Shown: positions 1 to 55,280 of the stretch, piece by piece
Numbering within the stretch: the first letter of the stretch is position 1
Layout of the letters: each line of letters opens with the position of its first letter
Source of the DNA: Chloroflexaceae bacterium
GTDB taxonomy: Bacteria > Chloroflexota > Chloroflexia > Chloroflexales > Chloroflexaceae
Length of the DNA: 55,280 bases
Direction of reading: 5' to 3'
Assembly: GCA_028282325.1 (NCBI GenBank)
Contig: JANQID010000057.1
Span: 1-55,280, forward strand
Position numbers and translations under genes: made by a program
Notes under the pieces: model-generated
What the model was told of the DNA's origin: nothing
The model's database searches: none
Seen by the model: only the letters and a program-made list of their open reading frames with translations

Positions 1-622
1 CGCCATCCCACCAGATGTGTTGCACGTGATCGCTGCCATAATGCACGGCAAAACAACTCAGCCGGTTGGAACCCCAGGCGGCGCAAGATGGCGCCGAACG
101 CAAATCGCCGCCTAGATCCTCCCAGGCCGTCCAGGCGTTGCCATTCCACCAGCGATGCAGGAGTTGATTCTGGCTCCCGCGCACGAACAAATTGAACTGA
201 TTCGGCTGCCACGAAGTTACGCTTGGCGCCGAAGTGCCGCTGTTGGCGATGATACTCCAATTCGACCAGGCGGGCGGTGCAGGCGTCGGCGTCGCGGTTG
301 GCGCGGCCGGAGTCGCAGTTGCGCTTGGCACGGCCGGGGTCGTGGTTGCAGTTGCATTGGCCAGCGTGTTCGTTGCCGTGATAAAGTTGGCGACCAGCTT
401 CTGAGAAGGGGAGATGTTGAATCCATATTGAACGATATGCATCGGCGCCGCCTCGGCAGAATCCGCCTCCACAATGTTGTACAGGGCCTGCTGAACATCC
501 TGTGCAGCCACTTCAAACACTCGTTGCTCATCTGTTGAGAACATGACTGACATCAAACCGACAAACGATACAACCAATGAAATCGCTATTAACCAGGGAA
601 ACCAGCGCGGCGTCGATCTCAT
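1..622 (-). CDS. Secreted PLL-like beta-propeller protein, partial
   Basis: This open frame runs off the left edge, so only about 207 N-terminal residues are visible and the C-terminus is missing. It starts at an ATG (622) preceded by GAGGAGG at a 5-nt spacing. Residues 6-28 form a hydrophobic signal or anchor segment. A Thr/Pro/Ala linker follows at about residues 100-128. After it comes a tryptophan-rich stretch with repeat-like blocks (NQLLHRWWNGNAW, then a second block ending HIWWDG), which resembles PLL or tachylectin-type sugar-binding propellers and sialidase-like folds. The likely product is an exported or membrane-anchored lectin-like protein. Its ligand is unknown. No partner gene is visible on its side of the window. 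Confidence 0.7.
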   Translation of the reverse strand, partial: MRSTPRWFPWLIAISLVVSFVGLMSVMFSTDEQRVFEVAAQDVQQALYNIVEADSAEAAPMHIVQYGFNISPSQKLVANFITATNTLANATATTTPAVPSATATPAAPTATPTPAPPAWSNWSIIANSGTSAPSVTSWQPNQFNLFVRGSQNQLLHRWWNGNAWTAWEDLGGDLRSAPSCAAWGSNRLSCFAVHYGSDHVQHIWWDG

Positions 623-862
623 ACATGCCTCCTCAAGCTTTACATATTGTCAGGCTCACCGATGTTGCACAGCGCTCGATCCGAAGCGAAAGCGAGATCT
701 TGCTATCCTGCTTCGTACTGTACTATAGAGTTCGCCTGGCGTGAAGATCATGTGACGGCTTTTCCAGGTAAAGGTTTCGTATAAATATCAAGCCGGTGAT
801 TGGGATAGCAAAACGCCGTTGCGCCTGGCGTGCAACAGCCGGATCGGCCAGAATGGCGACGG

Positions 863-1588
863 TCAGGATTGCTGTTGAGACTCGCGGAGTTGGACGAGAT
901 CCCAGAAATCGCTTTCGAGCTGCGATTTGCCGTCCTCTTTGGGGAGATGTTTGTACAGCTCGTGATAGACCAGCCAGAGCGCGACGCCGAATCCGAGCAT
1001 ATCGGGGATAGTCAGTGCAATGCGCGTAATCGCGTTGACTTGGGCGACCTGCTGGTTAAACAGATCGGTGCCGAACGTCGCTGTGACAATGAAGAGGTTG
1101 AGGAAGAAGTTGGCCAGCGCTGCCAGAATATTGACTCCAACAATAATCATGCTGCCGATCATCAATGCGCGATGCACCGATGACGTATCCAGCAGGGTTT
1201 CGAGTGATCGCTCTCGTTGGGGCGTATCAGGATTCAGCGCCTGGATAAAGAACTGGGTCATAATCGGGCGGCGAATGATGACCGAGCCGCCGAACACGGC
1301 AATGGCGACAAAAAAGCCCGCCGTGTCTTTGATCGCAAAGAGTAGGCCATCGACGAACCAGAAGGTGAGCAGGCCACGAATAATCGCGGCGGCGCCGATG
1401 TACGAGGTGATGAAGTTGAAACGTCGGGTAATGAAGAAGAGATCGGCGAATACCCAGCCGACCGGGATGAGCGCTGCGAGGATGTAGGCCGGTATCGCGC
1501 CCATCGGCTCGCTGAGGTAGGATAGGATAGCGATCGGAATAACTGCGCCGAGGATAATATCGAGGATCAGTTTGGTCGTGCGATTCAT
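863..1588 (-). CDS. VC0807-family integral membrane protein
   Basis: Predicted inner-membrane protein of 241 residues with about five or six hydrophobic segments. The first spans residues 5-23, followed by segments near 30-50, 60-80, 85-100, 145-175 and 190-215. The RRFNFITSYIG block between early helices and the overall spacing resemble the uncharacterised VC0807 family, whose function is unknown. The frame is open upstream to 1645, but MNRTTK at 1588 is a better start because the extra 19 residues are not hydrophobic and have no ribosome site. It ends in a charged cytoplasmic tail. It lies downstream of the metal ATPase gene on the same strand, separated by a dispersed repeat, so co-transcription is doubtful. 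Confidence 0.65.
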   Translation of the reverse strand: MNRTTKLILDIILGAVIPIAILSYLSEPMGAIPAYILAALIPVGWVFADLFFITRRFNFITSYIGAAAIIRGLLTFWFVDGLLFAIKDTAGFFVAIAVFGGSVIIRRPIMTQFFIQALNPDTPQRERSLETLLDTSSVHRALMIGSMIIVGVNILAALANFFLNLFIVTATFGTDLFNQQVAQVNAITRIALTIPDMLGFGVALWLVYHELYKHLPKEDGKSQLESDFWDLVQLRESQQQS

Positions 1589-1730
1589 ACGTTCAGGATA
1601 CCACACATCGGGCAGTATTCGTTGGAGTGGAACCGGGAAGTGCAATGGCCGCGCGAGCGGTTTCGGCCACGCGGCGCATTATACGCGACACCCGCCTGGA
1701 TCGGCAAGGCGATGCGAATCGGTTTTTAGC

Positions 1731-1856
1731 TTATCCATTTTTTTCGGTCAATTTTTGCTCTTCGGGCAAAAATTGACCGAAAGTAAGGACATAAAGTACC
1801 ACTCTGCCGAAGGTTTCAGCAGCTTTTTTCTGGAACTAGGACCAAAAAAGCGCCAC
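1731..1856. repeat. Dispersed repeat, copy A, with 17-bp hairpin
   Basis: About 126 bp that recurs in inverted orientation at 42683-42812. One end carries a perfect 17-bp inverted repeat (arms 1742-1758 and 1766-1782, arm sequence TTTCGGTCAATTTTTGC). The rest shares CTCTGCCGAAGG and AAAAAAGCGCCAC blocks with the other copy. It fills the gap between the ATPase stop and the next gene. It is not an ordinary terminator because the T-run lies on the wrong side of the stem. Confidence 0.8.
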
Positions 1857-1882
1857 AACTTCCTGGCGATTTGTAAACAGAT

Positions 1883-4117
1883 CTATGCGTCCTCGACAAC
1901 GGGGGCGCCGGGATGCCGGAGCAGCCGCATACCGTTAAGCGTCACCAACACCGATGCGCCGACATCGACCAGCACCGCCATCCACATCGTACCCAGGCCA
2001 AACAATGCCAGCCCGACAAACGCCAGCTTGACGCCAATGCTGAAGATGACATTCGCTTGGATCGTTCCCATCGCCGCGCGACTCACGCGCAGCACGAACG
2101 GCAACCGGCGCAGGTCGTCGTTCATCAACGTGATGTCGGCGGTCTCCATCGCCTGCGCCACGCCGCCGGAAGCGCCGCCCACCGCGATGCCGACATCGGC
2201 CGTTGCCAGGGCTGGCGTGTCGTTGATTCCATCGCCAACCATCGCGACCACGCCGTAGCGGTCGCGCAATGCTTTCACGGCGTCCACTTTGTCGGCGGGT
2301 AGTAGATCGGAATGCATCTCGGTCACGCCAACCGCATCGGCGACCTTTTGGGCAGCAGATTGATTGTCGCCGGTAAGCATCACCAGCGCGGCGATGCCGT
2401 CGCGTTTGAGTTGCGCCAGCGCCGACCGACCCGACGAGCGCACGGTGTCGGCGACGGTGATAGCCCCGCGGTACGCGCCATCCACGCCGACCATCATCGA
2501 CGTGTGGCCGCGCGCCGCCGCCGTGTCAGCGAACGCGCAATGCTCGGCGGTATGCGGTACGGCATCCTCGAAATAGCGGTGGCTGCCGATTAACACCGGA
2601 CGATCGGCCACCTGGCCGCGCACGCCTTGCCCCGCCAGCGCTGTCACCATCTCGGCGGCGGGATACCGCTGCGCCACGCCCCGCCGCTGCGCTTCGGCGA
2701 CGATCGCATACGCCAGCGGATGCTCGCTGCGTCGCTCGACAGCGCTGGCCAGCGCGACTAGATCGTCGCAATCGGCGCAACGCGGATCGTCTCCTGTTGG
2801 CGTACATGTCGTCGAACGCACCTCCACTACCGTCGGTTGGCCGAGCGTGAGCGTGCCGGTTTTGTCGAACGCCATCGCCCGCACCCGGCTCAATGTTTCC
2901 AGATGCACGCCGCCCTTGATCAGCACGCCGTTGCGCGCGGCGTTGCTGATCGCGCTGATGATGCTGACGGGCGTGCTGATTACCAGCGCGCATGGGCAAG
3001 CGACCACCAGCAGCGCCAGCGCGCGGTAGAGCCATCCAAACGTGTCGGGAGTTGGGTTGAGAAATGGCTGGCCAAAGAACAACGGCGGTACGATTGCCAC
3101 CAGCGCCGCCAATCCGACGACAGCCGGCGTGTAGTAGGCCGCAAAGCGATCAATGAACCGCTGAGCCGGCGCGCGTTGCTCCTGCGCCTCCTCAACCAGG
3201 GCGATCAGGCGGCTGATCGTGGTGTCTTCCGCACGTCGCGTGACTTCGATCTCTAGCGAGCCTTCACCGTTGACGCTGCTGGCGAACACCTCGGCGCCGA
3301 CGGTCTTCTCGATCAGGCGACTCTCGCCGGTGATCGGCGCCTGGTTGACCGCCGATGCGCCCGTGATCACCTGCCCATCCATCGGGATGTGCTCGCCCGG
3401 CTTGACCACGATGATGTCGCCGATGCGCAGATCTTCAATCGGCACGTGCCGCTCAATTACCTGGCCATCGTGCGTTTCGCGGCGTGTCGCTTCGCGCGGA
3501 GCCAACTGCATCAAACTGCGGATCGCGTCGCGCGAACGGCTGGCGGAATAGCCCTCCAACGCCTCGCCAATCGCAAACAGCACGATCACCGTGCCGGCTT
3601 CGACATACGCACCGATGAACACTGCGCCGACGGCGGCGAGTATCATCAGCGCGTTGATCGTCACCTCGCGGCTGATCCACAACGAACGCCAGCCGCTGCG
3701 TGCGATCGGTCCTCCGGCGACGAGCAGCGCCAGCACCGCCGACAAGTTGACGAGTGGATGATCGATGCCAAGGAATTCGCCCAGAATAATGCCGGGCATA
3801 ATCAACACCGCACCGAGCAGCGCCAGACGAGTATCGAGACGTTGCCACAGAAAGCGAATGAAGTTTGACGGGCGCAACTGCTCGTGGGTTTGGTTCGGCG
3901 CGGCCTTTGAATCGGCTACGTTGTAACCCAACTCGCGCACCCGCGCGACTATGTCAGAAGATGAGACGACGCCGGTCACGTGCAGCTTCGCTGTCGAAAA
4001 GCTTAAATTACACCCGCTCACGCCGTCCAACTGCGCGACCCCGCTTTCCAGCGAGCGAGCGCAGCTAGGGCAATCCATGCCCTGAATCTCGAACACGAAG
4101 GTATCTTGTTGGGACAT
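1883..4117 (-). CDS. Heavy-metal translocating P1B-type ATPase
   Basis: A 744-residue inner-membrane pump that exports a soft metal cation (Zn/Cd/Pb type most likely) using ATP. It begins with a heavy-metal-associated domain (residues 1-70) containing GMDCPSC. Later come the intramembrane ACPCAL motif, the phosphorylation site DKTGTLT, the SEHPLA nucleotide-binding motif and GDGINDTPALA. The CPC motif and the lack of a His-rich tail fit ZntA/CadA rather than CopA, but metal choice is inference. A short Cys-rich insert (TTCTPTGDDPRCADCDD) lies between the phosphorylation loop and SEHPLA. The start at 4117 has GGAGGTG seven nucleotides upstream; the frame extends 8 codons further. Expression is probably controlled by the MerR protein encoded upstream through the promoter at 4185-4216. 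Confidence 0.93.
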   Translation of the reverse strand: MSQQDTFVFEIQGMDCPSCARSLESGVAQLDGVSGCNLSFSTAKLHVTGVVSSSDIVARVRELGYNVADSKAAPNQTHEQLRPSNFIRFLWQRLDTRLALLGAVLIMPGIILGEFLGIDHPLVNLSAVLALLVAGGPIARSGWRSLWISREVTINALMILAAVGAVFIGAYVEAGTVIVLFAIGEALEGYSASRSRDAIRSLMQLAPREATRRETHDGQVIERHVPIEDLRIGDIIVVKPGEHIPMDGQVITGASAVNQAPITGESRLIEKTVGAEVFASSVNGEGSLEIEVTRRAEDTTISRLIALVEEAQEQRAPAQRFIDRFAAYYTPAVVGLAALVAIVPPLFFGQPFLNPTPDTFGWLYRALALLVVACPCALVISTPVSIISAISNAARNGVLIKGGVHLETLSRVRAMAFDKTGTLTLGQPTVVEVRSTTCTPTGDDPRCADCDDLVALASAVERRSEHPLAYAIVAEAQRRGVAQRYPAAEMVTALAGQGVRGQVADRPVLIGSHRYFEDAVPHTAEHCAFADTAAARGHTSMMVGVDGAYRGAITVADTVRSSGRSALAQLKRDGIAALVMLTGDNQSAAQKVADAVGVTEMHSDLLPADKVDAVKALRDRYGVVAMVGDGINDTPALATADVGIAVGGASGGVAQAMETADITLMNDDLRRLPFVLRVSRAAMGTIQANVIFSIGVKLAFVGLALFGLGTMWMAVLVDVGASVLVTLNGMRLLRHPGAPVVEDA

Positions 4118-4159
4118 CCGACCACCTCCGCCGGTCAGCATTATTGCATCCGGCGCTAT

Positions 4160-4216
4160 GAACCAGCTTTTACAAACTGGTTCTATGATAGACCTTCAAG
4201 TTGGGTTGAGAGTCAA
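4160..4216 (-). promoter_or_regulatory. MerR-type promoter/operator of the metal ATPase
   Basis: On the minus strand a TTGACT -35 (4211-4216) and a TATCAT -10 (4185-4190) are separated by 20 bp, the over-long spacer typical of MerR-activated promoters. The spacer contains an imperfect dyad, CTCAACCCAACTTGAAG. Between the -10 and the start codon is a second inverted repeat (GAACCAG 4160-4166, CTGGTTC 4177-4183) that could fold in the mRNA leader. The MerR gene ends 33 bp upstream of the -35. Confidence 0.8.
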
Positions 4217-4249
4217 GGGGAAATGTGAGCGCCTCGCCGACGCCGAGCA

Positions 4250-5032
4250 TCAACGTTCAGCTTCCAAAGCTAGGAAGAGGCGGGCGAACACAAACGCATT
4301 CGCCCCATGTGCGATGAGCAGAAAACCTTCACCATCGTGCGCAAACTCAGGCGCCTGGTCGGAATGAGTGTGCGCCTGGCAGCTCGCCTCCAGGTTCGTC
4401 AGTGCCTCCAGCGCCTCGCCGACGGCGGGATCGTCGCTGACGACCAGTATATGATAAGCGTCGTGTTCTTGCCAGATATGCACATGCTCGATGCGCAAGC
4501 GAGCGAGGATCGCCCGACCCTCGGCAGTGGTGAGCACGCAGCCGGTGTATTCAAGAAACCAGTCGAGCATTTTCTCCGCCGGGCGATTCAGCGGATTGGC
4601 GCACACGCGATCGACGAGGCGAGCGAGTAGCGCTTCGGATGAGCGATCGGTGCTTTGGGCGAGGCGCTGCTGCATATCTTGTAGAAAGAGGCTCATCTCG
4701 TGCTGCAACACCAACAGCGGCGTTACCTGCCGCTCCAATGCCAGATAACGCTCTTCGGCGGTGCGCAGCACCGTATCGTCGTTTAACTCGCCCTCTCGCC
4801 AGGCGACCAGCAGCGCGCGGATGTCAGACAGCGTGAACCCCAGCCGTTGGGTGCGTCGGATGAATTGCAGCGTGTGCTCGGCATCGCGGTCATAGAGTCG
4901 ATAGCCGGCCTCGGTGCGCTCGACCGGCATCAGCAGATGCTGCGACTCGTAATAGCGCAACGTCGAGGTTGGCATATCGACGCGTCGGGCAAGCTGGCCA
5001 ATAGTTAACAATTGTTCGTCGGATTCGTGCAT
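4250..5032 (-). CDS. MerR-family regulator with long C-terminal domain
   Basis: DNA-binding regulator that most likely senses metal and activates the ATPase gene downstream on the same strand. Residues 9-80 form a typical MerR winged helix (LTIGQLARRVDMPTSTLRYY), followed by a dimerisation helix to about residue 130. At 260 residues it is about twice the length of classical MerR/ZntR proteins. The extra 120 residues contain scattered Cys and His (RVCANPL, EYTGCVL, EHVHIWQEH, CQAHTHSD) that could bind ligand. The usual ZntR or MerR cysteine triad is not evident at the standard position, so the ligand site may have moved into the extension. The start at 5032 lacks a well-spaced ribosome site. 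Confidence 0.85.
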   Translation of the reverse strand: MHESDEQLLTIGQLARRVDMPTSTLRYYESQHLLMPVERTEAGYRLYDRDAEHTLQFIRRTQRLGFTLSDIRALLVAWREGELNDDTVLRTAEERYLALERQVTPLLVLQHEMSLFLQDMQQRLAQSTDRSSEALLARLVDRVCANPLNRPAEKMLDWFLEYTGCVLTTAEGRAILARLRIEHVHIWQEHDAYHILVVSDDPAVGEALEALTNLEASCQAHTHSDQAPEFAHDGEGFLLIAHGANAFVFARLFLALEAER

Positions 5033-5050
5033 GTCCTATCATATTGCGCT

Positions 5051-5506
5051 CTACGCAATTTTTCGATTCAGCAAACCTTCAAATGCTTCAACCTGATGCT
5101 TCGGCACCGCCGATTTCGGGATCGCGATAATCGCGCCGCCGGACAGGAACAGCACATAGATCTCGACCATCATTTTCCATCCCTCGAACTGATCCCAGCC
5201 AAGCTCGCTCTGACCCTGCAAAGTTTTGATCAGTACGCCCCGATCGCCAAACTCATAGCGTGTTGCGAGAAAGTAGGGCTGATTGGTATCGCGACTGTCG
5301 CGCCAGGCCGAGAAAACCCCCATCGCGATGTAGAGCAGAAACGGCACCATCCCGACCAGCATCAGATAAAGCGGGCCATTGACATATGCAAATGCCATCA
5401 AGGCCGCCGCTGCGAAGGCATACATGTAGAACGTGGGGCGTTGGAAATGACGAAGGACGGCGAGACGAAAGAACTGGTCTTTGGCAAGTTTTGTTTCGAT
5501 AATCAT
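5051..5506 (-). CDS. YcxB-family membrane protein
   Basis: A 151-residue protein with two adjacent membrane helices (about residues 26-43 and 46-66) and a soluble beta-rich C-terminal domain, matching the YcxB family layout. The ending with FLSGGAIIAIPKSAVP is characteristic of that domain. Function is unknown. It ends 19 bp before the MerR start on the same strand and may be co-transcribed with it. No good ribosome site is seen at the ATG. Confidence 0.75.
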   Translation of the reverse strand: MIIETKLAKDQFFRLAVLRHFQRPTFYMYAFAAAALMAFAYVNGPLYLMLVGMVPFLLYIAMGVFSAWRDSRDTNQPYFLATRYEFGDRGVLIKTLQGQSELGWDQFEGWKMMVEIYVLFLSGGAIIAIPKSAVPKHQVEAFEGLLNRKIA

Positions 5507-5743
5507 GGGTATTCGGCATGTAACGCGGCGAGTACAGAGATATTGCCCTACGTTTTGTAGGGGATCACCTCTAATAATACCAGGTTTTGCGGGGAAACAG
5601 AGCAGAGGCTTTCGGCAGGATTGAGCCGCGAATGATGGCGCTGACCGAATCAGGCTAGAGCGCGGCGGCTCGCGTATATGTTCAAGGGCAGACGCAAAGG
5701 CCGGCCCCTGAACGCAGATACAGGTCTACGCCTGTTGGTTTGA

Positions 5744-6280
5744 TCAGGTTGGATCGCGTTGGATCGCGAGCGTGTAGTGCAACTGTACGAGGCCGCTGGG
5801 GTAGGTTTTAGTATTCAGCAGTTGCAGGGGCTCCTCAAGCGGAAGAGGCGTAAACAGGGGAATTCCCGCACCAAGCAGCACCGGGTGGACTGTCAGGATA
5901 TACTCATCGATAAGCCGTTGCGCGCGAAAAGCCGCGACGACCTCACCGCCGCCGACGAGCCAGATCTGTCGGCAGCCATGGACAAGGATCGTCGCAACTA
6001 TCTGCTCTGCGTCACCCGCGACGGCGACCACCGGTTCGGGCACATTCGGCAGATCACGGCGCGTGCAGACAAAGCAAGGCTTGTCGGCATATGGCCATTC
6101 GCCAAAGCTCAACACTTGGTCGAAGGTTTTGCGCCCCATCACTAGGGCGTCGATTTGCGCATAGAAGGCGGCATAACCATAATCGCCGTCGGAGAATAAC
6201 CAGTCAATGCCACCGTCCTCGCGCGCAATAAAACCATCGAGGCTTATGGCGATAAAAAGCTGCACCTTTAGCTCGTCCAT
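5744..6280 (-). CDS. Dihydrofolate reductase-like (RibD C-terminal family) protein
   Basis: A 178-residue soluble protein of the RibD C-terminal/DHFR-like superfamily, which binds NADPH. Visible features are FIAISLDGFIAREDGGIDWL near the N-terminus, ALVMGRKTFDQVL at about residue 50, and IWLVGGGEVVAAF at about residue 115, the glycine-rich nucleotide loop. Members resemble YyaP/YwjB and their substrate is mostly unknown. Two ATG codons sit together. The second (6280) is better spaced from GAGGAG. The gene follows the methyltransferase by 13 bp on the same strand, so the two form a probable operon. Confidence 0.85.
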   Translation of the reverse strand: MDELKVQLFIAISLDGFIAREDGGIDWLFSDGDYGYAAFYAQIDALVMGRKTFDQVLSFGEWPYADKPCFVCTRRDLPNVPEPVVAVAGDAEQIVATILVHGCRQIWLVGGGEVVAAFRAQRLIDEYILTVHPVLLGAGIPLFTPLPLEEPLQLLNTKTYPSGLVQLHYTLAIQRDPT

Positions 6281-6293
6281 CATCGCTCCTCAT

Positions 6294-6905
6294 TTACGGC
6301 TTCCGCGCCCGCACCAGCGCGATGTTCGCGAATGTTTCGGTATGCCGTCGCGGATCATCTGCCGCTGCAAACGCCTGCTCGATGCGCCGCACCTCGGCGC
6401 GCTCAATCTTCAGGTCGGGCAGCAGTGCGGCAATCTGCTCCGGCGATAGTAGATCTTCTTCGGCGAATCCCCAGATCGCGCTCATCGAGTGATCCCACTC
6501 AGCGACAATGAGCGTGCCGCCGTCAGCGAGCGCTTGCCTGGCGGTATTGAGCGTCTGGCGAGTTTTGTCGCCGCCGGGTAACGCATAGGTGCAGATTACC
6601 AGATTGAATCTGCGCGACGGCTTCCACGTTGTAATGTCGCCAACTATGAACATCGCATCGAGGCTTTCAGCGCGCGCTGCCTGTGTGGCAAGCTCTATTG
6701 CGCGCTCGGCCCAATCGACGCCGGTGACCTGCCAGCCGAGCCGGGCCAGCTTGAGAGCATTTTGTCCCGACCCGCAACCCAGATCGAGCGCCGCGCCCGG
6801 TCGCAGATCTGCAAGCTCATAATCCAGCAGATAATCGGCGACAACCACCTGATTGGGATCTTCTGCGTACGCTTCGTTCCAGAAATCGCGATCCATCTCA
6901 TCCAT
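6294..6905 (-). CDS. Class I SAM-dependent methyltransferase
   Basis: A 203-residue soluble methyltransferase of Rossmann type. Motif I is LDLGCGSGQNALKLA (about residue 38), motif II VTGVDWAERAI, motif III region MFIVGDITTW, and motif IV FNLVICTYALPG. It resembles TehB-like thiopurine or tellurite methyltransferases, but the substrate cannot be read from sequence. An ATG at 6923 overlaps the upstream gene's stop and also forms part of the ribosome site GAGGAGG. The ATG at 6905, nine nucleotides after that site, is the better start. It sits between the VanW gene and the DHFR-like gene in one tight cluster. Confidence 0.85.
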   Translation of the reverse strand: MDEMDRDFWNEAYAEDPNQVVVADYLLDYELADLRPGAALDLGCGSGQNALKLARLGWQVTGVDWAERAIELATQAARAESLDAMFIVGDITTWKPSRRFNLVICTYALPGGDKTRQTLNTARQALADGGTLIVAEWDHSMSAIWGFAEEDLLSPEQIAALLPDLKIERAEVRRIEQAFAAADDPRRHTETFANIALVRARKP

Positions 6906-6919
6906 ATGCTGCGTCCTCC

Positions 6920-8341
6920 TCATTGCTTTGGCGGCAAGATCGTCACATCATCCGGCGGTTCGACGTCGGGGCCGTACAGATAGAAGTCTTCCCAGGGGTG
7001 ATAGTGCGTATAGAAGTTGTCATTGTGGAGCGTTTGGCCATCGGGCAGAGTCACGGTGCGAATATAATTCACATCGACGCCTGGACGGCCATGCACAAGC
7101 TGGCGAACCGCCCCGGCGGGCAATGCAGCGTCATACTGCCAGACCGGCGAACCGGGCTGGGTCCAGTTGCGGGTGTATGGACCCTCGTACGTCACGCTGC
7201 GCCCATCGTCATAGCCCCAGATGGCGAATGTTACGCGCGCCGTAGCCGGATCGGACGCGGCGGCGATGTACGTCGGGCCAAGCGAGTCGTTGAACCAGCG
7301 AAAATCGACGCTCGGTGTGTATACCGTTGCGTCGAAGCCAAGAATGTTCTCGTAGAAATAGACGATGAACGTGTGTCCCTGACGACGGGTGATCTGCAAA
7401 CCAGCATTCGACACCGCGCGAAACAGCGTGGTTGAGACCTGGCACAGCCCGCCCCCAACCACACGCTCCAATTGTCCGCCGACAATCGCGTAGCCATCCA
7501 CGAAGCCGTTTGCCTCAGAGAAATCGCCGACAGCGTTGAACGAGAATTCGGTGTTGGCCGGAACCATCACACCATCGAACATTGCAACGGCGCGGGCAAT
7601 ATTGTGATAGCGCTCGCTCGCCGATGTGGCGTAGCTCGTCGTGGCCTCTCCCAGCAGCGTGATCGGGTGGGCCGGAGCCGCCGCCGCCTGCGCGCGCGGG
7701 TCGCGTTCGAGCAACTGCCGGCCAAGCTGCCCCAACATCACCTCATAGTCGGTTCCGCGATGCTCGGGATGATACTCAAAGCGGGCGCGCTCGAAATACT
7801 GCACCAGGTAGGGCTGTCCGTCGTTGGGATTGATCTCGGTGAACTCCTCGGAGATCGGATAGCCGAAGACCGCCAGGCCGCCGTGTTGCTGCCAGAACCA
7901 GCGGAAAGCCCCGCCGAGGCTGTGACCAGCTTCGGGGAAGAAACGGCGATCCGCAGCAGAAGCGCCTTGTTGCCAGGCAAACGCCGAATCGGCGCGTCCT
8001 TCGGTCGCCAGCCGACCGACGTGCGAGAGCGTAACCCGAAACGCTTCGGGCAAATCCGGGCGCAATTCAAAACGAGCGCGCTCGAAGTACTGTACCTGCA
8101 CGTCATTCGCATCAAGAAACGGCTCGGTCAGCGGAAGGCCAAAGATGTCGATGCCGCCGTGTTCGGTATAGAAGCGCTTGAAATCGAAGCCGAGATTGTG
8201 GCTAGTTTCCGAAAAGTAGGCAAACGCCTGAGATGGATCGGCGTTTGCGGGCGCGGTGCGGGCAGTCATTCGGGGTTGCGCGATGACGAGGGTTAAGAGC
8301 GCAGCCATCGCAAAGACCAGTGCGCGCAAACGATAGTTCAT
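6920..8341 (-). CDS. VanW-family protein with N-terminal LGFP-like repeats
   Basis: An exported 473-residue protein. Residues 1-33 are a signal sequence. Two copies of a repeat of about 60 residues follow (around 40-105 and 130-200), each ending in an aromatic block such as VQYFERARFE; the second contains GGLAVFGYPISEEF. These resemble LGFP-like repeats found in many surface proteins of Chloroflexota. The VanW domain covers about 235-365 with EFSFNAVGDFSEANGF and GGGLCQVSTTLFRA. VanW proteins are associated with cell-wall peptidoglycan but their activity is unknown. TAGGAG precedes the start by 6 nt. The stop overlaps the first possible start of the methyltransferase gene. Confidence 0.88.
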   Translation of the reverse strand: MNYRLRALVFAMAALLTLVIAQPRMTARTAPANADPSQAFAYFSETSHNLGFDFKRFYTEHGGIDIFGLPLTEPFLDANDVQVQYFERARFELRPDLPEAFRVTLSHVGRLATEGRADSAFAWQQGASAADRRFFPEAGHSLGGAFRWFWQQHGGLAVFGYPISEEFTEINPNDGQPYLVQYFERARFEYHPEHRGTDYEVMLGQLGRQLLERDPRAQAAAAPAHPITLLGEATTSYATSASERYHNIARAVAMFDGVMVPANTEFSFNAVGDFSEANGFVDGYAIVGGQLERVVGGGLCQVSTTLFRAVSNAGLQITRRQGHTFIVYFYENILGFDATVYTPSVDFRWFNDSLGPTYIAAASDPATARVTFAIWGYDDGRSVTYEGPYTRNWTQPGSPVWQYDAALPAGAVRQLVHGRPGVDVNYIRTVTLPDGQTLHNDNFYTHYHPWEDFYLYGPDVEPPDDVTILPPKQ

Positions 8342-8558
8342 CGACGACTCCTACATCATATGGTAGTAATGGTAGTACAGAACTGTTGTGCGGTTGTCGG
8401 TGAGCAATCGGGAGATGTGAGGCGCAATATTCGCCGCTGGCCAATAGGTCAGCAATCAATGGCATCGACGCAAACCTGACGGCATCGGCGGCAAACCCAT
8501 TATAATTTATTGTAGCATACCCCGAACCGAGTTGGAGACAATAAGCAAAAACGCAAGC

Positions 8559-8601
8559 TTGACATACACATGACGAATGTGCTAGAATGGAAGCGGTTCC
8601 A
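8559..8601 (+). promoter_or_regulatory. Promoter and LacI-type operator of the LacI regulator gene
   Basis: TTGACA (8559-8564) and TAGAAT (8583-8588) with an 18-bp spacer are followed directly by TGGAAGCGGTTCCA (8588-8601), a palindrome with arms TGGAA/TTCCA of the form bound by LacI-family proteins. The operator covers the expected transcription start, so the regulator probably represses itself. The rest of the 8342-8698 gap holds a TATAAT-like sequence near 8500 that could serve the divergent vanW gene, and the hairpin listed separately. Confidence 0.75.
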
Positions 8602-8631
8602 ATGCCATCCTTACATCTTTTATGATTTTGC

Positions 8632-8657
8632 CCATTACATCGTTGTAATGGCTTTTT
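8632..8657 (+). terminator. Attenuator-like hairpin in the lacI-family leader
   Basis: A perfect 8-bp stem (CCATTACA 8632-8639, TGTAATGG 8644-8651) with a TCGT loop is followed by CTTTTT. It lies between the promoter and the LacI start codon at 8699, so it could end transcription early. The T-run is short, so strength is uncertain. Confidence 0.5.
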
Positions 8658-8698
8658 GAGTTCGTAACTCAACTGGATTGGCGTTTTTCCGAGGTCGT

Positions 8699-9718
8699 AT
8701 GAGCGCCACTATTCGCGATGTCGCACGCAAGGCCGGCGTTGGTCTGGGCACCGTATCACGAGTGCTGAACGATAGCCCCCTGGTGAGTTCCGCCACTCGC
8801 CAGCGTGTCCTCAACGTCATCGCCGAACTTAACTACATGCCGAGCCACGCCGCGCGCAGCCTCTCGCTCGGCAAAACGCTCACCGTCGCCACTATTGCGC
8901 CCTTTTTTACACGCCCTTCCGTCGTTGAGCGGTTGTGCGGCATCGAGGCCAACCTCACCGGCAGCGGGTATCACCAGATTTTCTTTAATGTCGAGAATGT
9001 TGAACGCCGCAATGAGTGCCTGCGTGACGTATCGCGCCGCGAATACGCCGACGGCGTGCTGATTATCTCGCTCACGCCGCACGCAGACGAGATCGCGCCA
9101 ATCTTGAAATCGCATATGCCCGTTGTATTAATCGATGCCGAGGCGTCTGGACTAACCGACGTCCGTGTTGATAACCCGTACGGCGGATACCTGGCGACGC
9201 AGCATTTGATCGATCTGGGGCATCAAAATATTGCGTACCTGAGCGATCCGCTGCAAGATCCGCTGTATTTTGACTTCACCAGCAGTCGCGATCGGTATCA
9301 GGGCTACTGCAAAGCGCTGAACGACGCCGACATACCCATTCGTCCCGACAATCACGTTTGGGGCTTGCACGGAAGGTACGAGGCGCGCTGTCTTGCCCGA
9401 AACTTGCTATCACGTTACGATCGGCCCACAGCTATTTTTGCCGCCAGCGACACCCAGGCGATGGGAGTGCTGGAAGCGGCACGTGATCTCAGTGTGCGTG
9501 TTCCTGATGAATTGTCGGTCATTGGATTCGATGATATCGATGTCGCCGAATATCTGGGATTGACAACAATCCGCCAACCACTGTTTGAGTCCGGTGCGCG
9601 TGGTGTGGAACTGCTTCTGGAGATACTCGGATCAGAAGAGTCATATCTTCCGCCGAAGCATGAAATGCTTCCAATCGAGCTTGTCGTTCGTTCAACCACT
9701 GCACCGTGTCAGGAATAA
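8699..9718 (+). CDS. LacI-family transcriptional regulator
   Basis: A 339-residue regulator with an N-terminal LacI helix-turn-helix (TIRDVARKAGVGLGTVSRVL, residues 4-23) and hinge, then a periplasmic-binding-protein-like sugar domain to the C-terminus (IFAASDTQAMGVLEAARDL and VIGFDDIDVAEYL are typical). It probably binds a glucoside and controls the ABC transporter and malQ genes that follow. ATG 8699 has GAGG 4 nt upstream; a TTG 21 bp earlier is in frame but adds residues ahead of the conserved start. A LacI-type palindrome lies over its own promoter. The gene ends 121 bp before the binding-protein gene. Confidence 0.92.
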   Translation: MSATIRDVARKAGVGLGTVSRVLNDSPLVSSATRQRVLNVIAELNYMPSHAARSLSLGKTLTVATIAPFFTRPSVVERLCGIEANLTGSGYHQIFFNVENVERRNECLRDVSRREYADGVLIISLTPHADEIAPILKSHMPVVLIDAEASGLTDVRVDNPYGGYLATQHLIDLGHQNIAYLSDPLQDPLYFDFTSSRDRYQGYCKALNDADIPIRPDNHVWGLHGRYEARCLARNLLSRYDRPTAIFAASDTQAMGVLEAARDLSVRVPDELSVIGFDDIDVAEYLGLTTIRQPLFESGARGVELLLEILGSEESYLPPKHEMLPIELVVRSTTAPCQE

Positions 9719-9839
9719 AAAGCACGCCATCAGGCGTGACGCCGGAAAGGGGGTGGTAGGTGACGATTTTCGTCCGTGTTCTGATGTTCGCAGATGTATA
9801 AGCTATGGAAAGCTGTTTTGTATCAGTGGAGGATACACT

Positions 9840-11231
9840 ATGCTTCGCAAGTCTCCATTCTTTATCGTTGTCTTGCTGCTCAGTTTGATACTGGCGGCCT
9901 GTGGTGGAACACAACCGGCTGCTGAGCCGACGGATGCACCTGAAGAAGCCCAACCCGCTGAGGCTACAGAAGAAGAACCCGCTGAGCCTACGGAAGAAGA
10001 ACCCGCCGGCGATCAGCCGTATGCCGGAACAACCGTTACAATTTTTGGCGCCTATACCGAGCAGGCAGAAGTCGAGGCATTCGAGCAGGGCTTCGTGCCG
10101 TTTGAGGAAGAAACCGGCATCGACGTCGTCTATGAAGGCGCCAGCGACTTTGAAGTGCTGATCGCCACCCGCACCGAGGGCGGCAACCCGCCTGACATTG
10201 CTGGATTCCCACAGCCTGGCTTAATGAAGCGCTTCGCTGATCAAGCTGTTGATCTTAGCACCGTTTTCGAAGACGGCTATCTGCAGCAGCAGTACAACCA
10301 GAGCTGGATCGATATGGCCACTATGCCGGATGGCCGGATCATCGGCATCTGGAATCGCGCCATCGTCAAGAGTCTGGTCTGGTACTCGCCTGCTCAGTTC
10401 GCCGAAGCCGGCTATGAGATCCCGACTACCTGGGAAGAGCTCGTTGCGCTTTCCGACCAGATGGTCGCCGATGGCAAAGTTCCCTGGTATGCGCCAATGG
10501 AGAGCGGTAACGCGACAGGCTGGGTCGGCACCGACTGGATCGAGGACATCATGCTGCGCACGACCTCGGTCGAAAACTATGATAACTGGACGGTGCCCGC
10601 GGCGCCTGAGGATCGCCTGCTGTTCGCTTCGCCTGAAGTCAAACAAGCCTGGGAATACATAGGCTCTATCCTGCTCAACGAAGACTACGTCTACGGCGGT
10701 ATTCTGTCCACGCTGCAAGACCGTTTCTTCGACACCGGCAAGCCGCTGTTGACCGGCGAGGCGATGATGGCCAAGCAGGGCAGCTATATGCCGGGCTGGC
10801 TCCTCGAAGACTTCCCGGAACTGACGGTCGGTCCGAACGGCGATCTCAACTACTTCTACTTCCCGCCGATTGACGCGACGTATGGCAGCCCAGTGCTCAC
10901 CGGCGGCGATGTTTATTCGATGTACAATGATCGCCCTGAGGTGCGCGAAGTGCTCAAGTTCTTGACGACCGCCCAATCTATTGAGCCGTCGATCAAGGCC
11001 GGCACCTTTATCGCGCCGCACACCGATGTCAACATGGATTGGTACGACGAAGCGAATCGCGGCATCGCCGAGATTCTGGCGAATGCCGATACGGTTCGTT
11101 TCGACGGCAGCGACCTGATGCCGGGCGAAGTCGGCACAGGCACCTTCTGGTCGGGCATGGTCGACTACATTAACGGCGAAGACCTCGACCCGATACTGGA
11201 GGAAATCGATGCGAGCTGGCCGGCTCAATAG
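9840..11231 (+). CDS. Sugar ABC transporter substrate-binding lipoprotein (alpha-glucoside type)
   Basis: Extracytoplasmic sugar-binding protein of an ABC importer, 463 residues. The signal peptide ends in the lipobox LAACG (cysteine near residue 22), so the mature protein is lipid-anchored. A Glu/Pro/Ala/Thr linker follows (to about residue 60). The rest is a family-1 solute-binding domain (TVTIFGAYTEQAEVEAFEQG, then ARTE and GGNPPDIAGFPQPG). Similarity to AglE-like alpha-glucoside binding proteins and the downstream malQ gene suggest maltodextrin or alpha-glucoside uptake; this is inference. GGAGG precedes the ATG. The frame is open far upstream, but only this start gives a signal peptide. 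Confidence 0.92.
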   Translation: MLRKSPFFIVVLLLSLILAACGGTQPAAEPTDAPEEAQPAEATEEEPAEPTEEEPAGDQPYAGTTVTIFGAYTEQAEVEAFEQGFVPFEEETGIDVVYEGASDFEVLIATRTEGGNPPDIAGFPQPGLMKRFADQAVDLSTVFEDGYLQQQYNQSWIDMATMPDGRIIGIWNRAIVKSLVWYSPAQFAEAGYEIPTTWEELVALSDQMVADGKVPWYAPMESGNATGWVGTDWIEDIMLRTTSVENYDNWTVPAAPEDRLLFASPEVKQAWEYIGSILLNEDYVYGGILSTLQDRFFDTGKPLLTGEAMMAKQGSYMPGWLLEDFPELTVGPNGDLNYFYFPPIDATYGSPVLTGGDVYSMYNDRPEVREVLKFLTTAQSIEPSIKAGTFIAPHTDVNMDWYDEANRGIAEILANADTVRFDGSDLMPGEVGTGTFWSGMVDYINGEDLDPILEEIDASWPAQ

Positions 11232-11278
11232 GCCCTGAATTTGCCGGCATAGCATCCATCAGGCGTTTGCCAAGAGTG

Positions 11279-11317
11279 CACGATTTGCTCCAGTCTCAAA
11301 CGCTGGAGCAAATCGTG
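11279..11317. terminator. 15-bp intercistronic hairpin after the binding-protein gene
   Basis: Perfect 15-bp inverted repeat, arms 11279-11293 and 11303-11317 (CACGATTTGCTCCAG and its complement), with a 9-nt loop. No T-run follows, so it is more likely an mRNA-stabilising or partial-termination element that raises binding-protein output over the permeases. It lies 48 bp after the stop and about 105 bp before the permease start. Confidence 0.65.
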
Positions 11318-11421
11318 TCGCTCATTTACAGTGTCATTCCACAGAACTGCGCTATTCACGAACAAGACCGTTGACAACGAGGTCTGGTCACGCTGCATGG
11401 ATCAGGAGAGGAGGAGCAGCG

Positions 11422-12537
11422 ATGCAGCAACAACTCCAACAGCCGGAAAAAGGATCATTTCTGAGCTGGTTCACCACAGGCGTGGGCAGGGTGATCGTCG
11501 CCCTGATTGTTCCTATCATTACATTTGCTATTCTCTGGCAAAGCTTCGTCTTTATGCGTGATACCGAAGCGCCAAAGCTGCTCATTGCGTTGGTTGCGCT
11601 GGTGGTGGGAGTAGTTGGCGTCTGGGCGCTCTATATTGGCACAAACTTCTTCATTGAGCAATTGCCAGGTCGGGTGCGCGATGCGCTGCGGCCCTATCTG
11701 TTTGTCGGCCCGGCAATGGTGATCCTGGGTGTGTTCTTGATATATCCTGCTATCGGAACCATCTACTTGAGCTTCTTCGACGCTCGATCAGAAAGCTTTA
11801 TCGGCGTGCAAAACTACGCCTTCGCTTTCGTCGACTCGGCGATGCTGATCGCTCTACGCAACAATCTGCTCTGGATTATTCTCGTAACCGGCTTTACCGT
11901 ATCGGTCGGGCTATTGGTGGCCGTGCTCGTGGACAGACTCTCGCAATGGGAAGAGGCTGCCGCAAAATCGCTGATTTTTATGCCGATGGCGATCTCGGCT
12001 GTGGGCGCGAGCGTCATCTGGAGCTTTATGTATTTCGCCAAGCCGATCACCCAGCCACAGATCGGCACGCTGAACGCAATCATCACCGGGTTTGGCGGAG
12101 AGCCAGTGTTGTTCTTGCTTGACAAAGCCATTAACAACTTCGCGTTGATCGCGATTCAAATCTGGTTGCTTACCGGTTTTTGTATGGTCATTCTCTCGTC
12201 GGCGGTCAAAGGCGTTCCCGACGAGTTGCTCGAAGCGGCGCGGATCGACGGCGCGAACGAGTTTCAGGTATTCTTCCGCATCCTCGTTCCCAGCATTATG
12301 CCAACCATTCTCACCGTTTCGACAACCGTTTTTATCATTGTTCTGAAAACCTTTGATATCGTCTATGTGATGACCAATGGACGACGTGATACAGAAGTCG
12401 TCGCCAATCGTATGTTCAACGAACTCTTTCGATTTGGCAATAGCGGGCACGCCAGCGCCCTCGCGGTCGTCCTGTTGCTGGCGGTGTTACCAATCATATA
12501 TTGGAATCTGCGAAGTCTTCGTGAGCAAAGGAGCTAA
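11422..12537 (+). CDS. Sugar ABC transporter permease (MalF/AglF type)
   Basis: Integral membrane permease of 371 residues. Helices lie near residues 18-40, 48-66 and 88-110, then the binding-protein-dependent transport core from about 150 to 365. The EAA loop that contacts the ATPase is visible as DELLEAARIDGANEFQVFFR. It pairs with the next permease. The ATG at 11422 is preceded by GGAGGAG at 7 nt; the frame extends 17 codons further without support. No ATPase subunit gene lies in this cluster, so a shared MsmK/MalK-type ATPase elsewhere must power it (inference from how other sugar importers work). Confidence 0.92.
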   Translation: MQQQLQQPEKGSFLSWFTTGVGRVIVALIVPIITFAILWQSFVFMRDTEAPKLLIALVALVVGVVGVWALYIGTNFFIEQLPGRVRDALRPYLFVGPAMVILGVFLIYPAIGTIYLSFFDARSESFIGVQNYAFAFVDSAMLIALRNNLLWIILVTGFTVSVGLLVAVLVDRLSQWEEAAAKSLIFMPMAISAVGASVIWSFMYFAKPITQPQIGTLNAIITGFGGEPVLFLLDKAINNFALIAIQIWLLTGFCMVILSSAVKGVPDELLEAARIDGANEFQVFFRILVPSIMPTILTVSTTVFIIVLKTFDIVYVMTNGRRDTEVVANRMFNELFRFGNSGHASALAVVLLLAVLPIIYWNLRSLREQRS

Positions 12538-12540
12538 ACG

Positions 12541-13449
12541 ATGAGCGCACCGCCTCAAACTGGACCCATAACAGTCGCTAGCCCGTCACGCACGGCTGCA
12601 CGCAGAAGCTTGCGCGACATCCTCTCGGCTTCTTCGGTGCGATTCGTCGTGCTTGTGCTCTGCTTTCTCTGGTCGGTGCCGACATTCGGCCTGTTTATTA
12701 GCTCATTCCGCAATGCGCAGGCGATTAATAATAGCGGCTGGTGGAGCACCTTTTATACCTCTACCGAGTTCACGATACAGAATTACGTGACGGTTTTAAC
12801 GGCTGAAGGGATGGGCAATGCCTTCTTGAATAGCATCATCGTCACCGTGCCCTCGGTTGTTATTCCGATTACCATCGCCGCGTTCGCCGCCTATGCCTTC
12901 GCCTGGCTCGAATTTCCCGGCCGTGACCTGTTCTTTGCTATTGTGGTCTTGCTGCTGGTTGTGCCGTTGCATACCACGCTGGTACCCATCCTGCGCATGT
13001 ATGTCGGCCTTGACCTGAACGGCACGTTCCTGGGCATCTGGCTCGCCCATACCGGTTTCGGCCTGCCGCTCGCCACTTATCTGCTGTATGGCTATATCTC
13101 TACGATCCCGAAAGAAATTATGGAAGCGGTGGTGATTGATGGCGCCACCCCGTTCACAACCTTTACGCGCATGGTGCTGCCGCTCTCGGTTCCGGCCATC
13201 GCCTCGTTCGCAATTTTCCAGTTTCTCTGGGTCTGGAACGACCTGCTGGTGGCATTGGTGTTCCTGGGAACCAACTCGGAGGTGTCGGTGGTGACCCGCC
13301 AGCTTACCGAGTTGGTCGGCTCCAAAGGCCAGAACTGGGAAGTGCTTACTGCCGGCGCATTCATAACGATGATCGTCCCGCTGATCGTCTTCTTCTCGCT
13401 GCAACGCTACTTCGTGCGCGGTATGATGGCCGGCTCAGTCAAAGGATAA
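12541..13449 (+). CDS. Sugar ABC transporter permease (MalG/AglG type)
   Basis: Second membrane subunit of the importer, 302 residues and six predicted helices. The first helix is at about residues 35-58. The EAA motif MEAVVIDGATPFTTFTRMVL lies at about residue 195. It starts 3 bp after the stop of the first permease, so the two are translationally linked. The N-terminal 30 residues are polar and cytoplasmic. A 16-bp hairpin follows the stop. Confidence 0.93.
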   Translation: MSAPPQTGPITVASPSRTAARRSLRDILSASSVRFVVLVLCFLWSVPTFGLFISSFRNAQAINNSGWWSTFYTSTEFTIQNYVTVLTAEGMGNAFLNSIIVTVPSVVIPITIAAFAAYAFAWLEFPGRDLFFAIVVLLLVVPLHTTLVPILRMYVGLDLNGTFLGIWLAHTGFGLPLATYLLYGYISTIPKEIMEAVVIDGATPFTTFTRMVLPLSVPAIASFAIFQFLWVWNDLLVALVFLGTNSEVSVVTRQLTELVGSKGQNWEVLTAGAFITMIVPLIVFFSLQRYFVRGMMAGSVKG

Positions 13450-13473
13450 GGTGCGTGTCGTACATCAGATAGC

Positions 13474-13516
13474 CAACAGAAACGCAGGAGGCGCACAGCT
13501 TCCTGCGTTTCTGTTG
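13474..13516. terminator. 16-bp hairpin after the permease genes
   Basis: Perfect 16-bp stem (arms 13474-13489 and 13501-13516, arm CAACAGAAACGCAGGA) with an 11-nt loop, 25 bp after the permease stop. There is no T-run, so termination efficiency is unclear. malQ, which starts 92 bp later, may have its own promoter (TATGCTACAAT near 13560). Confidence 0.65.
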
Positions 13517-13607
13517 CCACAAGCCGCCTATATACCCCATCGTGCGAAATGCGGATTGTATGCTACAATGCACTCGCTCTGCAAGTAACGTATTATGCGA
13601 GGTTTCT

Positions 13608-15155
13608 ATGCGTTTTCCCCGTTCAAGCGGGATACTTTTGCATCCCACGTCACTACCGGGGCCGTGGGGTATTGGGGATTTAGGCGTCGCTGCCTACCAG
13701 TTCGTCGATTTTCTGGTAGAGGCCGGACAGAGTCTCTGGCAGATCCTGCCTCTTGGACCAATTGGCTATGGAAACTCGCCGTACCAGTGTTTCTCGGCAT
13801 TTGCCGGAAATCCGCTCCTGATTAGCCTGGACAGCCTGGTTGCGGATGGATTGCTGGACGCCCAGGACGTGCACGCCGCATCGACTGCGGTCACCTATGA
13901 TCTCAATCCGGATCGGGTCAATTATCATGCGGCAACAGCGTTCAAGCTTCCGCTCCTGCGGCGCACGTACGAGCGATTCCGCGACGGCGACTTTTCCACA
14001 CATGCCGAGCAGTTCGAGCAATACTGCGCCGAAAACGCCGACTGGCTCGATGACTATGCGCTCTTTATGGCTCTGCGCGAGCATTACGGCGACGTGAGTT
14101 GGTGCGACTGGGATCAGAACATTGCGACGCGCAAAGCCGCCGCGCTCAAGCGTTGGACCAAACAACTGGCCGAACCTATCGCCGTCCAGAAGTTTGTGCA
14201 GTATCTCTTCTCAAATCAGTGGCGACAACTGAAAGCGTATGCGAATGAACAAGGCGTGCAGATCATCGGCGATGCGCCGATCTTCGTTGCCTATGATAGC
14301 TCCGATGTCTGGGCCAACCCGAAGTTGTTCTATCTGGATAACGTTGGCCAGCCGACGGTCGTGGCCGGCGTGCCGCCCGATTATTTCAGTGCTGTCGGCC
14401 AACGCTGGGGCAATCCGCTCTATCGTTGGGATCGGATGGCGCGCAATGATTATACCTGGTGGGTTGCACGCCTCAGAGTACTGCTCAGCCAGGTCGATAT
14501 TGCACGGATCGATCACTTCCGCGGGTTTGAGGCCTATTGGGAAATTCCGGCTGAAGAGGAAACGGCGATCAACGGTCGCTGGGTTCCCGGACCGGGCGCC
14601 GCGTTGTTTGAAAAGCTAGAGCGCGAACTCGGCGAGGTGCCGATTATCGCCGAAGATCTCGGCGTGATTACCCCCGAAGTCGAAGCTCTGCGCGATCAGT
14701 TTCATATGCCCGGTATGAAGGTGTTGCAGTTCGCCTTTGGCGATACGCCGGCCAATCCCTATCTGCCGCACAACTACACAAACAACTGCATTGTCTACAC
14801 GGGCACTCATGACAACGATACCACTGCGGGCTGGTTTAACGCATTGGGCAGCAAAGAGCGCGAGGCGACCCAGCGCTATCTCGGGCGCGATGGCAGCGAC
14901 ATCAGTTGGGATCTCATCCGGCTGGCGTTGTCGTCGGTCGCCGATGCGGCGATTATCCCCTTGCAGGATGTGTTGCGCCTGGGCAGCGACGGACGTATGA
15001 ATGTACCCGGTTATCTTGGTGACAATTGGTCCTGGCGCTTCCGTGCAGAAATGCTCGATCCAGGCTTGGGGTATGGTCTGCGAATTATGACCGAAACCTA
15101 CGGTCGGCTAGCCCTGGTCGATGAAACGAGCGACGAAGACGAACCGGAAGCATAA
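13608..15155 (+). CDS. malQ: 4-alpha-glucanotransferase (amylomaltase)
   Basis: Cytosolic GH77 disproportionating enzyme of 515 residues that transfers maltosyl and longer units between 1,4-alpha-glucans. N-terminal MRFPRSSGILLHPTSLPGP is typical. The catalytic regions are visible: ARIDHFRGF (nucleophile Asp), IIAEDLGVI (acid/base Glu) and GTHDNDT (third Asp). Length matches the bacterial family. The frame is open 22 codons further upstream, but ATG 13608 has GAGG 7 nt before it and matches the family start. It follows the sugar importer and probably acts on the imported maltodextrin. Confidence 0.96.
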   Translation: MRFPRSSGILLHPTSLPGPWGIGDLGVAAYQFVDFLVEAGQSLWQILPLGPIGYGNSPYQCFSAFAGNPLLISLDSLVADGLLDAQDVHAASTAVTYDLNPDRVNYHAATAFKLPLLRRTYERFRDGDFSTHAEQFEQYCAENADWLDDYALFMALREHYGDVSWCDWDQNIATRKAAALKRWTKQLAEPIAVQKFVQYLFSNQWRQLKAYANEQGVQIIGDAPIFVAYDSSDVWANPKLFYLDNVGQPTVVAGVPPDYFSAVGQRWGNPLYRWDRMARNDYTWWVARLRVLLSQVDIARIDHFRGFEAYWEIPAEEETAINGRWVPGPGAALFEKLERELGEVPIIAEDLGVITPEVEALRDQFHMPGMKVLQFAFGDTPANPYLPHNYTNNCIVYTGTHDNDTTAGWFNALGSKEREATQRYLGRDGSDISWDLIRLALSSVADAAIIPLQDVLRLGSDGRMNVPGYLGDNWSWRFRAEMLDPGLGYGLRIMTETYGRLALVDETSDEDEPEA

Positions 15156-15175
15156 TCCTGTGCGTCAAGATAATT

Positions 15176-15226
15176 GAAGGTCTGGTCTGTAGCTTCAGCG
15201 ACATTGAAGCCGTGGACCAGACCTTC
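15176..15226. terminator. Bidirectional terminator between malQ and recF
   Basis: Two nested stems in the gap between convergent genes. The outer 12-bp stem is 15176-15187 with 15215-15226 (GAAGGTCTGGTC), and an inner 6-bp stem is GCTTCA/TGAAGC (15192-15197, 15205-15210). Confidence 0.75.
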
Positions 15227-15242
15227 TGCTTACTCGGAGCAT

Positions 15243-16421
15243 TTACCCAGGATAGACTTGCCCGTCCTCAACCCGCAGCCGATGGATATGCTGGAGAAAA
15301 ACGGCATCGAAGTCGCTCAAGTCGGTGGCGCTGAGCAACGTCTGCTGATCGGGTTGGGTGATAACGTGGAGCAGATGCGCACGACGCCGGGCATCGAGTT
15401 CGCTGAGCATATCATCGAGCAGCAAAACCGGCGCATCACCGCTGCGCGACCGCATCAATCTCGCTTCGGCCAGCTTGAGCGCCAATGTCACCCCGCGCTG
15501 CTGCCCGCGCGATCCGTACCGCCCCAGATTGATGCTATTGACTGTAAAGAGCAAATCGTCGCGATGCGGGCCGATCAACGTCTGCCCTCGCGCCAATTCA
15601 TCACGGCGTAATGCAACCAGCGCTTCCAGCATAGCCGCCGCGAGACCGCCAGCATCGGTCGCTCTGCCCAGGTCAAAACTCGGTTGGTAATTGATGCATA
15701 GCGGGTGCTCAACGGCCATAATATCGCGGAACAGCGGCCCGACAATGCGGTTGAGATCATCTACCGCCCGCAGACGTTCGGCCAGCACATAGCCCCCGGC
15801 GGCAACCAGCTCACGATCCCAGTAGGCTAATTCGTTATCTACCGCGTGCGCCGGACGCCGTCGCTCGCGCCAGGCGCGCAGCAGGCTGTTGCGTTGCTGG
15901 AGTAGCTTGTTGTATTGCGCGAGTGTGCGAACATAGTGCGGGTCAAGCTGCGACAACGTTATATCAATATAACGCCGTCGCTCGTTTGGCGGCCCATCAA
16001 CCAACATAATATCGGCGGGGGTGAACAGCACAACACGCAACTGCCCGATCAGATCCAGGGCGCGGGCATTACGGCGATCAATGCGCACGATCTTGTGTGC
16101 ATTGCCGGTCAACTGCCCATCATCATCGATACGCCGTTGCACGATGACTTCCAAACGGATATGGCCGCCGGCGCGCTGCACGCCAGCAGCAACCCGCGCA
16201 AACGGCGGCGTTCCGGCTTCGCCCTGGGCTTCCCAGCGCACCAATTCACGATCCGAGTTAATGCGCGGCGAGCGCGTGGTCGCCAGGAAAAACAGCGCTT
16301 CCAACAGGCTGGTTTTTCCGGTGGCGTTGGCGCCGTAGAAGAGGGTCACGCCTGCGCTCAATGCGAGATCAAGCCGCTGATAGTTGCGAAAATCGCGCAG
16401 GCTGAGGTTAGTTACGTGCAT
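15243..16421 (-). CDS. recF: DNA replication and repair protein RecF
   Basis: A 392-residue ABC-type SMC-like ATPase that loads RecA at single-strand gaps with RecO and RecR. Walker A is [16 protein letters not shown] (residue 30), the signature region is GSRGQQRG (about 310), and Walker B with the D-loop is [12 protein letters not shown] (about 345). The N-terminal [11 protein letters not shown] is diagnostic of RecF. It lies apart from dnaA and dnaN, 66 bp after the IDI gene on the same strand. No strong ribosome site precedes the ATG. Confidence 0.95.
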
Positions 16422-16487
16422 AATGACTAACGCCAGCGACGCACGACCAGGAGCGCCGGTCGCTAGCTGTCCGGCGTTTGTCGTCGC

Positions 16488-17528
16488 TCACCCATATTTC
16501 TCCAGGTTGAGCGAACGCAATGCATGCAAATCCGCGCAGCCTGAACAGAACATCGCGATACGCAATTCCTGGATATATCCCTGCAATCCTTCGATCACCG
16601 CTTCCGATCCGCGTTCGTTCACCGAATCGAACAACGCTGGCTTGGCCGTGCCCGCGAGATCGGCGCCCAACGCGATCGCCTTGGTGATGTCGATGCCGCT
16701 GCGGATGCCGCCGCTGCCAATGATCACGGCTTCAGGCAATGCGGCGCGCACTTGCCGTATCGCTTCGGTTGTGGGAAGCCCCCAACCGGCGAATGTGCTG
16801 GCAACGCGCGATTCGTTATCGGTTCTCTGGCGAAAGCGCTCAACCTCGCTCCAGCTTGTGCCGCCAGCCCCTGCAACATCGATGATCCGCACGCCGGCAT
16901 CATACAGCCGTTGCGCATCGCGCGCGCCGATTCCGTTGCCAACCTCTTTGGCAATAACCGGGACAGGCAGCTCGCGACAGACGGCCTCGATCTTCGCCAG
17001 GAGACCGCCGAAGTTGACATCGCCTTCCGGTTGTACAGCCTCCTGCAAAGGGTTTAGATGAAGAATCAACGCATCGGCTTCGATCATCTCCACCGCCCGG
17101 CGGCAGTGCTCGATGCCAAAGCTATAGTTCAGCTGCACCGCGCCCATATTGGCCATCAGCGGGATAGTCGGCGCTACCCGGCGCACCTGGTAAGTTGAAG
17201 AGAGGCGCGGGTCGATCACCGCCGCCCGCTGCGAACCGACGCCCATCGCCAATCCCAAATGTTCCGCCGCTTCCGCCAATGCTAGATTGATGCGTTCGGC
17301 GGCGTGCGCCCCGCCGGTCATCGAACTAATCAGCAGCGGCGCTTGCATAGGCTTGCCGAGAAACGTCGTGCTTGTAATGATACTATTGAGATCAAGCTCC
17401 GGGAGCGCGGTATGGGGCAGACGGTAGGCGGCGAAGCCGGTTGCGACACCCTTCGCATCTACATTTTCGTTCAGCACGATCCGGACATGATCAAGCTTCC
17501 GCGACTCGGTCATACTGGAGTCGGGCAT
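16488..17528 (-). CDS. fni: Type 2 isopentenyl-diphosphate delta-isomerase
   Basis: FMN- and NAD(P)H-dependent enzyme of 346 residues that interconverts isopentenyl and dimethylallyl diphosphate in isoprenoid synthesis. Diagnostic parts are RKLDHVRIVL near the N-terminus, LISSMTGGAHAAERINLALA, FMN-site segments MGVGSQRAA and LHLNPLQEAVQPEGD, and the C-terminal GSGGIRSGIDITKAIALGA phosphate loop. AAGGAG lies 8 nt before the ATG at 17528. Type 2 IDI is common in Chloroflexota. The gene precedes recF on the same strand by 66 bp and may share its transcript. Confidence 0.95.
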   Translation of the reverse strand: MPDSSMTESRKLDHVRIVLNENVDAKGVATGFAAYRLPHTALPELDLNSIITSTTFLGKPMQAPLLISSMTGGAHAAERINLALAEAAEHLGLAMGVGSQRAAVIDPRLSSTYQVRRVAPTIPLMANMGAVQLNYSFGIEHCRRAVEMIEADALILHLNPLQEAVQPEGDVNFGGLLAKIEAVCRELPVPVIAKEVGNGIGARDAQRLYDAGVRIIDVAGAGGTSWSEVERFRQRTDNESRVASTFAGWGLPTTEAIRQVRAALPEAVIIGSGGIRSGIDITKAIALGADLAGTAKPALFDSVNERGSEAVIEGLQGYIQELRIAMFCSGCADLHALRSLNLEKYG

Positions 17529-17737
17529 ACCGAACGCTCCTTTAGCTCAATTCGCATACATGGGCGCATATTGAGGAATGATACCAGCAAAGAAAGGGGG
17601 CGTCAAACCAAGTATCAGGCTCATTGACGCTCGCATACTGATGCGCTTAGACTGGCGGACAGTCCAGACAGGATACATTTACTGGTTATTATATGTTATG
17701 ATACCATACAATATCTGTTGACCGAAAGGAGTACACA

Positions 17738-17953
17738 ATGGCGATTGAGCAATTTCGCGTGCCGGCAGTCTCATGCCAGCACTGTATTCGAGCGATTACA
17801 ACGGAAGTGCAGGCCATCAAAGGTGTGCAGACGGTCGTAGTCAATTTGAATGACAAGTCGGTGCGAATCGAACACGACGGCAGTGTCGGCGTTGATACGC
17901 TGATGCAAGCGATCAACGAGGCAGGATACGACGAAGTGGCGGTGTTGGTTTAA
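17738..17953 (+). CDS. Heavy-metal-associated domain protein (CopZ-like)
   Basis: A 71-residue single HMA-domain protein with the metal-binding CxxC in SCQHC (residues 12-16) and the beta-alpha-beta-beta-alpha-beta pattern ending in INEAGYDEV. Such proteins carry Cu(I) to a P-type ATPase. AAAGGAG precedes the ATG. No copper ATPase or CsoR gene is adjacent, so its partner lies elsewhere or could be the P-type pump at 1883-4117. Confidence 0.88.
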   Translation: MAIEQFRVPAVSCQHCIRAITTEVQAIKGVQTVVVNLNDKSVRIEHDGSVGVDTLMQAINEAGYDEVAVLV

Positions 17954-18129
17954 GCGCCTATCACAAATTGGTGGCAAGGCTAACCTATGGGATCTGGACG
18001 GGCGACTCAGGTTAGCGTCGGAGGCACCCATCGCATACGATTTCGTGTGGCGGTTATGCAACGACCTGGGGTATGATGATCGACGTGGATTACGTATAAT
18101 CAGATACGCATCGAAAGAGAGGTCATCAT

Positions 18130-18954
18130 ATGATCGGGAGAGCTGCCGCCATTGGAGCTGTCGTCGTGGTTGCGCTGGTTGCAATTCTGGCGTACGCGTT
18201 TTTCCGAACGCCGGAAGAAGCCAGCGCACCGATCTCAGCAATTCCGTTGAATGCTACTGCAACATCTCAAACTAATGTCGAAAACGCAGCCGCGAACGAT
18301 GCGAGTACAGATGGCAATGCCGCGGACAACGCCCCAACTCAAACGGCTGCGCCAACTGATGCAACGGCAAATGAGGCCGAAGCCGCTGAGTCTGAACAGG
18401 CGACCGTCCCCGATGGCTTGACGGTCTTCGAAATCGTTCCAGCTGAATCCGAAGCTCGCTTCTTGATCGACGAAGTGCTGCGCGGCGATCCAATTACCGT
18501 GGTTGGCGCGACTGACCAGGTCGCCGGTCAGATTGCCATTGACCCGGAGCAGCTCACCGCCGTGCAGGTTGGCATTATCCAGGTCAATGCGCGTACCCTC
18601 GCCACCGATAATGAATTCCGCAACCGGGCAATCAAAAATCGCATTCTGCTGACCAACGACTATGAGTTCATTACGTTCACGCCGCTCGAAATGATCGGAT
18701 TGCCGGAGAGCGGCGCTGTCGGTGGAACATACAGCTTGCAAATTGCCGGCGATCTCACAATCACTGATGTCACTCGCTCAGTGACATTCGATGTCACCGT
18801 TACGCCAATCAGCGTGACACGCATTGAGGGGACGGCATCGGCGACCGTGATCTATACCGATTTTGAACTCTTCATCCCGGATTCTCCATCGGTAGATACA
18901 GTCGCGGACGAAGTGCGCCTGGAGTTGGAATTTGTGGCCGAGGCAATTCCCTAA
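18130..18954 (+). CDS. Membrane-anchored YceI-family protein
   Basis: A 274-residue protein with an N-terminal membrane anchor (residues 5-25), a low-complexity Ala/Thr/Asn/Glu linker (about 35-92) and a YceI lipocalin-like barrel (about 95-272). YceI proteins bind long-chain isoprenoids or other amphiphiles in their barrel; the ligand here is unknown. GAGAGG precedes the ATG and a TATAAT box is at 18095-18100. A strong palindromic terminator follows the stop. Confidence 0.88.
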   Translation: MIGRAAAIGAVVVVALVAILAYAFFRTPEEASAPISAIPLNATATSQTNVENAAANDASTDGNAADNAPTQTAAPTDATANEAEAAESEQATVPDGLTVFEIVPAESEARFLIDEVLRGDPITVVGATDQVAGQIAIDPEQLTAVQVGIIQVNARTLATDNEFRNRAIKNRILLTNDYEFITFTPLEMIGLPESGAVGGTYSLQIAGDLTITDVTRSVTFDVTVTPISVTRIEGTASATVIYTDFELFIPDSPSVDTVADEVRLELEFVAEAIP

Positions 18955-18977
18955 TGCGCTGGCGACAGAGATGACAT

Positions 18978-19013
18978 ACAACAACCCCCGGCTCTAGAGC
19001 CGGGGGTTGTTGT
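18978..19013. terminator. Strong bidirectional palindromic terminator
   Basis: A perfect 36-nt palindrome centred on CTAG, with a GC core CCCCCGGCTC/GAGCCGGGGG and A- or T-rich feet. It lies between the YceI gene (plus) and the micro-ORF (minus) and can serve both. Confidence 0.85.
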
Positions 19014-19037
19014 TATGGATCAGGATATCACCAGGGT

Positions 19038-19085
19038 TTATGCAACTTCCCCAGTGACACCCACACGCTCGTGACTACTACCCAT
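19038..19085 (-). CDS. Micro-ORF, 15 codons, with near-perfect Shine-Dalgarno
   Basis: Reads MGSSHERVGVTGEVA then TAA. The start ATG (19083-19085) is preceded by AAGGAGGTGAT, almost a full complement of the 16S rRNA 3' end, at a 4- to 6-nt spacing. A consensus promoter (19139-19167) lies about 50 bp upstream and the strong palindromic terminator (18978-19013) begins 25 bp after the stop. Together they define a free-standing transcript of about 150 nt whose only evident content is this peptide. It has no hydrophobic segment, no signal and no cysteine. I do not recognise it. It could be a real small protein, a signalling peptide precursor or the decoy ORF of a regulatory RNA. Confidence 0.5.
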   Translation of the reverse strand: MGSSHERVGVTGEVA

Positions 19086-19138
19086 GGGCATCACCTCCTT
19101 CACGCCTGGTCGGCATTGTTGAGATTTGTGTCGTAAGT

Positions 19139-19167
19139 AATGTACCTGATCGATTGGGCGTTGTCAA
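19139..19167 (-). promoter_or_regulatory. Consensus sigma-70 promoter of the micro-ORF transcript
   Basis: Minus-strand TTGACA (19162-19167), 17-bp spacer, TACATT (19139-19144). The -35 overlaps the TGA stop of the LysM gene upstream. Transcription would start near 19131 and run to the palindrome at 18978-19013. Confidence 0.75.
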
Positions 19168-19610
19168 GGGGTTGGGACGACAAAAACCGTTGGTCGTTCC
19201 AGAACCGTTTCATCTCCGGCGGGCAGCAGCGAAGGTACAAGCAGCGTCTGTCCGGCCTGCAGTGCGTTCGGATCGGTTAACCCATTGGCTGCCATGAGTT
19301 CGTCAACCGTCGTCCCAAACTGCTCGGCCAGACCGCTGAGCGTATCGCCAGGCTGAATAACATACATACCGGCCGGCGTAGGCGTAGGCTGGAACTGTCC
19401 TGCATAGATGGTCGCAGTCGCGTCAATATCCAGCGTAGGTGCGGGTGTAATGTCAAGCACCGCCGGGAGAGTCGGCAATTGCACCGCCGGCGGTTCAGGC
19501 AGAGCACAGGAGACCAGGGGCAGGCAGGCGGCGGCAAGCGCCAGCCTGCTCAAGGCGATTCTGCAACGCAAACATACAGGCTGAATGCGCCAACGTTTCT
19601 TGGTATGCAT
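19164..19610 (-). CDS. LysM-domain lipoprotein
   Basis: A 148-residue exported protein. A basic N-terminus and hydrophobic segment end in the lipobox LVSCA (cysteine near residue 35). A Pro/Thr-rich spacer follows, then one LysM domain (about 82-127: YVIQPGDTLSGLAEQFGTT, ending LVPS). LysM binds N-acetylglucosamine polymers such as peptidoglycan. No catalytic domain is fused. GAGGAGGGG precedes the ATG. The stop codon overlaps the promoter of the downstream micro-ORF. Confidence 0.88.
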   Translation of the reverse strand: MHTKKRWRIQPVCLRCRIALSRLALAAACLPLVSCALPEPPAVQLPTLPAVLDITPAPTLDIDATATIYAGQFQPTPTPAGMYVIQPGDTLSGLAEQFGTTVDELMAANGLTDPNALQAGQTLLVPSLLPAGDETVLERPTVFVVPTP

Positions 19611-19792
19611 AACATATTCCCCTCCTCAAGACCTGCCCGAACGAGGCCGCTTCCTTGTTCGGTAACAAATGGTAGCAGCAGGATGCGGCATTGTCAATCG
19701 CAAGATGCGTAGCTACGCATAATCAGGCTAATACAGACATACTGGCTCTTGCAAAGAACCCTAACAATCTGAGATTGTCTCGACGTAACGCT

Positions 19793-19821
19793 TTGACAGC
19801 TTCTGTTCGCCATGCTATACT
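19793..19821 (+). promoter_or_regulatory. Promoter of the SAM-riboswitch operon
   Basis: TTGACA (19793-19798), 17-bp spacer, TATACT (19816-19821), placing the transcription start close to the 5' stem of the riboswitch. Confidence 0.85.
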
Positions 19822-19842
19822 CGCCTCGTTCGTCGTTATGCA

Positions 19843-20093
19843 CTCATCCAGAGCGGTGGAGGGACCGGCCCTGTGAAACCGCGGCAACCCCGCACGGGAG
19901 GTTCGGCATTGAGTGTTATGTCTTGAACTGCGACCTCGATTGCTCAGGACACACCCGCGCCATACAGAACTTTCCAGGAAGGTGCCAATTCCGGCAGCGT
20001 TCGCTGGCAGATGAGAGGGGAGTGCATTTGCAGCCAGTCCTGGCCTGCCTGACCGCACTCAGACTCTCATCTGTGTTGATGAGAGGTTTTTTT
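19843..20093 (+). promoter_or_regulatory. SAM-I (S-box) riboswitch with terminator
   Basis: The aptamer runs from CTCATC (19843) to GATGAG (20015), with hallmark segments AGCGGTGGAGGGA, CCGGCCCTGTGAAACC, CGGCAACC and GGTGCCAATTCCGGCAG. The expression platform is a Rho-independent terminator: CTCTCATC (20064-20071), GATGAGAG (20078-20085), then seven T (20087-20093). The 3' side of the P1 stem, CAGATGAGAG (20008-20017), is perfectly complementary to 20064-20073, giving an antiterminator that excludes the terminator. High SAM should therefore stop transcription. The coding start at 20094 follows the T-run directly, so its ribosome site (GAGAGG) also lies inside the terminator stem. Confidence 0.97.
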
Positions 20094-21320
20094 ATGTCCT
20101 CAACAAGTGGTAGTGCGGAAGGTTTGCATCCCACGCTCTACGGTGACTCGACCGCCTCGGTTCATATTGGTGAAACACGCATTCGCGCTCACGATGCGAT
20201 TACGGCTCCGGTAATATTCTCCGCAACATATACCTTCGCCGATACGAATGCTTTGATCGATTTTCAGGAAGGTCGTGTATTTCGCGAGGAGTATGGGCGT
20301 TATGGCAACCCGACGGTGCGCGCCGCCGAAGCCAAACTCGCCGCGCTTGAAGTCGGCGCGGAAAGCGACGATGTTGCGGCGCTGCTCTGCTCGTGCGGAA
20401 TGAACGCGGTTACAACGGTATTGCTGGCGATGTTGCCTGCGGGAAGTCATCTGGTGATCACCGACGATTGTTATCGACGGACGCGCCAGTTCGTCCGCAC
20501 GATGCTCGCTCGGCTAGGCGTGCAGCACACGGTCGTATCGGCATGCGACTACGCCGGAATTGAGGAGGCCGTTCAACCAGAAACGCGTTTGATTGTCAGT
20601 GAGTCGCCGACCAATCCCTATCTGCGCGTGCTTGATCTGGAACGGGTAGTTGCGATTGCTCAACGACGCAAAGTGAAAACGTTGATCGATGCAACCTTCG
20701 CAACACCGTACAATATCCGACCGCTGAACTATGGCATCGATCTGGTAATTCACAGCGCGACCAAGTATCTGGGCGGACACAACGATGTGTTGGCCGGGGT
20801 CGTGGTCGGCGGCGCGCCGATAATTGCAGCCTTGCGCGAGGCTCAGGCGATGTTGGGCGGTATCTGCGATCCGCACAGCGCTTATCTCTTGCTCCGCGGG
20901 TTGAAGACGCTGGCCCTGCGTATGGAACGCCAGAACGCTAACGGTTTCGCTGTGGCGCGTTTTCTTTCCGAACATCCGCGCATCAAACGAGTTCACTATC
21001 CGGGGTTGCCTGATCATCCCGATCATACGGTGGCGGCGGCGCAAATGCGCGGTTGGGGCGGCGTCGTTTCGTTCGAGTTCGACGGCGACATTCACGCAAC
21101 CAGCCGGTTTATCGATCGACTCCGGCTTCCTTACATCGGCCCGAGCCTAGGCGGCGTCGAGAGCCTGGTTGAGCAACCGGCGCTGATGAGCTACTATGAA
21201 CTGACCAGCGAGGAACGCCTGGCAGTCGGCATTTGCGATAATCTGGTACGTCTCTCGTGCGGCGTTGAAGATACAGATGACCTCATCGCCGATCTGGCGC
21301 AAGCGCTTGAGTCGGCATAG
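20094..21320 (+). CDS. Cys/Met-metabolism PLP-dependent enzyme (cystathionine gamma-synthase family)
   Basis: A 408-residue enzyme of the gamma-family of PLP enzymes that make or break cystathionine or homocysteine. Visible features are YGRYGNPTVRAAEAKLAALE (substrate and cofactor region), ESPTNPYLRVLDL, the catalytic lysine in HSATKYLGGHNDVLAG, and the C-terminal SLGGVESLVEQPA. The SAM-I riboswitch directly upstream indicates a biosynthetic role in methionine supply, so cystathionine gamma-synthase or O-acyl-homoserine sulfhydrylase is more likely than a lyase; the exact reaction is inference. The frame is open through the riboswitch, but the true start is the ATG right after the terminator T-run. 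A MetF-like gene follows 47 bp later. Confidence 0.92.
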   Translation: MSSTSGSAEGLHPTLYGDSTASVHIGETRIRAHDAITAPVIFSATYTFADTNALIDFQEGRVFREEYGRYGNPTVRAAEAKLAALEVGAESDDVAALLCSCGMNAVTTVLLAMLPAGSHLVITDDCYRRTRQFVRTMLARLGVQHTVVSACDYAGIEEAVQPETRLIVSESPTNPYLRVLDLERVVAIAQRRKVKTLIDATFATPYNIRPLNYGIDLVIHSATKYLGGHNDVLAGVVVGGAPIIAALREAQAMLGGICDPHSAYLLLRGLKTLALRMERQNANGFAVARFLSEHPRIKRVHYPGLPDHPDHTVAAAQMRGWGGVVSFEFDGDIHATSRFIDRLRLPYIGPSLGGVESLVEQPALMSYYELTSEERLAVGICDNLVRLSCGVEDTDDLIADLAQALESA

Positions 21321-21367
21321 GGTTGACCTTTTTGGAATCCGATTCGTTGGGTATTGGCAGAGGTTGT

Positions 21368-22273
21368 ATGTATAGCATCCTGCAACGCCGTCTTGCTGCT
21401 GGTCAGGTGGTTGTCACCGGCGAAGTCGCTCCGCCGAAAGGGGCGGGACGCGCACGATTGGAACGGGTCGCCGAAGGGCTGCGGAATCACGTTGACGCGA
21501 TCAATCTGACCGACAACCAACGCGGGATAGCACGTATGTCGGCATTAGGCGCGGGCGTTATTATTCAGCAGATGGGGATTGAACCGGTTATCCAGATGAC
21601 TGGCCAGCATCGCAATCGCATCGCGCTGCAAGCCGACGTGTTGAGCGCCTCCGCCCTTGGCATTCGCAACATTCTCTGTATGACCGGCGATCATCCCCGT
21701 CTCGGCGATCATCCGGATGCCAGAAACGTTCTGGATGTCAACTCATTCCGAATGCTCAAGATGCTGCGTACGTTGCGCGACGAAGGCTGCTTTGTTTCGG
21801 GAACGCCGCTGAAAGAAGCTCCGCAGTTTTTCCTCGGCGGCGTTGCCAATCCAAACATTGAGCGTGTGGTGCGTCTCCAGAAGAAAATCGAGGCAGGCGC
21901 TGAATTCATTCAGACCCAGCTTATTTTTGACACGCAACGCTTTCGACGATGGATGGCCGATGTACGCGCGGCGGGTTTGCACCAGCAAGCGTACATCCTG
22001 GTTGGAGTGATGATTATGCGTCGCCCGCATTCGGCGGTATTCTTGCGCGACAAGTTGCCGGGCACTCTGATGCCCGATGCGATTATTGAGCGCATGCAAC
22101 GCGCCGAAGATGCCGAGCGCGAGGGGATCACGCTGGCTGCCGAGATCGTGGTCGATCTGTTGAGCATTGAAGGCGTAGCCGGCGTCCACCTGATGTCGAT
22201 CGATTGGACGCGCGCAATGCGCACTGTGGTTGAGCAGGCCGGACTTTTTCCGCGTCTCCCGGAACTTGTTTGA
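21368..22273 (+). CDS. metF: Methylenetetrahydrofolate reductase (MetF family)
   Basis: A 301-residue TIM-barrel flavoprotein that reduces 5,10-methylene-THF to 5-methyl-THF, the methyl donor for methionine. Motifs include VTGEVAPPKGAGRARL near the N-terminus, DAINLTDNQRGIARMS, NILCMTGDHP and GAEFIQTQLIFD. ATG 21368 has GAGG 5 nt upstream; a start 15 codons earlier is unsupported. It lies 47 bp after the PLP enzyme gene, so it is very probably under the same SAM riboswitch, giving coordinated control of sulfur and methyl input to methionine. Confidence 0.93.
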   Translation: MYSILQRRLAAGQVVVTGEVAPPKGAGRARLERVAEGLRNHVDAINLTDNQRGIARMSALGAGVIIQQMGIEPVIQMTGQHRNRIALQADVLSASALGIRNILCMTGDHPRLGDHPDARNVLDVNSFRMLKMLRTLRDEGCFVSGTPLKEAPQFFLGGVANPNIERVVRLQKKIEAGAEFIQTQLIFDTQRFRRWMADVRAAGLHQQAYILVGVMIMRRPHSAVFLRDKLPGTLMPDAIIERMQRAEDAEREGITLAAEIVVDLLSIEGVAGVHLMSIDWTRAMRTVVEQAGLFPRLPELV

Positions 22274-22465
22274 AATGACCGGAATAGTGGTGCAGCGGGC
22301 GGATCAGTGTGAAGCTGCGTACCATTTCAGCCGGGGACTTACGCAAATCGGGAGGGAAAAGCCATTTCCAACCTCGGATTGGTCAGGCTAAAAACCGAAG
22401 TTTGGTATAGTACACTGAGTACAGTGCATACGATGAACAGAATCATTGAAGCTTGAGGATTGAGT

Positions 22466-23248
22466 ATGGCGGTTATTTTGAAAACTCGCCAACAGATTGA
22501 ATTATTGCGCAAAGCGGGCCAGCTTGTGCGTGAAACGTTTGACCTGCTGCGCGAACATATTCGTCCGGGGATAACCACAGCCGAGCTTGATGCAATAGCC
22601 GAAACGTTTATTCGCGAACATGGCGCCGAACCCATATACAAAGGCTACACTCCGCCCAGCCGACGCGGTCAGCCCGGTTTTCCGCCGTTTCCCGGCACGA
22701 TCTGTGCGTCGGTCAACGATGTGATCTGTCACGGTATTCCCAGCAGTCGGCAGCGCTTACGCAACGGCGATATTATCAGCGTCGATATCGGGTTGCGACT
22801 CGATGACTGGGTGGGCGACTCGTGCGTAACGTTTCCGGTCGGCGATGTGGATGAGGCGACGCAGCAGTTGCTCAATACTACCCAACGTTGCCTCGATCTC
22901 GGCATCGAGCAAGCACAGGCCGGCAACACACTGGGTGACATCGGGGCGGCGATCCAGCGGTATGCCGAGTCGCGCGGCTATTCGGTCGTGCGGGAGTATA
23001 CCGGTCATGGCGTAGGCCGCAATCTGCACGAGGATCCAACAGTTCTGCATTATGGCGAGCCGGGTAGGGGGATGCGCCTGCGGCCCGGCATGGTCTTCAC
23101 CATTGAGCCGATGGTTAACATTGGTCGGGCGGAGACGCGCCAGGATCGCGACGGCTGGACAGTTCGCACTGCCGATGGCAAACTATCCGCCCAGTTTGAG
23201 CATAGCCTGGCGATTGCCGAAGATGGGCCGATTATTTTGACGCTCTAG
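22466..23248 (+). CDS. map: Methionine aminopeptidase, type I
   Basis: A 260-residue cytosolic metalloenzyme that removes the initiator methionine. The five metal ligands are in ISVDIGLRLDDW and GDSCVTFP (two Asp), TGHGVGRNLHEDP (His), FTIEPMVN (Glu) and AQFEHSLAI (Glu). The substrate His is in VICHGIP. There is no N-terminal zinc finger. Start ATG 22466 has GAGG at 7 nt. The leader (22274-22465) has a TATAGT box followed by the inverted repeat CACTGAGTACAGTG, a possible operator, and near 22334 the 11-mer GGACTTACGCA that also marks a possible IS scrap at 50010. Confidence 0.95.
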   Translation: MAVILKTRQQIELLRKAGQLVRETFDLLREHIRPGITTAELDAIAETFIREHGAEPIYKGYTPPSRRGQPGFPPFPGTICASVNDVICHGIPSSRQRLRNGDIISVDIGLRLDDWVGDSCVTFPVGDVDEATQQLLNTTQRCLDLGIEQAQAGNTLGDIGAAIQRYAESRGYSVVREYTGHGVGRNLHEDPTVLHYGEPGRGMRLRPGMVFTIEPMVNIGRAETRQDRDGWTVRTADGKLSAQFEHSLAIAEDGPIILTL

Positions 23249-23297
23249 CCGATTCTTTGCGATAAAGCTGGTCATCAAGCACCTGAATGGCATACAA

Positions 23298-23326
23298 ATG
23301 CGGTGCGGATATAACCCGCACCGCAT
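23298..23326. terminator. Bidirectional hairpin terminator after map
   Basis: Perfect 11-bp stem ATGCGGTGCGG (23298-23308) with 23316-23326 and a 7-nt loop, between convergent genes, followed on the plus strand by TACTTTCT. Confidence 0.8.
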
Positions 23327-23414
23327 ACTTTCTATTCAGGCAATTTTACCTGGATGTAGCTATCCAGCTTGCACACGCGCTCTTGCTACATCTCCAGATC
23401 TTGCGAGGTCGTAT

Positions 23415-23867
23415 TTAGTTTTGAATACGATAAATCGTGAACTGATAGCGAGGTCCGTTTTCGCGCAATATGGTCTCGACCTGATCAGCATTGACGGCAC
23501 CGCGACTCAACGGGTCATAATTCTGCCGTCCATCAACGTAATAGTAGTACACCACGCCGTTTAATTGAAAGCCGCGAACGTTGCTCTCGTAAACGAAAAC
23601 ATCAGGTTGCACTTCAACCAGGCGGTCATCAATATGACCATTCAACCGTGCCCAGATTGCATCGCGAACCTGTGATGCATCAACGGCAAGCGATTGCTGC
23701 GTTTGCGCAGTTGTGGGCTGAAAAAACCAGACCAGAACCACGCCGAGTACAGCCAGCTCCATTGCCAGCAAGATCCAAAAAACCAATGCACTCTTTCGTC
23801 GCGCAGCATTTGAACGCGCATCGTTGCGCAACATTCCTTCTGTTGTGTGTGTGCTTGCGTTGATCAC
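23415..23867 (-). CDS. Single-pass membrane protein of unknown function
   Basis: A 150-residue protein with a basic N-terminal segment, one membrane helix (about residues 30-49, VFWILLAMELAVLGVVLVWF) and a soluble domain of about 95 residues outside. The aromatic run GVVYYYYVDGRQNYDPLSRG lies in that domain. I do not recognise the family. The start is a GTG preceded by AAAGGA; an ATG 11 codons in is an alternative. It is transcribed alone, opposite map. Confidence 0.6.
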   Translation of the reverse strand: MINASTHTTEGMLRNDARSNAARRKSALVFWILLAMELAVLGVVLVWFFQPTTAQTQQSLAVDASQVRDAIWARLNGHIDDRLVEVQPDVFVYESNVRGFQLNGVVYYYYVDGRQNYDPLSRGAVNADQVETILRENGPRYQFTIYRIQN

Positions 23868-24136
23868 CGGTCTTCATCCTTTGCAGAATACAGATAGTAA
23901 TGCTCTACGTTGTATATAATGCTGGGTCTCAATCGTAACAGAGACGCTCTGAGCTTGAATATCTATATATGTATTAAAGAGTGTGGATGACAACTTTGAA
24001 AGCAGTGCTACCCTAGTATACCAAATATGTTGGCGTCTGGCTATACTCTATAAGTAAAATGATGGATAAGATTTCAGCCGATCCTTTGAAAACGTATGCC
24101 GTTTGTCGTTTTATGATTCGCAAGGCTGGGAAGAAG

Positions 24137-24463
24137 ATGCAATTGAATAGCGCACATATACTACGCTGGTTTGCACTTGTTGGTTGCGGCATCGTCGAGA
24201 CGGCACTGATCGGGCGCTGGCTGGCGCGATTACTAGCGGCACGCCCGGGTAATCCGATGATATCCTTTCTTTACGCAACGACGGAGTGGATGATTGCTCC
24301 GCTGTGGTTTCTCGATGCGCAGCAGCCGCGTTTTGGTGCAACGCTTGAATTTGCGTCCCTCACGCTCATACTTGTCATACCGGCGCTTGGCTGCACAATT
24401 TGGCGCTTCGTCGAGCATCACGGTTCAGCGCACGCAACATCAAATGTACGGAGATCGTCATAA
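24137..24463 (+). CDS. YggT-like small membrane protein
   Basis: About 108 residues with two membrane helices (roughly 8-28 and 72-92) joined by a loop containing PGNPMISFLYATTEWMIAPLW, which resembles the YggT family pattern. Function is unknown. The start is uncertain: the frame is open from 24059, where a TATACT box 12 bp upstream could give a leaderless message and a 134-residue product. ATG 24137 follows GGGAAGAAG. It is the first of three small membrane-protein genes in a row on this strand. Confidence 0.55.
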   Translation: MQLNSAHILRWFALVGCGIVETALIGRWLARLLAARPGNPMISFLYATTEWMIAPLWFLDAQQPRFGATLEFASLTLILVIPALGCTIWRFVEHHGSAHATSNVRRSS

Positions 24464-24494
24464 CGACAATACACGCAATTCATATGGAGAAGCT

Positions 24495-24986
24495 ATGGGC
24501 GAAACGCTCGTACAACTGGGGTTTATTGTATTGCTGGTGATGGCCGCAAGCGTTGTGGTTGCGCTGGCTGGCCTGGCTTTGCTATTCCGCAGTATCAGAA
24601 ATATCCGCGTTCCGCCTGATGCTGATTTCTTCACTACTATGCATTTTGTCCCACTGATACTGGTCGTCTTGTTAGACTTGCTCGATCTGGGGCTTGATGT
24701 ATTTGCCGCACCGATTAGCTGGATTGCGCTTGATCGTATGGGATTGCGCGGTTTGCGAAATAAGGCGGCAATCGAGGCGCTTATTCCATTTACCGGCCCT
24801 ATTCCAACTTTTACAATCGCCTGGATATTGGCGCGGCTGCTCAACCTCGGCGAACCGCTCAGACAGCCATATGCCAGATCACGCCCGGCACGCAGTTCAT
24901 TGCAGAGCCCGCCTCTCGAAACGCCGGTCCAGCGGCGATCTCCCCAGATCATTGATGTCGATCCCTATGATCGTGAATGGGAATAA
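24495..24986 (+). CDS. Small membrane protein of unknown function
   Basis: A 163-residue protein with a strong N-terminal helix (residues 6-30), a second hydrophobic stretch (about 50-70) and a third (about 95-115), then a polar Pro/Arg/Ser-rich tail. ATG 24495 has GGAGA about 4 nt upstream; the frame is open further back without support. It begins 31 bp after the YggT-like gene and overlaps or abuts the next one, so the three are likely an operon. The family is not recognised. Confidence 0.65.
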   Translation: MGETLVQLGFIVLLVMAASVVVALAGLALLFRSIRNIRVPPDADFFTTMHFVPLILVVLLDLLDLGLDVFAAPISWIALDRMGLRGLRNKAAIEALIPFTGPIPTFTIAWILARLLNLGEPLRQPYARSRPARSSLQSPPLETPVQRRSPQIIDVDPYDREWE

Positions 24987-24991
24987 CATTT

Positions 24992-25285
24992 ATGAACGCA
25001 TTGATCGAACTGCTCATCCTTATCATTGTTGCTGCTCTCAGCGGCGGTTTCGCACAAGCGTTGTTCGGGATTCGGCGCAGCAATATTCTCGTTTCGATCG
25101 GAATTGGCCTTATTGGCGCGTATATCGGAACTTATCTGGCGCAATGGTTGAGTTTTCCGCGAATTCTCGTCGTTCCCATCGGTTCAAGCAACATCGAGAT
25201 TGTCTGGGCGTTTTTTGGCTCGCTTGTGCTCGTTTTTATCATTAACCTTGTCGAAGGTGTGCATAGCCCTCCTCGCAGACGCTAA
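24992..25285 (+). CDS. GlsB/YeaQ/YmgE-like small membrane protein
   Basis: A 97-residue protein (102 if translated from 24977, which overlaps the preceding stop). It has three hydrophobic segments: ALIELLILIIVAALSGGFAQ, SIGIGLIGAYIGTYLAQWL and IVWAFFGSLVLVFIINLV. The glycine-rich helices resemble the transglycosylase-associated GlsB/YeaQ family, whose role is unclear though often stress-related. It is the last gene of a small membrane-protein operon. Confidence 0.65.
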   Translation: MNALIELLILIIVAALSGGFAQALFGIRRSNILVSIGIGLIGAYIGTYLAQWLSFPRILVVPIGSSNIEIVWAFFGSLVLVFIINLVEGVHSPPRRR

Positions 25286-25300
25286 ACTCTTAGCTTAAAA

Positions 25301-25326
25301 GCGGCGAGGCTGGACCAGCCTGCCGC
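25301..25326. terminator. Hairpin between convergent genes before cysK
   Basis: GCGGCGAGGCT pairs with AGCCTGCCGC (one bulge) between the stops of the GlsB-like gene and cysK. AT-rich sequence lies on the left flank. Confidence 0.5.
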
Positions 25327-25350
25327 CCACTGCGACGCCCCATTCCAGAG

Positions 25351-26280
25351 CTATTCATTAGCATAGAGCGCTGTGCTGAGATAGCGCTCACCGTTGCTCG
25401 GCACCATAAACACGATCAGCTTGCCAGCATTTTCGTCCCGCCGTGCCACGCGGAGCGCCGCCGCCAGCGCAGCGCCGCTGCTGATTCCCGTCATCAAGCC
25501 TTCTTCACGCGCCAGACGCCGCGCCATTTCAAAAGCTTCGTCATTGCTTACCTGGGCGACTTCATCGATAATTTCGGCGTTCAGAACATCGGGCACAAAG
25601 CCGGCCCCGATGCCCTGGATCTTGTGCGGCCCCGGACTGCCGCCGGAAATCACCGGCGATGCTTCCGGCTCGACAGCGACAATATGCACGTCAGGCTTTT
25701 TGCCCTTGAGCGTTTCACCAACGCCGGTGATAGTTCCGCCGGTGCCCACGCCGGCGACTAGGATATCGATCTGGCCATCGGTGTCATTCCAGATTTCTTC
25801 AGCGGTCGTTGCGCGATGAATGGCCGGGTTGGCCGGATTTTTGAACTGCTGGGGCATAAAGCCATTCGGCAGTTCCGCCAGAATGTGCTCGGCCTGGCGA
25901 ATAGCGCCGGTCATTCCCTCCGCACCTGGCGTCAGGATTAATTCGGCGCCGAAGCCGTGAAGCAATTTGCGGCGTTCCATGCTCATTGTTTCCGGCATTG
26001 TCAAGATCAAGCGGTACCCTTTGGACGCAGCGACAAACGCGAGCCCGATGCCGGTGTTGCCGCTGGTCGGTTCAACCAGCACGGTCTCGCCGGGTGTAAT
26101 CATACCGTGCTGCTCGGCAGCTTCGATCATCGCAAGCCCAATGCGATCTTTCACGCTGCTGGCCGGATTAAAGTACTCGAGTTTAGCCACAATTGTCGCA
26201 TAGGTATCGTTAATGCGATTGATGCGAACCAGCGGAGTGTTTCCCACCAGCTCGGTGATGTTATTATAAATGCGCGGCAT
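25351..26280 (-). CDS. cysK: Cysteine synthase A (O-acetylserine sulfhydrylase)
   Basis: A 309-residue PLP enzyme that makes cysteine from O-acetylserine and sulfide. The PLP lysine is in [15 protein letters not shown] (about residue 43), the substrate loop is [13 protein letters not shown], and the phosphate loop is [12 protein letters not shown]. Length and order match CysK. AAAGGGG precedes the ATG. There is no cysE beside it. Confidence 0.96.
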
Positions 26281-26506
26281 TTTTACGCCCCTTTATCAAG
26301 TCATTCAATATACGCCGGAATATCTCTCCATAAAATATTGTACTGCACCTGGTTTTTCAAAGTCAAGTTCTTAATAAATATACTTGACAATACGCTTGCA
26401 AACACAGCGGGTTAGAACCGGTTGAACAGCCGATGCGTATGTGTTCGTCGTCCGTTCGATCTGGAGTATACTATGCACATCTGAAGGCTACGTGGAGGAG
26501 ATTCTA

Positions 26507-27103
26507 ATGGGAACGAAGTCGCGCTTGAAGCGTGAGCGTCGTGAGCACGCCGAATACGCCGCATCACTGACACGCTGCGAGGGCGCGTGGCTGGAACGCG
26601 CCCCCGATAGTGCTGAACTACGCCGGATCGATGCGGCTGCCAAAGCATTGCGCGAGCAACGCCGGATCGCCCTGGAATTTCACCGCGATCCGCACGCAGC
26701 CAAGGTGTTCAGCATTGAGCTGTTTCGGACAGATGATTTTGCGCCGATGCATCTGGAAGATTGGCTCATTGAGCGGATTATAGAGCGTTTTGGCGATCCG
26801 CCGGTCGTGGAGGAAGAGGGAGAAGAGGCGGCATTTTCGCAATACCTGCGCCAGGGAGTTTTGGCTATCGCGACATCGCGGTTACGTAGCGCGCTTGCGG
26901 CGCAACTGCGCCGTTACCTGCCGCGCTACGCTGAAGCAAAGCGTTGGAAAGAGGCCATAGCAATCGACTCAAATGCCTTCCGCACCGCCCTTGGCAACGA
27001 AGTTTCGCCGTTTCTGGTCCAGATGACGTTGGCCGGCCTAGCCGATTGGTATGACGCCTACGAGTCCGGAGCAGAGGATATGCCGTCTGTCGGTGACTCA
27101 TAA
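26507..27103 (+). CDS. Hypothetical charged protein
   Basis: A 198-residue soluble protein, highly helical and rich in Arg, Glu and Ala, with no membrane segment and no motif I recognise. The N-terminal MGTKSRLKRERREHAEYAA is strongly basic. A conserved-looking acidic patch is VVEEEGEEAAF near residue 105. ATG 26507 has TGGAGGAG eight nucleotides upstream, which is strong evidence for translation; the frame extends 22 codons further without support. It is followed 78 bp later by tRNA-Glu. Confidence 0.65.
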   Translation: MGTKSRLKRERREHAEYAASLTRCEGAWLERAPDSAELRRIDAAAKALREQRRIALEFHRDPHAAKVFSIELFRTDDFAPMHLEDWLIERIIERFGDPPVVEEEGEEAAFSQYLRQGVLAIATSRLRSALAAQLRRYLPRYAEAKRWKEAIAIDSNAFRTALGNEVSPFLVQMTLAGLADWYDAYESGAEDMPSVGDS

Positions 27104-27134
27104 GCAAAAATGTGCGCATATGTCCTGGCATTAC

Positions 27135-27164
27135 TTGCCAAACTGTGGGAACCCCTGGTATAAT
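27135..27164 (+). promoter_or_regulatory. Promoter of tRNA-Glu
   Basis: TTGCCA (27135-27140), 18-bp spacer, TATAAT (27159-27164), ending 17 bp before the tRNA. Confidence 0.75.
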
Positions 27165-27181
27165 AGGCGCGTAATAAATCA

Positions 27182-27258
27182 GCCCCCATAGTCTAGTGGC
27201 CCAGGACGTCACCCTTTCAAGGTGAAGATCGCGGGTTCGAATCCCGCTGGGGGTACCA
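27182..27258 (+). tRNA. tRNA-Glu (anticodon UUC), CCA encoded
   Basis: Folds as a cloverleaf: acceptor GCCCCCA with TGGGGGT, anticodon stem TCACC/GGTGA around a 7-nt loop CTTTCAA (anticodon TTC at 27216-27218), T-arm GCGGGTTCGAATCCCGC, discriminator A and encoded CCA at 27256-27258. The first acceptor pair is G-U. Confidence 0.97.
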
Positions 27259-27370
27259 TAGCAGAAATAACGGTCGAGAGGGCGCGTCGCAACATCGAGG
27301 TTCGGCGCGTCTTCTCGATTCTCAGGAAGAATCTCAATGGCGCGTTCCATTATCTTCAGGAGGAATCTCA

Positions 27371-27823
27371 ATGAGACGCCACATCGTTCTGTTCATTGTC
27401 AGCCTCATGCTGCTGTTTGCTTTTGTTGCATGCGGTGGTCAGGCTGCAATTTCCCCCGCAGCGCCAGATCAACCGCAGACCATCGAACCCGCCGACATTG
27501 ATCTGTCGACGTTGCCGGACGAAGTCGATGCCGCCACGGTCGAGTCCGTTCGCGAGCGTGATGATGTCGTCGTGTTGGATGTCCGTGAGCAGTGGGAGTA
27601 TGACGAGGGTCATATTCCCGGCGTTGTGCTCATCCCGATGGGCGAGGTCTCTGATCGTCTGGCGGAGATCCCGACGGACAAGACAGTGCTGGTGACCTGT
27701 CGTAGCGGCAACCGGAGCGGTCAGGTGACTCAATTTTTGCGCCAGAACGGCTATGATAACGTCCACAATATGCAAGGCGGTATTCTTGCTTGGCAGCAAG
27801 CCGGGCTGTCTGTGGAGAAGTAA
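27371..27823 (+). CDS. Rhodanese-domain lipoprotein
   Basis: A 150-residue exported protein. The signal peptide ends in the lipobox FVACG (cysteine at 21), then comes a short linker and one rhodanese domain (about 50-148) with the catalytic cysteine in VTCRSGNRS and the N-terminal VVLDVREQWEYDEGHIPG. It probably transfers or binds sulfane sulfur outside the membrane; the partner is unknown. The ribosome site AGGAGG is part of an 18-bp near-repeat also present 34 bp upstream. Confidence 0.9.
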   Translation: MRRHIVLFIVSLMLLFAFVACGGQAAISPAAPDQPQTIEPADIDLSTLPDEVDAATVESVRERDDVVVLDVREQWEYDEGHIPGVVLIPMGEVSDRLAEIPTDKTVLVTCRSGNRSGQVTQFLRQNGYDNVHNMQGGILAWQQAGLSVEK

Positions 27824-28087
27824 CTTCGCCGCATGACTGCAACGTATTTCTGCTTGAAACGTACATACTATTATATAACAATCAATACCTGGGCAGTTGC
27901 CAGATCGCCATCGGCAGCAACCTCCTCTCCATTCCGCTCCTATAACCGATGGCGATTACTGATGCTGTCGAGGCGCAGCATTACAGTCTCTACCTATTCG
28001 TCAACCTGCGGGCGTTGATGTCGCAGGAGCGCTGCGTTACGTGTACTATCGTCAGGATCCATGCTCGACGAAGCGGAGGACAATTTT

Positions 28088-29611
28088 ATGGATATATCCG
28101 CACGTTCTTTCATTCCCGCCTTGCTCGTAGGCGGGCTGGTTATCCTGGCTGGTTGCGGCGGTTTTGGGGGAGCCGAAGCTACTCCTACCCCTGATTTCAG
28201 TGCAACCCCAGCATTCGAACAAATCGTGGCCGATGCGCGTATTTTGCCGGAGCATAGCGTCGATCTCTCCTTCCGCGTTTCCGGGACCGTCGCCGAGATA
28301 ATGGTGGAGGAAGGCGATCAGGTGAGCGAGGGTCAGATGTTGGCGCGCCTCAATAGCGCCGACTTTGATTTGCAGGTTGAGGAAGCGCAAGCAGCCCTCG
28401 CACGCGCGCGCGCTGCGTATGCGCAGATCGAGGCCGGTGCAACGCCGGAAGAAATCGCTGTGGCCGAATCGAACATCGCCCAAGCCGAGGCGAATCTGCG
28501 ACAAGTCGAGGGCGGCGTGACGAGCGCGGATATTGCAGCGGCGCGCGCGCGTCTGAATCAAGCCCAGGCGGCGCTGGCGCGGCTTCAATCTGGACCGAAA
28601 CAGACGCAGATCGATAGCGCCCAAGCAGCGCTTGACCAGGCACACGTGCATCTAGATCGGCAGCACGACGCACTCTCGGCTGCAAAGGTCAACGCCGAGC
28701 TGGCTTTGGAACAAGCGGCGAACACATTGCGCGACGCGCAGGATTCCTACAGTCAGGTCTACTGGGAGAATCGCGCATTAGAAGACCAGCTTGCCAAATT
28801 TGGCGATGAATTGCCGCAGGAAAATAAAGATGCCGAAGCGGCAGCCTTGCGGGCGGTGCAAAGCGCCGAGGCGGCGCTTGAGCAAGCGCGCGTTGCGCTA
28901 GAGGATGCGCGTCAGGCCGAGGTGAGCGGCATCGCTTCTGCCGAAGCCCAGGTGCGCGATGCTCAGGCGCGCCTTGATCAGCTGCTGGCTGGTGCCGATG
29001 CCGATGCCATTGCCGCTGCTCAGGCGCAGGTTCGGCAGGCGCAGGCCGACCTTCAGCGGCTGACCGGCGAGCAACGCGTCGGTCAAGTTGAAGCGGCGGA
29101 GGCGTCGGTTGACTCGGCGCAGGCCCAACGCGACCAGGTTGCTGCCGGTCCGCGCGCAGCCGATCTCGAGGCGGCTCAGGCGCAGATCTGGCAGGCGGAG
29201 GTCGTGCTGAAGCAGGCGGAACTGGCGCGTGATCGCGCAACATTGTATGCGCCATTTGACGGCACGGTTGCCCAGATCAATCTGACAGCAAACGAACTTC
29301 CCGATCCAACACTGCCGGCTGTTGTGATCGCCGATCTGAGCGGATGGAAACTCGAAACGCGCGATCTGACCGAGCTTGATGTGGTCTCTGTCAGGGTTGG
29401 CGATACTGTGCTGATGACATTCGACGCGCTGCCGGATCTCGAACTCCAGGGCGTCGTCCGCGAGGTGAAGATTGTTGGCGAGAGCTACCAGGGCGATGTC
29501 AGCTACACTGTTGTCATCGAGCCACGCGAGTGGGATGCGCGCTTGCGCTGGAATATGACGGCGACGATAGCGATTACGCCTGCGGAGTCGGCATCGGCAG
29601 AGAGGCAGTGA
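28088..29611 (+). CDS. HlyD/MacA-type membrane-fusion lipoprotein (export operon 1)
   Basis: A 507-residue adaptor for an ABC exporter. The lipobox ILAGCG is near residue 25. A split lipoyl/barrel domain (VSGTVAEIMVEEGDQVSEGQ at about 65, and its return half DRATLYAPFDGTVAQI at about 385) flanks a very long helical hairpin of Ala/Gln/Glu heptads. A C-terminal beta-barrel completes it. The signature DSYSQVYWENRALEDQLAKF sits mid-hairpin. GGAGG precedes ATG 28088. The permease gene follows after 68 bp. In an organism that may lack a typical outer membrane, the adaptor probably works at the outer face of the cytoplasmic membrane. Confidence 0.9.
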   Translation: MDISARSFIPALLVGGLVILAGCGGFGGAEATPTPDFSATPAFEQIVADARILPEHSVDLSFRVSGTVAEIMVEEGDQVSEGQMLARLNSADFDLQVEEAQAALARARAAYAQIEAGATPEEIAVAESNIAQAEANLRQVEGGVTSADIAAARARLNQAQAALARLQSGPKQTQIDSAQAALDQAHVHLDRQHDALSAAKVNAELALEQAANTLRDAQDSYSQVYWENRALEDQLAKFGDELPQENKDAEAAALRAVQSAEAALEQARVALEDARQAEVSGIASAEAQVRDAQARLDQLLAGADADAIAAAQAQVRQAQADLQRLTGEQRVGQVEAAEASVDSAQAQRDQVAAGPRAADLEAAQAQIWQAEVVLKQAELARDRATLYAPFDGTVAQINLTANELPDPTLPAVVIADLSGWKLETRDLTELDVVSVRVGDTVLMTFDALPDLELQGVVREVKIVGESYQGDVSYTVVIEPREWDARLRWNMTATIAITPAESASAERQ

Positions 29612-29679
29612 CACGCGAGGTCAACGCATACACGTTTTTGTTTCCTGGTCTCTGCTTCACAAATGTACGGTGGTGAGCT

Positions 29680-31923
29680 ATGTTGCTCGGCTTAAAAAAT
29701 CTTTTGCGGCGTAAGGGTCGCACTGCGCTGACGACAATCGGCATCGCTTTCGGCATTGCGGCAGTGGTCATCTTCTCCGCATTCGGAACCGGGATGGCGC
29801 AAGGTTTTGCGCAAGCTTCGTCGTCGTCTGAAGCTGATCTGATGGTGAGCCAGAAAGACGCGATGATGATCATCCTCGGTGCGCTCGATGAGGAGATCGG
29901 CGACGAGATCGCGCGGCTACGCGGTGTCGCCGAGGTGACCGGCACGATCGTCGGGATCGTGCAAATGCCCGAATCACCGTATTTCCTGGTGACGGGCGAA
30001 GATCCGCACAGTTTTGTGATCAGCCATTATCGGATCATCACAGGGCGCGCCATTACCTCGCGACGTCAGGTGATGCTTGGCCGCCAAACTGCGGAGAATC
30101 AGAAAAAAAATATCGGCGAGCGTTTTACCATCAACGGAACCAGCTATCAGATCGTTGGCATTTACGAGACGGGGACGAGTTTTGAGGACAATGGCGCGGT
30201 GATTAGCCTCGAAGACGCGCAACGCTCGTTCGACAAGCGCCGCCAGGTGAATTACTTCAATATCAAGCTGCACGATGTTCGGCAGGCCGAGGCCATTCGT
30301 ACACAGATCGAGGAGCGTTGGGACGATGTGAGCGTGCTGCGTTCCGGCGAGCCATCGAAGCAGGATGAAATCCTGGCGATGTACAACTCGATGGGCTGGT
30401 TCCTCGGTATGTTCGCAATCATCGTGGGCGGATTGGGTATGATGACCGCCCTGCTGATGAGCGTGTTCGAGCGCACGCGCGAGATCGGCGTATTGCGGGC
30501 GGTGGGTTGGCGACGGCGGCGTGTGATGGGGATGATCCTCAGCGAGTCGATGTTGCTGGCGTTGATTGGCGGATTGCTAGGCATCGCCCTCGGTATGGGG
30601 ACGCTCTTGCTCGCCGGTCAGTCATCGGCATTGAGCGGATTCCTGAGCGGCACGGTTGATCCAGCGTTGATCGTTCAGGCGATGATCACCGCACTCGTGC
30701 TCGGATTTGTCGGCGGGTTATATCCGGCCTGGCGCGCGTCACGCCTGGCTCCAGTTGAAGCTATGCGCTCAGAAAGCGGAGCGCCGGTACATTGGGGTTG
30801 GTTTATGCGCGGGCTCTCCCGCCTGGTGCGCTCGGAAGTTTTGCGCAATTTGATGCGGCGCCCAACACGTACGCTGATGACCGCGATCAGTCTGGGCATT
30901 GGCGTCGGGTTCATCTTGCTATTGTTGGGCATTGCCGACGGCTCGCGCGACATGTTCACGCAGTTGACAAGCGCCGGTCAGGCCGATCTGATTGCCGAGC
31001 AGGAAGGCGCTTCCGACGCGACGTTTTCTTCGATCAACGAGCGGGTGGCCGACCGCATTAGTTTCCACCCGGCGGTTCGTTCAGTCTCGCAGTTGCTCTT
31101 TGGCACGGCAAGCGTCGAAGGGGCTCCATTTTTCCTGATCTATGGCATCGACCCGCAAGAGGATTACTACCTGCATTATCGCATTCAGGAAGGCCGTATG
31201 CCTGAACGGGCGCGTGAAATTGCGATCGGGCGACTTGCCGCCAACGGTATGGAAAAAGGCGTCGGTGATAAATTGCGCCTGGGCAGCAGTTATGAAATTG
31301 TCGGCATCTTTGAGAACGGTCAACCTTACGAAGACGCGGGCGCCGTCATGCTGCTCAAAGAAGCCCAAAGGATGCTTGGCAAACCGCGCCAGGTTTCGTT
31401 TCTGAGCATCAGTTTGCACGACCCGTCTCAGGCTGCCGCTGTCGCTGTAGAATTGGAACGCGCCAATCCAGAGGTAATCGTAAGCCAGGCTGCCGAGATG
31501 ACCGAGCGGATGCAGGATTTCGTGACGATGAACGCGGTCTTTTCAGCGCTGGTGACGCTGATGTTTATCGTCGGCGGGGTGGTTATGGCCAACGTGATGG
31601 TGATGAGCGTATTTGAACGCACCCAGGAGATCGGCGTGCTACGTGCGGTGGGGTGGTCACGCCAGCGTGTGCTGCGCATTGTGCTGGGTGAGTCCTTGGC
31701 GTTGGGCGTGCTGAGTGCGGTCATCGGTGGGGCGCTGGGGCCGGCGCTGGGTGTATTAATTCAGATGGAACCGACAATGGGCGCGATGTTGGTGACATCG
31801 TACACGACCGGATCGATCATAACGGTTATCGTGCTATCAATAGCTATCGGCGCGGTGGGTGGATTGCTGCCGGCCTGGCGTGCGTCGAACCTGCGACCGG
31901 TTGAAGCGCTGAGGTATGAGTGA
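29680..31923 (+). CDS. Double-length MacB/FtsX-type ABC permease
   Basis: A 747-residue integral membrane permease made of two homologous halves (about 1-370 and 385-747). Each half has one N-terminal helix, a MacB-type extracytoplasmic domain (for example FTINGTSYQIVGIYETGTSF and LRLGSSYEIVGIFENGQPY) and three C-terminal FtsX helices containing EIGVLRAVGW and ending in P-rich YPAWRASRLAPVEAMR or LPAWRASNLRPVEALR. Two fused FtsX units would give the whole membrane part of a mechanotransmission ABC exporter from one chain. Its stop overlaps the ATPase start (TGATG). Confidence 0.93.
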   Translation: MLLGLKNLLRRKGRTALTTIGIAFGIAAVVIFSAFGTGMAQGFAQASSSSEADLMVSQKDAMMIILGALDEEIGDEIARLRGVAEVTGTIVGIVQMPESPYFLVTGEDPHSFVISHYRIITGRAITSRRQVMLGRQTAENQKKNIGERFTINGTSYQIVGIYETGTSFEDNGAVISLEDAQRSFDKRRQVNYFNIKLHDVRQAEAIRTQIEERWDDVSVLRSGEPSKQDEILAMYNSMGWFLGMFAIIVGGLGMMTALLMSVFERTREIGVLRAVGWRRRRVMGMILSESMLLALIGGLLGIALGMGTLLLAGQSSALSGFLSGTVDPALIVQAMITALVLGFVGGLYPAWRASRLAPVEAMRSESGAPVHWGWFMRGLSRLVRSEVLRNLMRRPTRTLMTAISLGIGVGFILLLLGIADGSRDMFTQLTSAGQADLIAEQEGASDATFSSINERVADRISFHPAVRSVSQLLFGTASVEGAPFFLIYGIDPQEDYYLHYRIQEGRMPERAREIAIGRLAANGMEKGVGDKLRLGSSYEIVGIFENGQPYEDAGAVMLLKEAQRMLGKPRQVSFLSISLHDPSQAAAVAVELERANPEVIVSQAAEMTERMQDFVTMNAVFSALVTLMFIVGGVVMANVMVMSVFERTQEIGVLRAVGWSRQRVLRIVLGESLALGVLSAVIGGALGPALGVLIQMEPTMGAMLVTSYTTGSIITVIVLSIAIGAVGGLLPAWRASNLRPVEALRYE

Positions 31924-32735
31924 TGACTGATTACATTCTCGAAACGCGCGAATTGACGAAAATCTACGGCGATGGCGTGGAAATCCGCGCGCTTGACGGC
32001 GTGGATCTTCAGATCGCGCCGGGTGAGGTGGTGGCGATTGTCGGCCCATCGGGTTCAGGGAAATCGACGTTGCTCAATCTGATTGGCGCACTTGATCGGC
32101 CCAGTTCCGGCGAAGTCATCATTAACGGCTCGTCGCTCTCGAAAGTCCGCAACATCGATCTCTTCCGCGGCCAGACCATCGGGTTCATCTTTCAGACGCA
32201 CAACTTGATCCCGACCCTGACGGCGCGCGAGAATGTGGAAGTGCCGATGCATGAACTGCGGATGAGCAGCGGCGAACGGCGCGCACGGGCGCAAGAACTG
32301 CTTGAACTGGTCGGACTGGGAACCCGCGCCAGCGCGCTGCCCAATCAGATGTCGGGCGGTCAACGGCAGCGCGTGGCTATTGCGCGCGCGTTGGCGAATC
32401 GTCCGGCGATTGTGCTTGCCGATGAGCCGACCGGCAACCTCGACAGCAAAACCACGGCTGATATCATCAAGCTGTTACAAGATTTGAACCGTAGCCAGGG
32501 CGTGACTATGCTATTGGTGACGCACAACAGCGAGGTCGCTGCCGCCGCTCAACGCATCATCACCATTCGTGACGGCAAAATATTGCGCGATGTGCGCATC
32601 GACGATGAACTGGAGCGCGAATTGATCGAGTTCAAAAGCTCGGCATTGGGGCAAGCGGTGTTGCACGGGATCAATGTTCCCGCCGAGCTGTCGCCGCATG
32701 CCGGGCGACTGCGGGAGTTGTTGGAGCAAGTGTGA
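31923..32735 (+). CDS. ABC transporter ATPase (MacB/LolD type)
   Basis: A 270-residue ATPase that energises the adjacent permease. Walker A is [13 protein letters not shown]-loop FQTHNLIPTLTA, signature [15 protein letters not shown], and Walker [13 protein letters not shown] with the switch His in VTHNSE. It extends about 40 residues beyond the usual LolD length with a polar C-terminal tail. The start at ATG 31923 overlaps the permease stop by one base, so the genes are translationally coupled. A 20-bp hairpin terminator follows. Confidence 0.95.
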   Translation: MTDYILETRELTKIYGDGVEIRALDGVDLQIAPGEVVAIVGPSGSGKSTLLNLIGALDRPSSGEVIINGSSLSKVRNIDLFRGQTIGFIFQTHNLIPTLTARENVEVPMHELRMSSGERRARAQELLELVGLGTRASALPNQMSGGQRQRVAIARALANRPAIVLADEPTGNLDSKTTADIIKLLQDLNRSQGVTMLLVTHNSEVAAAAQRIITIRDGKILRDVRIDDELERELIEFKSSALGQAVLHGINVPAELSPHAGRLRELLEQV

Positions 32736-32752
32736 TCAATGTCGTTGTTCAA

Positions 32753-32796
32753 CACACAAACAGGGCGGAGCACGAATGCTCCGCCCTGTTTGTGTG
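32753..32796. terminator. 20-bp bidirectional terminator between the two export operons
   Basis: Perfect 20-bp stem, arms 32753-32772 and 32777-32796 with a CGAA tetraloop, GC-rich at the top (GGGCGGAGCA) and AC/GT-rich at the foot. It lies between convergent operons. Confidence 0.85.
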
Positions 32797-32808
32797 CAGC
32801 CGATGCAG

Positions 32809-34332
32809 CTAATCCTGCGGCTCGATCATGACCGCTGCGGTCATATTCCAACGAACTTGCTCATCTTGCTGATCGGGCATCACTACGACGGTGTAGGTAA
32901 TATCGCCTTGCCTGTTCTTGCCAATAGCTTTGATCTCAGTCACCGTGCCGGTGAACTCTTCGCCGGGCAGGGCGTCCAGCGTAAAGCTCACAGTATCACC
33001 CTCGCGTACGCGAACGATGCTAATCTCCGTCAGGTCGGTGGTTTCGATTTTCCATTGCGAGAAATCGGCCATAACGACCGCATCCGCAGTTGCATCAGGC
33101 AACTCTCCGACCTTCAGGTTGATCTCAGCGACTGTCCCGGCGAAAGGCGCTCGCAAGGTGGCTTTATCTAACGCCAGCTCGGCCTCTCTGAGTGCGAGCT
33201 CCGCCTCGGAGATCTGCGCCATAGCTTCTTCAAGCTCGGTATCACGCGGTTTGGCGGTAAGTTGTGCCAGTTGCGCTTCAGCATTGCGCACGTTGGCTTC
33301 CGAACTCGACACGCTGCCTTCACGCTCTTCGCCAATCAATTTGGCCAACTGCGACTCGGTCCGTGCGATACGCGCACGTGCGGCGGCCAATTCATCCTCG
33401 TCGGCAGGCGACAACAGTTTATCGAGCGCAGCCTGGGCATCGCGCACTTGCGCTTTCGCCGATGCAATACCGTTGTTCTCTGCTTGCTGAGCCTGCTCGT
33501 ATGCTACTTGCGCTTCTTGCAAGGTAATTTCGGCGTTCTGAACTGCTCGGAGCGCCGCCGCCTCATCGTCTTTGTTCTTCTGCGGAAGTTCATCGCCAAA
33601 TCTTGCAAGCTGGTCTTCTAATTCGCGATTCTCCCAATATATCTGACTGTAAGAATCCTGGGCATTGCGCAGTTCGTTTGCCGAGCGTTCCAGATTTAAG
33701 CGCGCCCTGGTTTTAGCCTCTGAAAGAGTATCGATCTGCGTTTCGAGATTGACCTGGGCCTGTTCCAGTTTGGCGCGCGCCGAGCGAATATCTTCCTCAT
33801 CGGAGCCTTTCTCAAGCTTAGCCAGTTGGGCGCGGGCTTCTTCCAATTCGGCGCGTGCCGCAGCGATATCCTGCTCGGTGACGCCGCCTCTGGTCTGAAG
33901 CAGTTGGGCCTGAGCTTGCTCCAGCCGCGCCTGAGCGGCGGAAATCTCTTCGGGCGTCGGGCCTTCCAAGAGTTTGTCGTAGTTAATCTTCGCCTTGGTC
34001 AAATTGATTCGGGCGCGTTCAACGGCTAACTCCAGGTCGCGGATATCGAGACGCGCAATGGGCGTATTTTCCTCGACAACGGCGCCTTCCTCGACCAGAA
34101 TATCAGCCACGATGCCGCTGGTCTGAAAATTCAGATTCGCGCTTTGGATAGGCAATACCTCGCCTTCAGCAACGACCAGGCTGCTATCAACAATCGGCGG
34201 CAATGGTGTTGCTTGAGTTTCCGGCGCGCTGTCCTGGGCTGTGTCGTCGCCGTTATTGTTGTTATTAAAGACAAAGAATAGCCCGATTCCAACGAGCACA
34301 ATCGCCACAATCCCGATAATGACGTTCCTCAT
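32809..34332 (-). CDS. HlyD/MacA-type membrane-fusion protein (export cluster 2)
   Basis: A 507-residue paralogue of the adaptor at 28088-29611, with shared blocks such as DSYSQ-YWENR-LEDQLA-FGDELPQ-NKD and DDEAAALRAVQNAE. Instead of a lipobox it has an N-terminal membrane anchor (residues 3-22, NVIIGIVAIVLVGIGLFFVF) followed by an Asn run. The long coiled-coil hairpin spans about 90-390, bounded by the lipoyl halves. GAGGAG precedes ATG 34332. It lies downstream of the ABC-cNMP fusion gene. No permease gene is present on this strand. Confidence 0.9.
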   Translation of the reverse strand: MRNVIIGIVAIVLVGIGLFFVFNNNNNGDDTAQDSAPETQATPLPPIVDSSLVVAEGEVLPIQSANLNFQTSGIVADILVEEGAVVEENTPIARLDIRDLELAVERARINLTKAKINYDKLLEGPTPEEISAAQARLEQAQAQLLQTRGGVTEQDIAAARAELEEARAQLAKLEKGSDEEDIRSARAKLEQAQVNLETQIDTLSEAKTRARLNLERSANELRNAQDSYSQIYWENRELEDQLARFGDELPQKNKDDEAAALRAVQNAEITLQEAQVAYEQAQQAENNGIASAKAQVRDAQAALDKLLSPADEDELAAARARIARTESQLAKLIGEEREGSVSSSEANVRNAEAQLAQLTAKPRDTELEEAMAQISEAELALREAELALDKATLRAPFAGTVAEINLKVGELPDATADAVVMADFSQWKIETTDLTEISIVRVREGDTVSFTLDALPGEEFTGTVTEIKAIGKNRQGDITYTVVVMPDQQDEQVRWNMTAAVMIEPQD

Positions 34333-34384
34333 ACTGTGAAAACTCCTCATATATAGAGAGATCAGCCTAAGATATAGACAATCG

Positions 34385-34417
34385 AGGACTGCCAGTCCTT
34401 GAAGGACTGGCAGTCCT
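34385..34417. terminator. 15-bp hairpin between the fusion ATPase and the adaptor
   Basis: Perfect 15-bp stem (34385-34399 and 34403-34417; arm AGGACTGCCAGTCCT) with a TGA loop. The arm itself contains the smaller inverted pair AGGACT/AGTCCT, so alternative folds exist. There is no T-run, so it may be a processing or stability element, or a REP-like unit. Confidence 0.55.
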
Positions 34418-34515
34418 ACAGCCACATTGTACGACCTCTAACTGATTTATCTATATGTTCAAGGCGTGGCATCGAGTGTTTGAGCGAATATGCTAGGCTT
34501 GACCAGCCGCCGCCA

Positions 34516-35667
34516 CTACATGCGAGCAACGTCGGGGCGTGCGCGCTCCTTGATAGTCTGATTGATCTCATTCCTGATCAACTCTGATTCATTGACCAGC
34601 ATGTGAAATTCGTTTTGATCAAGGATTGCAACCTCAACCTCGGTCTCCGGGGTTGCCCGCACGGTCGCCGTGCGGGTACGATTCTGGACCAGACCGACCT
34701 CACCAAAAAACTGACCGCTCTTTAGCCGATCAACGATGATTTCTTGACCATCAGGATGATGGAGAACAATCTCAACTTCGCCGCGCGTAATGATGAAGAA
34801 GTTGTCGGCAAGTTCGCCCTGATGAAAAATTGTCGCGCCCGGTGCGAACGTGCGCGTTTCGATCTGACGCGACACCCTGGTAAGCTGATCTACATTCAGC
34901 TTGGCAAGCGCCTGAGCGACATACTGGTTGACAATCTCCCCGTCGGCGACAATCACTGATCGCGTCGCCCGGCGCGCCAGGTCATTATCGTGGGTAACCA
35001 TCAGGATCGTTTTACCCTCGTCGATCAGCCCTTCAAAGAGCCGAAACACCGATGACGCCGTCCTTGAGTCGAGGTTGCCCGTCGGCTCGTCGGCGATGAC
35101 GATCGGCGGATCGTTGGCCAACGCACGGGCGATGGCGACCCGCTGCTGTTGCCCGCCGGAGATGGCTGAAGGGAGCTTGTAGGCATTCTCGGTCATATCA
35201 ACTTGCTCAAGCAGGTGCATTGCACGTTCGCGACGCACGCGCGGAGTGTACATATTACAAAAGTCCATCGGCAACATCACGTTCTCGATCACCGAAAGCG
35301 TCGGCAAGAGTTGGAAAAACTGAAAAATGATGCCGAGATTACGTCCGCGCCAGATCGCCATCTGCCCCTCGCTCAGTCGATGTACCGGGGTGTTGGCGAC
35401 GATAACCTCGCCGGAGGTCGGACGATCAATCCCGCTGATCATATTGATCAGCGTTGATTTGCCACTGCCTGATTTGCCGATCACGGCGACAAATTCGCCG
35501 GCGTTGACTTGCAAATCCACGTTTTTCAGAGCGGTAAATGATCCGGCCGCGCTCTGGTAGGTTTTCACTACGTCGCGCAGATCTATTAAGTAGCTTGACG
35601 TATCGCCTTTGGCGTTGTTGGATGTCGAAACGGTTTGAGGAGAGCGTTTCAGCCAGCCTCCAAACAT
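34516..35667 (-). CDS. ABC ATPase fused to a cyclic-nucleotide-binding domain
   Basis: A 383-residue protein. Residues 25-250 are a MacB/LolD-type ATPase (Walker [15 protein letters not shown], signature [15 protein letters not shown], Walker [19 protein letters not shown]). Residues 262-375 form a Crp-like cNMP-binding domain with [35 protein letters not shown] and an RTRTATVRA phosphate-binding-cassette region. The fusion suggests that cyclic nucleotide or another small ligand controls ATPase activity (inference). The cassette has FGEVGL followed later by RTATV, close to the canonical FGE-R-A pattern. It lies upstream of the HlyD2 gene with no permease nearby. Confidence 0.92.
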
Positions 35668-35911
35668 AACTCCTGCCTCTCCACATCAATAAACCAAGTG
35701 ACACAATTGGACTGACGAAGATGCTCCAATATGATATATGTTTAGGCGCTTGCATACGTCACATTAGCGCCATTTGCTGCAATGCGTCAGCGTTGAGTTG
35801 TGAGCAGTACGGTGTCGCCAGCTGAGCTTCGGACGACATCGAGATTCGGGCGCATCACTTGAAACTGATATCTGCACGCGGTGGCATCGTAGTTCTCTAA
35901 TGTTAACAAAC

Positions 35912-36004
35912 CGACTAGTCAGTCGATTTTAGTGTAACGTATAATATTCGAGATGTCAAAGACGTGGTGAGATGCTTTGCTCATCATACCTGGTGTAGTA
36001 TAAT
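35912..36004 (+). promoter_or_regulatory. Palindrome and promoter-like boxes between divergent operons
   Basis: The 548-bp gap 35668-36215 has no convincing gene. It holds CGACTAGTCAGTCG (35912-35925), similar to TetR-family operators, a TATAAT at 35940-35945 and another at 35999-36004. The latter, with TTGCTC 16 bp upstream, could serve the plus-strand STAND operon. No tetR gene is in the window. Confidence 0.4.
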
Positions 36005-36215
36005 CTGGCAATACTCAGATATGGCATATGGATCTGTGCCAACGTTGCCGACATATATCGCGCAATCTTCTGCAATTGATAAGGTTGCCCTACGCCCGAC
36101 GTAGTCTCCCTGCGATTCGGTGTCGTTGCGAGTTTTCCCGCAGTGATGAGTTAAACAGCAATCCGCAATCAACAATGGCGCTCGATACGGTGATCGTGAG
36201 TAAGGAGTGAATGGG

Positions 36216-39200
36216 TTGAACCTCGCGCCGATGCCAAGTACGATCATTCCCACTTCTGAGCCGCCTCCTCCCGCTCCCGCTCCCCTACGCGGCCCCTGGC
36301 TTGTCATCGTGCGTACAGGCTGGGCCCTGGTGACAAGCCTGACGCTGGTGATGGCGATTAGCGCCTTTTGGAAACGCCCCGCAGAACTGCAAACGCTGCT
36401 GGCCATCTATAATAATCCGCTCGCTCAACTGCATCTTCCTAAACCATTTGCCAGCGGTTATGTGCTCACTCTGGAGGCGGCAGCTGTTCTTTCGTTTATA
36501 TTCACTGCTCTCATACTCTTCTGGCGCAAATCTGACGATTGGGTAATCATTTTTGTTTCGCTTGCGCTGGTGACGTTCGGCGCGGCATCTAGCCCGGTAA
36601 TGGCGATTGTCAGATCCGAAACACATACCCTCGGCGCACTCATTCAAGCCGCCGGTTTTTCAAGCTTTCTGATTTTTCTCTACACGTTTCCTGAAGGGCG
36701 TTTCGTCGCACGCTGGACAGTCTGGTTGACAGTCGTGTGGACAGCCTGGCAGCTTGTTTCAGCATTGTTTGTCACGGCGCCAATGAGCTTGCTTCAGCTT
36801 TCAGACGAGAGCATCTTCATTACATTGGCATTTTTCGCCACCGGCTTGTTTGTGCAGTATCGCCGCTTTGCCGCCGCCGACCCGATGGAACGGCAGCGAA
36901 CGATATGGGTGCAAGTCAGCTTCGTGACCCTGTTTCTTGGCTATGCACTGTCGCTTATCGCACCGGATCCCGATCAATCATCGGCAAGTGTGATCGATCT
37001 CCTGACCGATATGACCTTCGCATCGGTGCAATATATCGGCCTGGCCTCAGCGCCCATAGCAATCAGTATGTCAACACTGCGTTTACGGTTGTGGGGAATC
37101 GCCCCGATCTCTAACCGCATATTGGTCTATTTTGTGCTGACGAGCATATTGCTCGTGGTCTATGCCGGCGCTGTGGTTATGATCCAGCGGTTGTTAATAT
37201 TCGAGATAGTCATTGACCGCGATTCGCTCCTGGCTATCGTGCTATCAACCTTGGGGATCGCCGCGCTGTTTTTGCCGTGGCGACAGCGGGTGCAAGCCTT
37301 CATTGATCGGCGCTTCTATCGTGAGAAAGTTGATGCGCAGCAAGCGATTACGTCGTTCTCGCAAGAAATTCGCACCATTATCGAGTTGCCGGATTTGCTG
37401 CGCAGACTAGTCTATCGTGTCACCGAACTGTTGCATATCACACGTAGCGCGGTATTTCTACGACAATCAGACGGCGTATTTCGGCTGGCCGAAGTCGCCG
37501 CCGATGCGGCCGCAATACCTTCTGCCGATCCGATGCATATGCGCAATGATTTGCAACTGGCAATCTCCCCGCATCAGCTAGAACGCCTGGCTTCAGGCGT
37601 TCCGATTCCGCGTTCACAGGACGCGCTGTTTCCGTTGCTGGTGCCATTGATGCTTCCTAATCTTGGCGGTTATACAAACGAATCTGCGTTGTTGGGTATA
37701 TTGGCGCTCGGCCCGCGCCTATCAGGACTGCACTACACGCGCGCCGACTCGGCATTATTGCAAAGCCTTGCCGATCAGGCCGGAACCGCGATTTATGTGG
37801 CGCAGTTGATCGCCGATCGTCAAGCTGAAATCGAACGCAAAGAAGCCATCGAGCGCCGCCTCGAGGAACACCGGAATTCGCCGATGGGCCAGGCGGAGGC
37901 GATGGCGCAGCGCATTCTGGAACATCCGGAACAGGCCCTGCGCGAGCTGCATCAGCTAGCGCAAACGTCGGGGCGCGATCCTGAAGCGACCAGTTTGATC
38001 GCCAATCTGCCAACCGCACTAGACAACCTCAACGCGGAAGCGATTGCCGGCATAGCCGAATGGTTCAACTATCTGGTGACCAGCCAGTTTGTCCCGGAGT
38101 TGTTGCCGGTCGGTTTGCGCACATTGCTTTCGCAACTTGAATTGGTCGCTGCGAATGATCGACGCCGGATCGATGCTCACGTCGAGCAGATCCTATCGGC
38201 GCACGACGAGACATTCGCCATCAAAGGCGCCGCCGAAGCGTTGATCGTCTATCGGTGGTGTCACGACGCTCTGGAGGCGAACAACATCAGTCAGATCACC
38301 GATCTGCGCACGCGTCTCCTCGAGCTTTGCAGGGATGACGCCGCTCAACCCGACGTTGATGACGTACTTGCCGATCTACGTCATTTTCTCGCCGAGTTGC
38401 TGCCGGCGATTGAAGCCTTGCAAGCGTACGAGCGCCTGGATGAGCTGCAAGATCGATTGGCTTATCTCGCCAGCACGGTAGAGCGATTGCGGCGCGTTGA
38501 TCGTATGTCGCGTATCGAACTAGGCGGCGCCGATCGCCTCGTTGTACAGCGGATCGCGGAAAATTGGCTGACCGTTTCGACCGGTGCGATGCTCGATCTT
38601 CAGGCGCGGGCGCGGGTCGTCTGCGAATTGCTCACCCGGCGTACCTGGCAGGTTGAAGTCATTTCGCTCACCCTTGAAGTCCATAACGTTGGACGCGGTG
38701 CGGCGCTCAATATGCGAATCGAGCTGTTGCCAACGTCCGACTATGACGTCCTTGATGCCACCGCGGAGATGGAGCGGCTCTCTGCCGGCGAAGAAGCGCA
38801 GATTGGTATGCGACTGCGTCTACGGTCGAGCACTAGCGCGAACCAGTTCCGTGTGCGTTTCATCATCCGCTACACCGATTCACACGGTGCGGATCAGGCT
38901 GAGCATTTCGCCGATGCTGTGCATATGCTCAGCGACGACGACGAGTTTCAGTTTATTCCCAACCCTTATGTCGTAGGCGCTCCGCTTCAATCTCAATCGC
39001 CGTTGTTCTTTGGACGCGAGGATGTTATCCACGCGATCTGTGAAAATCTGGCAAGCAAACATCGCAATAACCTGGCGCTGATCGGTCAACGGCGCACGGG
39101 CAAGACATCACTGTTGAAGCAACTCCCGGCTCGATTGGGTGATGCATATGTGCCGGTCTACCTGGATGGGCAGATCCTTGGGGTTGATCCTGGCCTCGAT

Positions 39201-40115
39201 AACTTCTTTCTTACGTTGGCAACCGAGATCGCATTCGCCCTGGAAGATCGCAACTTTGCCGTCACGCTGCCAGATCCGGAAGCATTTGCCAGACGCCCTG
39301 CCGCAGTCTTTGAGCGCCAATTCCTGGCAGATGTACGTGCAGCGATCGGAGATCGTCATCTGCTGATTATGCTCGATGAATTTGAAGAATTGGAGGCGGC
39401 TGTTCGGCGAGGCAACCTTGAACCTTCGATTTTCGGCTTTCTGCGTCACATGATCCAGCATACCGACAACTTGAGCTTCATCTTCTGCGGCACGCATCGC
39501 CTGGAGGAGCTAGCGGCAGACTACTGGAGCATCCTATTTAATATGAGCCTCTATCGACGAATCGGCCTGCTAGATCGGGCTGAGGCACAGCGCCTGATCC
39601 AGGAGCCCGTGGCGGATTACGGCATGCGCTACGACGACCTGGCGCTCGATAAAATCTGGCGGTTGACGGCGGGACATCCTTATCTGCTGCAATTGCTTTG
39701 TCATGATCTGGTCAACCAACACAACAAGACTCGCCGCAGCTATGTCACGGCGGCAGATGTGAATAGCGTGACCGACTCGATTGTCGCAGCGGGCGAAGCG
39801 CATGTTGTATATCTGTGGAACGAGTCAACCTATGCCGAACGGCTTGCCCTGGTCGTGTTAAGCCGCATTCTTCCGCTTGGCGGTTCGGTGTTGCCGAGGA
39901 AGATCTATGATTACCTTGCTGAGCGTGGAGTCAATATCGATCACCAGAAATTGAACACAGCATTGCATCGGCTAGTGCTTCGTGATATTCTCGCTATGAA
40001 CAGTGATATTGACGCAGCATTGGGCGAGCGCTATCGCTGGCGGCTGGGGTTGCTGGTATTGTGGGTCGAGCAGTATTGTTCATTAAGCCGCGTTGTCGAT
40101 GAGATGAACGTATGA
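36216..40115 (+). CDS. Membrane sensor with GAF, beta-sandwich and STAND ATPase domains
   Basis: About 1299 residues. The N-terminus is a Pro-rich tail followed by about eight membrane helices (about 30-330). Then come FIDRRFYREK (about 365) and a GAF-like sensor domain (about 375-535), an alpha-helical region (about 540-790), a CARDB-like beta-sandwich (about 800-905: VHNVGRGAALNMRIELLP, then a D-HGADQAEHF strand), and a STAND/AAA ATPase (about 915-1299) with GREDVI, Walker A GQRRTGKTSLL and Walker B LLIMLDEFEELE. It ends in a winged-helix-like region. The TTG at 36216 is 8 nt after AAGGAG; GTG 36207 and ATG 36231 are alternatives. The stop overlaps the next start (ATGA). It probably senses a membrane or cytosolic signal and drives STAND assembly; the signal is unknown. 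Confidence 0.85.
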   Translation: MNLAPMPSTIIPTSEPPPPAPAPLRGPWLVIVRTGWALVTSLTLVMAISAFWKRPAELQTLLAIYNNPLAQLHLPKPFASGYVLTLEAAAVLSFIFTALILFWRKSDDWVIIFVSLALVTFGAASSPVMAIVRSETHTLGALIQAAGFSSFLIFLYTFPEGRFVARWTVWLTVVWTAWQLVSALFVTAPMSLLQLSDESIFITLAFFATGLFVQYRRFAAADPMERQRTIWVQVSFVTLFLGYALSLIAPDPDQSSASVIDLLTDMTFASVQYIGLASAPIAISMSTLRLRLWGIAPISNRILVYFVLTSILLVVYAGAVVMIQRLLIFEIVIDRDSLLAIVLSTLGIAALFLPWRQRVQAFIDRRFYREKVDAQQAITSFSQEIRTIIELPDLLRRLVYRVTELLHITRSAVFLRQSDGVFRLAEVAADAAAIPSADPMHMRNDLQLAISPHQLERLASGVPIPRSQDALFPLLVPLMLPNLGGYTNESALLGILALGPRLSGLHYTRADSALLQSLADQAGTAIYVAQLIADRQAEIERKEAIERRLEEHRNSPMGQAEAMAQRILEHPEQALRELHQLAQTSGRDPEATSLIANLPTALDNLNAEAIAGIAEWFNYLVTSQFVPELLPVGLRTLLSQLELVAANDRRRIDAHVEQILSAHDETFAIKGAAEALIVYRWCHDALEANNISQITDLRTRLLELCRDDAAQPDVDDVLADLRHFLAELLPAIEALQAYERLDELQDRLAYLASTVERLRRVDRMSRIELGGADRLVVQRIAENWLTVSTGAMLDLQARARVVCELLTRRTWQVEVISLTLEVHNVGRGAALNMRIELLPTSDYDVLDATAEMERLSAGEEAQIGMRLRLRSSTSANQFRVRFIIRYTDSHGADQAEHFADAVHMLSDDDEFQFIPNPYVVGAPLQSQSPLFFGREDVIHAICENLASKHRNNLALIGQRRTGKTSLLKQLPARLGDAYVPVYLDGQILGVDPGLDNFFLTLATEIAFALEDRNFAVTLPDPEAFARRPAAVFERQFLADVRAAIGDRHLLIMLDEFEELEAAVRRGNLEPSIFGFLRHMIQHTDNLSFIFCGTHRLEELAADYWSILFNMSLYRRIGLLDRAEAQRLIQEPVADYGMRYDDLALDKIWRLTAGHPYLLQLLCHDLVNQHNKTRRSYVTAADVNSVTDSIVAAGEAHVVYLWNESTYAERLALVVLSRILPLGGSVLPRKIYDYLAERGVNIDHQKLNTALHRLVLRDILAMNSDIDAALGERYRWRLGLLVLWVEQYCSLSRVVDEMNV

Positions 40116-42043
40116 ACAAAGCTAATCCTTACATTTCGCGCGGGCCGGTGCGCGATCCGGCAATGTTCTACGGGCGGAAGCACGAGCTTGAGGAACTCGT
40201 GGCATTCTTGCGTGGTAATCAGTCGGTGTCGTTGATCGGTCCGCGAAAGATTGGCAAAACATCGCTGCTGTTCCATATTATGCGACCGGAGATCGGCAAC
40301 CGGTTGGGTCTGGGGGAAGAGACGCTCGTCGTGTATCTAAACTGCGAAATACTGGCTGATATTACCCAGGAGGACGTGTTCAGCCAGTTCGCCAGCGAGA
40401 TCGCTACGAGCCTGGAGGAGCGCAACGCGCCGCCGGAACCGTTGCTTGAGGCCGTGCTGAATAAGCCTTCACGGCTGACATTTGAGGCGGCGGTGCGCAA
40501 GCTAAATCGACGCGGCCTGCAAATTGTAATATTGCTCGATGAATTCGAACGCCTGAGCACCAACACTCGGCTTGACGCCAACTTTTTCAACGGTTTGCGT
40601 TCGGCGGCGGGGCGCTATCAACTGGTTTTTGTGACGGCTTCGGCAAGCCCCCTGATTGAACTGACCTACGCCGAACGAGCGCAGTCGATCCTCTCTAGCC
40701 CGTTTTTCAACATTTTTGCTCCGCTGTTCCTCGGACTGCTGTCGAACGTCGAGGTGCGCCAACTGATTACCGAGCCGGCGGAACGCGCTGGTTCGCCGTT
40801 TGACGCAGAGACGGCTGATATGATCAGTGATCTGGCAGGCGGGCATCCGTTCGCATTGCAGATCGCATGCTTCCATGCCTTTGAGCGTTCGGGCGCATAT
40901 GCGCAGATCGAGCAACGTGCGCTCAGCGAGCTTGAATCTCACTTTCAGTACTATTGGCGCAACTTGACGCCTCTTGAACAAGATGTGCTGCGTCATCTCG
41001 CGGAAGCGGGCGCGCGGGCGCCTGATGACACGAACCTGCGCGGGGCGCTCCGTGATCTAATGCGCAAATGCCTGGCGGTGTCTCATAGCGGCGCCTATCA
41101 CTATCCCTCGCGGGCCTGGGAAGCGTTTGTCGCTGCGCAAAAAACAGCTACCCCGACAGATGAACTCGCATTTACGCCAATAGTTGTCCGACAGGAAGCG
41201 CAGCCAGATAGTCTGATCGGGGCGTGGATCGGCCCGTACAACGTGATCGAGTTGATCGGGCGCGGAGGCATGGCCGAGGTCTACAAGGGATGGCATGCAC
41301 AGCTTGAGCGCGAGGTGGCGATCAAAATGTTGCCGGCGATCCTGGCGAATGACAGCCGGTTTCGTCAGCGTTTTGAGCGTGAAGCGCGTTCTATCGCTGC
41401 GCTAAAACATCCAAATATCGTGCAGGTGTTTGATTTTGGTGAGGCCTATGGCGGCGTCTACATGGTGATGGAGTATATCTCCGGTCGCGATCTTGGCAAG
41501 CTGTTGAAGGACAATGGCTCGTTTCCGCTCAGTCAGGCCTTGTGGATCGTGCATGATATCGCCGACGCGCTTGACTATGCCCACGCGGCGGGAGTAATCC
41601 ATCGCGATGTGAAGCCATCCAACGTCCTGCTTGAACCGGTGACATCTGCGGGCGAGCGTATGTGGCGAGGAGTGCTTACTGATTTTGGCATTGCGCGGAT
41701 TCTCAATAGTCCGACCCAGGTAACTCAGACCGGCGCAATGATCGGAACGCTCGATTATATGGCGCCGGAGCAGATCAATGCATCGCCGCATGTAGATGGA
41801 CGCGCCGACATCTACGCAATCGGCGTTATGCTCTTTCAAATGCTCACAGGCGCGCTGCCCTTCGACGGAGAAACTCCGGCGATGGTGATGGTTTCCCACC
41901 TCAACCAGGAACCGCCTGACCCGCGTGGACTGGTTCCCGATCTGCCGGATGCTGTCGCCAGCGCAATTTTACGCGCACTGGCAAAGGATCCTGCCGCGCG
42001 TTTCGCCGCCGTGCGCGCCTTGGTTGACGCACTTGCACAATAA
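40112..42043 (+). CDS. STAND ATPase fused to Ser/Thr protein kinase
   Basis: A soluble 643-residue protein. Residues 1-350 are a STAND/AAA ATPase: FYGRKHELEEL, Walker A GPRKIGKTSLL (about 46), Walker B IVILLDEFERLS (about 142), and GGHPFALQIACFHAFE from the helical lid. A linker follows (350-372), then a complete Hanks-type kinase (about 375-643): GRGGMAEVYKG loop, VAIK lysine, HRDVKPSN catalytic loop (about 496), DFG (about 523) and APE. All catalytic residues are present. No membrane helix or PASTA domain follows. The ATGA overlap couples it to the membrane STAND gene. The arrangement suggests that the two STAND modules interact and switch on the kinase. Substrates are unknown. Confidence 0.9.
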   Translation: MNKANPYISRGPVRDPAMFYGRKHELEELVAFLRGNQSVSLIGPRKIGKTSLLFHIMRPEIGNRLGLGEETLVVYLNCEILADITQEDVFSQFASEIATSLEERNAPPEPLLEAVLNKPSRLTFEAAVRKLNRRGLQIVILLDEFERLSTNTRLDANFFNGLRSAAGRYQLVFVTASASPLIELTYAERAQSILSSPFFNIFAPLFLGLLSNVEVRQLITEPAERAGSPFDAETADMISDLAGGHPFALQIACFHAFERSGAYAQIEQRALSELESHFQYYWRNLTPLEQDVLRHLAEAGARAPDDTNLRGALRDLMRKCLAVSHSGAYHYPSRAWEAFVAAQKTATPTDELAFTPIVVRQEAQPDSLIGAWIGPYNVIELIGRGGMAEVYKGWHAQLEREVAIKMLPAILANDSRFRQRFEREARSIAALKHPNIVQVFDFGEAYGGVYMVMEYISGRDLGKLLKDNGSFPLSQALWIVHDIADALDYAHAAGVIHRDVKPSNVLLEPVTSAGERMWRGVLTDFGIARILNSPTQVTQTGAMIGTLDYMAPEQINASPHVDGRADIYAIGVMLFQMLTGALPFDGETPAMVMVSHLNQEPPDPRGLVPDLPDAVASAILRALAKDPAARFAAVRALVDALAQ

Positions 42044-42046
42044 CAA

Positions 42047-42490
42047 CTATATACGTTCACCCAGCGCTTTGACAGCCAGGCGTTTCATATAAGCCAATAT
42101 TGCCCCGGCGCCGTTGAGACGCTGGGGACTCAATACCTGATGCAGCCCCATCAGGTGCGGAAAATCGGCGGGCGTCATAAGGACTTCTTCGGGCGTACAG
42201 CCGCGTAGCCCTTCGGCCAGCAACGCCGCATACCCACGCGTGGTCGGCGACTCTGCGGGAACGTCAAAGTGGAAATACATACCGCCATCTTGCAATTCAG
42301 CATGAACGAACACCGGCGTCATACATTCATGAACCTGATCCATGCTCTGGCGGTCGGCCAGCCAATCGGGCAGCGCGGGCATCCGCTCGGCAAACTCCAA
42401 CAGCAATTCCAGCTTTTCCGAGCGATCGCTGGCGTGAAAATCTTCGACAATCTCGTTGAGACGGGGTGGCAGAGCGCCTGTCTGGCTCAT
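42047..42490 (-). CDS. sufE: SufE-family sulfur acceptor protein
   Basis: A 147-residue cytosolic protein that accepts sulfur from a cysteine desulfurase for Fe-S cluster assembly. The active cysteine lies in QVHECMTPVFV (about residue 54), followed by the typical HFDVPAESPTTRGYAALLAEGL and a C-terminal SPQRLNGAGAILAYMKR. GGAGG precedes ATG 42490 by 5 nt; four extra in-frame codons upstream are unsupported. No sufS, sufBCD or iscS gene is beside it. It converges with the STAND operon, with stops 3 bp apart and no terminator visible between them. Confidence 0.9.
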   Translation of the reverse strand: MSQTGALPPRLNEIVEDFHASDRSEKLELLLEFAERMPALPDWLADRQSMDQVHECMTPVFVHAELQDGGMYFHFDVPAESPTTRGYAALLAEGLRGCTPEEVLMTPADFPHLMGLHQVLSPQRLNGAGAILAYMKRLAVKALGERI

Positions 42491-42682
42491 ACGATCCTCC
42501 ATAATCTTTGCGGCCTTGCAATCGACTGGTAATGCAATTTCGCCAAACGTAGTCTATCATAGACAGGACACATAGATGCTGCCAACCGATGTCTTCTTCG
42601 ATGTTGAGCTGAGGTAAATGGACGGCTCGACATATTACCGGTCATAGAAGAATAGAGCGATCTTAAGAACAGAGCTTCCGCG

Positions 42683-42812
42683 GTGGCGCTTTTTTCGACC
42701 CTGGCCCCAGAAAGAAAGCTGCTTGAGCCTTCGGCAGAGGGGTACTTTCGGTTCTTACTTTCGGTCAATTTTTGCCCTCCGGGCAAAAATTGACCGAAAA
42801 AAAGATGGCAAC
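42683..42812. repeat. Dispersed repeat, copy B, with 19-bp hairpin
   Basis: Inverted copy of the element at 1731-1856. The hairpin has perfect 19-bp arms (42759-42777 and 42781-42799, including TTTCGGTCAATTTTTGCCC) around a TCC loop. The other end is GTGGCGCTTTTTTCG. It sits in the 512-bp gap (42491-43002) between sufE and a HlyD-type gene; the rest of that gap shows no gene. Confidence 0.8.
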
Positions 42813-43002
42813 TTCCGCTCTGCCGAAGGCGAATCCGGCATTACGCGGTACAACCGCGTAACTCGTATTAAGAAGATTGATCAATATCTTATATAGCATT
42901 TGGGATACCTCACAAATTGTTCATCGTTCAGGTTTAGAATTGTGATACTGGCAGATTGCGCAGCAATCTGCTTAACTTGGTTGAATTGTAAGGAGCAGAC
43001 AT

Positions 43003-44625
43003 ATGCAACGTTGGTTTATCGTTCTGATCGTTCCACTGGCGCTGCTGATTGGAGCGTGTGCTGATACCTCAGAGACCCCGCCGGCAACGTCGGCAAGCCC
43101 TTCGGCTGCTGCTGTCACCCCAACCCGTTTTCTAGACGGCGGAGGCGTAAATCCTCTGGGCGGATCTCAAGATGGCAGCCCGGAAGCGACGCCTGAGCCG
43201 CCATCAGCAACCTATACGGTTCAAGTGGGAACTATCATTAATGAACTCCGCCTGACCGGTCAAGTTGCGGCGGTGCAACAGTCGGTCAGTTTTGCGCAAG
43301 GAGGGGTATTAGATTCTCTGTACGTCGAGTCCACGATGGTAGTAACCAAAGGCCAGCTGCTGGCTGAGTTGGAAATGGGCGATTTGTTCGATCAGCTTGG
43401 ACGTGCGCAGGAAGTGTACGAGCAAGATCGTATCGCAATAGAGCGTGAAACTCAGGCGGCGCAGTTGGAGGTGCAACGTGCTCAGATTGCCCTGGATGGT
43501 GCGCAGACAACCTTTGAAGAAATGCTGGTTCCCTCGCCGGAAGCGATAGCGCAGGCCGAGGCGGCAGTGCGCCAGGCAAAGGCTAATCTGGAACTGGTAC
43601 GCAATAACGCCTCTGCGGCCAAAACGCTTGCCGAGCAGGAAATGTATCATGCGGTTAATGTGCTGACGCAAGCGCAGCAAACCTATTCTGAAGCGTATCT
43701 GAAATTCCAGAAAGAGGCGGCTGGGTCGGATAAGGAGGACTATGACACTTTGCGTGAAGCCTTGGCCAATGCGGAGAAGGAGCTGATCGCGGCTGAGGAT
43801 GCGGTCGCCAAAGCGCGGATTAATTACGATACGGCGCGCGGCAATGAAGTCGCGGAAGTGCAGAACGCTGAGGCGGCAGTGTATTCGGCGCAGGCGACCC
43901 TGAACAAACTGCGCAACGGGCCTGAACCGTCGGAGATCTCGGCGGCGCAGCGTGAGATTCAGCTTGCGCAAGTTGCTCTGGATGAAGCTAAGCAGCGCGC
44001 CCAGATTAATCCGGAACGAGCAAAGCAGTTAGCAGCCGATCGCTTCGAGATTCAGGCGATTGAGGATCAGGTCAAGGCGCGGCAATTGTTTGCTCCCATT
44101 GATGGCGTGATTGCATCTGTCGAAGTGCAACCCGGCGGTGCCATTCAACCTGCTATTCCCATCATTACCGTTGTCGAACCGGGGAGCATCGAATTGCTGG
44201 CTGAAGTTGCGCCGTCTTCGAGCACAACCGGTTCTGTTGCAATTAATGTTGGACAGCAAGCGGCAATCACTTTTTCGCGTTACAGCGATCAGGTGATAAC
44301 GGGGACGATTACGCGTACGCCTTCGCAATCTCAGATTGATCCGTTGACAGGGGCGCAGGATCAATTTTATCACATCATTTTCGATGCAGACGATCTCCAG
44401 ATTGAAGTCGGCGATCTGGCTGATGCGTCGGTGGTGCTGGGACGCAAATACGATGCGTTGTGGTTGCCGCCGGAAGCTATTCGCTCATCACGCACCGGTT
44501 CGTATGTAACGATGCAGGAAGGTGGTGAAGATGTGCGGGTGAATATAGAAGTCGGGATCATCACCACGGATCGAGTAGAGATTTTGTCGGGTCTTGAGGA
44601 AGGGGATATAGTTATCGTGCGCTAA
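43003..44625 (+). CDS. HlyD-family efflux adaptor lipoprotein
   Basis: A 540-residue lipoprotein adaptor. The signal peptide ends in LIGACAD (cysteine at about 19), then a Pro/Ser/Thr/Gly linker to about 70. The lipoyl halves are LTGQVAAVQQSVSFAQGGVL (about 85) and LFAPIDGVIASVEVQPGGAI (about 360), enclosing a long coiled-coil hairpin (about 120-350). A beta-barrel and a membrane-proximal domain follow, with a C-terminal GLEEGDIVIV typical of RND/ABC adaptors. It is only distantly similar to the two adaptors at 28088 and 32809. No permease or ATPase gene follows in the window. Confidence 0.88.
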   Translation: MQRWFIVLIVPLALLIGACADTSETPPATSASPSAAAVTPTRFLDGGGVNPLGGSQDGSPEATPEPPSATYTVQVGTIINELRLTGQVAAVQQSVSFAQGGVLDSLYVESTMVVTKGQLLAELEMGDLFDQLGRAQEVYEQDRIAIERETQAAQLEVQRAQIALDGAQTTFEEMLVPSPEAIAQAEAAVRQAKANLELVRNNASAAKTLAEQEMYHAVNVLTQAQQTYSEAYLKFQKEAAGSDKEDYDTLREALANAEKELIAAEDAVAKARINYDTARGNEVAEVQNAEAAVYSAQATLNKLRNGPEPSEISAAQREIQLAQVALDEAKQRAQINPERAKQLAADRFEIQAIEDQVKARQLFAPIDGVIASVEVQPGGAIQPAIPIITVVEPGSIELLAEVAPSSSTTGSVAINVGQQAAITFSRYSDQVITGTITRTPSQSQIDPLTGAQDQFYHIIFDADDLQIEVGDLADASVVLGRKYDALWLPPEAIRSSRTGSYVTMQEGGEDVRVNIEVGIITTDRVEILSGLEEGDIVIVR

Positions 44626-44660
44626 ACAGTTCCGTAGTTTGACGCGCGAGCGCTTCGTGA

Positions 44661-44693
44661 AGGGCCATCCTTGCATCATACAGGGATGGCCCT
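44661..44693 (+). terminator. Hairpin terminator after the third adaptor gene
   Basis: A 13-bp stem with one T-G wobble (44661-44673 with 44681-44693; AGGGCCATCC/GGATGGCCCT), 7-nt loop, followed by GTTGATTTTCT. Confidence 0.7.
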
Positions 44694-44769
44694 GTTGATT
44701 TTCTATCGTATGACACGGAGCCTGAATCGCTCATGTCGCTACCAAACAATACTGGAGACACCGCATGCG

Positions 44770-44851
44770 GTCATTCTGAGCGCAGCGAAGAATCTCGGAT
44801 TCCCCCAACGCCGAGACCCTTCCCTCCGCCTGCGGCTCCGTTCAGGGTGAC
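44770..44851. repeat. Short repeat with imperfect terminal inverted ends
   Basis: Begins GTCATTCTGAGCGCAGCG and ends with the near-complement GGCTCCGTTCAGGGTGAC. This matches a family of short dispersed repeats (GTCATTCTGAGCG type) seen between genes in many bacterial genomes. Just outside its left end is the palindrome CCGCATGCGG. Confidence 0.5.
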
Positions 44852-44978
44852 ATACAACATACGCATCATCGTTTGGTAGATATGTTGCATCGGCTAGCAC
44901 AGGCGAGTATACTAAATATACAGCAAACTACATAGTTATGAGTCGACACATTCCACGACTCAATCGTTGCCTAATTAT

Positions 44979-45102
44979 TACTACAACGAGACCTTTTTGA
45001 ATAAGGCTTTGGAAAGCCACCCATTACATAGCACTCAGATGTTCTGAAATACATCTCACCGCATCGGGTTGCGGTGTCGCCAAAATTTCTCTCGTTGTAG
45101 TA
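44979..45102. repeat. Foldback element with TA ends and three internal hairpins
   Basis: Perfect 13-bp terminal inverted repeats (TACTACAACGAGA at 44979-44991, complement at 45090-45102) enclose three stems in order: GGCTTTGGAAAGCC (45005-45018), AGATGT/ACATCT (45037-45056) and CACCGCA/TGCGGTG (45057-45076). If the outer TA pairs are target duplications, the element fits a non-autonomous IS630/Tc1-like MITE. As RNA it would form a four-way junction upstream of the hybrid kinase. The rest of the 44626-45225 gap has no gene. Confidence 0.65.
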
Positions 45103-45225
45103 TTATTCACATCGACATTTAACTCCCGTCAGTCTGCGTTGGCTGGGTCGTGTGCAGAAGCCTGACGTAAGCCAACACTGCGTTATTGCCGCTCCCCGCA
45201 ATAGGCGTTAATAGAGGACTGAGCA

Positions 45226-48200
45226 ATGGACGACGACAACACAACCAGAGCCCAATTCATCGAAGAAATAGCAATGCTCCGGCAGCGCGTCGCCGAACTG
45301 GAAAATACTAACGTGTCGCGTGACCAGACTGAGCGTGATCTGGCAGCGAGCCAGATGCCCTATCAAGCGCTGTTTGATCATGCACTCGATGCGATCATTA
45401 TTGAGGATGTAGCCGGTCGGGTCATCAACGCTAATCCAACTGCATGCGCGTTGTTCGGTTATACGCCAGATGAATGGCGCGGTCTGTCAGTGGTCAATCT
45501 CACCGACGCAGCTGGTCAGGCAACGGTTAAGCAATTGATTGCTGAAAAGCCGGAAAGCGCTTGTCTCGAAATGCGCGCCCGGCGTAAAGATAGCAGTATG
45601 TTCGATATTGAACTCGCCTCATTTCGGGTTTTTATTGATGGTCAGGACATGATTTTTGCTCATATTCGCGACATTACGCAGCGCAAGCGTATGGGAGAAG
45701 CGTTGAGCGCCAGCGAGCGCCAGATGAGCACGTTGCTCTCGAATTTGCCCGGGATCGCCTATCGATGTTCGAATCATCACGATTGGCCAATGGAATTTAT
45801 CAGCGAGGGATGCTATGCATTGACCGGGTATGACTCGAACGAGCTCATCCGCGCAGATGGCGTGCGCTATGGGGATCTGATACATCCTGATGATCGCCAA
45901 TATGTATGGGATGCCGTTCAGGAGTCTATTCGACAGCATAAACCGTTTCAACTTGAATATCGCATTACTGCTCGTGATGGGACTGAAAAATGGTTATGGG
46001 AGCAAGGGCGGTGCATCAATTGTGACGCGCCGCCGTTCTATCTCGAAGGCTTTATCACCGACATCACCGACAAAGTGCGAGCTGAACGTGCGTTGCGCGA
46101 GAGCGAAGAGCGGTATCGGCTGTTGTTCGATGGTGCTAACGACTTGATATTGATGCATGAACTGGCAGCGGAGGATCAACCGGCGCATTTTATCGCGGTC
46201 AACGATACGGCAGCGCAAACGCTGGGATATACGAAAGAAGAATTGCTCGCGCTTTCGCCATTCAAAATTATTGCTCCGCCAAGTCTGGCTGATGTGCCTG
46301 CAGAACGGGCGCATTTGGAAAGCAAAGGCGAGTTGAGCTTCACGACAAAGCTGATCACTAGAGATGGAAATGCTGTTCCCGTGGAAATCCACTCGCGTTT
46401 GTTCCAACACCAGGGCAAGCAGAGAGTCATTTCCATCGCACGCGACATCACCGAGCAGCAGCAAGCCGAAGCAGCGTTGCGCGCCAGCGAGCGGCGACTG
46501 CATCAAATCCTCGAAAATATGCCCGTGTTGTTGGATGCAACAGACGAGAACAACACGATCATCGCGTGGAACCGCGAATGTGAGCGCGTCACTGGCTACA
46601 CGGCAGATGAGATGATTGACAACCCACGAGCCCTTGAGATACTTTATCCCGATGAAGCCTATCGTCGCGAGATGATGGAACAGTTTATCAGATTTAGAGG
46701 CGAATTTCGCGACTGGGAAATCGAACTGACGCGGAAAGATGGTCAGAAACGCACGATTCTCTGGTCGAACATCTCGCCGCAGTTCCCGGTGAATGGCTGG
46801 TCTAGCTGGGCTGTAGGTCTTGACATCACCGATCGCAAACAGGCCGAAGAAGCCGTGGTTGAGCGCCAGCGCTTTATCGACGCGATCGCGATCGCGAACC
46901 CATCGATTTTGTATGTCTATGATCTGATCGAGCGCCGTATCATCTGGATCAATCGTTCAACCGAACAAATCCTCCGCCATGATCCGGAAGATATCCTCAA
47001 TGTAAATGTAGAGAGTTTGCTATTCCAGAACCTGATGCATCCCGACGATCAAGCCAAACTCAGCGAACATTTTCACCAGTTCGACCAGATGAGCGACCAT
47101 GCGATCTTCACAATCGAGCACCGTCTGCGCGCCGTCAACGGCTCCTGGCGCTGGTTTCGGGGATACCACAGCGTTCTGAAACGACTGCCCAATGGCAAGA
47201 TTCAACAAATTGTCGGCACGTTGATCGATGTAACCGAACAAAAACACATTGAGCATACTTTGCGCGATAGCGAAGCTCAGCTCCGCGGTATTGTGAACGC
47301 GGTCTATATCGGCATCGGATTGGTCAAAGATCGGGTATTTGTCTGGACCAACGAAGGATTTCGTGGTCTGACTGGCTATGACGCCGCTGAACTGGAAGGC
47401 CAGAGCACGCGAATCATCTATCCTTCGCAAGAGGAATACGAACGCGTGGGGCGTGAACTCTACACTGTCGATGATCCGACCAGCGTCCGAACGTGCGAAG
47501 GCCAGTTCCAGCACAAAGATGGCCGCTTGATAGATGTTCAGCTAACCCTGGCGCCGATTGTGTTGGAACAAATAGGGGCGGGCTTTATCGTCACAGCTTT
47601 TGATCTGACCGAGCGCAAATACCTGGAAAAACAGCTTCGCCACGCCCAGAAGATGGAAGCGATCGGCCAACTGGCGGGCGGCATCGCCCATGATTTCAAC
47701 AATACTTTGCAGTGGATTTCCGGCTACGCTGAACTCTCGTTAGAAGCCTTTCCTCACGAAGCGCAACTGCATGAGTTACTAGGACAGGTGCTCAACGGCG
47801 TCGAGCGCGCGTCTGAAATGATCAAACAACTGCTGGCGTTTAGTCGCCAGTCTGAGCAAGAACGTAAATCGCTCTTCCTGCAAACGGCGGTGAAGGAAGC
47901 GCTGAAGTTTCTCCGCGGCGTCTTGCCCTCCAATATTGAGATAATGATGGATATTCACGATTGCGACGCTGTGCTGGCCGATCCTATTCGCATTCATCAG
48001 GTGGTCATGAATCTGTGTACAAACGCCTGGCAAGCCATGGTAGAAGATGGCGGCGCATTGTACGTATCACTCGACCAGATCGAGGTTACATCCGAGCAAA
48101 CTGCCGGCATCGCCGACTTGAAAGCTGGCCAATACGCCTGTCTGAGCATCCGCGACACTGGTCAGGGAATGGATGAAGCCACAAAGGCGCGCATATTCGA

Positions 48201-48795
48201 GCCGTATTTTACGACGAAAGCGGATCTGGGCGGCACCGGTCTAGGTCTGGCGGTCGTCTATGGTATTGTCCAGAGCCACTATGCCGCGATCATGGTCGAG
48301 AGCGCACCAGGCGAAGGCAGTACGTTCACTATCTACTTTCCCATTCTGACATCGAGTTATGGTGTTGGGCAGGAGGCGCAGTTGCTCCAGGCGGCGGTTC
48401 GCGGCAACGAGCGTGTATTGCTGGTGGATGATGAAGAGGGTATCACGCAGGCCGTTACGCAAGGTTTGGAGAGATTGGGCTACAAGGTTACGGCGTGTTA
48501 TGATAGCCGCGATGCCGCCGCGTTGTTCTTTGAGTCGCCGTTCAGTTTTGATATCGTTGTCACCGATATGATCATGCCGCATATGACCGGGCTACGTCTG
48601 GCGCGCGCGATGCGCAAGGTTCGACCAGAGTTGCCGATCATTCTCTGCTCCGGATTCAGCGAATTGATCGATGAAACCGAAACCCAGGCGCTTGACATCC
48701 AACGGGTGCTGATCAAACCATTTCGTCACAATGAACTGGCGCTGGCGATCCGTGAAGTATTGGCGCACGGAACGAGCATTGAGAGCGACTATTGA
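45226..48795 (+). CDS. Hybrid histidine kinase with six PAS domains and a receiver
   Basis: A cytosolic 1189-residue sensor kinase with no membrane helix. An N-terminal coiled coil (1-40) is followed by six PAS/PAC units (about 45-165, 170-290, 295-415, 418-545, 550-685 and 688-805). Next come the phosphoacceptor segment with His in GGIAHDFNN (about 822), an HATPase domain (about 920-1045; [31 protein letters not shown]) and a receiver domain (about 1062-1180) with the phospho-Asp in VVTDMIMP (about 1116) and the Lys in LIKPF. It probably works through a phosphorelay. No response regulator with a DNA-binding domain is nearby, so the output is unknown. Confidence 0.95.
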
Positions 48796-48857
48796 CGTTA
48801 CTTTCGAGACCATATTCCCCTGGCTGCCAGCAGAAATGCAGTTTCAGGCGATCCGCT

Positions 48858-49937
48858 TCAATGAGCCTCTTGAAGTCGACGCCGTAAGAATGCTCTGGCC
48901 TGATTCTCACCATCGGACATAAGGGTTTCAAAGAGCGTCTGGCTACGATCAAGCTTCGACGCATAGTCAAGATTCTGGCTCACGTCAGGACTCATCTCGA
49001 TAGAATGAATGGCAATGTGCTGCTTGTTTGCGCTGGTCAGCCAACCGCGCTCAAGCCAGCGATTGACCATCTCAATCGTGCTGAGCTCTTGTTCGAGCGA
49101 GAGATTGCCTGCCAACTCATTGCGCCGATCTTCAATCGCTTCCAGGGTCGTCGGAAGCTCAGCGCGTTCTTTGGGGTTAAGCCGAATCACCCAGATCTGA
49201 TTCGGTTTATCATCAACGTTCTCAACACCTTGAACGAACTCACGCACCGGCGGATTCTGCGAGAACAAGCCATCCCAGTAGTGATTGTCGTCGATCTCGA
49301 TGGCCTTGAATAACCAGGGAAGCGTCGCCGAAGCGATCACGCTATCGATGCTGACATTCTGCCGCCATGAGTCAAAAGCGGTAAACTCGCCGCGTTTCAC
49401 TTCGATTGCACCGATTACCAGACGCGGCGTAATGCCCGCCCCCTGTTGAACCGCTCCGATCTGCACATATTTGTTGAGCAGCGTATGAAGATCAACAAAC
49501 TCTTCGCGCGGCGCCAGCTTGGTGAGCATAGTAGTCGCCAGGGTCGCTTGCGACGAATAGGGACTCACTTTAAATTCGGGTAATACGCCGCTGCCGCGCA
49601 GCCGCGCCGCATTGACAATCCAGTTGTTCCACACGACCTCGCCGGGCGCCTGAGCGGCGTTTTCTCGCCAGAAAGCGTTGAGCAAGCTGGAAATGTCGGC
49701 GGGTGACCAACCATCGTTCTTCTGCTTCCAAAGACCGTACCACACTAACAGAGCGCAGATCGCGCCGCCCGACGTGCCGCTTAATGCCGTAATCGCGTAA
49801 TTCTGATAGGGCGGCTCTTGGATCTCAGTCACAAGCGTCTTCAAAACGCCGGCAGTGAAGGCAGTATGGCTGCCGCCGCCCTGGCAGGCAATTGCAATAC
49901 GCTGCGGGTTTCTTGGTGCGGATTGATCGGTAGACAT
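48858..49937 (-). CDS. Patatin-like phospholipase
   Basis: A 359-residue lipid acyl hydrolase with a Ser-Asp dyad. The oxyanion loop is ACQGGGSHTAFTAGVL (about 20), the nucleophile elbow GTSGG (about 55) and the Asp motif DGLFSQNPPV (about 220). The C-terminal third is helical and charged. There is no signal peptide, so it acts in the cytosol or on the inner membrane face. ATG 49937 has AGGAG 8 nt upstream; a TTG two codons earlier is in frame. It converges with the hybrid kinase gene. Confidence 0.92.
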   Translation of the reverse strand: MSTDQSAPRNPQRIAIACQGGGSHTAFTAGVLKTLVTEIQEPPYQNYAITALSGTSGGAICALLVWYGLWKQKNDGWSPADISSLLNAFWRENAAQAPGEVVWNNWIVNAARLRGSGVLPEFKVSPYSSQATLATTMLTKLAPREEFVDLHTLLNKYVQIGAVQQGAGITPRLVIGAIEVKRGEFTAFDSWRQNVSIDSVIASATLPWLFKAIEIDDNHYWDGLFSQNPPVREFVQGVENVDDKPNQIWVIRLNPKERAELPTTLEAIEDRRNELAGNLSLEQELSTIEMVNRWLERGWLTSANKQHIAIHSIEMSPDVSQNLDYASKLDRSQTLFETLMSDGENQARAFLRRRLQEAH

Positions 49938-50005
49938 ATTCAATCTCCTGAGTTGATGGCCATGATGGTCGCCGGTCGGTCGATGCTTGGTTGATGTTTG
50001 ATAGA

Positions 50006-50214
50006 GTTAGGACTTACGCAGTTGCGCGCTTGTGGGCCATTCCGGCCTGCGGAAAGCCAGCCAGGATGGCGCTTGGGTCGGACAGAAACTGGCGAATGGC
50101 CAGCCGAATGATGTCCAGTTTGGTCGCAAAGCGGGGGGCGCCGGTCTGGAGTTCGTGCCAAATCAAGCGTAAGAGTATTGCTCCAGCTGCGGCGTCGCAG
50201 CTGAAGGATTGCAA
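50006..50214 (-). pseudogene. Possible insertion-sequence scrap with short ORF
   Basis: A 66-codon frame (50014-50214) whose stop lies inside TGCGTAAGTCC, the complement of GGACTTACGCA at 50010-50020. The same 11-mer occurs at 22334-22344, and this motif resembles IS ends in related genomes (from memory, not checked). The peptide (ending QAGMAHKRATA) shows no domain I recognise. A stem CAGCTGCG/CGCAGCTG lies at 50184-50203. No other gene is visible in the 49938-50247 gap. Confidence 0.3.
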
Positions 50215-50247
50215 CGTCTGGATCGGGCGTCAATACACAATGCAACG

Positions 50248-50916
50248 TTATACCGCACCCACGTTGAGTGTCTCGACATCGGCGATTCCGATACACTCAG
50301 CTATCGATCGTGAAATTGACAAGCGGCGACCATTGGCCTCGATCAGTAGCGTCCCATCAGCGCCCACAGCTAACACAGCAATGGTTAGATGAGGCACAAT
50401 GCCCTGGGTATGCAAAAAATCGCTAACGATGCTATCGGTATTGATCACTGCAATCTGGCCATGCTCGCCTGCGCTGAGTCGGATTAACGGTCGTACGTTA
50501 TCCGATACAGGCTTCGAATCGCCGGGCGGGATAGGCTTGTTTTGGGGACTGTACAGCGGGTTGCCTACAAATATAGCCAGGCGCTCGGCAACATCGTCGG
50601 GGGTGACATGCTCAAAACGACACGAAATCTCTTCTGCTTCCAGCGGATCGATGTGCAGCTTCTCGACGAGAAAAACTTCCCAAAGCCGCCGCCGCCGCAG
50701 CACCCGCTGAGCCAATTGCTCGCCCTGTTCGGTCAACGTAACCCCCTTGTACGGCTCATAGGTCAGCAACCCTTCGCCCATCAGCTTGCGACACATCTCG
50801 TTGACAGACACAGACGAGATCTCTAATCCTTGAGCCAGCAGCGAGAGCGGAACAGGACGATCATCTTTACGCAAGATGACAATCTTGATCAGATACATCT
50901 CAACGCTTTCGCTCAT
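50248..50916 (-). CDS. DtxR/MntR-family metal-dependent regulator
   Basis: A 222-residue metal-sensing repressor. The N-terminal winged helix (1-65; VPLSLLAQGLEISSVSVNEM) is followed by the dimerisation and metal-binding domain (66-140) with EEISCRFEHVTPDDVAERL, where Cys, Glu and His supply ligands as in DtxR. A C-terminal FeoA/SH3-like domain spans about 150-222. The Cys at the central ligand position favours Fe(II) over Mn(II), but this is inference. AAGGAG precedes the ATG. It is divergent from the VanW gene, with a 279-bp gap that carries palindromic sites. Confidence 0.92.
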   Translation of the reverse strand: MSESVEMYLIKIVILRKDDRPVPLSLLAQGLEISSVSVNEMCRKLMGEGLLTYEPYKGVTLTEQGEQLAQRVLRRRRLWEVFLVEKLHIDPLEAEEISCRFEHVTPDDVAERLAIFVGNPLYSPQNKPIPPGDSKPVSDNVRPLIRLSAGEHGQIAVINTDSIVSDFLHTQGIVPHLTIAVLAVGADGTLLIEANGRRLSISRSIAECIGIADVETLNVGAV

Positions 50917-51120
50917 CGCGCCGCTGCTCCTTGCTTGTTCAGGCAGATCGTGTAGAGAAATTTGCGGGTGGGGACGAAGGATCGTAATGCTGTTGCTATT
51001 GTACCATGCGTCTTGTGAGCATGTTTATAGATAATTGTCGATACATCATTGTCAATATATTTACGCCGTGTTCATGCGCAATATCGATGTGTTGGTCTTT
51101 CATAATTTCACATTTTCTTC

Positions 51121-51163
51121 ATTGACACCGCTGTCAATTATGCGTATAGTTGTTTAGGTAAAC
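51121..51163 (+). promoter_or_regulatory. Promoter of the VanW gene with overlapping palindrome
   Basis: TTGACA (51122-51127), 17-bp spacer, TATAGT (51145-51150). The -35 lies inside ATTGACACCGCTGTCAAT (51121-51138), a palindrome with 7-bp arms. GTTTAGGTAAAC (51152-51163), another palindrome, covers the start of transcription. A further TTGTCAAT occurs near 51050 on the side of the regulator gene. These are candidate operators, possibly for the adjacent DtxR-type protein. Confidence 0.65.
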
Positions 51164-51195
51164 GTCGTTGCCGTTCTTGTTGCGAGGAGGTGTCG

Positions 51196-53334
51196 GTGTC
51201 GGTTGAGCAATTCCCGCAATTCGGATCGCCAGGCCATCTTACTGAAGGCGAAACAGTACAAGCGATGCAGCCATTGCCAGGAGCGATTGATTGGCCCGTT
51301 GAGAATCAACAGCCTGACGAGTTGCAACGGGGTGCGCCTTCCACGATACCGCCTCGGCAAATGCCGCGCCGACGCTGGGTTCGGCAATTCCTGGTTGCGT
51401 TGTTGCTCGCTGGCTTTCTAGGTTCCGGCGGGGTGCTTTACTATCTTGACCAGACCTTCGCCGGTCAGATTTACCCCAACATCTCCATCGGCGGCGTAGC
51501 AGTCGGCCATATGACCGATACCACCGCCATTGCCGCGCTCAAGACGCGTTACGAACCATTTCTCCAGCAACCGATCACCCTGACCTATGGCGCGCAAACC
51601 TGGACGCCAACGCCCGAAGAATTGGGTATGCGTCTGGAAATTGAAGCGGCCGCGCAGTATGCGCTGGCGGCAGGACGCGGGCACGGTTTTTTTGATAACT
51701 TGCGTGAGGTCACTGCGATCTGGCAAAGCGGATTAGAGTTGCCGTTGCACATAACGATCGATCAAGCCACTATGCAACGCTATATCCTCGATCGGGCCAC
51801 TGAAATCGACCAACCGGCAGTAGACGCCAGCTTGTCCTTGCAAGACGCGCAATTGATAATCACGCCCGCTGCTTCGGGTCGACAAGTATCGACAAATGAA
51901 GTGTTGTACGAGCTTACTGCCGCACTGCAAACGCTTGAACCAACCACAGTAGCGTTTCGGACGCGCGAAATTCCTCCCGTGCTGAATGACGCCGATGTCA
52001 CCGCTGCTCGTGAGGTGATTGACGCGCTGCTGCAAGCGCCGTTGACCATCCGAGCCGGAGACGACGAATGGATCTGGTCGGTCGAAGAATTGTCGGCGAT
52101 GATCACGATTGCCCGCTTGCCCGAAGCGTCGGGAGACGGCGATTTCCTGGCTGTTTCGCTCCATCAAAACCTGATTCGCGAACGTGTACGTGAAATTGCT
52201 GATGCAACCGAACAGGTGGGCGTTTATCCACGCCTGAACTGGGCTGATGGCAAGTTGGAGGTCTTTCGTGAAGGCAAGCCGGGGAAACGTATTAACGAAG
52301 CGCGTGCTGCAGAATTGATTCAGGCTGCAGCGATGAAACCCTATCGGCGCATTATGTTGCCCTTCGTGACAATTGATCCGCCAGTAACGGTAGATAATCT
52401 GGGCGCATTGGGCATCAACGAGCTGATCGCAGTGGGGCAGAGCGATTTCTCCGGCTCGGCGGCATATCGCATTACCAATATCGAAGCAGGTATGCGTTTG
52501 CTGCACGGCGTGTTGATCGCTCCCGGCGAGGAGTTTTCATTCAACGATACGGTCGGGGCGATTGACGGCTCCAACGGCTTTGTTGAAGGCTATGCCATTG
52601 TGCAAAATCGCACCCAGCTCGAATGGGGCGGCGGTATTTGTCAGGATTCGACGACGCTCTTTCGGGCGGCTTTCTGGGCCGGCCTGCCGATCACCGAACG
52701 CTGGGGACATTCATTCTACATCAGTTGGTATGATCGATACGGCTTTGCCGAATATGGTAACGGCCCCGGAATGGATGCGACGATTTTCACCGGTGGCCCA
52801 GACTTGAAGTTTGTCAACGATACCGGAAACTGGTTATTACTCCAGACTGTGGTGGATCGGTCGCGGGCGCTAGCCGAAGTACGTATCTATGGAACAGATG
52901 TCGGGCGCACCGTCGAATTGATTGGCCCTTCTATCTCCAATCGGCGCCCCCCGCCCGCAGAGGCAGTCTATATTCCTGCTCCTTCCCGCCCATCCGGCGA
53001 ATCCAAGCAAACGGACACCGCCCGCGGCGGCATGGATATTGCGTTCGAACGGATTATCCAACAAGATGGCGCCGAGATCGACCGCCAGGAGTTTGTCACC
53101 AGCTTCCGCCCCTGGCCAGATATTTTTGAAATCAACCCGGCCGATCTCGGACCTGACGGCAAGCCGTTGCCGCATCTGGGACGCGATGGCAGGCCGCTGC
53201 CCCCCGACCAGATTCCGCCGGAAGCGCTGCCTGAAGGCGAACAGGTCGAAACGCCGGAAGACGGCGTTCCTCCACCTGAAGAAGAAGCGCCGACTGAGCC
53301 GCCTGAATCGGCGCCGCCTAGCGTGAATGACTAG
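51196..53334 (+). CDS. Large VanW-family protein with peptidoglycan-binding domains
   Basis: A 712-residue membrane-anchored surface protein. A cytoplasmic Pro-rich tail (1-58) is followed by one membrane helix (about 61-83, FLVALLLAGFLGSGGVLYYL). Two PG_binding_4-like domains (about 90-215 and 235-365) precede a VanW domain (about 425-565) with EEFSFNDTVGAIDGSNGFVEG and GGGICQDSTTLFRAAFWAG. A G5-like segment and a Pro/Glu-rich tail end it. Such proteins probably bind peptidoglycan or its precursors; no catalytic role is proven. The start is GTG 51196, 5 nt after GAGGAGG; the GTG at 51190 overlaps that site. Confidence 0.9.
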   Translation: MSVEQFPQFGSPGHLTEGETVQAMQPLPGAIDWPVENQQPDELQRGAPSTIPPRQMPRRRWVRQFLVALLLAGFLGSGGVLYYLDQTFAGQIYPNISIGGVAVGHMTDTTAIAALKTRYEPFLQQPITLTYGAQTWTPTPEELGMRLEIEAAAQYALAAGRGHGFFDNLREVTAIWQSGLELPLHITIDQATMQRYILDRATEIDQPAVDASLSLQDAQLIITPAASGRQVSTNEVLYELTAALQTLEPTTVAFRTREIPPVLNDADVTAAREVIDALLQAPLTIRAGDDEWIWSVEELSAMITIARLPEASGDGDFLAVSLHQNLIRERVREIADATEQVGVYPRLNWADGKLEVFREGKPGKRINEARAAELIQAAAMKPYRRIMLPFVTIDPPVTVDNLGALGINELIAVGQSDFSGSAAYRITNIEAGMRLLHGVLIAPGEEFSFNDTVGAIDGSNGFVEGYAIVQNRTQLEWGGGICQDSTTLFRAAFWAGLPITERWGHSFYISWYDRYGFAEYGNGPGMDATIFTGGPDLKFVNDTGNWLLLQTVVDRSRALAEVRIYGTDVGRTVELIGPSISNRRPPPAEAVYIPAPSRPSGESKQTDTARGGMDIAFERIIQQDGAEIDRQEFVTSFRPWPDIFEINPADLGPDGKPLPHLGRDGRPLPPDQIPPEALPEGEQVETPEDGVPPPEEEAPTEPPESAPPSVND

Positions 53335-53352
53335 ATGCATAGCGTGAAATGT

Positions 53353-53398
53353 ATGAGCGCCGCTCGTTCGGATGAGCAGCGCTCATTATTTTTATTTG
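53353..53398 (+). terminator. Rho-independent terminator after the VanW gene
   Basis: A 13-bp stem with one mismatch (53353-53365 with 53374-53386; ATGAGCGCCGCTC), then TATTTTTATTT. Confidence 0.8.
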
Positions 53399-53435
53399 TG
53401 GAGCGCAAGGTTTCATTTGTAGCAAGGATTGTGCG

Positions 53436-55212
53436 TTGTCTCCCCGCACACTCACACGGAACGCTCGTCTGCTTCTGGGCGTCTTCTTCATCGTGGCTGC
53501 TCTGGCTGCTAGTTCTGACGCACAGTCTAGAACTTTCACCCAACCCCATTCTCCGTCCTCGCGAATCCACCCCCTGGTCTGGCAAGCCGCCGCGCTGCTC
53601 CAATCTCCAAATACCGCCGTTCAGGAAGCGCTCGCACCGGATGCGATACTCCTGAGCGACGACGGCGAGATCGGCGTCGAGATCACGCCCGATGGCTCGC
53701 CATCCGCTGCGGCGGAAGACCTGGCCACGCTCGGCGTACGCGTGAGCGATTGGTCGGTGAGTGTTCCGCTGGTCGGCGCCTGGGTGCGACCCGATCAGCT
53801 TGCGGCTCTGGCATCCCGCGCGCCGGTTGCATATGTACGCCCGATGATGCCGCCGGTCGTACGAACAGGGAGTATGACATCGGAAGGCGATAGCATTCTG
53901 TATGCCGATCAGGCGCGCGATCATTTTGGCTTGACCGGTCGTGGGATTCGGATTGGCGTTATCTCTGACGGCGTCGATACGCTGGCAGTATCGCAGGCGG
54001 CGGGGGATTTGCCGCCGCTATGCTCGACACTGCCGACCGAACCGATGAGCGTTTGCGTATACGTCGATCCTGATCGGCCTGGATGGAATAACGAAGGCGT
54101 GGCAATGCTGGAGATCATCCACGATCTCGCTCCAGAGGCGATACTGGGGTTCTCCAGCGGTTTCAGCGGAGTAAGCGGCTTTGTGGGCGCGGTCGATTTT
54201 TTGCAATATGATTTTCAGGCAGATGTCATCGTTGATGATCTGGGCTATTTGAACGAGCCGTTCTTTGAGAATGGCATAATCGGCACCCGTGCGCAACGGG
54301 CGGTTGATGAGGGAGTGGTGTTTGTCTCGGCTGCCGGCAATGACGCGGACATCCACTACCAGGCGCGTTTTGACCCGCTGGGCGACTGCGTGGAAGGTGT
54401 GAGCGGCGATTGTAGTCATCGTTTTGAATCAGACGGCACGACGATGGACGATGGAGATGGTCGTACCGCCAGACCAATGGCTGTCCGTGTATTTGCAATG
54501 GGACAATCCATTCTACAACACGCCGGCGGGGTCGCTCGATGATCTGAATATGTATTTGTTGGACTGTGATCAGACGCTTCTGGCCACTGCAGAGATCGTT
54601 CAAGGCGCCGGTTGCCATCCGCTTGAAGTGCTGCGATACTTCAATGCGACCGGCAATTTTCAGAGCGTACGTCTGATGCTTGAAGCGTCTGTGTTACGCA
54701 GCGGCGGCTATCCCATTGTGGAAATGATCATCATCGGCGGTTATGGGTTGGAGTATATCACCCCCGCCGATAGCATCTACGGCCATCCCGGCATGCCCGG
54801 CGTCATCGGCGTCGGCGCTGTGGCGGTTACATCCCCGACGGTAATCGAAGAATACAGTTCGCGCGGACCGGTCACCATCAGCCATCCGGCGCCGGAGACG
54901 CGGGCCAAGCCCGATCTCGTGGCAACCGATTGCGTGCAAACCGGCGTCGTAGGGTTTGCGACGTTTTGCGGCACTTCGGCGGCAGCGCCGCATATCGCGG
55001 CCCTGGCGGCATTGCTGCTTGAAGAGCGTCCTGAGGCAACGCCGGCGCAGATTCAAGAGTGGCTGATGTCCGGCGCAGTTGATCTGGGCGTCAATGGCTT
55101 CGATACGGTGTTTGGCGCTGGTCGCGCCGACGCGATGCACGCGGTGGAGGCGAGCCGGGCGCTTACCGTTCGCGCATACAAAAACTTAAGTTTTAGCACA
55201 CAATATTGGTAG
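53436..55212 (+). pseudogene. Subtilisin-like (S8) secreted protease, frameshifted by a 7-bp duplication
   Basis: Two frames together encode one exported protease. The first (53436-54542) starts at a TTG with AAGGA 7 nt upstream and has a signal peptide (about 10-30), the Asp motif IGVISDGVD and NEGVAMLEIIHDLAPEA in the His region. The second frame carries the continuing strands and the Ser motif FCGTSAAAPHIAALAALLLE. The junction holds a tandem ACGATGG (54441-54447, 54448-54454). Removing one copy restores a single 589-residue frame reading DGTTMEMVVPP. As it stands the first product ends at 54542 without the catalytic serine. Possible explanations are a recent mutation, phase variation or a sequencing error. 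Confidence 0.85.
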
Positions 55213-55280
55213 AGTTCAGCTGATACTCTGTTAGATCTAATCAAAACGAGCTAAATAGTGATGTAGAGAGACAAAGGCTA

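Follow-up and report, generated by a model that had tools for sequence, protein, structure and literature searches.

The window, that is the whole 55,280-nucleotide stretch of DNA analysed here (contig JANQID010000057.1 of a Chloroflexaceae bacterium), carries a promoter-like site, a Shine-Dalgarno sequence (SD), a 15-codon ORF and a palindrome within 190 bp of the minus strand (19167-18978). These four parts had been noted in a preliminary description made from the sequence alone, and all of them were confirmed. The promoter-like site (TTGACA-17-TACATT, 19139..19167, minus strand like all parts of the element) matches the promoter consensus at 10 of 12 positions, and transcription would be expected to start near 19132. 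A small hairpin with a 3-pair helix, P0 (GCC-GACCA-GGC, 19104..19114), lies just 5' of the 11-base SD AAGGAGGTGAT (19090..19100), which could presumably pair in full with the usual 3'-terminal sequence of 16S rRNA. The micro-ORF that follows, MGSSHERVGVTGEVA (19038..19085), runs from ATG through 15 codons to TAA, and its frame is kept through indels in relatives. A terminator-like, bidirectional palindrome (about 18978..19014) is common to the element and to the YceI gene (PF04264) downstream. This gene is convergent, which bears out the earlier remark that there is no gene here for the transcript to serve as a leader. Upstream lies a LysM gene (PF01476), of the same strand as the element, and its stop codon overlaps the -35 box. 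Elsewhere in the window, on the plus strand, a SAM riboswitch (RF00162, 80.5 bits, 19841-20017) precedes a gene for a Cys/Met metabolism PLP enzyme (PF01053), followed by an MTHFR-family gene.

Within the window the 11-base SD is found a single time, with a start codon after it, and an SD with a start codon would be expected by chance 0.015 times per window (order-1 Markov model, 200 windows). The predicted 155-nt transcript folds with -72.1 kcal/mol, compared with -48.9 kcal/mol for shuffled sequences (z -5.4; 0 of 200 shuffles), the terminator supplying much of this excess. Two features had escaped the preliminary description. The central part of the ORF is complementary to the SD: segment 1, GGTGATGCCC (19086..19095), overlaps the SD and can pair with segment 2, GGGTGTCACT (19053..19062), within the ORF. 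Past the stop codon lies segment 3, GGTGATATCC (19023..19032), an alternative partner that competes for the same segment 2.

The search of related genomes proposed in the preliminary description was carried out, and the element proved to be kept across the Chloroflexales and beyond. With a 261-base query, blastn gave matches at E values up to 1 in 36 of 41 related genomes, the strong ones spanning the stretch from P0 into the ORF. A covariance model (R1), built on 29 of 33 copies, found the element in 73 of 82 Chloroflexales genomes (54 of the 56 of good quality), and 69 of the 73 positive genomes had a single match. In an even sample of 301 Chloroflexota genomes R1 was positive in 48 and a broader model (R3) in 60, in 50 of them at 30 bits or more; most of the other genomes of this sample gave no match with R3. 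Matches of either model below 30 bits in other Chloroflexota were not counted as members. As SD-only controls served ten viral sites with the SD 18-mer, which scored 25.1 bits or less with R3. A pattern scan of 84,980 species genomes returned 53 stretches, 52 from Chloroflexota and one from a cyanobacterium (L167). One Thermomicrobiales contig end carries two copies head to head with overlapping 3' ends (L146, 5789-5956).

No Rfam 15 family scored above its curated threshold at the element, where only weak sub-threshold matches were seen (E up to 5 or 10). Chloroflexi-1 RNA (RF01698 in a table in the available part of PMC2864571) was ruled out because it had no match there. The element is not the 6S RNA of this organism either, since the genome has a separate 6S RNA gene (RF00013, 49.4 bits, G000:C56:61876-62045). 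A mobile or viral origin was likewise rejected: ten viral contigs do carry the exact 18-mer, but all of them lack the element, and plasmid searches gave no match to it.

Read from the alignments, the anatomy is that of a three-segment RNA switch in which segment 2 has two mutually exclusive partners. Among the Chloroflexales copies (alignment A2), pairing of segments 1 and 2 is possible in 290 of 290 cells, and the variation in segment 2 always keeps this pairing by wobble. Segments 2 and 3 are paired in 95.5% of the cells, and four of the ten pairs show two-sided (compensatory) changes. In a broader collection, 37 sequences drawn from Chloroflexota and Cyanobacteria together, 88.6% of the cells had segments 1 and 2 paired, and two of the pairs had changed on both sides. 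Segment 3 mostly lies 6-20 nt past the stop codon in Chloroflexota, and about 50-90 nt past it in Cyanobacteria; in 27 of 32 cyanobacterial copies its pairing with segment 2 was equalled by at most 2 of 200 shuffles, and the cyanobacterial variants include AGGTTG/CAACCT, AAGTTG/CAACTT and TAGTTG/CAACTA. Thus, in each of the two phyla a single part of the ORF can pair at two places, one of them the SD. The SD is nearly invariant and the best conserved part of the element (alignments A2 and A4). The P0 helix is present in 87.4% of A2 cells; in the form CCGnnYAGG it also occurs in Cyanobacteria, and it is missing from some other Chloroflexota copies. One Chloroflexota genus (L101-L104) has a weak version of the element (26 bits with R1), whose segment 2, GGGCCGCCTCC, could by eye pair with GGAGG and GCCC separately.

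A clear pairing of segments 1 and 2 was present in 99 of 107 distinct Chloroflexota copies. In 93 of these 99, segment 2 lies 17, 20, 23 or 26 nt from the ATG, all in one phase. The six exceptions comprise four copies of the Ardenticatenales type (28 or 31 nt, which also differ by three), plus one diverged copy and one truncated locus. By contrast, the non-coding distance from the stop codon to segment 3 occurs in all three phases (37, 31 and 21 of 89 copies). This is the pattern that selection on the reading frame gives. The stop codon in 140 aligned rows is TAG (76), TAA (59) or TGA (4), with one row unresolved. The ORF has 12-18 codons in most Chloroflexota copies and 22-24 in the cyanobacterial copies listed.

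Selection on the peptide sequence itself was tested by pN/pS and by codon-position entropy, and it appeared to be weak or absent. The pN/pS of the ORF was 0.77 in 29 Cyanobacteria, 0.81 in 15 Thermomicrobiales, 0.74 in 19 Chloroflexaceae and 0.90 in 21 fourteen-codon copies, and an excess of variation at third positions (p < 0.05) was detected in one of 12 zones. Substitutions between relatives, which the preliminary description had suggested testing, were not clearly synonymous. Its proposal of either a translated small RNA or a functional tiny protein was borne out, though unevenly: frame-preserving indels and the conserved start codon, SD and stop codon speak strongly for the former, and the latter is possible, with pN/pS values such as these and 11 of 12 zones lacking a third-position signal. 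The peptide may matter, although the two tests do not separate selection on it from constraint on the RNA. By eye the peptides are short and mostly polar, without the hydrophobic membrane-spanning stretch that is a trait of type I toxins.

Comparison of the flanks indicated that the element is a stand-alone gene, since the flanking genes change from genome to genome. The preliminary description had considered that loss of the peptide between conserved flanks would speak against a gene; it was found instead that the element is kept and that the downstream genes vary. Of 105 Chloroflexota copies, 64 had both promoter boxes, as against 1.8 for shuffled sequences; a strict terminator came after 60 of 106, as against 1.4. 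In Cyanobacteria strict terminators were found in 6 of 31 copies, by a scan that misses many real-looking terminators, including that of the window and most cyanobacterial ones, and the -10 scan gave 21 of 31, little above the 17.0 in shuffles. A LysM gene lies upstream on the same strand at 21 of 33 loci and at 9 of 40 further loci, all in Chloroflexales, and beside none of 18 copies outside this order. The synteny is real within Chloroflexales and absent outside.

In Cyanobacteria the exact 18-mer was present in 44 of 244 genomes, once in each, and the reversed 18-mer, used as control, was absent among the matches listed. A cyanobacterial model (R2) found one match in each of 81 of 234 genomes. 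The two models recognized each other's loci. R1 detected all 26 cyanobacterial loci, which came from a search with the SD string, at 23.4-40.7 bits (SD-only sites, 16.6-22.8), and R2 detected 43 of 50 Chloroflexota loci at 18.5-41.8 bits (SD-only sites, 14.5 or less). Both phyla have the pre-SD hairpin CCGnnYAGG and the two-partner segment 2, and some of their copies share the residues SSKRMG. Copies from the two phyla are thus likely to be homologous, although the SD gives part of the model score.

The cyanobacterial branch is probably ncl0160, matched here by its published description. This RNA was reportedly first named in Synechocystis, by Mitschke et al. in 2011. According to the available part of a later study (Brenes-Alvarez et al. 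2016, PMC4734099), it has 83 homologs in a set of 89 cyanobacterial genomes and is kept in most cyanobacteria outside the Prochlorococcus/Synechococcus lineage. The ORF is given there as 23-25 amino acids long, always preceded by a ribosome-binding site and ending in TAA (47), TAG (34) or TGA (2); the RNA has mapped transcription starts and an ORF predicted to be translated, and the authors concluded that translation is likely. ORF length and stop codon usage, as given in that part, fit the cyanobacterial copies found here, and so does the ribosome-binding site before the start codon, through which most of our loci were found. The window copy differs in having 15 codons and a segment 3 near the stop codon. 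It would be the Chloroflexota variant within a family that has, probably, ncl0160 as its cyanobacterial branch; 'variant' is preferred to 'member' because of the 15 codons as against 23-25. Neither competing folds nor Chloroflexota are mentioned in the available part of PMC4734099, the only article in the open-licence literature in which the name ncl0160 was found. The available part of a Synechocystis CRISPRi paper (PMC10615215) does not name it, and in the open-licence literature no report was found of the element in Chloroflexota or of the switch.

The stability of the two folds was compared by computing energies with segment 1 or segment 3 held open. For 33 loci the median difference between the fold with segments 1 and 2 paired (OFF) and that with segments 2 and 3 paired (ON) was -0.1 kcal/mol, and ON was the more stable one in 17. 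The mean absolute difference was 2.65, compared with 5.28 after random re-pairing of the values among species (none of 5000 permutations reached so low a value); this balance is suggestive only, because shared helices make both values correlate.

We consider it rather probable that the element is a free-standing gene that encodes a translated small RNA whose fold is set by translation and whose output lies at the RNA level. The promoter would give a transcript of about 155 nt ending at the element's own terminator. In the OFF fold the ORF-internal segment 2 would hold segment 1, and with it the SD, in a helix whose loop contains the start codon; in the ON fold segment 2 would be paired with segment 3 past the stop codon, leaving the SD free. 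As segment 3 is made last, OFF would be expected to form first. If a ribosome loaded early or managed to open the hairpin, it would translate the ORF and melt both helices, shifting the RNA towards ON. Selection would then act on the act of translation more than on the peptide sequence, and the output might be a trans-acting RNA that uses a stretch accessible in one of the folds, or a change in RNA stability. Several observations count against this reading: some peptide positions are well kept, the LysM gene frequently found upstream within Chloroflexales could signal a link, and in the window copy OFF is more stable by 1.1 kcal/mol, with the SD mostly paired in the ensemble. The predicted energies are moreover rough, and the constrained folds share helices.

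Known systems resemble parts of this layout. In leader-peptide attenuators three segments compete for pairing, the short ORF runs through the second of them, and a terminator comes next. The element has the same arrangement of segments, ORF and terminator, but it lacks a regulated downstream gene, and the part that is hidden is the SD of its own ORF. SgrS/SgrT is a dual-function small RNA with a short ORF; the element too would be one small RNA carrying a short ORF, with the difference that its SD is itself part of the switch. A third case is the downstream-peptide motif, which we take to be RF01704. It is described, in the available part of Weinberg et al. 2010 (PMC2864571), as a cyanobacterial 5' UTR structure beside a short conserved ORF, with insertions and deletions by multiples of three. 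Structured RNA, short conserved ORF, occurrence in Cyanobacteria and such indels are thus shared with the element, which nevertheless has no Rfam match and whose structure takes in the ORF and the part past it.

A rival explanation is that the 15-aa peptide is a working micro-protein and that the RNA structure merely regulates its synthesis. We regard this as possible but doubtful. The ORF is kept in frame, the SSKRMG residues recur across phyla in some copies, certain zones have a pN/pS below 1, such as the one past segment 2 in Thermomicrobiales with 0.69 (0.60-0.81), and ncl0160 was deemed likely translated in the available part of the study of Brenes-Alvarez et al. (PMC4734099). Overall, however, pN/pS is 0.74-0.90 and third-position excess is missing from 11 of 12 zones, and peptide length ranges from 12 to 24 residues. 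The copies of the Ardenticatenales type (L099, L126, L130 and L134) keep the pairing of segments 1 and 2 with segment 2 in another frame, so that the same RNA pairing goes with a different peptide core (WASPE).

It seems very unlikely that the RNA is a trap or decoy which binds 30S subunits through its unusually long SD, the peptide being incidental. An 11-base SD that is the best conserved part, and that can be hidden or exposed, would suit this role, but a pure trap would need no conserved frame or stop codon, and a single gene would have to be expressed in very large amounts. That the element serves a neighbouring gene in cis, as attenuator or leader, or is simply the 3'-terminal part of the LysM transcript, is highly improbable: attenuators do use similar competing hairpins and the LysM gene is a frequent neighbour in Chloroflexales, yet it is absent beside all 18 copies outside the order, most copies have a promoter-like site of their own, and the gene downstream varies instead of being conserved, and is convergent in the window. 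To chance coincidence of the four parts hardly any probability can be given. SD-ATG strings do arise by chance, as in the ten viral contigs that carry the exact 18-mer before other starts, but 0 of 10 showed the element on inspection, and 73 of 82 Chloroflexales genomes have it, with compensatory changes; conservation and covariation refute this explanation.

The element probably links the uncharacterised cyanobacterial ncl0160 to a second phylum, and with both phyla covariation can reveal a switch hardly visible in one. The element is absent from Rfam and is missed by ORF callers. Translated small RNAs, to which it probably belongs, are already a known kind; its distribution is unusually deep, and no description of the switch was found in the literature searched. 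The element offers a direct way of testing whether a trans-acting RNA can have its fold determined by translation of a micro-ORF. An element that is mostly single-copy, kept by almost a whole order, found elsewhere in Chloroflexota and with probable kin in Cyanobacteria is likely to have a basic role. As a distinctly speculative and rather unlikely interpretation, it might be an RNA sensor of translation-initiation capacity, older than the split between Cyanobacteria and Chloroflexota. Since the SD is transcribed some tens of nucleotides ahead of the segment that blocks it, a free 30S subunit would have only a short time to bind. If bound, the micro-ORF would be translated and the RNA would adopt the ON fold; if not, it would be locked in OFF. 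A kinetic sensor of this sort would require two folds of almost the same stability, as predicted here across species, and ribosome availability would then be reported in trans by the fold in which a single-copy RNA ends up.

Follow-up and report, generated by a model that had tools for sequence, protein, structure and literature searches.

The window analysed here, a 55,280-nucleotide stretch (positions 1 to 55,280 of contig JANQID010000057.1, assembly GCA_028282325.1) from a Chloroflexaceae bacterium, carries on its forward strand two overlapping genes that each encode a STAND ATPase. Gene A runs from 36216 (a TTG start behind GGAG, although a GTG at 36207 is also possible) to 40115, and gene B from 40112 to 42043. 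The features of the pair are as follows.

36216..40115 (+): gene A, putative sensor subunit of 1299 aa (TM domain, GAF, helical bundle, beta-sandwich, STAND ATPase, winged helix)
36303..37247 (+): A, multi-helix membrane domain (about residues 30-344, nine hydrophobic segments by hydropathy)
37386..37793 (+): A, GAF domain (PF01590)
37740..38606 (+): A, predicted 46-residue helix then helical bundle (residues 130-418 of the AlphaFold2 model)
38616..38930 (+): A, predicted beta-sandwich (AlphaFold2 strands 422-526), CARDB-like in relatives, where the CARDB hits are weak
39018..39812 (+): A, STAND/NOD ATPase, with Walker A at 39084-39107, Walker B DE at 39375-39380 and an invariant Arg at 39444-39446
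39831..40067 (+): A, predicted winged helix after the ATPase (AlphaFold2 residues 827-905)
40112..40115 (+): ATGA overlap of the stop of A and the start of B
40112..42043 (+): gene B, putative output subunit of 643 aa (STAND ATPase, winged helix, flexible linker, Ser/Thr kinase)
40124..40960 (+): B, nSTAND2 ATPase (PF20702), with Walker A at 40238-40261, Walker B DE at 40538-40543 and an invariant Arg at 40598-40600
40970..41137 (+): B, predicted winged helix (AlphaFold2 residues 287-342)
41237..42019 (+): B, Hanks-type, PknB-like kinase with complete catalytic motifs (PF00069)

The initial annotation of this pair, which described two ATGA-overlapping genes with intact Walker motifs, one carrying a membrane domain, a GAF sensor and a beta-sandwich and the other a complete Hanks kinase, is correct. 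In a Pfam search, A matches GAF (E 5e-5, a weak hit but above its cut-off) and nSTAND1/AAA_22 (E 4e-10 and 5e-9), whereas B matches nSTAND2 (E 1e-18; 67.6 bits for a cut-off of 24) and Pkinase (E 1.4e-50). Walker A is GQRRTGKT in A and GPRKIGKT in B and Walker B is DE in both; among relatives, Walker B is DE in 92/92 A and 67/75 B. The kinase keeps AIK, HRD, DFG and APE, and all ten kinases of the window clade keep the catalytic motifs. The AlphaFold2 models (A residues 380-1299, mean pLDDT 90, pTM 0.67; B, mean pLDDT 87.9, pTM 0.59) confirm the beta-sandwich (about A 801-905) and add parts that had not been listed, i.e. the 46-residue helix and the helical bundle between GAF and sandwich, a winged helix after each ATPase domain (in B assigned from the secondary structure of the model only) and a disordered linker before the kinase of B. 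The ATPase of A resembles the archaeal ATPases 2qen and 2fna (Z 24.4 and 21.7), Orc2 (21.7), the NRC4 resistosome (19.3), CED-4 (18.7) and Avs3 (14.6); the list of structural matches was filled by this domain, so that it gave no relatives of the GAF, helical and sandwich parts. In a Foldseek search, the kinase of B is nearest to PknB/PknA.

The frequency with which homologues of the two genes are adjacent had been named beforehand as the observation that could defeat the idea of a two-protein system, and the pair passed this examination strongly. A scan of 400 Chloroflexota genomes with A, followed by retrieval of the loci, showed a second, smaller STAND gene of B type beside almost every A-type gene, and a scan of GTDB genomes returned 80 named loci, nearly all labelled Chloroflexota. 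Of 63 dereplicated Chloroflexota A genes with at least 1.8 kb on both sides, 52 have B within 2 kb and 46 within 300 bp. B is also adjacent in all 16 more distant A loci with sequence on the relevant side. In the reverse direction, all 8 strong nSTAND2 hits in 151 Chloroflexota genomes lie next to an A gene; at about one such hit per 19 genomes, chance adjacency would be far below one in a thousand. Among 68 pairs, 60 are on the same strand and 24 overlap (loci L073, L074 and L079 show the same ATGA overlap as the window), and A and B tree distances correlate (r 0.93, reached by 0/2000 permutations), although gene adjacency and correlated trees also arise from simple co-inheritance. The A and B ATPases form two separate clades (100/100). 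The apparent exceptions are informative: of five genomes in which A stands alone (loci L100, L102, L106, L118 and L125), four keep a wHTH-tailed B of matching type (441-451 aa) elsewhere, and in a sixth (L086) a B lies several kb away on the same contig.

It could be argued that A and B are made together but work apart, each ATPase forming homo-oligomers while the operon only sets expression or stoichiometry, as each domain alone is a complete NOD with winged helix and as some genomes carry the two genes at separate places. This appears unlikely given the near-universal pairing although front ends and outputs are exchanged, the retention of both genes in 4 of 5 genomes where they are separated and the separation of the A and B clades throughout.

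The front end of A is modular. In the window clade, it consists of 6-9 TM segments plus GAF, 6 or more segments being conserved in clade members with a complete N terminus. The same TM+GAF module precedes HisKA_3/HATPase_c in the window's own genome (locus L003) and HisKA in another genome (L034). In the largest group of relatives, it is an FG-GAP/PQQ beta-propeller (FG-GAP in 29 of 41 scanned A fronts), mostly followed by a TM near 920-960 and often preceded by a signal peptide; in Ktedonobacteria, the propeller protein has no TM segment. Others carry TPR, FGE or BNR repeats.

The tail of B varies too: it is an OmpR-type DNA-binding domain (Trans_reg_C) in 39 of 75, a kinase in 10, EAD7 in 6, CHAT in 1 and a TM helix in 2, while Ktedonobacteria have a conserved tail that we read as HTH-like, without Pfam match. 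The kinase-tailed B of the window clade form one clade (100/99), and the closest B relatives outside it have DNA-binding tails. Some clade members (L075 and L080) keep both a wHTH-tailed and a kinase-tailed B around one A. One relative (L050/L081) keeps a B without kinase and without the Walker B Glu, so the kinase is dispensable there, though that locus has a second, wHTH-tailed B. A second kinase-tailed B lineage lies beside a different multi-TM A; the B tree separates the two kinase lineages but holding them together is not rejected (AU p 0.2), so that two acquisitions are not claimed and one common origin is not excluded.

Only one of the 400 sampled Chloroflexota genomes besides the window's gave a near-full-length match to A (48% identity). 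The kinase-tailed relatives found are mostly from Anaerolineae or unclassified Chloroflexi MAGs, while a genome of the window's own family has the related TM+GAF A with a wHTH B. This patchiness suggests transfer between lineages. The GC content of the genes is ordinary for the window.

The initial annotation considered stress signalling or a defence-type surveillance device and cautioned that nothing in the neighbourhood proves defence; this caution was right. A scan of 64 neighbouring proteins of the window clade against PADLOC revealed no recurrent system, the only candidates being one type IIG enzyme and one type III methylase. The matches of B to defence kinases, including PADLOC PD-T4-6, were set aside as generic kinase matches, and the kinase scores 170.6 for a cut-off of 460 with the MADS6 model (NF047741). 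Furthermore, the sensor module is of the histidine kinase type. However, more distant pairs carry conflict-type domains (EAD7, TCAD9/NUDIX, CHAT, NNH2/EAD10 and FGE), a plasmid of Acinetobacter ursingii has an A fused to a type I methylase/specificity subunit next to a B with degraded Walker B, and two-gene STAND operons were predicted to be counter-invader (Kaur et al. 2021, PMC8195603). A counter-invader device, in which A would sense an infection signal and the kinase would act as the effector, is possible but unlikely for the window pair. The two-STAND pair seems to be a general platform used for conflict in some lineages and, as argued here, for signalling in this one.

Taken as a whole, the pair can be viewed as one signalling unit, a reading to which we give a probability of about 0.7. 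STAND proteins switch from an ADP-bound closed form to ATP-bound assemblies (MalT, PMC4381067). In this model, A sits in the membrane and senses through its TM/GAF front end, and the signal would pass down the long helix and the helical bundle to the STAND ATPase of A, which, in its ATP state, would recruit or co-assemble with the homologous STAND domain of B. Assembly would bring together the kinase domains of B, which would trans-autophosphorylate and phosphorylate targets; PknB is activated by dimerisation. In most relatives, the same slot of B holds an OmpR-type DNA-binding domain, so assembly would change transcription there. The analysis itself establishes the domain anatomy, the intact motifs, the conserved pairing, the co-inheritance and the swapping of sensors on A and outputs on B, whereas the contact between A and B, the ATP-driven assembly, the direction from A to B, the activation of the kinase by clustering, the signal and the targets are inferred. 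An Arg after Walker B is invariant in A and B and is a candidate arginine finger that might contact the partner across such an interface, but its role was not shown, which leaves this point undecided. No complex was modelled or measured, and signal-driven oligomerisation, which needs protein, was not assayed. Loci L077 and L078 allow an in-frame A-B read-through, but B rows aligned onto the A domain, so no reliable paired alignment was possible and the tandem was not folded. The proposal of the initial annotation, that a mixed STAND complex passes a membrane signal to a kinase, is only partly supported: it fits the modular swapping at both ends. A further possibility, which we consider doubtful, is that the kinase of B phosphorylates A or a neighbouring envelope protein, the STAND domains serving mainly as scaffold. 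A 460-500 aa beta-helix plus multi-TM protein lies beside the pair in 7 clade loci and would be part of such a system, but it is absent from the window and the window's own genome has only a weak match elsewhere.

More broadly, and about as likely as not, these pairs might be a widespread Chloroflexota class of transmembrane signalling in which paired STAND ATPases do the job of histidine kinase and receiver, with interchangeable sensors on a STAND receptor protein and DNA-binding or Hanks-kinase outputs on a STAND output protein. If so, bacteria have a second general way to build a two-protein membrane-to-gene or membrane-to-kinase relay, using the switch class behind plant and animal immune receptors and the apoptosome. 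This would link predicted two-STAND conflict operons to ordinary signalling and make a testable system for how two different STAND proteins assemble together.

The anatomy reads as a rebuilt two-component system: two genes, sensor and responder, with an input module also found on histidine kinases and, among relatives, the commonest output of OmpR-type response regulators. However, neither HisKA/HATPase_c in A nor a receiver in B was found by the Pfam search, STAND ATPases standing in their places. MalT and other classical STAND regulators (PMC4381067) share the NOD ATPase with winged helix as switch, signal-driven assembly being the established model for that class, but MalT is one polypeptide with sensor and output, whereas here they are split over two proteins that each own a NOD. 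A kinase joined to a STAND-like ATPase also occurs in PknK. Compared with PknB/PASTA kinases and STAND-kinase fusions such as PknK, B has no PASTA domains (325.6 bits for a cut-off of 450 with NF033483), its kinase is C-terminal, its ATPase is of nSTAND2 type and a paired STAND sensor is encoded next door.

The initial annotation knew of no named system with this layout, which needs correcting. Literature searches for STAND pairs in Chloroflexota gave nothing beyond Kaur et al. 2020/2021, but Kaur, Iyer, Burroughs and Aravind described in one paragraph (PMC8195603, Fig. 6C; prediction only) a mobile two-gene operon with a STAND NTPase in each gene, predicted to form a toroidal hetero-multimer with a counter-invader role, in which one inactive partner bears GT4 or HEPN effectors. 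In that operon type, both proteins belong to nSTAND2 and both partners have a conserved arginine finger; in the window pair, the invariant Arg after Walker B is only a candidate for the latter. The window pair shares the plan of two adjacent genes that each encode a STAND NTPase of this neighbourhood of sequence space, and B matches the nSTAND2 model. Intermediate cases also exist, as the Walker B Glu is lost only in the B of Ktedonobacteria and of one clade member (L050) and Walker B is degraded in the plasmid pair. Nevertheless, the A of the window has no PF20702 match up to E 1 (relatives of A reach 16-22 bits), both Walker motifs are intact in the two partners, A is a membrane sensor and the output is a kinase, or a DNA-binding domain in relatives, rather than GT4 or HEPN. 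The window pair is therefore not filed as a member of this operon type: the two-gene, two-STAND plan was already predicted, and the pair differs in that both ATPases look active, A is a membrane sensor and the outputs are regulatory.

Upstream of the pair, the window carries two features in the vicinity of gene A:

34516-35667, divergent from A: ATPase of an ABC exporter fused to a cyclic-nucleotide-binding domain, adjacent to an HlyD gene.
35912-35925, between this ABC gene and A: palindrome CGACTAGTCAGTCG, located near promoter-like sites and resembling a TetR-type operator.

In seven relatives (loci L050, positions 5868-7304, L072, L073, L075, L076, L077 and L080), the window-type pair is accompanied by a protein of 460-500 aa that has a signal peptide, beta-helix-like repeats and several TM helices but does not match any Pfam family. 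This protein is absent from the window. A second group of B genes with a kinase tail (loci L205-L208) lies 0.6-1.7 kb from an A gene that has a different multi-TM front and no GAF match. In Chloroflexales bacterium ZM16-3 (L053, positions 12341-18220, the same locus as L123), an A gene encoding a TM+GAF front and a B gene encoding a wHTH tail lie beside a kinase-FHA gene, an FHA-Tail_P2_I gene and a Baseplate_J gene. This STAND pair is located next to what looks like a contractile injection system cluster.

In Ktedonobacteria (L054, L056, L057, L059, L063, L064 and L066), B has lost the Glu of Walker B (DA, DG or DV) while its partner A retains DE, so that only one ATPase of the pair looks able to hydrolyse. 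Other A-B pairs (L140, L142 and L144-L146) are conflict-type variants, with TCAD9 and NUDIX domains seen on the A protein of L140 and EAD7 on B. Finally, a plasmid of Acinetobacter ursingii (NZ_MH220285.1; L190, positions 2062-9827) carries a gene encoding a restriction subunit, followed by a gene encoding a type I methylase/specificity protein fused to an A-type STAND, which overlaps a B-type STAND gene whose Walker B is degraded. This locus is a two-STAND restriction system carried by a mobilizable plasmid.
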